Assembly: GCA_937883885.1 (NCBI GenBank)
Contig: CAKZXL010000443.1
Location: forward strand, 1-33,972
Direction of reading: 5' to 3'
DNA from: an uncultured Aquincola sp.
GTDB lineage: Bacteria > Pseudomonadota > Gammaproteobacteria > Burkholderiales > Burkholderiaceae
Length of the DNA stretch: 33,972 nt
Shown here: piece after piece, positions 1 through 33,972 of the stretch
Position numbering within the stretch: position 1 is the first letter of the stretch
How the letters are laid out: every line of letters starts with the position of its first letter
Notes under the pieces: model-generated
Seen by the model: only the letters and a program-made list of their open reading frames with translations
What the model was told of the DNA's origin: nothing
The model's database searches: none
Position numbers and translations under genes: made by a program

Positions 1-107
1 CGCAGCTGGTCCGCGAGATCAATGGGCAGCGAGGAGTCCCCGGCGATGCTTCGCCAGCTGCAGCGGTGTTCTCAACGTGGTCTTGGTTCATTCGAGTGCT
101 GGGCATG

Positions 108-737
108 TCAACGATTGATGCGGACACGCATGTCTGCGGACGCGTGTTGGTCGAAGGCCGCACGGAGCGACCCGGATGTCTGGGCGACGCGGATATCCAG
201 GGTCATGTAGACCTCGCGACTGATACTGAAGGTGCCGCCCTCGGACGGCATCTTGTCGATCGCTCGCACGTCGAGGTAGTGGTAGTGAATCAGGCCCGCC
301 ATGTAGCCCGGGGGTTGAACGTCGAAATTCAGCGAGAAGGCAGGCAATGGCGTCGCTGCGGCGCGGGAGCGATGGCAGCGAAGGGAAAGCCAGGATGACT
401 CCGCACTGACTTCGGCGTACAGCCAAGGAAGGTCGAAGAACCAAGCCGCGCACTCCCTGGGAACGCCGATGAAGTAGCGGAGGTCATGCAGCCCGATGCA
501 GAAGCTCTTGCTCAGGGAAGGCTGAACGTCCAGTACACCCTCAGCAGGCATCGAGATGCCACCGTCTTGCCGTTGGCGCTGGAACCAAGCGGTGAAAGAC
601 CGGACCGCGGCCGCTGCCTGCCGCTGGACCAGCTCGCCCTCTTCAAGCGGGGAGCTGCGCGAACGCAGTCGCGCGAGCTCGTCTCGCCGCGTCTTCAGCG
701 CACCAAGAGAGTCCGGGGCGGTTGCGATTTCAGTCAT
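108..737 (-). CDS. Hypothetical protein, 209 aa
   Basis: I do not recognise a family. The reading frame stays open upstream to 1040, but that extension runs through the divergent promoter region and into the neighbouring gene, so the ATG at 737 (protein begins MTEIATAPDS) is the sensible start. The N-terminal 50 residues are charged and probably helical. The C-terminal half is richer in aromatic and beta-type residues (for example LPWLYAEVSAESSW and IHYHYLDVRAID), suggesting a small globular domain. No signal peptide or membrane segment is visible. It diverges from the transfer operon starting at 852, so the 738-851 gap must hold promoters for both directions. It is probably cytoplasmic. Function unknown. 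Confidence 0.6.
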   Translation of the reverse strand: MTEIATAPDSLGALKTRRDELARLRSRSSPLEEGELVQRQAAAAVRSFTAWFQRQRQDGGISMPAEGVLDVQPSLSKSFCIGLHDLRYFIGVPRECAAWFFDLPWLYAEVSAESSWLSLRCHRSRAAATPLPAFSLNFDVQPPGYMAGLIHYHYLDVRAIDKMPSEGGTFSISREVYMTLDIRVAQTSGSLRAAFDQHASADMRVRINR

Positions 738-775
738 TTCTGTGGGTGGGCGCTCAAGGCCTGAAAACGTCGGGG

Positions 776-804
776 TTGAACAACACACGCGTATGAGATA
801 TACT
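776..804 (+). promoter_or_regulatory. Sigma70-like promoter of the transfer operon
   Basis: TTGAAC at 776-781 and TATACT at 799-804 are separated by 17 bp, close to the sigma70 consensus. The -10 region is embedded in GTATGAGATATAC (791-803). That 13-mer recurs with one change at 9382-9394, which suggests shared regulation. Expected transcription start is near 811, about 40 nt before the first gene. Confidence 0.6.
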
Positions 805-851
805 GTACCCTGCTTTCCGCCATTTGACAAGCCACTCACTGCCGAACAGAC

Positions 852-1340
852 ATGCAGCCCACCGGAAAATCCAAAGGCACGACCAGCATGACCGAAACGG
901 TCGGCCGCTTCGTCACCAGCTGGGCGGAGCGCGCCCGGCGCAAGGGCGCGAGCAAGGGGGCATTCGTCCTGGATGGGTCCAAGGTGTCCGACGCTGAGCT
1001 GGGGAGCCCTGATGCACTGCTGCCGCTCTTGGCCTGGCACGCAGACAACCTGTACCGGTACAGCATGCGGCAGCGGGGCCTTGGCCTGCAGTTCGTCGTT
1101 GACAAGGACGCGCTCCTGAAGCGCTCCGTCAATCTGGACAAGACCGACCGATCAGTGTCGGAGCTCCTTTCGTTTGTCCTCGAGGCCGCCGAAGACGCAC
1201 GGCAGCATCTACCTGAGAGCACGGCCGTCGCGGGCGCGGTGGAGCTGCGCGGCCTGGTCAACCAGTTCGCAGCTCAGATGGGCGTTGATGCCGCACATGG
1301 CGCGGAAGCGGCGGCAGCCGGCGCCAAGTTGCAAGCCTGA
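852..1340 (+). CDS. Hypothetical protein, first gene of transfer operon
   Basis: A 162-aa protein with no recognised domain. It is helical and charged throughout, with an Ala-rich C-terminus (AEAAAAGAKLQA). No signal peptide or transmembrane segment is visible. The start is uncertain: ATG at 852 has no clear ribosome site, and a second in-frame ATG at 888 (MTETVGRF) is an alternative. It sits 10 nt before the next gene and about 40 nt downstream of the promoter at 776-804, so it is the promoter-proximal gene of the cluster that leads to the DotM/DotL-like proteins. By position it may be a transfer accessory protein, but that is inference only. Confidence 0.65.
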   Translation: MQPTGKSKGTTSMTETVGRFVTSWAERARRKGASKGAFVLDGSKVSDAELGSPDALLPLLAWHADNLYRYSMRQRGLGLQFVVDKDALLKRSVNLDKTDRSVSELLSFVLEAAEDARQHLPESTAVAGAVELRGLVNQFAAQMGVDAAHGAEAAAAGAKLQA

Positions 1341-1350
1341 CAGATAAGCA

Positions 1351-2280
1351 ATGGCACAGCCACACATCCTACGACCCGCTCCGCAGGCTACGGCCACGGC
1401 AGCCGACCCGCGGCGCACGCGCGTGCTCTCCGGTGTCGCGGAGGCCACTGTCGACGTGCGCAAGGCATGCAATGGAATCAAGCGCATGTCGTCGCTCGGC
1501 GCCGCCTCGATGGTGATGGGCATGGACCCGAAGCGAACTGTCGCAGCTGCTGAGGCGATGGCCTTCGACGTACTGAAGAGCATCGGCTTCGATGTGTGCG
1601 ATGAGAGCCGCCTCGAGGCGGTTCTGCCGATGATGATGGAGGCAACTGCGCTCGTGATCGCCGACGCCGCCTACCACGCGGAGGAGGAAGGCCTGGGCCA
1701 AGAGCTACTCCTCAACGCATCAAAGTTCGGGGTGGGCGTTCTTAGTGAAGTGGCCAGGTCGCGTGCTGTGGCCAAGATGGTCGAGCCGGCTTATCCGGGC
1801 GACATGGACGCCATCGTTGCACTTCGGCTAACGGCGGCGTCAGCCATGGCGCACGTTGCGGTTGAGATTGCAGAGTTCGACTACGTGCACACCCCGGCTG
1901 ACTGCATCAAGGAAAGCGGGAAGGTGGTCGTCAAGGCGGCCATGGAAGCGGCGTCCACGCTGGCGCCATCCCAGGCGTCGCCGGGCGCGCGGCTGATGCT
2001 GTCGCAGTCCCTGATTCAGTCCGCCTCGAAGGTATATGCGGCGTCGTGGCGGGCGGTTGCCCAGATGGAGGCGGCTCGCCTGGACGCCCTGAGTGAAGTT
2101 GCACGGAACGCGTCGTTGGACGCCATGGAGGCCGCCTCGCTGTCCACGCTCCTCGCACCGGTGAACCAGAGATTCGCGGCGGCATTCGGCGCCATCGCTG
2201 AGACAGCGAAGGAGCTCTTCATTCGTCCTGAGGTGGCTGCTCACGAGCAGCGGAGGCCGGCGACGGCCCGGCCGAGGTAG
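1351..2280 (+). CDS. Hypothetical Ala-rich helical protein, 309 aa
   Basis: Not recognised. The protein is unusually rich in Ala, Met, Val and Glu and appears almost entirely alpha-helical, with long amphipathic stretches across residues 60-290 and no Gly/Pro-rich linkers. The first 30 residues (PAPQATATAADPRR region) look disordered. There is no signal peptide or confident membrane segment. It lies 10 nt after the previous gene, and its stop (2278-2280) is 3 nt before the start of the lytic transglycosylase, so the genes are co-transcribed and probably translationally coupled. Context suggests a structural or accessory conjugation protein, perhaps oligomeric. There is no direct evidence for this. 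Confidence 0.65.
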   Translation: MAQPHILRPAPQATATAADPRRTRVLSGVAEATVDVRKACNGIKRMSSLGAASMVMGMDPKRTVAAAEAMAFDVLKSIGFDVCDESRLEAVLPMMMEATALVIADAAYHAEEEGLGQELLLNASKFGVGVLSEVARSRAVAKMVEPAYPGDMDAIVALRLTAASAMAHVAVEIAEFDYVHTPADCIKESGKVVVKAAMEAASTLAPSQASPGARLMLSQSLIQSASKVYAASWRAVAQMEAARLDALSEVARNASLDAMEAASLSTLLAPVNQRFAAAFGAIAETAKELFIRPEVAAHEQRRPATARPR

Positions 2281-2283
2281 CCA

Positions 2284-2802
2284 ATGTCGATGTTTGAAGC
2301 CGCGTTGGCGGAGCAGCTGCAGCGGGCCTCGATCGTTGACGTTCGCCCAGCGCCGGCACACATCACTTCGACACCGAGCTGGTACCGGCCGGTGACCGCC
2401 GAGTGCTTCTTGGCTGAGGCCAAGCGGCAGGCGTTGGAGCCGTGGAGGCTCCTGGCCGTCCTGAAGACCGAGGGCGGTCGAGTGGGTGCGTTTAGCCCAA
2501 ACAGGGACGGCTCTTATGACATCGGGCCGATGCAGGTGAACACGATTCACCTTGCGGACCTGAGCAGAGTCTTCGGCACCTCGCCGTCCCAGCTGGCGCA
2601 GCTTCTCGCCTACGACGGGTGCTTCAACGTGTCTGTCGGGGCCTGGCTTCTGAGAACAAAGACCAATGAAGCGTCCGGTGACTTCTGGTACGGCATCGGC
2701 CGCTACCACAGCAAGACCCCATCGAAATCCACCCAGTACATCCTGAGGGTGCACAAGAACATGCAGGAAATCGTCGGCCAGGGCGACTCTGCAAAGCGAT
2801 AG
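2284..2802 (+). CDS. Lytic transglycosylase (VirB1/SLT-like)
   Basis: A 172-aa protein with the Slt/goose-lysozyme fold signature. The helix with the putative catalytic Glu63 (LLAVLKTEGG) is followed by DIGPMQVN at about 79-86, then the Tyr/Gly-rich region near 110-145 including GIGRYHSKTP. Such enzymes cleave the MurNAc-GlcNAc bond and locally open peptidoglycan so that a type IV secretion channel can be assembled. No classical signal peptide is visible from the ATG at 2284. An internal start or non-classical export is possible, as for some plasmid VirB1 relatives. The upstream stop region supplies GAGGTAG as ribosome site. It lies immediately before the DotM-like gene, which fits a cell-wall role in transfer. 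Confidence 0.85.
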   Translation: MSMFEAALAEQLQRASIVDVRPAPAHITSTPSWYRPVTAECFLAEAKRQALEPWRLLAVLKTEGGRVGAFSPNRDGSYDIGPMQVNTIHLADLSRVFGTSPSQLAQLLAYDGCFNVSVGAWLLRTKTNEASGDFWYGIGRYHSKTPSKSTQYILRVHKNMQEIVGQGDSAKR

Positions 2803-2839
2803 CCAAACACCAGGCAGAGCCTGGGTCAGGGAGATTCAC

Positions 2840-3940
2840 GTGAGCCAACAGAAAAGCCAGGACAACGCAGCCAACATCGAGGCGAACTTCATCGTCGTGG
2901 GCATTGCTGTGGTGTTGTTCGCCGTCATCATGTGGCTGTTGCTCGGCAGGCACTTCTCCGCCTTCATGGGGGTGCTGCGCCGCTATGAGATGGCGTTGTT
3001 CGCGCCGTTCTTCGAAGGCGCGGCCGACCTCTGGAGGCGCCTGGTCGATCTCAACGGTGGGCCGCTCGAGTTCCGCGACACCTACGCCATGCTCACTCTG
3101 ACTGGCAACTACGTGCGCTGGCTGTATGTTCCGCCACTGTTGGCGATGGCCGTCGTCCTGTACATGAAGTCCTTCCGCGGGCGCTTCCGCAAGCGCCACT
3201 CCATGTCGTCCCTCGCCAAGCAGGAGGCCGCCTTGTGGCCTGAAATCGCACCGGTGGCGGGCAAGCAGGTTCAGATGGTCGAGGGCGATATCACGAAGGG
3301 GCCGTGGGCCGTGGCTGCGACAGAGTGGGAATTTGCGGAGAAGCACAAGCTGGCCAAGCGGGGCGGCAAGCTGAACCGTGACGGCTCGCGCGATGTCTTC
3401 GTCGCGCAGTTGGGGCCCCTGTGGGCTGGCCCGAAGGCTCTCCCGCTTCACGCCCGTGCCCTGCTGGCCGCCTTCGCGCTGCGCATCGCCGGCAAGAAGG
3501 ATGAGTCGCTGGCTGCCTTCCGCAAGATGTCCGCAACCTTCGAGGCCGGTGGCGGTGTCAAGGGCATGGACACGTCGTGGGTCGATGCGGCGATTGCCGA
3601 GCACGCGGACCACCCCAGCCTTTTGAAGGTGTACGAACGGCACGCCTACGTTTTCACGGTCATGGCCACTGTGCAGCAGATCGCACGCGCCGACGGCGTG
3701 CTGGCCAGCCCGCTGTACCTCTGGCTCAAGACGGTTGACCGTCGCCTCTGGTACACGCTCAACAACGTGGGTCGTTACGCCTTCACCGTCGAGTGCGCCG
3801 GGATCATGGCGCACTGGCTTTTCGAGAAGACGGTCGGGTCCGCTTGTCCGAGCCCTATGGTCGAGAAGGCCGTGGATGGCCTGGAGCAGGCCTTGACCGA
3901 ATTCAGCGAGGACGACTCGCTGGAGCGCCTGTACTCATAG
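2840..3940 (+). CDS. DotM/IcmP (TrbA)-family type IV coupling complex protein
   Basis: A 366-aa protein starting at GTG 2840, preceded by a GGGAG ribosome site. There are two predicted inner-membrane segments, at about residues 17-36 and 92-108, followed by a cytoplasmic domain. The C-terminal part carries the family signature ADGVLASPLYLWLK, VDRRLWYTLNNVGR and ECAGIMAHW. DotM and IncI TrbA bind the coupling ATPase DotL/TrbC in the inner membrane and help recruit substrates. Length matches the family (about 370-400 aa). The gene lies two genes upstream of the DotL-like ATPase, as trbA and trbC are arranged in IncI plasmids. I am confident of the family and less so of the substrate. Confidence 0.88.
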   Translation: MSQQKSQDNAANIEANFIVVGIAVVLFAVIMWLLLGRHFSAFMGVLRRYEMALFAPFFEGAADLWRRLVDLNGGPLEFRDTYAMLTLTGNYVRWLYVPPLLAMAVVLYMKSFRGRFRKRHSMSSLAKQEAALWPEIAPVAGKQVQMVEGDITKGPWAVAATEWEFAEKHKLAKRGGKLNRDGSRDVFVAQLGPLWAGPKALPLHARALLAAFALRIAGKKDESLAAFRKMSATFEAGGGVKGMDTSWVDAAIAEHADHPSLLKVYERHAYVFTVMATVQQIARADGVLASPLYLWLKTVDRRLWYTLNNVGRYAFTVECAGIMAHWLFEKTVGSACPSPMVEKAVDGLEQALTEFSEDDSLERLYS

Positions 3941-3997
3941 CGGGAGTGGCTGGCCGCGAGGCCTGCAAACTTGACGAAGCTTGAGCAACGGTGGATC

Positions 3998-4010
3998 GTA
4001 TATTCTGTAC
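3998..4010 (+). promoter_or_regulatory. Putative promoter element before the second half of the transfer operon
   Basis: GTATATTCTGTAC lies in an AT-rich island in otherwise GC-rich DNA, 27 nt before the start at 4038. It contains a plausible -10 (TATTCT, 4001-4006), but no good -35 at 17 bp. It resembles the AT-rich elements upstream of 852, 9525 and 22311. Confidence 0.4.
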
Positions 4011-4037
4011 ACCATGCCATGTTCGAGTGAGTCGCCA

Positions 4038-4679
4038 ATGAAAATCCAAGCCTCCCAACGTCCGGCTTACGCGGCCGGCTTCCCAGCGACGGACTCTGTC
4101 GTCGCCCGACGTCTGCGCGCCAATGGAGACGTCCTACGCCGCACCGGCGCCGTGGTCCTGTCGAACGGTACCAACGCGTTCACCGTGGACCTCGGTCAGT
4201 TCAAGAAGGTGTCGGTCGAGAGCGCCGAAGGGGGCGTCTTCAACATCACCGGGCGGAATTCGCTCGACCCGGACGCCCAGGGCGTAGTCCTGGCGAACTT
4301 CGGCAGCCAGAGAGCGGCGGACAACGGCTACGCCGCGCTGATGCGGGCTCACTCGGGGCTGCGCGCGTCCGGCGCCTCGAGCCGTGGCGTGCGGATGGTG
4401 AAGTGGGGCGGGGGTCTTGTCGCGCTGTTCTGCGCAGTGGTGGTTTTCAGCGCCGTGACAACGGGCATGCAGCAGTCGGCCGTGGCGGCGACCGCGCCGA
4501 CGATGGGCAACCCGCAGCTGCTGGCTCAACCGGCACAAGCGGCGCAGCAAGGCAAGGGCGGCTTCAACCCGAATGAGCCGACGCTCGAGGACCTCGCCTC
4601 CGGCAAGTATGAGTTCCAGCCTAACCTCAAAGCACCAGACATCGTTCCGCCGACGCTGAACTGCGCTCCGACGAAGTAA
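4038..4679 (+). CDS. Single-pass membrane protein between DotM- and DotL-like genes
   Basis: A 213-aa protein from ATG 4038 (MKIQASQRP), preceded by GAGTGAG. In-frame upstream codons back to 3981 overlap the promoter element and are less likely. Residues 1-115 form a cytoplasmic domain with beta-rich character (AVVLSNGTNAFTVDLG). A single hydrophobic segment at about 122-144 (GGGLVALFCAVVVFSAV) is followed by a Gln/Ala/Pro-rich probably periplasmic tail ending in NCAPTK. Its position corresponds to trbB of IncI plasmids, but it shows no thioredoxin or DsbC motif, so it is not a TrbB homologue by sequence. It is probably an accessory subunit of the coupling complex. Family not recognised. Confidence 0.7.
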   Translation: MKIQASQRPAYAAGFPATDSVVARRLRANGDVLRRTGAVVLSNGTNAFTVDLGQFKKVSVESAEGGVFNITGRNSLDPDAQGVVLANFGSQRAADNGYAALMRAHSGLRASGASSRGVRMVKWGGGLVALFCAVVVFSAVTTGMQQSAVAATAPTMGNPQLLAQPAQAAQQGKGGFNPNEPTLEDLASGKYEFQPNLKAPDIVPPTLNCAPTK

Positions 4680-4703
4680 AAACGTCCACGAAACACCCAC
4701 CCG

Positions 4704-7526
4704 ATGTCTTACGGCCTGAACACTCGCCTCGAGCGAACGAACTCGTCACTGCTCTACGACTCGCGGCGCTTTGGCGAACGTCTCAAGGACGCGATCGCAA
4801 GCGAAGAGGTCGTGACTCTCGTCATGGTGGGTTTCGCACTGGCGGTGTTCTTCGCGCGCCAGATGTCGGAGCTGCTTTTCCTGCTGGGGGTTTGCTTCTT
4901 CTTGTACGCGCGTGCGGTGCAGAGGGGCGCCGGGCTTGCGATGCGCCTGCCAAAGAGCTCCGGTGAGGTCGACCCGAAGGAAATCCATCCCGGCACGATG
5001 AAGCCCACGAAGGCCGGCGGGATCGTCTACATGGGCAACGATGCCGACACTGGCGAGGAGATCTGGCTGACCGACAACCAGGCGCGGACTCACATGCTCT
5101 TCATGGGGACCACTGGCTCGGGTAAGACCGAGTACCTGGTGTCCCTCGTCTACAACGCGCTCATCCACGGCTCCGGCCTCATCTACGTCGACGGCAAGGC
5201 GGACTCCTCGCTCTACGGCAAGGTGTACTCCATGGCTCGCTCCATGGGCCGCGATGACGACGTACTCGTCATCAACTTCCAGACCGGCGCGAAGGACATC
5301 TACGGCGCCCAGCCGAGCAAGCTCTCGAACACGCTGAACCCTTTCGCCGTCGGTTCGTCGGGCATGTTGAGCGAGCTGGTCAAGGGTCTGATGGCCACCG
5401 GTGAAAAAAGCACCTGGACGCAGCAGGCAGAGTCGTTCGTCGAAGCGCTGATGAAGCCGCTGGTATACCTGCGCGACCACCACGGCCTGAATCTTGACGT
5501 GAACGTGGTGCGGGCCTACTTCGAGCTCGACAAGCTCGAAGACCTTGCATGGCGCGACGCCGACAAGTATCCGGGGCTGCTCGAGTCAGGCGCACTGGAC
5601 GGCATGCACGCCTACTTGCTGAACAAGCCCGGGTACAAGAAGGAAAAGTACCACGACCAAAGCGAGACAACGCACGAGCAGCACGGCTACATCACCATGC
5701 AGCTGGGCCGCACGTTCAACTCGCTGTCGGACACCTACGGCTACATCATGAAGACGCCGCTGGCGGAAATCGACTTCGTCGACGTCTTCCTGAACCGCCG
5801 CATCCTGGTCGTGCTGCTGCCGGCGCTGGAGAAGTCACCCACAGAACTGACCAACCTCGGTCGCATCGTGGTTGCCTCCATCAAGGCAACGATGGCCAAG
5901 GGCCTGGGCTCGGCTATCGAGGGCGACTGGAAAAAGGTCATCGACTCGAAGCCCACGAACAGCCCGAGCCCGTTCATGTGTGTGCTCGATGAGTACGGCT
6001 ACTACGCGGTCGACGGCTTCGCTGTGGTACCCGCGCAGGCCCGTTCTCTTGGGTTCTCGGCCATCTTTGCGGGGCAGGACTTGCCTGCCTTCGAGAAAGC
6101 TTCGAAGGAAGAAGCAAAGTCGACGCTGGCCAACACGAACACGAAACTGTGCGGAAAGCTGGAGTGTGTCGACACGTTCAACTATTTCAAGAGCCTTGGC
6201 GGCCAGGGTCTGTACACGCGACTTGGCCGATACGAGACCGACCCTGGTGCGTTGGGTCCGACCAGCCACAAAGCCGACAACAACGTCAACGTCGAGCGCA
6301 TCGACCGTGTGGACCTCGAGTCGCTGCGCGGGCAGATCTCGGGTCAGTGGAACCTTTTCTACGGCAACACGATGCTTCGCGTGAAGTCGTTCTTCGCAGA
6401 CCCGAAGCCAGTTCGCCAACTGCGAGTGAATCACTTCCTCAAGGTCGCCCGGCCCGACCCCGAAGAGGTGGCGGCCTACCGCAAGTCCAGCGACACCTTC
6501 ACCCGTGCCGTGATGGCCGACGGCGGACTACGCTCCTTCATGGATGCCGTCGGTTCGCCGTCTGACATCAAGGACATCCACGATGGCTTCGAGCTGTTCA
6601 AGGGCCAGGAGCCGCTACTGGGCGCTGGCATGGTGCTGGCCTACTGCGCGCAAGCCGAGACGCGGCGTGCGAACGCGTTCACCAAGCTGACTGCCACGAG
6701 CTTTGACGGCGACGAAGGCTCAGAGCCTCCAATCGACTTCGCGGCGCAGATGGGCACGCACGTAGAAACGCCGGGGCCGGACGAGACCGTCTGGGGTAGC
6801 CAGGAGACGCCGCCTTGGGAGGGAGGCGATGCAACTCAGCAAGGCTCCGTACCCGACGCCGATGCTGACAACCGGCGCCTCTTCAACGACGCGTACGGCA
6901 GCGACGAGCCGGCTGGTGCTCCGTCAACTCTTCCGGACGGCATGCTTGACGGCGTGCCGGCAGACGTCGTCGAACGTGTCGATGGCGGCGACAACCACTT
7001 CCCATTCGCCGAGGACATCGGCGAGCTAGTTGCGACGAGTGACGTTTCGCTCGATGGCGACCTCTATGGCGATGGTTTCGATGCGCCCGCTGAGCCTGTT
7101 GAGCGTGTGCCGCTCATCAGCGGCGGCAGTGAGTATGCAGAGACGACTTCCGTCTTCGGCGTGGAGTCGGCAGACATGCCTGCAGCCGTGGCCATGGCCG
7201 ACAACGACGTCGATGTCGACGCTGCGGACCGCCCGACGGACGTTGAAGCGCTCGGGGACGAGTTTTCGGGTTTCGACCTGCCGGACGCGGACGATGGCTT
7301 GCTCAGTCGGGAGGCTACGGTGTCTGGTCTTGCCGCCATTGAGCGAGCAGCAGGCGCCTCCGACGAAGAGGCTCGGATGACCGCATCCATCGTGGCAGAG
7401 GACCTGGGCGATGCGACTCGCTACCCCATCTCGGCGCCCTCCAAAGCCCCCGACCTCCAAGAGCTGAAGGAACTCGGGCAGCGCGTCTCGACGCTGCTGG
7501 GCTTCGCGGTCGACAGCGAGGATTGA
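4704..7526 (+). CDS. DotL/IcmO/TrbC-type type IV coupling ATPase
   Basis: A 940-aa protein. Two N-terminal membrane segments (about 36-50 and 54-70) are followed by a VirD4/FtsK-like motor domain with Walker A GTTGSGKT at 135-142 and Walker B FMCVLDEYGYY at 424-434. The domain also contains LIYVDGKAD and SLGFSAIFAGQDLPAFEKA. These are hallmarks of the DotL branch of T4SS coupling proteins, which feed DNA or protein substrates to the I-type channel. Residues from about 690 onward form a long acidic, Asp/Glu/Pro-rich, probably disordered tail ending in a predicted helix (KAPDLQELKELGQRVSTLL). The C-terminal tail of Legionella DotL binds adaptors, so this one may recruit element-specific partners (inference). 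It starts 24 nt after the preceding gene. Confidence 0.9.
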   Translation: MSYGLNTRLERTNSSLLYDSRRFGERLKDAIASEEVVTLVMVGFALAVFFARQMSELLFLLGVCFFLYARAVQRGAGLAMRLPKSSGEVDPKEIHPGTMKPTKAGGIVYMGNDADTGEEIWLTDNQARTHMLFMGTTGSGKTEYLVSLVYNALIHGSGLIYVDGKADSSLYGKVYSMARSMGRDDDVLVINFQTGAKDIYGAQPSKLSNTLNPFAVGSSGMLSELVKGLMATGEKSTWTQQAESFVEALMKPLVYLRDHHGLNLDVNVVRAYFELDKLEDLAWRDADKYPGLLESGALDGMHAYLLNKPGYKKEKYHDQSETTHEQHGYITMQLGRTFNSLSDTYGYIMKTPLAEIDFVDVFLNRRILVVLLPALEKSPTELTNLGRIVVASIKATMAKGLGSAIEGDWKKVIDSKPTNSPSPFMCVLDEYGYYAVDGFAVVPAQARSLGFSAIFAGQDLPAFEKASKEEAKSTLANTNTKLCGKLECVDTFNYFKSLGGQGLYTRLGRYETDPGALGPTSHKADNNVNVERIDRVDLESLRGQISGQWNLFYGNTMLRVKSFFADPKPVRQLRVNHFLKVARPDPEEVAAYRKSSDTFTRAVMADGGLRSFMDAVGSPSDIKDIHDGFELFKGQEPLLGAGMVLAYCAQAETRRANAFTKLTATSFDGDEGSEPPIDFAAQMGTHVETPGPDETVWGSQETPPWEGGDATQQGSVPDADADNRRLFNDAYGSDEPAGAPSTLPDGMLDGVPADVVERVDGGDNHFPFAEDIGELVATSDVSLDGDLYGDGFDAPAEPVERVPLISGGSEYAETTSVFGVESADMPAAVAMADNDVDVDAADRPTDVEALGDEFSGFDLPDADDGLLSREATVSGLAAIERAAGASDEEARMTASIVAEDLGDATRYPISAPSKAPDLQELKELGQRVSTLLGFAVDSED

Positions 7527-7530
7527 GCGC

Positions 7531-8259
7531 ATGGGCTTAGATGTGTTGCAGCGGCTGGATCGCCGCGGTTTCCTCGCTGCTGCCGCAGCCGCGGTCGCAG
7601 CAAGCACTGGTCCAGCCTTCGGCCAGACGCTGATTCAGGACACCCCGAGCTCAGACGTCGGCTTCACCCGAGGGGACGTGCGGTCAGACGCCTACGCTGT
7701 TCGTGCGCAGCCGGCGCAACTAGTTTCAGCGGTGCAGCCGCAGCTGTCGGTGACCACCGAGCCGCTGGACTGGCGCAAACACCTCATTGCGGGCGAGCGC
7801 TCCATCCTGATGCGTCGTGACGGCGCGGCGCAGCGCGTGCGCTACTGCACGGCCGATGGGCAGCTCGACCGAGAAGGCTACGCAATTGCCTGCACGCTGC
7901 TGAGGGACGTGCGGGCTGGCAAGCTGTATCCGATCGACCCGCGGCTGCTGGATATCCTGTGTGGACTGCAACGGTGGGCCGAGTACAACGGCCGCAGTGC
8001 GGTCATCCAGCTGCTGTCAGGCTTCCGGACGCTGGCGACCAACAACGCCCTAGAGGGCGCGGCGATGAATTCGATGCACTTGTACGGCCGCGCGGCGGAC
8101 ATTGTCTTCGAGGGAATTCCGAGCGGCCTGCTCGGCGCCATGGTCCGCTCGTTCAATGACAAGGGCGGCACAGGCATCTACCTGAATCGGGGTTTCGTCC
8201 ACGTCGATACTGGCGCAGCGAGGAGCTGGGTCTCGACAGCTCGCTCGCGGCGGCGCTGA
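7531..8259 (+). CDS. Tat-exported M15/DUF882 (YcbK-like) peptidoglycan peptidase
   Basis: A 242-aa protein. A twin-arginine leader (RRGFLAAAAAAVAA, residues 11-24) leads to an Ala-rich hydrophobic stretch and a possible cleavage site near AFGQ. The C-terminal domain has the M15/DUF882 pattern: SGFRT at 163-167, SMHLYGRAADI at 181-191 (metal ligands His183 and Asp190), and GFVHVDTG at 221-228 (His224). Such zinc enzymes cleave peptide cross-links in murein in the periplasm. It starts 4 nt after the DotL stop with GAGGATTGAG as ribosome site, so it is the second cell-wall enzyme in this transfer operon. It complements the transglycosylase at 2284. Confidence 0.88.
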   Translation: MGLDVLQRLDRRGFLAAAAAAVAASTGPAFGQTLIQDTPSSDVGFTRGDVRSDAYAVRAQPAQLVSAVQPQLSVTTEPLDWRKHLIAGERSILMRRDGAAQRVRYCTADGQLDREGYAIACTLLRDVRAGKLYPIDPRLLDILCGLQRWAEYNGRSAVIQLLSGFRTLATNNALEGAAMNSMHLYGRAADIVFEGIPSGLLGAMVRSFNDKGGTGIYLNRGFVHVDTGAARSWVSTARSRRR

Positions 8260-8574
8260 TGTCACTGCGCTATCGCGTCGTAGAGAAAAAGTTCAACCAA
8301 GGCCGCACGAACCTCGTTCCCGAGGGTGGCGTTTGGCACCCCAAGCTCGAGATGCTCGAACGGCTGCCCAGCGCATCGCTCCGACCACCCTGGCTCACCG
8401 CCTCTTCATCGTGAACAGCGTAGGGACCAGGGGTCCCTGGTGCACGAAGAGGTTGAGTTGGCTCCGCTTGAGCAGCGCCTGGCCCACCTGCATCAGTCCA
8501 TCTTGGCGGTGCGCAACCCGAGTTGCTTGGTCGCAGAACGAGCCGTGCTGCCCGGCCTACCCGATTGGCGGTAG
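8259..8574 (+). pseudogene. Small gene overlapping the peptidase stop, probably frameshifted
   Basis: The peptidase stop overlaps an ATG (TGATG at 8257-8261). From there a 51-aa frame runs to 8414 (MSLRYRVVEKKFNQG at the start, PEGGVWHPKLEMLERLPSA inside). After about 8390 the protein-like composition moves to other frames: LAHRLFIVNSVGTRG in one and LVHEEVELAPLEQRLAHLHQ in a third, ending at 8574. I read this as one coding sequence broken by two small indels. The first 51 codons could also be a genuine small gene. Function unknown. Confidence 0.4.
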
Positions 8575-8626
8575 CGAATGCAGAACCGGACCCTGAGTCC
8601 GACACGCCTGACGCCAGCCCGCCATT

Positions 8627-8650
8627 GAAAAAGCCGCCTTGAGGCGGCTT
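8627..8650 (-). terminator. Intrinsic terminator of the 8736-9308 gene
   Basis: An 8-bp perfect stem (AAGCCGCC / GGCGGCTT) with a TTGA loop at 8631-8650 is flanked by an A-run at 8628-8632 on the plus strand. On the minus strand it therefore reads as a GC hairpin followed by a U-tract, terminating transcripts arriving from 9308-8736. Confidence 0.75.
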
Positions 8651-8681
8651 GATTCGGGTATATCTGTTTCGCTTGGTGCAA

Positions 8682-8703
8682 CACTACATGCTGAGGTGTA
8701 GTG
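8682..8703. repeat. Short inverted repeat
   Basis: CACTACA (8682-8688) and TGTAGTG (8697-8703) form a perfect 7-bp inverted repeat with an 8-bp spacer. It lies between the terminator and the 3' end of the minus-strand regulator gene. It could be an operator or an RNA hairpin in the 3' UTR. Function unknown. Confidence 0.45.
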
Positions 8704-8735
8704 CATATCCAAGGAAAGAAGATGCTGCCGTTTGG

Positions 8736-9308
8736 TCAAGCCGTGGCTTGCTCAACCTTCTTCGCTGCAGCGCGTTTGCGCGGGGGACGCTTGGGCTTGG
8801 GATTCCACGCGCCGGTCTTGAAGATGTCATCGACACCACGCGCCTGGGCTTCCAGCTTCACTGTCTCGCGCCAGTTCTCCAGCATCTCGCCGCGCTTGTC
8901 CGGGCTCGCTGCCAGGATGGCCATCTTCATGTAGAACATAAGGCGACCGACAGCCGGAGTCATGCGGGAGCCGGGCTTGAGCCAACGGTAGGTGGCGGAA
9001 GCCTCGGAGCCAAACAGCGCCGAAAAGCGCTTCTGGTCGACCGGCTGCACCTTGTTGAGCAGGGCGTACATCTCTTCAGCGCTGGGAAACTTCGGTATGA
9101 CAGACAGCTCGGGATGGTCTGCCAGGAAACGCACCAGCAGCGCGAGCGTCGGGTCTTTCAGGGGCACTTCCGGGTTCTGGCGTACGACTTGCATCCATTT
9201 CGTGATGGACATGCCGAACAGCCAGCACGCGTCGGCGACGAGCATGCCGAACTGCTGGGCAATCGAGTCCAGGTCCTTGCCGAGGACGGGCCGGTTGGTC
9301 GGAATCAT
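8736..9308 (-). CDS. Putative HTH-type regulator, plasmid accessory protein
   Basis: A 190-aa protein from ATG 9308 (MIPTNRPVLGK), with GAAGGA 6 nt upstream. An earlier in-frame start at 9362 lacks this support. Two segments look like helix-turn-helix units of the Xre type: residues about 14-65 (FGMLVADACWLFGMSITKW then DPTLALLVRFLADHP) and about 90-125 (FSALFGSEASATYRWLK then MTPAVGRLMFYM). The last 20 residues are very basic (PKRPPRKRAAAKK), typical of nonspecific DNA contact. It is divergent from the 9525 gene across an AT-rich promoter region and ends at the terminator 8627-8650. I infer a DNA-binding regulator of this element, possibly autoregulated. No exact family name is claimed. Confidence 0.7.
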   Translation of the reverse strand: MIPTNRPVLGKDLDSIAQQFGMLVADACWLFGMSITKWMQVVRQNPEVPLKDPTLALLVRFLADHPELSVIPKFPSAEEMYALLNKVQPVDQKRFSALFGSEASATYRWLKPGSRMTPAVGRLMFYMKMAILAASPDKRGEMLENWRETVKLEAQARGVDDIFKTGAWNPKPKRPPRKRAAAKKVEQATA

Positions 9309-9369
9309 CGTAGGTCCTTCTTCTCCCCTGTTCTTGGGGGCACCACTGCTCAGCGGTGCCACGTTCCGC

Positions 9370-9397
9370 TTTACAAATGGTGTATGTGATATACAAT
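9370..9397 (+). promoter_or_regulatory. Divergent promoter region with shared GTATGnGATATAC motif
   Basis: TTTACA (9370-9375) and TACAAT (9392-9397) with a 16-bp spacer make a plausible plus-strand promoter for the 9525 gene, with a leader of about 120 nt. It overlaps GTATGTGATATAC (9382-9394), which matches 12 of 13 bases of 791-803. The divergent HTH gene starts 62 bp away on the other strand. Confidence 0.5.
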
Positions 9398-9457
9398 CGG
9401 TGCATCGAAGGTCTTAGGTTAGACTGCCGATTCACCCGTGGCGATGGTGCAAATGAT

Positions 9458-9477
9458 ATGCGAAACGCTGTTCGCAT
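9458..9477. promoter_or_regulatory. Perfect inverted repeat in the 5' leader of the 9525 gene
   Basis: ATGCGAA (9458-9464) and TTCGCAT (9471-9477) with a 6-bp spacer form a perfect 7-bp inverted repeat about 48 nt upstream of the start at 9525. It could be an operator for the divergent HTH protein, or an mRNA hairpin in the long leader. Confidence 0.45.
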
Positions 9478-9524
9478 GCAACTGCCTCGGCCAGTAGAAG
9501 TAATATCTTATTTTGAGGTTTCCT

Positions 9525-10334
9525 ATGAACGAAGTCGACGCGACGTCGGTCCGGGCCGAAGAGCGCCACGACAGCGGCGCTGGTGACGCAAGGGCAAAGG
9601 CTCCTGCCAAGGTGGCTCTGACTTCGTTCGTGGTCTATCGCGTCAACGGTCGTGCGGGTGATCCGGCGGCAACGGTTGATGTTCTCGCCGGCGGCGAAGC
9701 TGCGCGGTTCACGCCCGAAGGCAAGTTGCAGCTGCTCGCCTCGAGCGCGCCGTTCCACTCGGACGCCTTCAAGGGGCGCGCGCCGAAGCCTGGGCACGGT
9801 CTGCTCGCGTTGTACGGTCACCGCGACGCGCTCGAGGAGTTGCAGTATTGGCGCGCCCGGGCCCGCGAAATGAAGGCCGAGTTTGCTTACTGCAACTTCG
9901 ACGTTCAGGTCGACCGCATCATCGAGGTGCTCGTGGATCGCAAGCGTTTGCGCGATAACCACGAGGCGAAGTTCCTGAACCTGCGTCGGACGATGTCGGG
10001 CCTGCAGTCGGAAATCTTCGAGCGCTTCGCTGGCTACGTTGCCTCCGAAGGCGGCACGAACACGGCGATGACCGCGGTCTCGCACATCGCGACCAGGCCG
10101 GACCTGTTCGACCGCTTCTTCGAGGACGACAAGGACTTCAAGCACCTTTCGGTGTTTGTCATTCCCGTGGCTGACGACAGCGACGTCCCGGGAAAGATGC
10201 GCCAGATGGCCTACGTACGTCCGGGCGCGAAGGTCCTGAACATCGTGCAAGGTAGCGACCAGGTCGACGTTCTTCTTCCGGCTTGGGTGACCGACGAGAA
10301 GGCGGCCAAGAAGCTTCGCGCGCAGCAAGGCTGA
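9525..10334 (+). CDS. Hypothetical protein, 269 aa
   Basis: Start ATG 9525 (MNEVDATSVR) is preceded by TTGAGG. The upstream TTG at 9513 is less likely. The first 30 residues are charged and Ala-rich and may be disordered. After that comes a mixed alpha/beta domain (TSFVVYRVNG, GLLALYGHRDALEELQYWRARAREMKAE), a helical middle with ERFAGYVASEG, and a C-terminal beta region (LSVFVIPVADDSD, KVLNIVQGSDQVDVLLPAWV). No signal peptide or membrane segment is visible. It is a monocistronic unit or is co-transcribed weakly with the HNH gene, because an intrinsic terminator follows at 10358. No family recognised. The dedicated regulator-like divergent gene suggests a controlled plasmid function. Confidence 0.7.
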   Translation: MNEVDATSVRAEERHDSGAGDARAKAPAKVALTSFVVYRVNGRAGDPAATVDVLAGGEAARFTPEGKLQLLASSAPFHSDAFKGRAPKPGHGLLALYGHRDALEELQYWRARAREMKAEFAYCNFDVQVDRIIEVLVDRKRLRDNHEAKFLNLRRTMSGLQSEIFERFAGYVASEGGTNTAMTAVSHIATRPDLFDRFFEDDKDFKHLSVFVIPVADDSDVPGKMRQMAYVRPGAKVLNIVQGSDQVDVLLPAWVTDEKAAKKLRAQQG

Positions 10335-10357
10335 TAGCTCAGCTTCTTCGCTTGCAG

Positions 10358-10389
10358 AAAGCCCACAGCCTCCCGGCCGTGGGCTTTTT
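10358..10389 (+). terminator. Intrinsic terminator after the 9525-10334 gene
   Basis: AAAGCCCAC (10358-10366) pairs with GTGGGCTTT (10379-10387) around a 12-nt loop, followed by further T residues to 10389. It lies 24 nt after the stop codon and just before the HNH-like gene. Confidence 0.8.
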
Positions 10390-10415
10390 CACTGGTGATC
10401 TGGATAGGGTTGGAG

Positions 10416-10868
10416 ATGGCCAGGAAGCACACGATGCCCGCGTTCTTGGAGGGCAAGACCGAGGCTCAAGCATACGAGCGCTGGCTCGCGCGCAAGGCTT
10501 CTGCTCATGTCCGTCGGGACCGCAACCGCGGGCGCGCCGGTGACTCTGTGACGCGCTCTCTGTACAAGGAGGCGATCCACGCGGCAGTGGTGCTCTCGGG
10601 CGGAGTGGACGCCTACACAGGAGAGCCGCTGGACTGGCACCTCATCAGCCAGTACGACAACGACGAGTCCAAGCTCGGGCGTCACATGTACAAGGCGCAG
10701 TTCGCGCTCCTGCCATCCGTCGACCACCTAGACGCCGGCGCCACCGAGGCGAGCTTTCGCATTTGCGCCTGGCGCACGAATGATGCGAAGAACGACCTTT
10801 CGCATGGCGAGTTCATCGCCCTGTGTCGACGGGTGGTCGCACATGCAGGCGAAAGCGGCGAAGGGTAG
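10416..10868 (+). CDS. Compact HNH-like endonuclease
   Basis: A 150-aa protein from ATG 10416 (MARKHTMPAFLEG), with TAGGG 6 nt upstream. The C-terminal half shows a beta-beta-alpha-metal (HNH) layout. TGEPLDW at 68-74 is followed by LLPSVDHLD at about 98-106 (Asp-His pair at 103-104), then ICAWRTNDAKNDL near 116-128, giving the Asn/Lys-containing helix. There are no Cys pairs, so no structural zinc ribbon. Stand-alone HNH proteins on mobile elements act in DNA cleavage, restriction or homing. No methyltransferase or intron is adjacent, so the role is open. It sits directly after the terminator at 10358 and has no clear promoter of its own; read-through or an undetected promoter is required. 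Confidence 0.72.
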   Translation: MARKHTMPAFLEGKTEAQAYERWLARKASAHVRRDRNRGRAGDSVTRSLYKEAIHAAVVLSGGVDAYTGEPLDWHLISQYDNDESKLGRHMYKAQFALLPSVDHLDAGATEASFRICAWRTNDAKNDLSHGEFIALCRRVVAHAGESGEG

Positions 10869-11985
10869 GGCGCCAATGCAAACGACGTTGGCCGCGTGCG
10901 GCGCGCAAACGGTCTCGGCCGCAGCGCGCTCGACTTCCACATCGTCTTCTTCCTGGGGGAACTGCTTGCCCAGGAACCGGCGACTGTGCTTCGCGTCATC
11001 TGCACTACGTCGGCCGGTGGAGGTAAGCATCGTCGGCAGCGGTGCCGCCGGCGTGCACCTGGTGCTGCTGTAGTCGACCGTGGCGTGATGGCACAAGGGC
11101 AGACCGTCGGCCGGCACTTGTTGGCCTGCTTCGACTGCGGCCTATGACGGCTGCTGGGCAGCACCCGGAGTGGTGTGAGACGACGTGCGCCACACACGAA
11201 CCGGCGCTGCTGGTCGTACATGTCGAGGCAGTGCACCAGGCGGGTCGCGCCGTGCCAATTTCGGCAAGTGCTGCAGGAGGCGCAGCCCGAAGCCGGCGGA
11301 TAGTGAAATCGCCCGCCAGGTGCAGGGCGGCCTGGCCGCCACCGACTGCCTGGGTTTGCTCGCCGGCAGTAGCGGCGGACCTCAGACCGACCGTACCGGC
11401 CTGGCCGACGGCGGACCGCAGGGCTTCTTGCAGGGGCTTGCAGACGCACGGGGCAGCGGCGGCGCCGACCAGCCAGCCAGCCGGCCAGCCGCGCCGCGAG
11501 CCGCCCGACGCGGCCTGAACCACTCACGCTTGGCCGTCAGCGGTGGCCGGTTAGCCGGCTCCGCTGACTGCATCGGTACCGCTCGCGATCAAATCGCCGG
11601 TCAGCTCGGAATTGGCTACGACGGCCCGTATCGACCGCGCCGCCGTACAGCAGCGCCAGGCGGTCAATACGGCCATGACCCGATAGGGCGGCATTTGACG
11701 AAGCGGAAAAGCACCGCGCGCGAGTTTCCAGCCCATCGCCTCCCCGGCACAAGCGCGCTGCCAGCTCGAAGGCGCCACAGGCGAAGGCTGCCCTCGTGCA
11801 CAAGACAGGCGAGAACGGGCGGATAGGCCGTCCCGTCACGATCAAGACGATGTAGTTGCCAGCGAAGATGCTGCAGCACGGCGGAATCGTGAATCTTTGG
11901 GGGGACCAGGCTCACCTGCCAGGCGCCGGCGGCAAAGCGCGAGCAGGGTGCTTGCTCCGGTACCCTTGCGGCTGCGGAGAATCAA
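10869..11985. other. Gene-poor stretch with decayed minus-strand coding traces
   Basis: No convincing intact gene. Long open frames occur on both strands but have Arg/Ala/Pro-rich compositions typical of GC-rich shadow frames. Fragments with protein-like character appear in different minus-strand frames. One is a Cys/His-rich piece near 11290-11150 (CSTCRNWHGATR, then MYDQQRRFVCG). Others lie around 11030-10880 (RFLGKQFPQEEDDVEVERA) and 11890-11760 (QHLRWQLHRLDRDGTAYPP). I interpret these as remnants of small plasmid genes broken by indels. Nothing regulatory was recognised except the ribosome site before 11986. Confidence 0.4.
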
Positions 11986-12777
11986 ATGGCACGATCCATC
12001 TACGAAAAACCGACCCGGGCGCTGCTTAAAGACATGCTCGTCGACTGGGACTTGAAGCCCGGCCAAGTCTTCACGACCTCGCGTGCCCTCGAGTGGTTCG
12101 CTGCGAACTACCCGAAGCTGAAGCCGGGGAGCGTCCGTGCACACCTGGTTCAGGCATCTACGAACGACCGCAGCAGGCTGCATCACCCGGCGACCAACGA
12201 GACGGACGACCTGCTGTTCAAGGTGGATTCGGGCCAGTTCCGGCGCTACGAGCCTGGAAAGGACCCGGCGCCGATTCACGAGATGGTGCAGGGCGATGTG
12301 GCGCGGCAGGATGAAGAGGTTGCGGCCGCCGGCGAGGAGGATGATGGCGCCGAGCCGGCGCCGGGTTCTTCGGAGTTTCTGCTCGAGAAGGACCTGCAGC
12401 GCTACCTGGCCGAGAACCTCGAGTGCATCGAGCCCGGGCTGAAGCTCTACGAAGACGATGACCTCCGTGGCATCGAGTTCGAAGCCGGCGGCCGGCGCAT
12501 CGACATCCTGGCCGTGGACAAGCTCGGCGCCTTCGTCGTGCTCGAGCTCAAAGTCTCCCGCGGCTACGACCGGGTGGTTGGCCAACTGCTGCGCTACATG
12601 AACTGGGTGCGCAAGGAATTGGCGGAGTCGGGCCAGCGCGTGCGCGGCATCATCGTCTGTCGGTCGATGTCCCCGGACCTGCGCCTGGCCTGCGCCAGCA
12701 TCAAGGACGTCGAGCTCTGCGAGTACAAGCTCTCGGTCACTGTTTTCAAGGTGCCGCCGCTGGAGCTGCCAAATTGA
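11986..12777 (+). CDS. NucS/DUF91-type PD-(D/E)XK nuclease with N-terminal DNA-binding-like domain
   Basis: A 263-aa protein with GGAGA 5 nt before the ATG. Residues 1-95 form a winged-helix-like domain that ends with DDLLFKVDSGQFRRYEP, as seen at the N-terminus of some restriction-like proteins. An acidic Glu/Ala/Asp linker spans about 100-128. The C-terminal domain carries the NucS/DUF91 nuclease pattern: Glu134 in LEKDLQRYLAENL, Asp173 in RIDILAVDK, Glu187-Leu-Lys189 in VVLELKV, and the Gln200 helix (RVVGQLLRYMNWV). All catalytic positions of the PD-(D/E)XK fold are present, so it should be active. NucS relatives cleave branched or mismatched DNA. Plasmid versions may act in repair or defence. 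It is the only intact gene in a decayed stretch. Confidence 0.8.
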   Translation: MARSIYEKPTRALLKDMLVDWDLKPGQVFTTSRALEWFAANYPKLKPGSVRAHLVQASTNDRSRLHHPATNETDDLLFKVDSGQFRRYEPGKDPAPIHEMVQGDVARQDEEVAAAGEEDDGAEPAPGSSEFLLEKDLQRYLAENLECIEPGLKLYEDDDLRGIEFEAGGRRIDILAVDKLGAFVVLELKVSRGYDRVVGQLLRYMNWVRKELAESGQRVRGIIVCRSMSPDLRLACASIKDVELCEYKLSVTVFKVPPLELPN

Positions 12778-12784
12778 GAGCCTC

Positions 12785-12968
12785 ATGAGTCAGCGACAAG
12801 AACTCATCCGTCTGCATGGGCCTGTGAAAGTGGCCTCCTCCGAGATCGAGTGCTGGAAGTGCCACCGCCAGACGCCCGGTCCACGCGCTGTTGGCGTCCG
12901 ACGGCGAAGAGTCCGAGCCCGGCGAGGAGCCTATGAGGCTCGAGGGGCTGCCGCATCACGCGCTCTGA
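12785..12968 (+). pseudogene. Small zinc-ribbon-like protein, broken by a 1-nt insertion
   Basis: ATG 12785 begins MSQRQELIRLHG and reaches a CxxC knuckle (ECWKCHRQTP). Near 12881-12884 an extra G shifts the frame. Removing it continues the protein as VHALLASDGEESEPGEEP, ending LPHHAL at the TGA at 12966-12968. The repaired product is about 60 aa with one visible CxxC, probably binding zinc. It starts 8 nt after the nuclease stop. It may be a true frameshifted gene or a sequencing error. Confidence 0.5.
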
Positions 12969-13061
12969 GTAGCGAGCCGCCGATGCCGACCACCGCCTGA
13001 CATCCCGCGCGGTGAAGATGCACCGGCCGGCCACGCGCCGCGCCGCCGGCACACCTCAGGC

Positions 13062-13476
13062 ATGCATCCGCTCCATCACATCTCCTTCCGCGTGGCTGAC
13101 CTGGCGCAAGCCGACCGTTCCTACGACACCGCCCCAGGCCGCGCTGCACCTGCGTCGAGTGTTCGAAGACGACGAAGCCATCGGCTACGGATTCACCGAT
13201 GGCGAAGACCTGTTGTGCCTGAAGCTGCGAGCGGCGCCACCGCGCCGGGCCCGGGCTTCCTCTCTGGTTTTCGGCGCAGGCACCCGAGCGGCGGTGCACC
13301 CCGTCCATGCCGCCGCGCTGGCCCATGGCGGCCGCAGCCCGGCGGCCCTGCGCCCCGCCTGTGGCGAGCACCCCGCCGCCTTCGTGATCGACCCGGCCGG
13401 CCACACCGTCGAGGCGGTGTGGAAGCCTGCGCCCCCTCCCGGAGAGATAGCTTGCAGCGCGAGCGTGCCCCAGTGA
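13062..13476 (+). pseudogene. Frameshifted VOC (glyoxalase/bleomycin-resistance) family gene
   Basis: ATG 13062 gives MHPLHHISFRVADLAQADR, the classic N-terminal beta-alpha element of VOC proteins with the metal-ligand His. Near 13138 the frame changes, and the family sequence continues as LHLRRVFEDDEAIGYGFTDG. The next frame gives FGAGTRAAV, then FVIDPAGHTVEAVWK, the conserved C-terminal strand. A further compensating shift around 13240-13270 is likely. VOC proteins are metal-dependent dioxygenases, isomerases or resistance proteins of about 120-140 aa, so all of the gene is here but not in one frame. It is clearly a decayed chromosomal-type gene. Confidence 0.8.
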
Positions 13477-13989
13477 GCGCCGCCGCCCGGCCCAAGCTGG
13501 GACTGGCACGGCAGGTCGCCACCTGCGCCCTCTCCTGCGTCGCCGCGCTGGCCGTCATGGCATGGCGGCACCCGATCGACCTGCTGGCCGATGCACGCGC
13601 CGGCTTGCTTATGCACTGCAGGGCGCGCTGCTGCTAGCCGTCACCTTGGCGGCATGGCTGGTGGCCCGCCGGGGTGGCCAGCGGCGCGGCGCCGGCTAGA
13701 GATGCCGCCGGCGCTGCGGTAGCTCGACTTCTCGGGCACGCGGCCGCTCCAGATCGCCCTCTGCGCGGGCGTTGGCGAGGAAATGCTGTTCCGCGCCGCA
13801 CCGTTGCCCGCCCTGGGCCTCCCAGTTCCGTCGTCCCTGTTTGCGATTGCGCATGCCCGCACTGCGCTGCTGGCGCCTTCACACCACGCGCGCTGGTCAT
13901 TCACCCTGCAAACACCCGTGGCGGGCCAGTGCCTGGCCTGGTGGTCCAGCACCCGAGGTTGCTGCGGGCCATCGGCCAGCATGTGCTGA
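13473..13989 (+). pseudogene. Decayed CPBP-type intramembrane metalloprotease gene
   Basis: A GTG at 13473, overlapping the end of the VOC remnant, starts a frame reading LGLARQVATCALSCVAALAVM, a first membrane segment. This frame stops at 13637. A second hydrophobic piece (LLLAVTLAAWLVARRGG) follows in another frame near 13625. The diagnostic motif GVGEEMLFRAA, with the Glu-Glu pair of CPBP/Rce1-like proteases, appears at about 13768-13800, followed by SSLFAIAHART carrying the conserved His. The pieces are in order but in different frames with internal stops, and the C-terminus is lost. It was probably co-transferred with the VOC gene. Confidence 0.7.
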
Positions 13990-14039
13990 GCGGACCGGCC
14001 TGGCGAGCTAGAGGCTGAGGACCGGGCAAGGATGCCGTA

Positions 14040-14170
14040 CTAGCCGACGAGGTACTCGTCAGCTGCTTCCAGGTAGCCATGCGTGACCATCTTGCCGGCG
14101 GCGTCGGCCACCCGTTCGCGCACCACCTCGTGGGCTCAGTCGTCGCCCACGGCGCCTATGGCGATGCCTG
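14040..14170 (-). pseudogene. Minus-strand gene remnant
   Basis: Reading the minus strand, a coherent helical C-terminus ends at a TAG at 14040-14042: AHEVVRERVADAAGKMVTH then GYLEAADEYLVG. It is preceded in the same frame by IAIGAVGDD and an in-frame TGA near 14132. The composition is protein-like, but the internal stop and lack of a start make it a remnant. Family unknown. Confidence 0.35.
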
Positions 14171-14700
14171 CCGATCGCAGGCACGGTCGTTCGCGTGCTC
14201 AACGCCATCCGGCAAGCCGAAGCGTCCCGGCGCCCAGATCCCACCAGCTATTGGCCTCGGCTGAGCCTCGGCCGGTGGGCGCGGGCAGCGATGTTCAACC
14301 CACGGAGAGACAACCTAGTTCCGCAACTCCGCCTACGACCGAATCAGGGCAGCGATCTTCCTGGGCATGCTGGGGCGCTCAGCAAGCTAGGCGGAAAACG
14401 CACTGTTCACTACGACCGGTCGAACGCGGCGGGCCGGTACGTGGCAACAGCCCGGTCTTCCTGCAGCGGCCATCTCCAAGGGCCCGCGAGCTGCTCACGC
14501 CCACTGTGGTGCTCCAGAGCACAAGACCTGTGGAGCGGCTCATGAGACAAGACGTGCCGCGCTGGTGGCTTACATCTGCACGATGAAGCAGCACTTGCCC
14601 CCACTCGAACGGCTGTGTAGTCCGGCCGAGCTGCTGCCGCGGACTGCGTGAGGCCCAAATCCAGTCTGCGGTGCGGAAAAAGAGGCAATCCGCAAAACAA
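14171..14700. other. Non-coding stretch, nothing recognised
   Basis: Open frames here are short, Arg/Ser/Pro-rich and mutually inconsistent. No ribosome site plus start combination, RNA gene, insertion-sequence end or clear repeat was found. It looks like decayed DNA between the broken genes and the repeat locus that begins near 14716. Confidence 0.4.
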
Positions 14701-14750
14701 GGTCGGGGGGATTTGACAACAAGCGGGGAATGTTGTTGCCTATTTTCAGT

Positions 14751-14810
14751 TCAATTCGCAGATTTTTACGACGACCCCCCGGGGGGTCGTCGACTTTTTC
14801 TGCGATTTGA
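14751..14810 (+). repeat. 60-bp palindromic site, copy A
   Basis: An outer 12-bp inverted repeat (TCAATTCGCAGA / TCTGCGATTTGA, one mismatch) encloses two T-tracts in the same orientation and a 24-bp perfect palindrome, CGACGACCCCCC with its complement GGGGGGTCGTCG (14770-14793). Fifty-five of 60 bases match the minus strand of 27408-27467. The flanks, including the asymmetric T-tracts, are conserved while the core stem is not, which argues for a protein-binding site rather than only a terminator hairpin. Just upstream, ACAACA (14716-14721) and TGTTGT (14731-14736) form another small inverted repeat. Confidence 0.8.
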
Positions 14811-14866
14811 GGAGTAGGGCGGGCGCCATAGAACACAACGTACGAAAAGTGGCAAGTCAGCAGTGA

Positions 14867-15026
14867 GTTGAGGTCTATGTAAACATCAGTTGATGTCCAA
14901 ATGAACACCACTTGATGTTCACTTGATGCTCAACTCCAGAACTGCAGGCCGTCTGGGCGAGTTGATGCTCAGTTGAGCATCAAGTGAGCATCAACCGAGC
15001 ACCAGGTGATGCCTACTTGCGCACCA
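14867..15026. repeat. Two blocks of six tandem 11-bp iterons
   Basis: Block 1 (14867-14932) and block 2 (14961-15026) each hold six contiguous 11-bp units, separated by 28 bp. Typical units are GTTGATGCTCA, CTTGATGTTCA, GTTGAGCATCA and AGTGAGCATCA. The shared core is TGA-N3-TCA preceded by T, itself a half-palindrome, so units read similarly on both strands. A period of 11 bp places sites on one helix face. A related block of six lies at 30551-30616. The layout resembles ParR-type parC centromeres, for example R1, which has two groups of 11-bp repeats. It could also be a replication or operator iteron array. Confidence 0.8.
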
Positions 15027-15830
15027 ACTCGGCGTCGAAATCGGCGTGCCACCGCCCCGGCCCGGCTAAGGGGCTCGCACGAACAGGCTCACAGCGGGAG
15101 ATTGGCCCGCAGGAGGCTCCAAAAAAGCATCCAAAAGGGCCCGGATCGAGGTGCGCGTGGTTGGTTCTGGCCGGCCGTGCGCTGTGGCCGTCGGCGTAGA
15201 GGTAACGCGCACGACTTGACAGGGACGTGTCCTAGTAACGTGCACACAGGTCAAAAAGAGAGGAGAAAGATAGGTGCGGAACCGTGTCCTTAATCCGATT
15301 CCGAGCCAGGCTGAGGGGGCACCTGCAAGCCACGCCAGAGGCGTCAGAGCGCGCGGAGGCTCGGTGCTCCGTCGGAGGCTCTGCAGAGAGCTCCTTGCCG
15401 ACTCGTGAGCACCCGATGTGTTGATGTCGCGGCTTCCACGGTGGCTGACGTTCTGCGGGCCATTCGGTCTCGATGCGCTCTCAGATTCGGATCATTCAAC
15501 CGATGCGTCGCTCGCTCGGGTGTTGAGATTGAGGGGTTGGAGCAGGGTGTTCCATCCCGCTCATGTGTGGATGGGGGCCGGCGGCCTTGAAGCGAGGGCG
15601 ACGATGGGTAGGGGTGTTGACGAGATGTCGATGCGGGAATCCCATGTAACAAACGGTTAGCATGCTGATACGCTGTCTTTGCCACATCAGGAGACGGGCG
15701 TCTGGAGCTCCCGACTCGTGTGCTTGTCTTCCAGCAACGTTAGTGCTCACTGACGCACTTCGTTTTCTAACAATCGAGTTGGGCCCGATGGGGTCGCAGG
15801 GCTGAAAGTGCCCAAGGAACGAGGTGGGGG
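15027..15830. other. Non-coding stretch downstream of the iterons
   Basis: No convincing gene. One 44-codon frame starts at GTG 15274 behind a strong ribosome-site-like GAGGAG (15259-15264) and ends at 15408, but its product is not recognisable. Other open frames are Arg/Ser-rich shadows. A TTGACA hexamer at 15216-15221 lacks a properly spaced -10. Just before the 15831 gene, TTGGGC/GCCCAA pairs around 15780-15812 could form a weak hairpin. Confidence 0.35.
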
Positions 15831-16982
15831 ATGAGTGCTGCGTCGCCGACAGGGAACGGTCAACCAGAGACTCCAATGGGCGACCCGGGCGGGGCGCTAT
15901 CTCGGGTAGGGTTCGAGGCCTCCCCTTTCCTTGATGCTGGAGCCTGCCTTGAGCTGCTTGGCAGCCTCTACCCGCTCTCGGCCTCGATGCTCTTCTTTCG
16001 TCTCGAGGGATTCCTGAGGGAGGCGGATGCCCCCTGCCTGGCAGGGGAGGTCTCTATCCCGAGGCGCCTCTTATCGTCGAATCTTGACCCGGCCCGCGCC
16101 GCGACCTCAGGTCATTGCAACGCTCTGGAGCCGATCGCCACCGATGTAGTCGTCGAGTGCAACGCCTCAGGTCAACGCTGCTGTTTCGAATTCGCTCCTG
16201 CCGACCGCAACCCTGCGACTGGCCGGCAGCGCGAATGTGAAGGGGCCCGACTTCGCATTCACTTTCAAGAGGATTCGGGGCTTTCCAAGTGGGTGATCGT
16301 GCCGCTTCAGCTCCTCGTGGTCTCTTGCGGCGATGCGTCGACGGGGTTCCAATGCTTCGCGCACACGATCGAGTTCGTCGATGACGACGGGGAGCCCCTG
16401 GAGCGCTGGACGTATGTCGGGGTCTCTGTTGGCGGCTGGATGTCCTGCATGGACGATTTCGAGCGCCAGGTTCGCACCGGCACCAGCCGCCGCTTCAGCG
16501 CTGCGTGGCAGAAATATGTCGGCGCCGCCCGTGTTGTCCTGCACTCAGAGCTTGTCGGGGTCAACCAAACCGAAGACGCCGCACTGGACTGGGAGGATCG
16601 CGAGATCGCCAAGCTCTCTGGCACCGGTGGCGGGCTCAATCCGGCGCCAGGCGGCCTGGCCGGGATCGCAAGAGGGGTCCTGTCGGCTCCAAGGGTGTCC
16701 ATCAAGGAGAGGGATGACGCCCTGGCCAAGTGGGTTACGCATCCAGATGCTCTGCCTCCGCCGCCCGGACTGCCACACATGGTGGCGCTCGCTTGGCATG
16801 GTGACCATTTCCTCAGGCCGGACCCAGTGAACCACGGCGACACACTGACGCCTGCCGAGATTGTTGAGCTCCGGCGCCAGTTCCGCGCCGGCGAGACAGC
16901 CGAGTCGATCGCCGCCAACCTCGGCGCCAAGAACCTGGCGGTCGTCCAGGCGGCCATTTCCGCCATTGGCGCCCAGCACTGA
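15831..16982 (+). CDS. Protein with degenerate GIY-YIG-like domain and C-terminal HTH-like segment
   Basis: A 383-aa protein, ATG 15831, with GAGGTGGGGG immediately upstream as ribosome site. Residues 1-150 are not recognised. Residues about 175-275 resemble a GIY-YIG nuclease fold: hydrophobic strand, FVDDDGEPLERW turn, YVGVS at 195-199, helix with GGWMSCMDDFERQV, then ELVGVNQTEDAALDWE and the Gly/Pro-rich LNPAPGGLAG. The Arg and His usually found after YIG are missing (Met/Cys/Asp instead), so catalysis may be lost or altered. Residues 338-375 (LTPAEIVELRRQF, GETAESIAANLGA) look like a helix-turn-helix. It lies 80 bp upstream of the NTPase-Sel1 gene in the same direction, so the two may form an operon. 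Confidence 0.65.
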   Translation: MSAASPTGNGQPETPMGDPGGALSRVGFEASPFLDAGACLELLGSLYPLSASMLFFRLEGFLREADAPCLAGEVSIPRRLLSSNLDPARAATSGHCNALEPIATDVVVECNASGQRCCFEFAPADRNPATGRQRECEGARLRIHFQEDSGLSKWVIVPLQLLVVSCGDASTGFQCFAHTIEFVDDDGEPLERWTYVGVSVGGWMSCMDDFERQVRTGTSRRFSAAWQKYVGAARVVLHSELVGVNQTEDAALDWEDREIAKLSGTGGGLNPAPGGLAGIARGVLSAPRVSIKERDDALAKWVTHPDALPPPPGLPHMVALAWHGDHFLRPDPVNHGDTLTPAEIVELRRQFRAGETAESIAANLGAKNLAVVQAAISAIGAQH

Positions 16983-17063
16983 CCGGAATCGACTCACCAA
17001 GCCGGAGGGCTCGAGCCAAGTAGACCCCGGCGCCCCTGCCGGCTGCTTCCCAAAGAGCGGACT

Positions 17064-20000
17064 GTGCGCGGCGACCGCGGCCCTGATCGATGCGGTGCGC
17101 CGCCATCCGGCGAATGGTGGGCCGCGTTTCTTTGCGAAGCTAACATTCCCGAGCGGGCTGCAAGGGCAAGAAGCTCGTCGAGCGACCAGGAGCGGGCATT
17201 GGAAGCGCTGGCAGAACTACTGAATCCCTTGGAACAGGTGTGGAAGAACTACCAAGGGGCGCTCGCGTTCGTCGGCACCGTCGCAGCGGTCGTAACGCTC
17301 TTCGCGAATCCGCTAGGTCGGCTCACCGTCCGAGCGGTCGGCTGGTTCCGGCGGGCCGAATCTCCCCAACCGACACTGAGCGACCCGCCGATGGGCGATG
17401 CGGGTCTCGCTCGCTACAGTCGGCGCGCCGTCGCCTTGCTTGGCCGGGACGCCGAGCTGTCACGCCTCCTCGGGTTCCTGCAATGCAGGCGTGACTTTGC
17501 CTGGATGCAGATCGCCGGCGCCGGGGGCCATGGCAAGAGCCGGCTCGGCTATGAGTTGATGCTGTGGGCCAGGGATAACGGCTGGCGTGCCGGCCTTGTC
17601 GAGGCCGCCGACATGGAGGCATTCAAGGGCCACTGGCCGGCGTGGCAGCCGCGTCGGCCGCACCTGCTGGTGTTGGACTACGTGGTCGGTCGTGAGCCGA
17701 GCATCAAGGCGGCCATGCAGGCGCTTGCCGCGCGCGCAGGAAGCTTGCGTAATCCTGTTCGCATCTTGTTGCTCGAGCGGCAGCGCTGGGATCGAGGCGG
17801 ACTCGGCGCTCTTGGCAGCATGGGCCTTGCCGGCGCAAGCGTTGCACACAATGGGCGAGCCGAGTGGTTTCTGGCCTTGGCTGAACGCGTCGACGGCAAC
17901 GACCCAAGGCTGGAGGCTACGCGCTTCGAGGACGGCGTGCTGGAGCTGGGCCGTCTGGATGAGGTTGACCTCGTAACCATCGTCCGCGGCGTCGGTGCAG
18001 CCGAGGGTGCCGAGGTTGCGCTGTCGGACGCCGTAATCGCCGAGCGGCTGAGGCAGATCGACAGCTCCGGCCGCCCGTTATACGCCTACTTCTTCGGCCA
18101 AGCGCTGGCGGCCGGCAGTTCGGTGGGGTCGGGTTGGAAGCGCGAAGAACTTCTCGACGCCACGCTCGATCGTGACCAGGGCTCGCGCTGGCGCGCTGCG
18201 CTCGGCGATGCGGCGCCTAGTCTTGGCGACGGCAGCGTGGCCGAACGCCTGGCCGTGATCGCAACCATTGCAGGCGGTTTGGACTGCGGCGCCGCAGAGC
18301 GCAGCGGCCTGATCCCGCATGCCGACGCGCGGGCGCGGCGGCGCGCGCTGATCCTCACCGATGCCGGCGTGGGGAACGCAGGGGGCGGCCCGTCGCGGTT
18401 CATACCCGCCCTGCAGCCCGATCTGCTGGGCGAATGGTTCGTGCTGCGGACGGTGCGCTACGGGCTTGCGCTCGACCAAGTGTTGGGCCTGGCGTGGCGG
18501 TTGAGCGCCGACTCAACCGCGGCCTTCTTGAACAGGTTGGCGCAGGACTTCCCAGGGGACACAGTGGCTGGTGAGATCCTGAACTTCCGCCCGCCCGATG
18601 CCGCAGCTGCGGCAGCGCTCGCTAAGGTGGCAGCGAGCATCGATCGCAGCCTTCGTCGCGCGGCGTGCCCTTTGCCGACGACCGTCGTCGACGCGTTGAC
18701 CGACGCGGCGCACCGCGGAGATGCCCGCTCGATGGCCAGTCTTGGTCTTCTTTGCTCGCTAGGCCGCGGTGTCTCGCGCGACGTCGAGCAGGCGCTGGAG
18801 TGGTGGCGTAAGGGGGCCGAGGCGGGCGACGGCAGAGCGATGGCGAATCTGGCGGTCTGCTACCGACTTGGCAATGGCGTCGATCGCAACCTGGCTCAGG
18901 CGCTGGCTTGGTGCCGTAAGGGGGTCGAGGCGGGTGACGGCAGGGCGATGGCCACCCTTCTTTTTCTACGAACGGGGCGAGGGCGTCGAGCGCGACCTGG
19001 GTCAGGCCCTGGCTTGGTACCGCAAGGCGGCCGAGGCGGGCGACGGCGCAGCGATGGTCAGCGTGGGGGTTTGCTACCAAAATGGCAGGGGCGTCGAACG
19101 CGACCTGGGTCAGGCCCTGGCTTGGTTCCGCAAGGGGGCCGAGGCGGGCGACGGCAGTGCGATGACCTGCCTTGGCGTCTGCTACCAGCTTGGCGAGGGC
19201 ATCGAGCGCGACTTGGCTCAGGCGCTGGCTTGGTACTGCAAGGGGGCCGAGGCGGGCGACGGCAGTGCGATGAACAGGTTGGGCATCTGCTGCGAACGGG
19301 GCGAGGGCGTCGAGCGCGACGTGGGTCGGGCGCTGGCCTGGTACCGCAAGGCGGCCGAGGCGGGCGACCGGAGAGCGATGGGCAACTTGGCCGACTCCTA
19401 CCGACTTGGTAAGGGCGTCGAGCGAGACCTCGGTCAGGCGCTGGCCTGGTACTGCAAGGCGGCCGAGGCGGGCGACGGCGAGGCGATGACCAACCTCGGG
19501 GTCCTGTACCAACGGGGCAAGGGCGTCGAGCGCGACCTGGGTCAGGCGCTGATTTGGTACCGTAAGGGGGTCGAGGCGGGCAACGGCAGGGCGATGACCA
19601 ACCTGGGCTTCTGCTACGAACGTGGCGATGGCGTCGAGCGCGACCTGGGTCAGGCGCTGGGCTGGTACCGCAAGGGGGCCGAGGCGGGCGACGGCGGAGC
19701 GATGGCCAACCTGGGGCTCTGCTACCAACTTGGCCAGGGCGTCGAGCGTAACCTGGGTCAGGCGCTAAATTGGTACCGCGAGGGGGCAGAGGCGGGCGAC
19801 GGCGGAGCAATGGCCAACCTGGGCGTCTGCTACCAACTTGGTCAGGGCGTCGAAAGCGACCTGGGTCAGGCGCTGCATTGGTACCGTGCGGGGGCACAGG
19901 TGGGCGACGGCTTAGCGATGGCCAACTTGGGGGTCTGCTACCAACTTGGCGAGGGCGTCGAGCGCGACCTAAGTCAGGCTCTGTCTTGGTACCGTGAGGG

Positions 20001-20244
20001 GGCCAAGTTGGGCAACGGCAGGGCGATGGCCAAACTCGGCCACTGCTACGAACAGGGCGTGGGCATCGAGCGCGACCTGAGTCAGGCGCTGGCTTGGTAC
20101 CGCGAGGGGGCGGATGCGGGCGACAATATTTCGGCGGAAGGCGTAGGTCGACTGCTTGCGGTGTACCCGCATCTAGATCCGGCTGCCGGGACCAGCAAAT
20201 CTGCGGTCGTCACCTTTGCTCAAGGTCCAGCCGATCTGCACTGA
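17064..20244 (+). pseudogene. P-loop (STAND-like) NTPase with 13 Sel1 repeats, frameshifted
   Basis: The first frame opens at GTG 17064 (start uncertain; in-frame ATG only at 17391). A hydrophobic segment lies at 17256-17350 (YQGALAFVGTVAAVVTLF). A P-loop GAGGHGKSRL is at about 17514-17545, Walker B-like HLLVLDYV at about 17662, and then a helical NTPase-associated region. C-terminal Sel1/TPR-like repeats begin at 18717. A GG deletion between 18959 and 18960 shifts the frame. As sequenced, the first frame runs on in shadow sequence to 19412, while the true repeats continue in the next frame to the stop at 20244. Repaired, the protein is about 1,060 aa. STAND NTPases with repeat sensors often act in stress signalling or phage defence. 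That role here is inference. The break may be real or a sequencing error. Confidence 0.75.
18717..20118 (+). repeat. 13 tandem 108-bp units encoding Sel1-like repeats
   Basis: Each unit encodes 36 aa of the pattern GDGxAMxNLGxCYxxGxGVERDLGQALxWYRKGAEA (x variable), a Sel1-like helical hairpin. Thirteen units should occupy 1404 bp; the tract is 1402 bp, exactly accounting for a 2-nt deletion in unit 3. Nucleotide similarity between units is high enough that shadow frames stay open through the tract, implying recent duplication or gene conversion. A degenerate 14th unit starts at 20119. Confidence 0.9.
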
Positions 20245-20733
20245 CGGCGCGCAATCGTCCTGAACAACACAATGCGCGACGAGCTTAGCCACTGCGACCG
20301 GGCGGGACACAAGTGCTGAACTCCATCGACCTGAAAGGTCGCCGCGCTAAACCGCAAAGACCGCAAGCCTTGCCGATGCAGGAGCGAACAGCAGGGGCTT
20401 GGGATTTGGACTCATCCGGGCGCCCGCTGTATCGAAAACGTCGGCACGTCCTCCGCGCCCGGCGCGCCTCACTGAGCCGCGAAACCCTGGAGCAGCGGCA
20501 GCAGTGTTACCTCGCCCTCGCCGCTCACCTGCCGGCCTCGATCTCCGCACTGCCGCGCACGCCCGCGCTTTTCTGGCGCTGTCGCCCGCAGACGGGCGCG
20601 TAGAGGCTTCGTCGCCAGGTGAGATGCTGGATGTTCCCAACCGAGAAGGCCCGCATCGCGCGGGCCATCTCACTTCCGGGTCCGCGGGCATGGCCGGGCA
20701 GCTGCACAGAACACGTCCCTTCTCGTGTTGTCG
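20245..20733. other. Intergenic stretch between convergent genes
   Basis: Located between the end of the Sel1 protein and the end of the minus-strand paralogue gene. Open frames here (for example from 20313 and 20399) have no recognisable product, and the longer one overlaps the 3' end of the opposite gene. Apart from the hairpin at 20648-20666, nothing was identified. Confidence 0.4.
20648..20666 (-). terminator. Possible terminator hairpin for the 22311-20734 gene
   Basis: GGCCCGC (20648-20654) pairs with GCGGGCC (20660-20666) around a 5-nt loop. On the minus strand it is followed by TTCTC, so the U-tract is weak. It is positioned 68 nt downstream of the minus-strand stop at 20734. Confidence 0.4.
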
Positions 20734-22311
20734 CTACACCGCCGCCCTCGCCCGGCGCCGTGCCGCACTGGCTTCGGCGCCGTTGGCGGCCGGCGCCGCG
20801 AGCTTCGCTTCGGACGATACCCTGTTGATGACCGAGATCATGGTCCGCTCGGTGCCGAACACCTCAGCGGCGCTAACCCAGGCGTCCGTGAACGGCCGCC
20901 GCTCCTGAGTAGCTGATGTCTTCAGGCGCTCAACAGTGGCGATCACCGCCTCGTCGGTACCACCGAGACCGCCCAGCTCATCAACCGCCTTCAGGAATGC
21001 GACAGCACAGGTCGCATCAGCGCGCGGCATGTTTCCATCAGGGCGCAGCTCGCCAACGCAGGCCTCGAGCAGGAACTCACCGGCCTCGCTAGTGGACCCG
21101 CAGAAGCCGACGTAGGCGAGGCCCAAGGCCAGGTTTCGGACGTTGTGGGCGAGCTCAGTGGGAGCCAGGGAGTCCTGTCGTCCGAGGAACAGGCGCCTCT
21201 GGGCGCTCCTGACCAGTGACTGGCCGATGGCGCTTTCGACCGGCACCGGGCCGAAGAGGTGGTCGTGCCGATTCCTGATGTCCAGCAGGAATGCAGTGTC
21301 CGGCGCGTACGCGCGCATCGGGTCCGGAAGCGTCCCCTGCATCGCAGCCACATGCACCAGCCCGGAGGCTGCAGCAATGGAGGTGGCCAGCATGGCGTCC
21401 AGCTGCGCAAGAAGGTGCTCCTCACCGTCCACCGAAGCCCAGAAGGGCCTGACGGGGCCGTCCGCAGGCGAGCCGGCAAGCTCGTCCAGCTCCATCACCG
21501 ACGCCAGAAACTCAACCCGGGGTCCCGTGATGCCCAGCATCGAGCGGACGAGGGACTCCTTGCCCATCTTCACCTGCCGGTCACGGGCGGTCTTTCCTGC
21601 TTGGTCGGCGCGCACCCGGTGGGCAGCCCGGCCGAACATCAGGCGTACGCAGGGGTGCTTCGCGAAAGCGGTCAGCTGCGCCATCAGCTCTTGGTCGACG
21701 CCAGAAGCCTTGTCCTGCTCTCGGCTGCGGAAGTGAGAGTAGCGCGGCAGCGCGCCGTGAGCAGTCTGCGACAGGGCGCTGCCCAGGGAGACGTACTCGC
21801 GCTCGCCACTGCGAATGACTGGCACCAGCAGGGCCGGGTGCATCAGCACCGGGTACTTCAGCATGATGGAGCTCAGGTGCCGGCGGGTGGCGGCTGCGAG
21901 CTCGGGCATGAGGGACACCTGGCTGGTTCCCAGCACCCGCACGCACAGCACTACCTGCTCGGCGACCGAGACTGGCGGGCGGTTGCCCTCCTGGATGCAG
22001 CTCGCTGCGGTCTTGTCTCGCAGCATCTCGCAGTCCCCGTACATCCCGTTGTAGTGCGGGCCACACCCGCTGAGCGCTGGGTAGAGGGTGCTCGGTTGCG
22101 ACGAAAGCACCGATGAGTCGTTGCAGGCCAGGATGTGGCCGGGAAGGGGCTCAACGCTCTGCCAGGAGTCAAACACCAGGTCGTCTGTGCGGATGACACT
22201 TTGCTCAAATAGCAGCTGCAGTGGGACGAGCGCCTGAATAGCCGTGCGACCCGCCTTCAGTTCATCTGCAACGAGGCGGTTCATCCCTTCTAGCTCTGCG
22301 TCGGTCATCAT
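20734..22311 (-). CDS. Uncharacterised element protein, paralogue 1
   Basis: A 525-aa protein read from ATG 22311 (MMTDAELEGMNRLV), which lies at the predicted transcription start of a promoter at 22318-22346. ATG 22308 or 22284 are alternatives. No known domain, signal peptide or membrane segment was recognised. It shares several collinear blocks with the 26104-27408 product: SVAEQVVLCVRVLG against SIADRLTVYLYVLN, KYPVLMHPALLVPV against EHPVLLHPRVRVRV, FAKHPCVRL against FADLPMVRS, and TELAHNVRNLALGLAYVGF against DEVAYNLQAVVTAMVRVGV. The N-terminal third is unique and Cys-containing (LACNDSS, SGCGPHYNGMYGDCE). The tail is basic and Ala-rich. It is probably cytoplasmic. Function unknown. Confidence 0.75.
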   Translation of the reverse strand: MMTDAELEGMNRLVADELKAGRTAIQALVPLQLLFEQSVIRTDDLVFDSWQSVEPLPGHILACNDSSVLSSQPSTLYPALSGCGPHYNGMYGDCEMLRDKTAASCIQEGNRPPVSVAEQVVLCVRVLGTSQVSLMPELAAATRRHLSSIMLKYPVLMHPALLVPVIRSGEREYVSLGSALSQTAHGALPRYSHFRSREQDKASGVDQELMAQLTAFAKHPCVRLMFGRAAHRVRADQAGKTARDRQVKMGKESLVRSMLGITGPRVEFLASVMELDELAGSPADGPVRPFWASVDGEEHLLAQLDAMLATSIAAASGLVHVAAMQGTLPDPMRAYAPDTAFLLDIRNRHDHLFGPVPVESAIGQSLVRSAQRRLFLGRQDSLAPTELAHNVRNLALGLAYVGFCGSTSEAGEFLLEACVGELRPDGNMPRADATCAVAFLKAVDELGGLGGTDEAVIATVERLKTSATQERRPFTDAWVSAAEVFGTERTMISVINRVSSEAKLAAPAANGAEASAARRRARAAV

Positions 22312-22317
22312 GTATAG

Positions 22318-22346
22318 AACATATACGATACACATCTATAGTTCAA
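22318..22346 (-). promoter_or_regulatory. Promoter of paralogue 1, predicted leaderless
   Basis: On the minus strand, TTGAAC (22346-22341) and TATGTT (22323-22318) have a 17-bp spacer. The start point would fall about 7 nt after the -10, on the A of ATG 22311. No Shine-Dalgarno sequence is present. The region is strikingly AT-rich with several GTAT/ATAC words, as in the other element promoters. Confidence 0.55.
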
Positions 22347-22848
22347 CTGACCTAATCGCTTGGGCCTGTCTACTCGAGGTCACAAGCGCGGCGGGCAGGG
22401 GCGACTCTCCAATGCTGCCGCCGGTTTGCGGGTGCGAAGCCGGCTTGGTCTGCGGTCTCGCAGTTGGTGCCAATGTCCGGCAGCATGACGCCGCAGCCGG
22501 CAGCGCTGGCGGTTTAAGGGTGATCGCAGCACCTGTGTGCAGATTACTGCTGACTCTGGCGGTGGTGGCCAATGGCATTTCGGCCCATATTGCCGGGGTG
22601 GTCTCGGCTGGAGAGACAGGAAGGGGCGATCACCAGTGCTGTTGCGCTGGCGAGTACGCGGCCAGTGTCACGAGCGACCACTCCGTTTACCCATGGTGGT
22701 AAGGCGCCTAGCCGGCCGGCCACTGGTGGTACGCAAGACTACTTACGATGTCTTTTGACATTTCAAGCCGCTGAACCGTCCGGGTATGGTCCCGTCCGGC
22801 GTGTGAGAGCTTCCCGCGTCGTTATGTCCGAGTTCGCACCCACTCGCC
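22347..22848. other. Intergenic stretch before the hybrid kinase
   Basis: Holds the distal part of the divergent promoter region. A TTGACA hexamer near 22756 has no well-placed -10. Open frames crossing it are Arg/Ser/Gly-rich and not recognisable. No RNA gene or repeat was seen. Confidence 0.35.
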
Positions 22849-25602
22849 ATGCGCCTGCGCCGGCTGCTGTATCTGTCTTCACTCGTGGCGGCCGCCTATG
22901 CACTGGTCGGCGCTGTGACGGTCTTCCTGTCGCTGAGGTTTGCTATCCCGTCGCCCATCTTCCCCGCGGCGGGCATCGCCGCGGCGGCCGTACTGCGGTG
23001 GGGGATGTCAATACTGCCCGCCGTCTTCGCCGGCCGGCTGGCCCTTGCGACGCTGACCGACGGCACCTTCGCTTCCACCGGCATTGATTACTTCTTCGAG
23101 GCCGGCCTGGCTGCCGCCGTGACGGCGCAGGCTGCAGCGGGCGGCGGCCTGGCGAGGCGCTTTATCGGCGCCGATGACCCACTGGCCACCGGCGAGCGGT
23201 CGCTGGGGCTCATGGCGCTGGTGGGACCGCTGAGCTGCTGGATCGCCCCCGCGCTGGGCCTGCCGTGGCTGCAGCTGCACCAGCGGGTGCTGGAGGGCGA
23301 CCTGTCGTTCGTGCTGCTGAAGTGGTGGGCGGGGGACAGCATAGGCGCCATGTGGGTCGTGCCGCTGTTGCATCCGTTGCTGGCGCCGCAGACGTCGGTC
23401 TGGCGCGATCGGGCGCGCGGCCTGGTAGGCCCGCTGCTGGCGGGCTTGCTGTTGGTGAGCGTGACCCTGGCCTATGTGACGGACCGCGAGCGGGCACAGC
23501 TGGCGCAGCGTTTCGAGGCCGACGCGGACGACTTGGCCAATGCCGCCCAGGCGACGCTCGACCGGCTGCCATCTGTGCCGGACGCCGCTGCGCAGCCGCA
23601 GGGCCAGAAGCCGGCGCTGCCACCTGGCATGCCGGAAGGCGCCGCGTGGGCGGCGGCGCCGCCCAAAGGTTTGTCGCCGTCGGCCGGCGCCCAGGTGGTC
23701 GACGACAAGCTCTTCGTGCGCCTGGGCGCAAAGGCGCCTGGCGCGTGGCTGCATTTGCCGTTGCAGTCGCTCGTACCGCCCGATCCAGCCCGCCTGCTCA
23801 AGCTCTGCTATGCCACCGCTGCTCAAGGCCCCGTGTGTGCATCTCCCCGGCGCATCCTGCAGCACCGGCGTGACGTCGAGGTGCGCGGGCTCGTGCTCCA
23901 GTTGCATGTCTCGGCCCAGCCTGCCTATGCGGCACGCCACCGGCTGTTCGGCTCCTGGATGGTCGATGCGCTGGCGATGGTAGGCAGCGCCTTCTTCATC
24001 GGCTTCCTGTTGCTTGTGACGGGCCGCCAGTCGCAGATCCAGCGGCTAGTGGACGACCGCACGCGGGCGCTGACCAGCAGCGAGGCCCGGCTGGCCAGCA
24101 TCTACCAGGCGGCCGGCGTGGGCATCGTCCACCTCAAACCCGACGGCACGGTGGAATCCTGCAACCCTGAGGCCACCCGGCAGTTGGGCGCGCCTGCAAA
24201 CACGGTGCAGGGCCGCCGCTTCGAGGAGCTGTTCAAGGTGGCCGACCAGAGCTCGGTGGCCGGCATGATCGATGCGGCGCGCGCGGCGCCCGGCACCTAC
24301 GAGTCGTGCGAACTGACGCTGGCCTGCGCCGCCGGCCAGGACCTGCGGGTGATGTGCAGGCTGACGGCGTCGGCGCATGCGCGTGGTGCTGCGCCGCATT
24401 TCGTGGCGGTGCTGGACGACCTCACGGATGTCGATCGGCTGCGCTCGTCGGAGGCGGCACGGCAGCACGCCGAACGGGAGAGCCGTGCCAAGGGCGACTT
24501 CCTATCGAGCATGAGCCACGAGTTACGCACGCCGCTCAATGCCATCCTCGGCTTCACTCAATTCCTGCGCAGCGGAGGCCAGTCGGAGCCCGCCGAGAGA
24601 GAACAGAGCCTGGCGCGCATCGAAGCCGCGGGCTGGCACCTGCTGGAGATGATCGACGGCGTGCTGACCTTGGCGCGGCTGGAAGCCGGTCGGGCGGACG
24701 CCCGGTCGATGGACGTGCCGCTGCAGGCATTGATCGAGGACAGCCTCTCGCTGGTCGACTCGCTGGCGCGTGAAGCCGGCATCCGGATCGACTGGACGCC
24801 GCGCGGCAGCCCTGGCTCCGTCCGCGGCGACCCGACGCAGATCCGGCAGGCGCTGCTCAACTTGCTGACCAATGCAGTCAAGTACAACCGGCCGAGAGGT
24901 GTCGTGCGTGTGCGTGTGCTCGAAGGCGATGGGCAATGGGGCGTCGAGGTCGAGGACGAGGGACGAGGCCTGAGCAGCGAGCAGCTCGCAGGCCTGTTCG
25001 TTCCCTTCGACCGGCTGGGCCAGGAGCGGCGCGGCATCAAGGGGACAGGCATTGGCTTGGCGATCTCGAAGCGGCTCGTCGACAACATGGGCGGCAGCAT
25101 CGCTGTGCGCAGCGAGCCGGGGCAGGGCGCCTGCTTCACGATCTGGCTGCCCCGCTCAGCCGGGGGCTCCACGGCCGGTGCCGCTTATCCAAACAACTCC
25201 CGGGCAGCGGGGGCCGGTCATGCCACGGTGCTGTACGTCGAGGACGACGAAGTCAATGTCGAAGTGATGGAGACGGTGCTGCGGCGCCTTTCCAACAAGC
25301 CCTGCGTGGTGACGCGCACCGGCGGTGAGGCCTTGAGCCGGCTGGCCACCGGCGACGTCGACCTCGTGCTGCTGGACCTCGGCCTGCCGGATCTCGACGG
25401 CTTCGCGGTGCTCGAGACCATAGTCGCCACACGCGGCGGCCGCCACCCGCCCGTCGTCGTGGTCAGTGCCGACGGCGACCCGTCTACACGGTCGGCGGCG
25501 CTGGCCGCAGGGGCCGGTGCGTTCTTCGACAAGCCCTACAACGTTGGCGCGCTGCTTGCCGGCCTGCGCGCAATCCTGGGCGAGACTCACCGCCACGGCT
25601 AG
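22849..25602 (+). CDS. Hybrid sensor histidine kinase (MASE1-PAS-HisKA-HATPase-REC)
   Basis: A 917-aa protein. Residues 1-180 form a multi-pass membrane sensor of the MASE1 type, with PIFPAAGIAAAAVLRWG and WWAGDSIGAMWVVPLL motifs. Another membrane helix at about 185-207, a periplasmic loop to about 365 and a helix at about 368-388 follow. Then come a PAS domain (about 410-530) and a HisKA with phospho-acceptor His557 in SMSHELRTPLN. The HATPase_c domain has the N-box QALLNLLTNAVKYN, the G1 box EDEGRGL and the G2 box GTGIGLAISKRL. The C-terminal receiver domain has acidic residues YVEDDE, phospho-acceptor Asp843 in VLLDLGLP and Lys in FFDKPYN. It acts in an inner-membrane phosphorelay. No output regulator or Hpt gene is adjacent. 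The start lacks a clear ribosome site. Confidence 0.92.
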   Translation: MRLRRLLYLSSLVAAAYALVGAVTVFLSLRFAIPSPIFPAAGIAAAAVLRWGMSILPAVFAGRLALATLTDGTFASTGIDYFFEAGLAAAVTAQAAAGGGLARRFIGADDPLATGERSLGLMALVGPLSCWIAPALGLPWLQLHQRVLEGDLSFVLLKWWAGDSIGAMWVVPLLHPLLAPQTSVWRDRARGLVGPLLAGLLLVSVTLAYVTDRERAQLAQRFEADADDLANAAQATLDRLPSVPDAAAQPQGQKPALPPGMPEGAAWAAAPPKGLSPSAGAQVVDDKLFVRLGAKAPGAWLHLPLQSLVPPDPARLLKLCYATAAQGPVCASPRRILQHRRDVEVRGLVLQLHVSAQPAYAARHRLFGSWMVDALAMVGSAFFIGFLLLVTGRQSQIQRLVDDRTRALTSSEARLASIYQAAGVGIVHLKPDGTVESCNPEATRQLGAPANTVQGRRFEELFKVADQSSVAGMIDAARAAPGTYESCELTLACAAGQDLRVMCRLTASAHARGAAPHFVAVLDDLTDVDRLRSSEAARQHAERESRAKGDFLSSMSHELRTPLNAILGFTQFLRSGGQSEPAEREQSLARIEAAGWHLLEMIDGVLTLARLEAGRADARSMDVPLQALIEDSLSLVDSLAREAGIRIDWTPRGSPGSVRGDPTQIRQALLNLLTNAVKYNRPRGVVRVRVLEGDGQWGVEVEDEGRGLSSEQLAGLFVPFDRLGQERRGIKGTGIGLAISKRLVDNMGGSIAVRSEPGQGACFTIWLPRSAGGSTAGAAYPNNSRAAGAGHATVLYVEDDEVNVEVMETVLRRLSNKPCVVTRTGGEALSRLATGDVDLVLLDLGLPDLDGFAVLETIVATRGGRHPPVVVVSADGDPSTRSAALAAGAGAFFDKPYNVGALLAGLRAILGETHRHG

Positions 25603-25815
25603 CGCGGCGCTCGCTGCCAAGGCGTGAGGGGCGACTGCCGTCGTCTAGTGTTTCCTCGGCGCGCGCACCGCGCACCCATCTGCCGCCTTGGTGCACGCGC
25701 CAATTTGCTGGGTGCGGCACATGGGAAACTTGGAGTGCCCGCAAGGCTTGTCGTCGGGCTGGTCGAGGGCAGCTGACCGCAGGTCTGGAGCCGAGCTGGC
25801 TCAGCGCTACACGAT

Positions 25816-26094
25816 TTACAGGCCGGCGCGAGGCCGCCGGCGTGCTGCCGCCGCGGCCGCGGGGATCACCCCTTCTGTCGGCAACGGTGCAGTGGCGATG
25901 ACCTCGTTCATCCCGCGCTCGGCCGCGTCAACCCGGAGTGCAGCGGCCCACCCAGGCGCAGCGTGCTCGAAGTCGACTTGAACGCCGTTCTGCATGAAGA
26001 CGCTGAAGTCGCGCGGCTCGACCTGCACTCCGTACGCCCACATCCCGCGGATGAATCCGAGTGCGGAGTGCGTCTCCACCGCCGGCGTCCCCAC
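25816..26094 (-). CDS. Small hypothetical protein downstream of paralogue 2
   Basis: A 92-aa protein read from GTG 26094, 9 bp after the paralogue-2 stop and in the same direction. The central part (GMWAYGVQVEPRDFSVFMQ, NGVQVDFEHAAPGWAAALRV) looks like a genuine small alpha/beta domain. The C-terminus is Ala/Arg-rich. There is no clear ribosome site, so translational coupling to the upstream gene is likely. An overlapping frame (from 26228) is a shadow. Family not recognised. It may be a partner of paralogue 2, since no equivalent follows paralogue 1. Confidence 0.5.
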   Translation of the reverse strand: MGTPAVETHSALGFIRGMWAYGVQVEPRDFSVFMQNGVQVDFEHAAPGWAAALRVDAAERGMNEVIATAPLPTEGVIPAAAAAARRRPRAGL

Positions 26095-26103
26095 ACCATG
26101 CAG

Positions 26104-27408
26104 CTAGCGCCGAATCCAGTTGGCGGCTCCCTCGGCCCTGCCGCCGAAGACGCCGACCCGGACCATCGCGGTGACGACGGCCTGAAGGTTATAGGCGACC
26201 TCGTCAGTGTGGTAGGACTTGGCGCCACGGCCGAAGATGCCCTCGAACACCCGCGAGCGCACCTGGTGCCAGACGTTCACGAGTTCATCCGCCGAGTGGG
26301 CGCCCAGGTAGTCGAGGAAGGCATCGTCGCGGTACATCCGCGCGACGTCGGTGGTCGAGCGGCCGGGGCCCATCACGCCGCAAGCATCCATGAAGCTGTC
26401 GGCGAGGACGCCGTCGCGGTGGATGCCGTCCTCCGGCTTGTGCATCGTCTTCCAGTCGCACAGGAAGATGCCGAGCTTGGGCGTGGCGCCGCGCGCCGGA
26501 TCTGGGTAGCGTGCCGTTGCCTGGCGCCCCAGGTCATAGAGCGACGCCAGCAGCCCTGGCTGGGCCGACTTCAGCTTCACGGCGGCCGCGAGCACGGAGT
26601 AACCCCTCGTCTGCTTGGCCTCCCCGTCGTGACGCAGGGACCTGAACGACAGGCCGCTGCGTACCATGGGCAGGTCGGCAAACCTGGCCAGCTTCTCGAG
26701 CGGCGCCAGGCCCTCAGGCCAATCCGAGACCATCGGCAGCCGCGCATTCGCATTCAGCGCGATGGCATGCGCGACTGAGCAGGTGCCCGCGGGACTTCCC
26801 GAGACCCCGACCCTCACGCGGACTCGCGGGTGCAGCAGCACCGGGTGCTCGAGCAGTAGCTCATTGAGGCCGCGCTGCGCCATCGCATGCGCCCCCGGGT
26901 CGAACACGGCGTCGACACGATCGCGGCCGACGTTCAGCACATAGAGGTAGACGGTGAGCCGGTCGGCGATGCTGGGAAGCGGCGGCGCCCAAGTCCAGCC
27001 ACCGGGCGCGCTGCCTTCGGCCTCCGTGTTCCACTTCAGCACTTCCCGCATCCAACCGAAGCTTAGGCCATCGGACTTGACGGAGCACAGCACCAGGTCC
27101 TTGTCCGTGAACCCTTCGCTCATGAACTGGGCGCCGGTGTTGATGTGCGCGAAGCCGCCCCGGGCCATGACGGACTCCAGCTCCTCGATGAGGCTGTCGG
27201 GCACTGAGTTCGGCTTCTCCGTGCGCAGGGCGTGGCGGCCGGAGGGGTTGGTGTGGTTGCGCTCTTTGTTCAGCGGCATGGCGAAGGGCATCAGGCTTTC
27301 GGCGTGGGTCCGGACGGATAGTGATCCGAGGTTGCGGCCCACGCTGATACGGTTGTGGACGTACGGTGCTGGCAGCATCGCGATGCTCGATGCGGCAGCT
27401 GACGGCAT
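26104..27408 (-). CDS. Uncharacterised element protein, paralogue 2
   Basis: A 434-aa protein from ATG 27408 (MPSAAASSIAML). Other in-frame ATGs, such as 27378, are possible because no ribosome site is evident. It is homologous to the 20734-22311 product over collinear blocks, including SIADRLTVYLYVLN and EHPVLLHPRVRVRV (about 188-201), a central VLAAAVKLKSAQPGLLASL helix, and DEVAYNLQAVVTAMVRVGVFGG near the C-terminus. No catalytic motif, signal peptide or membrane segment was recognised. Its start codon abuts the 60-bp palindromic site (27408-27467), so a protein bound there would control this gene. It is followed by a possible small partner gene at 26094. Function unknown. Confidence 0.75.
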   Translation of the reverse strand: MPSAAASSIAMLPAPYVHNRISVGRNLGSLSVRTHAESLMPFAMPLNKERNHTNPSGRHALRTEKPNSVPDSLIEELESVMARGGFAHINTGAQFMSEGFTDKDLVLCSVKSDGLSFGWMREVLKWNTEAEGSAPGGWTWAPPLPSIADRLTVYLYVLNVGRDRVDAVFDPGAHAMAQRGLNELLLEHPVLLHPRVRVRVGVSGSPAGTCSVAHAIALNANARLPMVSDWPEGLAPLEKLARFADLPMVRSGLSFRSLRHDGEAKQTRGYSVLAAAVKLKSAQPGLLASLYDLGRQATARYPDPARGATPKLGIFLCDWKTMHKPEDGIHRDGVLADSFMDACGVMGPGRSTTDVARMYRDDAFLDYLGAHSADELVNVWHQVRSRVFEGIFGRGAKSYHTDEVAYNLQAVVTAMVRVGVFGGRAEGAANWIRR

Positions 27409-27467
27409 CAAATCGCAGAAAAAGTCGACTACCCCCCGGGCACTCGTCGTAAAAATCTGCGATTTGA
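27408..27467 (-). repeat. 60-bp palindromic site, copy B
   Basis: Inverted relative to copy A at 14751-14810, with 55 of 60 bases identical. Here the outer 12-bp inverted repeat (TCAAATCGCAGA / TCTGCGATTTGA) is perfect, while the inner core has changed (GTGCCCGGGGGGTA), breaking the core stem. Its end is the first base of the start codon of paralogue 2, so it occupies the promoter/leader position. Confidence 0.8.
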
Positions 27468-27617
27468 GCGCCAGCGTCCATCAACTTAGAGCTGCGTCAC
27501 TCTTTTGAGAACCGGCGCTCTTGTCCTGGTGAGACCTTCAAAGTCACCACGGTGATGATGGCTGCAGCAACAGCACAGAGCATATCGTCCGCACATTCAA
27601 CATTCAGAGGCTGCAAC

Positions 27618-27645
27618 TGGACAAAGGCACGAGGATGCGTATACT
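27618..27645 (+). promoter_or_regulatory. Promoter of the RHH-headed operon
   Basis: TGGACA (27618-27623) and TATACT (27640-27645) are separated by 16 bp. The start point is expected near 27652, inside the palindrome 27649-27666. Confidence 0.6.
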
Positions 27646-27648
27646 TCA

Positions 27649-27666
27649 GTCATACAAATGTATGAC
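27649..27666. promoter_or_regulatory. Operator palindrome, GTCATACA-AA-TGTATGAC
   Basis: A perfect inverted repeat with 8-bp arms and a 2-bp centre overlaps the predicted +1 of the operon that encodes the ribbon-helix-helix-like protein. The geometry fits autorepression by that protein. Confidence 0.65.
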
Positions 27667-27677
27667 AACGCGACAGT

Positions 27678-28343
27678 ATGGCCACCGACCCCCCGATCTC
27701 GTTCCGCCCGAACCCCGCCCACCGCGAGTTGCTTGCCGACCTGAAGAGGGAGGAGGGGATGTCTCCGAGCGAGGTGGTCAAGCGTGGCCTGGAGCTGATG
27801 CGCGCGGTGCACGTCCCGGCCCGACAGCCGCTGTATGCCCGCCGCGTGGACGACTCGGACGTCGACGCTGCCGTCGAGGAGGCAGTCAGCGCGGCGTGTG
27901 ATGTCTTGGACGGCCTGTTCGGACAGGAGGGCTCTCCCGAGACTCGTGGCATCAGCAGCAACTTCCAGGGTCTGCTGGCTGACCACATCCGAGCGATGCT
28001 CTGCGGCTTTGAGCACGCCAACAAGACGCACACCACGCCGCTCAATCCGCTGCTTGCGCGCTGGGACTCTTTTGGGCGCCATGTGCACACGAAGACTCCC
28101 CAGCAGGGCGTCACCCTGATGCGTCCTGCCCAGCGGGTGAGCGAGTCGGACCTGTTCTATAGCGAGGGCCAGTTCGTCGAGGTCCAGAAGATCAACGTGG
28201 GCGGGCTGTTCACATCAAGCGAGGCCGCGGTCAAGGACTACCTCGCGTACCTGCGGCGCCGCGGCGAGTCGCCGCAGGAACACCCGACTCGCCTGGTGGT
28301 CGTCGACTTCGCTGCGAACGACCTGGTCGCCCTGGTGAGCTGA
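27678..28343 (+). CDS. Ribbon-helix-helix-like DNA-binding protein with C-terminal extension
   Basis: A 221-aa protein. Residues about 7-45 (beta strand ISFRPN, helix AHRELLADLKREE, turn GMSPSEVV, helix KRGLELMRAV) match the ribbon-helix-helix layout of CopG/Arc/ParG-type proteins. Residues 55-125 are helical and acidic (DSDVDAAVEEAVSAACDVLDG). The C-terminal 70 residues form a mixed domain (LFYSEGQFVEVQKINVGG, RLVVVDFAANDLVALV). It heads a tight five-gene operon to 29559 and is preceded by a palindrome over its own promoter, consistent with autoregulation. RHH proteins also bind centromere iterons in plasmid partition, so it is a candidate binder of the 11-bp arrays (inference). The leader has no strong ribosome site. 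Confidence 0.65.
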   Translation: MATDPPISFRPNPAHRELLADLKREEGMSPSEVVKRGLELMRAVHVPARQPLYARRVDDSDVDAAVEEAVSAACDVLDGLFGQEGSPETRGISSNFQGLLADHIRAMLCGFEHANKTHTTPLNPLLARWDSFGRHVHTKTPQQGVTLMRPAQRVSESDLFYSEGQFVEVQKINVGGLFTSSEAAVKDYLAYLRRRGESPQEHPTRLVVVDFAANDLVALVS

Positions 28344-28355
28344 AAGAGTCAGGTG

Positions 28356-28607
28356 ATGGTGATGAACGAACAACCGACCCGGGCACGGGAAGCAGTCAAC
28401 CCGGCCAGCATCCATCTGACGCCGCTGGAAAAGGAGTGGCTGGTCAAGCAGTCCACGAGCCACGAGCATCGGCTGAGCAGGCTGGCGGACGAGCCGCCCA
28501 TGCGCGCCATGAGCGGCCTGGTCAAGAAGGGGCTGGCCAAGAACATCATGGACACCCACTGGACGATCACCGACCTCGGGCAGCAGCGCTGCACCACGAT
28601 CTACTGA
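28356..28607 (+). CDS. Small winged-helix-like hypothetical protein
   Basis: An 83-aa protein. ATG 28356 or ATG 28362 could serve as start; AAAGAG and AGGTG lie at suitable distances. The sequence ITLTP-like opening (IHLTPLEKEWLVK), a helix with MRAMSGLVKKGLAK, and the closing strand WTITDLGQQR match the layout of small winged-helix proteins common on plasmids and phages. It lies 12 nt after the RHH gene and 9 nt before the next gene, within the operon. It is probably DNA-binding. No specific role is evident. Confidence 0.65.
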   Translation: MVMNEQPTRAREAVNPASIHLTPLEKEWLVKQSTSHEHRLSRLADEPPMRAMSGLVKKGLAKNIMDTHWTITDLGQQRCTTIY

Positions 28608-28616
28608 GCACCCCCC

Positions 28617-28868
28617 ATGAGCCTGCTTCCGAACCCCCTCGATCACGCCGGGATCGACGACCACCGGATGGTCGAAGTCGCTCCGGCCGTGTACCAGTCG
28701 TCCAGCGGCTTCACCGCCCAGCGCGAGGGCGGCCGCACGCCGAACGGCAATCCTGTGGCCAAGCGCTGGGTCCTGCGCGACCCCGCTGGGGCCTGGGTGG
28801 ATGTCCATCAGTTCCGCTTAGACCTGTTCGAACGCCATGGCCTGCGTCCCCCCGAGGGCGCCCGATGA
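28617..28868 (+). CDS. Hypothetical protein, 83 aa
   Basis: Starts at ATG 28617 and ends by overlapping the next start (ATGA at 28865-28868). The protein has a Pro/Asp-rich N-terminus (LPNPLDHAGIDD) and a central beta-rich part (RMVEVAPAVYQSS, RWVLRDPAGAWVDVHQF), ending in a short helix. No recognised domain, signal or membrane segment. The tight spacing in the RHH-headed operon supports it being real. Confidence 0.6.
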   Translation: MSLLPNPLDHAGIDDHRMVEVAPAVYQSSSGFTAQREGGRTPNGNPVAKRWVLRDPAGAWVDVHQFRLDLFERHGLRPPEGAR

Positions 28869-29182
28869 GCGCCCCTAGCTACGACGACATCGTGCAGGTG
28901 AGCGAGGACCGCAAGACGGTCTGGGTTCATGGGCCGGACGGCTCAACGGTGGGCCGATTCTCGAAGGTGTTCGGGATGGATGTGCACACCACACTCTCCG
29001 AGCAGCTGGAGGGCGCCGGACAGTGTCTGCACTGCACGCACGAGCGCCCTGGCCGGGCTGAGTGGGACATGTTCTGCGGGTTGATGCTCAAGCACTACGG
29101 CATCCAGGTCGAACCCACGGCCCTCTCATTTGAAGAGCCGCTCGGCCGAGCACACGCCAGTGGACACAGGGGTCCTCGATGA
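28865..29182 (+). CDS. Hypothetical protein, 105 aa, possible metal-binding Cys/His
   Basis: ATG 28865 overlaps the preceding stop (ATGA), indicating translational coupling. The N-terminus is beta-rich (DDIVQVSEDRKTVWVHGPD). The middle contains CLHCTHERPG and a further MFCGLMLKHYGI, so two CxxC/H-type elements might bind zinc. The frame remains open far upstream, but only this start fits the operon. The stop overlaps the next ATG at 29179. Family not recognised. Confidence 0.65.
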   Translation: MSAPSYDDIVQVSEDRKTVWVHGPDGSTVGRFSKVFGMDVHTTLSEQLEGAGQCLHCTHERPGRAEWDMFCGLMLKHYGIQVEPTALSFEEPLGRAHASGHRGPR

Positions 29183-29559
29183 AGAAGAGCGGTACCTGTG
29201 CGACGGGCAACTTCGTGTCGCGCTGGACGAAGGCCATCCAAGAGATGCCTTCGACCTATGCGCATCCCGCGTGTGAGTCGGTCGCGATCCCGACCGAAGC
29301 CCCGGCCGTGACCCCGCCCCGGTCGGCTCCCGCTGCCGCGAAGCTCACCGAAGCACAGAAACGCGTGATGAAGTGGATCGGCCGCGGGTGGACTGCTCAG
29401 CCGGGAGCCGGCAGCGCCATCATGGTGAACGGAGCGCGCATCTGCAACGTGGACACGATGATGGCCCTCTGCCGAGTCGGCCTGGCCAGCAAGGATGAAT
29501 TCGGACATTGGGTGGCCACCCCATCGGGAGAAGCGCTCACTCGCTCGATGGGCCTGTGA
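29179..29559 (+). CDS. Hypothetical protein with winged-helix-like C-terminus, 126 aa
   Basis: ATG 29179 overlaps the previous stop. Residues 1-55 contain a Lys/Ser-rich start and a Pro/Ala-rich linker. Residues 56-126 (LTEAQKRVMKWIGRG, then IMVNGARICNVDTMMALCRVGLAS, then HWVATPSGEAL) look like a small winged-helix domain similar in layout to the 28356 product. It is the last gene of the operon. Its 3' end overlaps the convergent GNAT gene by 23 nt on the other strand. Confidence 0.65.
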   Translation: MKKSGTCATGNFVSRWTKAIQEMPSTYAHPACESVAIPTEAPAVTPPRSAPAAAKLTEAQKRVMKWIGRGWTAQPGAGSAIMVNGARICNVDTMMALCRVGLASKDEFGHWVATPSGEALTRSMGL

Positions 29560-30499
29560 TGGCGTCAGCGCGCTGCCAGCTCTGCTCACCCCTCCAGCAG
29601 AACATGTCCCCTTGGCGCCACGGCCGTCCGTGAGTGCCCGGCAAGTTGCCGAGGCAGGGGATCAAGCGACCAGGTTGGAGGTCCAGTTCGCCGGTCCTGG
29701 TCCCGTGTGCGTGGGATCGTCGGGGCCCAAGTATTCCGTGCGCGGACGCAGGCAACCAGCACCCGGCGGCGTTGCGTTGGAGACCGGACTCCGCGGCGCC
29801 GATGTAAGACGTCTTGCCGTGGTACCACTGATGCCCGTCGACCAGGATACGCACCACGTACTCTTGGACTAGGCGGCGAGCCGCGTACCCCTCGAACCAC
29901 TGCACCCGTTCCCCGAGCAGGACAGTGCCGTCTGCCGGGTTCTGCACTGCCTTCGGCTGAAACCTCGCCAGGGCGACGCCACCGTCCGGTAGGCGCCGCC
30001 GATTGTCGTAGAGCTCAAGGGTGACAGCAGCGGCCGGCAGGTCATCGGGCAGGTCACGTTCCACCGGCACCATCATCGACACGTAGTCGTGCATGGGCGC
30101 GTCGTCGAACGTCTCGAAGTCCAGCGCCCGGCAGAACGGCACCGCTGACTGGAGTGGGCACGCGGCGAGAAAGAGGCTCTGTCCGCGTTCAAGCTCCTGT
30201 GCCAACACGTGCAGCGCGAGTGCCCGGCCGATCCCTTGGCGCCGGCAGGAGGCCTTGACTTCCACGACGAGGTCGAGCGACACGAGGTCACACCCAAGCC
30301 CTTTCCGTGCGCACCCCACCACGCCTCCCCGAGCAGGGTCATCGAAGACCAGCAACTCAGTGCCTTCGGCAGCGCGCTGGACGTACTCCCAATGCTGGAG
30401 CAGTGCGCCTTCTCGCCCTTCGCGGGCCTGTTGCACAAGCCAGCCGTGCACTTCGTCGAGATCGGATGCGAGCGCCTTGCGGACGTGGGGCGTTTCCAT
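29537..30499 (-). CDS. GNAT-family N-acetyltransferase with C-terminal extension
   Basis: A 320-aa protein from ATG 30499 (METPHVRKAL), with GAGGTGA upstream. Residues 1-150 form a GNAT domain: LVVFDD-like strand region, GCARKGLGCDLVSLDLVV (beta4), the acetyl-CoA pyrophosphate loop CRRQGIGRALALHVL at about 85-99, and a terminal FCRALDFETFDD. Residues 155-255 are a second, unidentified beta-rich region (VTLELYDNRRRLPDGG, QWFEGYAARRLVQEYVVRIL). The last 60 residues are compositionally odd, and the frame may be wrong there; the gene runs 23 nt into the opposite-strand operon. Substrate unknown. A six-iteron block lies 50 bp upstream of the start. Confidence 0.72.
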   Translation of the reverse strand: METPHVRKALASDLDEVHGWLVQQAREGREGALLQHWEYVQRAAEGTELLVFDDPARGGVVGCARKGLGCDLVSLDLVVEVKASCRRQGIGRALALHVLAQELERGQSLFLAACPLQSAVPFCRALDFETFDDAPMHDYVSMMVPVERDLPDDLPAAAVTLELYDNRRRLPDGGVALARFQPKAVQNPADGTVLLGERVQWFEGYAARRLVQEYVVRILVDGHQWYHGKTSYIGAAESGLQRNAAGCWLPASAHGILGPRRSHAHGTRTGELDLQPGRLIPCLGNLPGTHGRPWRQGDMFCWRGEQSWQRADAITGPSSE

Positions 30500-30550
30500 G
30501 GATCACCTCGAACGGGACGGTGGGCGGCTGAGCGCGCCGCTTGCACTTCG

Positions 30551-30616
30551 ATTGAACATCACGTGAGCATCAACTGGCGATCACATGAGCATCAGCTGAG
30601 CATCAAGAGATGTTCA
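30551..30616. repeat. Third block of six 11-bp iterons
   Basis: Six contiguous 11-bp units: ATTGAACATCA, CGTGAGCATCA, ACTGGCGATCA, CATGAGCATCA, GCTGAGCATCA and AGAGATGTTCA. They share the TGA-N3-TCA core and phase of the arrays at 14867-15026. The block lies upstream of the GNAT gene and about 1 kb after the RHH operon. Confidence 0.8.
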
Positions 30617-30892
30617 TCTCGCGAGTTACTTTCCGAAGATCGCCAAGTGGCCGACGCCTGCCACCCAGAGCCAAGACGCGATGGAGACAGGAACGAGCCA
30701 AAGGTGGAGTGAGCGCCGCCCTGGGTACGCGACCAGGGATACACAAGGGCGCCGGCAGGCAGCAGCTGCAGCCAGAGGTATCCCGAGCTCACCTGGTGGG
30801 TGCGCAGCCCTGCGGGTATGAGGAACGCCCCTAGCCACAGCAACAGCGGCTTCTCAACGGCGGTTCCGCGGCACTTTACGCGTTCAACGGTC
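30617..30892. other. Gap with a possible membrane-protein fragment
   Basis: On the minus strand a frame ending at 30592 reads LLLWLGAFLIPAGL, then YLWLQLLPAGALVYPW near 30843-30730, resembling two membrane helices. It runs into the iteron block and has no good start, so it is probably a remnant or chance. No terminator was recognised for the PEP-CTERM gene that ends at 30893. Confidence 0.3.
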
Positions 30893-31867
30893 TCAGGAGG
30901 CTTTCGATGTCACGCCGGCGTCTGCAGAGTCGGACGGGCGGAAAGAAGGCCTTGAGGCCCGCAGCAGGAATACGGTACCGGCTGCGAAAAGCAGGTACGT
31001 CGATGGCTCTGGAACACTGGTGACGTATCCGTAGACACCAGTCGCTGAACTCTTTAGGGCGCCGGAGTCAGCGGTCAGGGTCAGCCCGTTCGTGATGAAC
31101 ACCTCGTCGAATGAAGCTGTGTTGGTAGCGTAGAACGAGAAGCCGCCAACGCAGTCGCCGCCGCTGCAAGCGATATTCGCGTAATTAACGGTATGTGGGT
31201 TGGCGAAAAACTCGGACGCTACATCGAAACGTTGGCCCGCCGTAACCTCAAAGGTCATGCTCCAGTCAATTCGGGCTGTTTTGGTGTTGTTGCCAATACC
31301 TCCGAATCGCTCGAAGAATTCTCGGCCTTCGATAACGCGCGCGCCTCCGCCTTCGATGAAAACGGAAGCGTTCAAGCTTGGCCCATAGTTCGCACTGAAG
31401 TCGTAAGGAAATTGCACGCCCAAGATCGACAGGCCGTACTCAACATGTCCCTTGACTGTAACGGTGGCCGTCTGATCCCCTCCACCACCAACCTGCCAAG
31501 TGTCACCCCACCGCGCAAGGGCGTTAGCCCACACCTGAGCCCCCGTCCCCTGTTCACTCCCGTTGCCGGGGTCGTAGACGATGTTCTGGTACGCGTCGGA
31601 AGCCATGATGCGATTTCGGCCATAGTCCGACACCGCGATGCTACGGGCGGTCGTAAAGCCAAGGACGACATCCTCATTCCCTATCCGGCCGACAGAATAC
31701 GCATATCCCTCACCTTCCAGCCTCTTGTTCGGGAGGTCGGTCGAGATCATCGAAAAGGCAGGGGAATCAATCTGCGCGAAGGTGTAGTGCTCCGCATACG
31801 CCGCACTGGTACAAACGCATGCGAGAAACCCGCACAGGGTGCTTATCGGCAAATTGTCGTGCTTCAT
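30893..31867 (-). CDS. PEP-CTERM-sorted exported protein
   Basis: A 324-aa protein from ATG 31867 (MKHDNLPIS), with GAGGAG 5 nt upstream; the earlier frame start at 31912 is rejected. A Sec signal peptide (residues about 8-25, LCGFLACVCTSAAYA) precedes a Gly/Ser/Thr/Asn-rich beta-type mature domain. That domain has a Cys pair (IACSGGDC) and the sorting tail VPEPSTYLLFAAGTVFLLR followed by Arg. The PEP-CTERM tail is recognised by exosortase in exopolysaccharide-producing Gram-negatives and leads to cleavage and surface or matrix export. No exosortase gene is in the window, so the host must supply it. This supports a betaproteobacterial host. The mature domain's function is unknown. Confidence 0.9.
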   Translation of the reverse strand: MKHDNLPISTLCGFLACVCTSAAYAEHYTFAQIDSPAFSMISTDLPNKRLEGEGYAYSVGRIGNEDVVLGFTTARSIAVSDYGRNRIMASDAYQNIVYDPGNGSEQGTGAQVWANALARWGDTWQVGGGGDQTATVTVKGHVEYGLSILGVQFPYDFSANYGPSLNASVFIEGGGARVIEGREFFERFGGIGNNTKTARIDWSMTFEVTAGQRFDVASEFFANPHTVNYANIACSGGDCVGGFSFYATNTASFDEVFITNGLTLTADSGALKSSATGVYGYVTSVPEPSTYLLFAAGTVFLLRASRPSFRPSDSADAGVTSKAS

Positions 31868-32244
31868 ACGACTCCTCTGGTGTGCACCGATTTTGAAGCT
31901 TCGCGGCGACAACCGACCCCCTAGTTCATTGAGGGCCAGCTATGCGAACGGTTTCGCTCATGCGCCCCAGGCGCTGTTACCGCATGCCACGTAGCCCAGT
32001 GCATATCGCCGAGGCCGCACTGATCGTGGAACACGGGTTCTAGATGTGCTGTGGACCGAGCGCTCCGGCTGCCAGTGCTTGGCGAAGGCGGCGGTGGCTG
32101 GGCGGCGCCGACGGCGATGGGAAGGGTGGCCTGCGGCGGCTTGGCGTGGATTTCGTTCTACGCCGGCGGAAGCCCTTTGCGGGTGCGGCTGCGGCTGCGG
32201 CTTCGGCGCCAGGCCGCTTCACCATGCAGATTGGCGACACCCTG
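31868..32244. other. Intergenic stretch upstream of the PEP-CTERM gene
   Basis: Contains the ribosome site of the PEP-CTERM gene and presumably its promoter, but no clear -10/-35 pair was found. Plus-strand open frames starting near 32044 are complements of the Gly-rich gene region and not credible. Nothing else recognised. Confidence 0.35.
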
Positions 32245-32835
32245 CTATTTTCGGCCTCGGCCACTCCTGCCACCGCCACCGCCACCGCCACCGCCTCCGC
32301 GACCCACGTACGTCTTGCCGCCGCTGCCGTTGATGTAGTACCTGCCTCCCCGTGGTCCCGTCTGCAGAGGGCCGTGCGTGAACCGAGCGCCACCCGCCGA
32401 GTAGCCACCAGGGTAGCCGCCGGCAACGAGCGGGGCGCCGGTTCCGGGCTCAACGTCGTCGGCCCCCTCGTATCGCTGCGCTAGCCTTGTGAGCGCGAGC
32501 GTCGCGTCCACTTGCCCTGACGAAGCCGCTCCTGGGTCTGCACTCGTTGGCGCTTGTGCGCCGCCGCCAGACGGGGAAGCCGCCGCCGGGATCACGCCAG
32601 CCTCGCTGGGGCAGTTGAAGGCGCCGGGCACCACCACCATTGATGCGTCTGGGCCGAAGAGCGCGGGTACCGTCTCGCTATACGGCAGCGATAGGTCCAC
32701 CGGTGGCACCTGAGAGTGGTAGACGAGCGCCTGGCCGCGGTAGACCTGGTAGCAGGTCGCCTTCGACGACGCAGCCGCAAATATTAGCAGTCCGATAAAG
32801 CAAGGTTTCGTGATCTGCAGGAGCGTGCATTTCAT
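32245..32835 (-). CDS. Secreted Gly-rich protein with GPRGGRYYINxxGxKTYV motif
   Basis: A 196-aa protein from ATG 32835, with AGGAGA 7 nt upstream. A signal peptide covers residues 1-27 (FIGLLIFAAASSKATC). If cleaved before Cys28 it could be a lipoprotein, though the lipobox is imperfect (SKATC). Residues 30-75 resemble the DUF4124-like or secreted small beta domains (YQVYRGQALVYHSQVPPVD). A Pro/Ala/Gly-rich region follows. Residues 160-178 carry GPRGGRYYINGSGGKTYV, a short motif shared by many otherwise unrelated secreted or adaptor-like proteins. The C-terminus is a poly-Gly run and RSGRGRK. The poly-Gly is encoded by a hexanucleotide repeat near 32270-32300. It is followed on the same strand, 377 bp away, by the PEP-CTERM gene. 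Confidence 0.7.
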   Translation of the reverse strand: MKCTLLQITKPCFIGLLIFAAASSKATCYQVYRGQALVYHSQVPPVDLSLPYSETVPALFGPDASMVVVPGAFNCPSEAGVIPAAASPSGGGAQAPTSADPGAASSGQVDATLALTRLAQRYEGADDVEPGTGAPLVAGGYPGGYSAGGARFTHGPLQTGPRGGRYYINGSGGKTYVGRGGGGGGGGGGRSGRGRK

Positions 32836-32875
32836 TTAGTTGTCTCCTGAATTTTTCATTGTTGGCCGCATCAAT

Positions 32876-33604
32876 TCATGCCGCTTCGCCGTTCGCTGCG
32901 CCAGACGCTTTCTTGGCGGCCTTCTTTTTCCTTGCGTCGGGAGGAATCTCCTCTTTGACCATCTTCACGCGATGCCCAAGGATGAAGGCACGTTGCAGAA
33001 AAATATCGAGCGCGGACATCAACGAGTGCACGTGTTCTAAACTCGGTGACCAGGCGCGGTGTGCCGCAGCGTTGCCACCCTCAGTGACGATATCGAGCAC
33101 ATCACGTTCTACAGTGCCGATCAGGCCGCGTCGCAGTAATTCGCTTACCTTGTCAGTGAACGACAAGTTTGGGTTGATCTCCAGAACCTCGGTAGCGCGG
33201 TCTAGCGCTGTCCTGAGGCCGATGGCTGCCAGTGTGTAGCTCTCATTGTCGTACGCAGAATAAGTCTCGTTGAGGATTTCAAGGAGCAGTGCGTCGAGTT
33301 GGGCGGATTCTAGCCAGTGGGGTTTTGACCTGCTTTTCGGCTTTGGGTACGTTGTGATCTCCCGAATATATGTCCCATGGCTATGGCCGTCCTTGTCATG
33401 CGACATATCCACGGCTTCGCTGTTCCAGTTTGAAGCATGGTAGAAAACGGTGTTGCAGCCACCACATTGCAGCAGTGAATGTTCTGTTCCACCATTCACC
33501 GAATTACCATAATCGTCAGACCAATCCCATGATGTGGACTTGTGCCCGTGTACCGAGCAGTTGCGCATGCCATCACAGGTTGGGCAGTGGTATTCGTTGG
33601 TCAC
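32876..33604 (-). CDS. DUF4145 domain protein with N-terminal zinc-ribbon
   Basis: A 242-aa protein from GTG 33604 (M)TNEYHCPTCDG, with AAGGA 5 nt upstream. Residues 6-60 contain paired metal-type ligands (CPTCDGMRNCSVHGH and LLQCGGCNTVFYH). Residues 105-205 form the DUF4145 helical domain, with AAIGLRTALDRATEVL, LSFTDKVSELLRRGLIG and the signature GGNAAAHRAW. The C-terminus is Lys/Ala-rich (ARKKKAAKKASG). DUF4145 occurs alone and fused to restriction or other defence nucleases. Its biochemical role is undefined, with RNA or nucleotide binding suspected by analogy to HEPN-like helices. It lies 40 nt upstream of the secreted Gly-rich gene on the same strand. Confidence 0.82.
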   Translation of the reverse strand: MTNEYHCPTCDGMRNCSVHGHKSTSWDWSDDYGNSVNGGTEHSLLQCGGCNTVFYHASNWNSEAVDMSHDKDGHSHGTYIREITTYPKPKSRSKPHWLESAQLDALLLEILNETYSAYDNESYTLAAIGLRTALDRATEVLEINPNLSFTDKVSELLRRGLIGTVERDVLDIVTEGGNAAAHRAWSPSLEHVHSLMSALDIFLQRAFILGHRVKMVKEEIPPDARKKKAAKKASGAANGEAA

Positions 33605-33676
33605 AGGGGTCCTTCATGGAGCGGCGTTTGAGTCAAGGGGGGAATCTGGATCTCAGATTTGAGGGCGAGCCGTGAA

Positions 33677-33708
33677 AACGGCCATGTCGCGTTTCGGGTG
33701 TGGCCGTT
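33677..33708 (-). terminator. Possible terminator of the gene running off the right edge
   Basis: AACGGCCA (33677-33684) pairs with TGGCCGTT (33701-33708) around a 16-nt loop. On the minus strand the stem is followed by TTTTC. It lies 46 nt after the stop at 33754. Confidence 0.45.
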
Positions 33709-33753
33709 GGATTCAGGCGGTGTGTGCAAGCGTAATCGCACTGCGCACGCGAC

Positions 33754-33972
33754 TCAAAGTCCGATGCGCCTGCGCCCTGTCCGTGGCTTAAGGGGGGGAG
33801 CGCCAGCCGTGTTGGTTCTGCGAATGTGCACGTCCATGTCGTTCTGCGTTTTCAGCACGGCCGTGGCGTCTGCCCAGGCACTGTTGCCGAGCCCGGCGCA
33901 CACGCTGTCGTGCATGGCGCCGATGCTCTCGCCTTCGGACATCCAGCACTGCAGCAGCCAGTGGGCTTCATC
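33754..33972 (-). CDS. C-terminal part of a hypothetical gene, truncated by the window edge
   Basis: The frame is open from the window end (DEAHWLLQCWMSEGES at the edge) to the stop at 33754, giving at least 72 residues. An internal Met at 33942 could be a start, but the upstream residues look equally protein-like, so the gene probably begins outside the window. The visible part (SVCAGLGNSAWADATAVLK, then MDVHIRRTNTAG) is not recognised, and it ends in a basic tail (PRTGRRRIGL). A hairpin follows at 33677-33708. Confidence 0.5.
   Translation of the reverse strand, partial: DEAHWLLQCWMSEGESIGAMHDSVCAGLGNSAWADATAVLKTQNDMDVHIRRTNTAGAPPLKPRTGRRRIGL

Follow-up and report, generated by a model that had tools for sequence, protein, structure and literature searches.

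A 33,972-nt stretch of DNA from an uncultured Aquincola sp. (contig CAKZXL010000443.1; hereafter the window) carries three arrays of an 11-bp unit, each six units long and strictly phased. Two of them lie side by side past a Dot/Icm-type coupling cluster, and a third lies some distance away. At the counterpart locus of plasmid RPME01 of Methylibium petroleiphilum PM1 there is also a phased 11-bp array, a 26-27-bp motif recurs there and on plasmid pACP3.1 of Acidovorax carolinensis, and the units show similarity to the stbDR repeats of plasmids R388 and R46. By analogy with such systems, we lean slightly toward the view that the locus is a cis-acting nucleoprotein assembly site, similar to those of StbA or ParR, with roles in plasmid maintenance and control of transfer.

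Three phased arrays and their surroundings

14751-14810: long inverted repeat with an A/T-flanked GC hairpin at 14769-14792; DNA fold of -21.3 kcal/mol, z -6.4
14869-14934: block A, six 11-bp units with the core TGA-N3-TCA, read as TGATGCTCA or its reverse complement
14935-14962: spacer between blocks A and B, 28 bp
14963-15028: block B, six 11-bp units
30553-30618: block C, the third six-unit array
29537-30499, minus strand: GNAT-like ORF; PF13508 at E 1.1e-4, below the family cut-off

The unit cores of block A start at positions 14869, 14880, 14891, 14902, 14913, and 14924, and those of block B at 14963, 14974, 14985, 14996, 15007, and 15018, in strict 11-bp phase and with TGATGCTCA present in both orientations. 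Degenerate units make up 7 of the 12; the unit at 14869 agrees with the core at five of nine letters, and those at 14880, 14891, 14902, 14996, 15007, and 15018 agree at seven of nine each. When six phased units were scored against the six fixed letters of TGANNNTCA (maximum score, 36), block C reached 34, block A 31, and block B 30. The next-best place in the window scored 20, the top score among 300 dinucleotide-preserving shuffles was 23, and alternative periods of 8 to 14 gave scores of 21 or less. The three arrays are far above chance expectation, and their 11-bp phase is certain. Unit positions and the shuffle control confirmed the first-pass annotation in its description of two six-unit arrays with a TGA-N3-TCA core, set 28 bp apart; its count was incomplete, as block C is present in the same window. 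With all 18 units oriented alike, the consensus was T G A T G C/T T C A. G2 and G5 did not vary, T1 and A9 varied once each, and T4 varied twice.

The locus had been described as non-coding, and this description appears to hold: an Rfam scan gave no match and the stretch contains no supported gene. Absence of an Rfam match was also the ground on which a structured RNA was ruled out. Two mechanical ORFs overlap the outer ends of the arrays (14570-14911, minus strand; 15006-15293, plus strand). Block A sits in a trough of GC content (0.48-0.52 at 14650-14949 vs. 0.63-0.78 at 12850-14649), and the bin of block B, at 0.63, is outside it. The inverted repeat at 14751-14810 is perhaps a bidirectional terminator. 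Four long palindromes of similar form (A-rich, GC, T-rich) were seen on pACP3.1 in a 4-kb stretch free of annotated genes (segment L011, 29000-31280). Elsewhere in the window, an apparent remnant of a glyoxalase-type (VOC) gene, split across two frames as judged by eye, occupies 13012-13637, and a long Sel1-repeat gene with 12.4 copies of a 108-bp tandem repeat is split over two overlapping frames at 17064-20244.

Block C lies upstream of the GNAT-like minus-strand ORF, 53 bp from its start codon, and the ORF is a possible target of regulation through the block. Such a position would also be expected if the arrays were simply a multi-site operator, bound by a plasmid-wide transcriptional repressor and without any part in maintenance, and StbA of R388 is itself described as a repressor of several promoters (PMC3937220). 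This reading is made unlikely by blocks A and B, where a simple scan of 14600-15400 found no sigma-70-type promoter, the first long ORF past the arrays starts only at 15831, about 800 bp off, and a promoter would not need as many as twelve sites, set in two blocks within a long stretch that lacks supported genes.

Counterpart loci on related plasmids

2840-3940, plus strand: DotM/IcmP-type coupling complex protein; PF23127, E 4.6e-53
4704-7526, plus strand: DotL/TrbC-type coupling ATPase, named by similarity to the annotated neighborhood; 64% to PM1 along its full length
8736-9308, minus strand: conserved protein with HTH-like helices; 68-70% identical in PM1 and Acidovorax
9513-10334, plus strand: conserved protein whose gene closes the syntenic cluster, ahead of the array locus; 47% in PM1 and Acidovorax
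15216-15241, plus strand: motif TTGACA-N6-TGTC-N3-GTAACGT, common to the PM1 and Acidovorax loci
RPME01 (segment L005), 30535-30578, 30595-30660, and 30676-30741: blocks of four, six, and six units

The window ORFs at 852-10334 make up a coupling cluster of the Dot/Icm type. RPME01 and pACP3.1 have the same gene order, and pACP3.1 also carries annotated DotA, DotG, DotH, DotI, and IcmT genes. In PLSDB, RPME01 is typed as MPF_F and both plasmids as MOBP. A megablast search with window positions 1-25000 matched a single plasmid, that of PM1, and a DotL search found matches in 13 of 398 Pseudomonadota genomes. Judging from these relatives, the window is probably part of a conjugative megaplasmid or of an element derived from one. 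Plasmid pACP4.1, whose annotated neighborhood is nearly the same as that of pACP3.1, was not counted separately.

Past the same coupling cluster, RPME01 has 4 + 6 + 6 eleven-bp units (TGTTGCC/TGATGCC), all in one orientation and with spacers of 15-16 bp between blocks. A two-unit pattern had 13 matches in the whole 599 kb of RPME01, seven within the array cluster and six scattered, the latter with two mismatches each; the reversed control pattern had four matches. The corresponding place on pACP3.1 holds six repeats of 31-32 bp, and the 11-bp unit is not kept. In genome G896, which has the two conserved neighbor genes (40-43%), neither a comparable array nor the motif was found in the 20 kb inspected. 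In a small sample of two or three independent loci, the repeat locus retains its form on one related plasmid and its position on two. Two window proteins for which no Pfam family was found (20734-22335 and, on the minus strand, 26104-27411) have a match in a single pACP3.1 protein (29% over 574 aa for the first, 34% over 98 aa for the second), whose gene is likewise downstream of the repeats.

One full copy of the motif is present at each of the three loci, 26-27 bp long, with spacings of N6 and N3 in the window and Acidovorax and of N7 and N3 in PM1. It lies downstream of the array or repeats by 187 bp in the window, 166 bp in PM1, and 316 bp in pACP3.1. A looser pattern (N6-8, N2-5) yielded four matches, of which two represent a single pACP3.1 site covered by overlapping loci, and thus none beyond the three loci, in 1.4 Mb with both strands counted; this total excludes the short search loci, pACP4.1 (L012), the PM1-like pieces L049 and L050, and the PM1 pieces L028, L029, L047, and L048, which are in part not covered otherwise. 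In the PM1 spacing and with up to three mismatches, no other copy was found in the whole of PM1 and none in pACP3.1, whose own copy is spaced differently and so lies outside that search; viral contigs had none in the PM1 spacing. A shorter, related copy occurs in PM1 at L005 30872. The array regions of the window and PM1 have 11 nine-letter words in common, and two of the shared words, GGGGGGTCG and GAAAAGTGG, precede the array and follow each other in the same order in both, which is weak evidence.

Searched by blastn against 72,556 plasmids, the array locus and motif region gave no match, and a 20-mer contig scan found two sites, one in a Shinella contig and one in a Rhizobium contig. A 16S probe matched 0 of 40 genomes. 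As far as titles and the opening parts of abstracts tell, none of the literature found on the PM1 plasmid is about these repeats.

The motif is a candidate nic region or operator. If it contained nic, and if the arrays 166-316 bp away bound an accessory relaxosome protein, the locus would be part of an oriT. The arrays do adjoin the transfer coupling cluster, the motif has GACA...TGTC arms at all three loci, and the stbDRs of R388 are located in the region adjoining oriT (PMC3098194). We nevertheless give this explanation little credence, since PM1 and pACP3.1, despite their MOBP typing, gave no match to the Pfam relaxase PF03432, and the three motif stretches, folded alone, were no more stable than their shuffles. 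Replication iterons are a still poorer fit: phased repeats, with block A in an AT-richer stretch, would suit an oriV, but the rep genes are 34-38 kb from the array locus in PM1 and about 14 kb from it in pACP3.1, no rep gene was found among 20 scanned window ORFs, and pACP3.1 has other repeats between its AAA ATPase gene and rep. On the rep-gene distances in the relatives, oriV iterons were rejected as highly improbable.

Comparison with stbDR and parC

The stbDRs of R388 are 9-bp repeats with 2-bp spacing, arranged in two sets of five, with two to three further copies in other promoters; they mediate the role of StbA in plasmid stability and transfer, and the authors proposed that the StbA-stbDR complex pairs plasmid molecules with the nucleoid (PMC3098194). 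The window shares with these repeats, and with those upstream of stbA in R46, an 11-bp period (9 + 2) and the half-core TGATG(C/T), as well as repeats in sets, an additional copy elsewhere (at promoters, in the case of stbDR), and association with transfer genes. In a spacing test, the period of 11 and the two sets were found in the window, with six units per set rather than five and with a third block. The stbDR core (TTGCATCAT or TGATGCA) agrees with that of the window in its left half and differs in its right half. Units of R388, R46, and PM1 all point one way, whereas those of the window are mixed and have a near-palindromic core. An stbA gene adjoins the stbDRs, and the window has no adjacent or detectable stbA. 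R388 and R46 are MPF_T plasmids, in contrast to the Dot/Icm-type cluster of the window.

An stbDR model was built from 23 units of R388 and R46 and contained no window letters, although its nine columns were framed with the window core in view. Among phased places in the window it ranked block B first (31.2), followed by A (30.8) and C (23.9); the next place scored 0.2, and the maximum of 200 shuffles was 11.0. Both six-unit blocks of RPME01 ranked first in their segment (L005; 8.7 and 7.0; shuffle maximum 5.7), and the 31-32-bp repeats of pACP3.1 were not matched. In 504 kb of 21 other loci the highest score was 15.2, at a locus (L004) that had itself been retrieved by an array pattern, and the next was 9.4. 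An 11-bp array of TGAACATCATT-like units at 5871-5925 of a 72.9-kb IMG/VR contig (L003), between two ORFs, scored 36.3; having been found by an array pattern, it offers no independent support.

Because phase alone benefits any phased array, the columns of the model were permuted. Of 5000 permuted models, 0.8% reached the observed score for blocks A and B, 1.3% for C, and 4.5% for PM1. The corresponding values were 0.7, 9.8, and 4.0% for a model from R388 only, and 1.8, 4.6, and 51% for one from R46 only, which did not rank the PM1 blocks first with orientation free. These results leave the phase certain and make the likeness of the window core to stbDRs, given an array, modest and suggestive. 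In the reverse test, a weak one in which a window model was run on R388, R46, and PM1, the array places were the best same-strand matches; with orientation free, array-less places in pACP3.1 reached 16.7, above R388 (2.2), R46 (10.8), and PM1 (13.0).

A 37-sequence StbA model found no homolog in the window, in part of PM1, or in pACP3.1 (best E 2.9), and a search of the whole of PM1 and pACP3.1 gave no candidates while recovering StbA in the R388 and R46 controls. Since StbA is poorly conserved, its absence is a weak negative.

The first-pass annotation had likened the arrays to a parC-type centromere. A protein-docking maintenance array does appear to be the best class for them, and a phased 11-bp array stands at the corresponding place in PM1. 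The model nearest to the arrays is, however, not parC. Like the window, parC of R1 (ParMRC) has 11-bp repeats in two groups; its repeat sequence is unlike that of the window, where orientation is mixed and no parM or parR adjoins. A model of R1 parC, made from iterons 1 and 2 as given by an oligonucleotide in PMC4949242, missed the arrays and scored best in the window at 14683, although a two-unit model is weak. The claim that the window has no par or rep gene is supported, though not proven: no Par or Rep family was detected by Pfam among 20 window ORFs, scanned out of 27 chosen from the 161 ORFs of at least 80 aa.

The arrays could still serve as a centromere in trans, used by a ParM and a ribbon-helix-helix (RHH) ParR encoded elsewhere on the plasmid. 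Besides the layout of the repeats, this idea draws on ParM (PF06406) of pACP3.1, which is followed by a small protein that is RHH-like by eye, with no repeat array noticed beside the pair on reading by eye, and on the ParM that PM1 likewise carries. The pACP3.1 pair (181158-182515; L033 31158-32515) lies within a T4BSS gene cluster. Distances make the idea improbable, as parC is usually found upstream of parM (PMC9426499), and the array of PM1 at 38.4-38.6 kb is 66 kb from parM (104,853-105,866), while the repeats of pACP3.1 at 232.5 kb are 50 kb from parM (181-182 kb). Moreover, short direct repeats were seen by eye upstream of parM in PM1 (L038 6868-7300) and are possibly its own parC, and both relatives already have a ParB gene beside an AAA ATPase gene. 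A parC adjoining parM-parR was rejected on the gene distances and on the lack of a par gene among the 20 scanned window ORFs.

Of the systems compared, the stbDR array of R388 and R46 thus appears to be the closest parallel, closer than ParR/parC. The arrays were assigned to neither family, as the defining features, an adjacent gene and a single orientation, were tested and not found; they would work like a docking site of the stbDR/parC class without being a member of either. In Gram-positive plasmids, short units in either orientation serve as both centromere and operators in the Omega/parS system. Its heptad arrays differ from the window in having 7-bp units and other hosts.

A proposed site of maintenance and transfer control

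We propose that the site belongs to a conjugative megaplasmid or to a derivative of one, equipped with a transfer system of the Dot/Icm type (T4BSS), and that a plasmid-encoded DNA-binding protein would occupy every 11-bp unit. Since the unit length is close to one turn of the helix, six occupied units would align on one face of the DNA. Occupied in this way, A and B would form two cooperating nucleoprotein blocks, with a smaller complex at C. By analogy with StbA-stbDR of R388, and more loosely with ParR-parC, the A/B complex may ensure vegetative inheritance and hold back or gate transfer, and through block C the same protein may act as repressor of a promoter at another place on the plasmid.

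As a guess, the conserved protein at 8736-9308 is a candidate for the array binder. Its structure model is mostly helical (mean pLDDT 86) and weakly resembles HTH domains in HigA2 and MqsA (the best E value was 0.15, and no match reached 0.001). Taken as 8736-9362, the protein has 101 homologs. Searches with this version confirmed none in viral contigs and gave one weak match in 399 genomes of one order. Among 399 genomes of one family, five matched: one taken as PM1 itself, one with a 19.5-kb stretch 99.995% identical to PM1 and hence not independent, one at 42% without an array, and two distant ones at 28-29%. The protein that the first-pass annotation had named for binding assays (27678-28343, plus strand) has an N-terminus that is ribbon-helix-helix-like by eye; no Pfam family was found for it, nor any relative among the PM1 and Acidovorax ORFs compared.

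More speculatively, Burkholderiales megaplasmids of the T4BSS type might possess a maintenance-and-transfer locus of their own, in which six-unit arrays of 11 bp and the 26-27-bp motif, with a binder unrelated to StbA and ParR (e.g., the 8736-9308 protein), act as a motorless centromere combined with a plasmid-wide repressor. No description of such a Burkholderiales locus was found in the literature searched. The inheritance of plasmids that lack a dedicated motor, and the switch between vertical and horizontal transmission, are known mainly from R388. The array provides a short DNA fragment with which a binding protein can be sought directly, and if a second lineage has a similar array but lacks a detectable stbA, docking arrays phased at 11 bp would seem to be a solution of general use.
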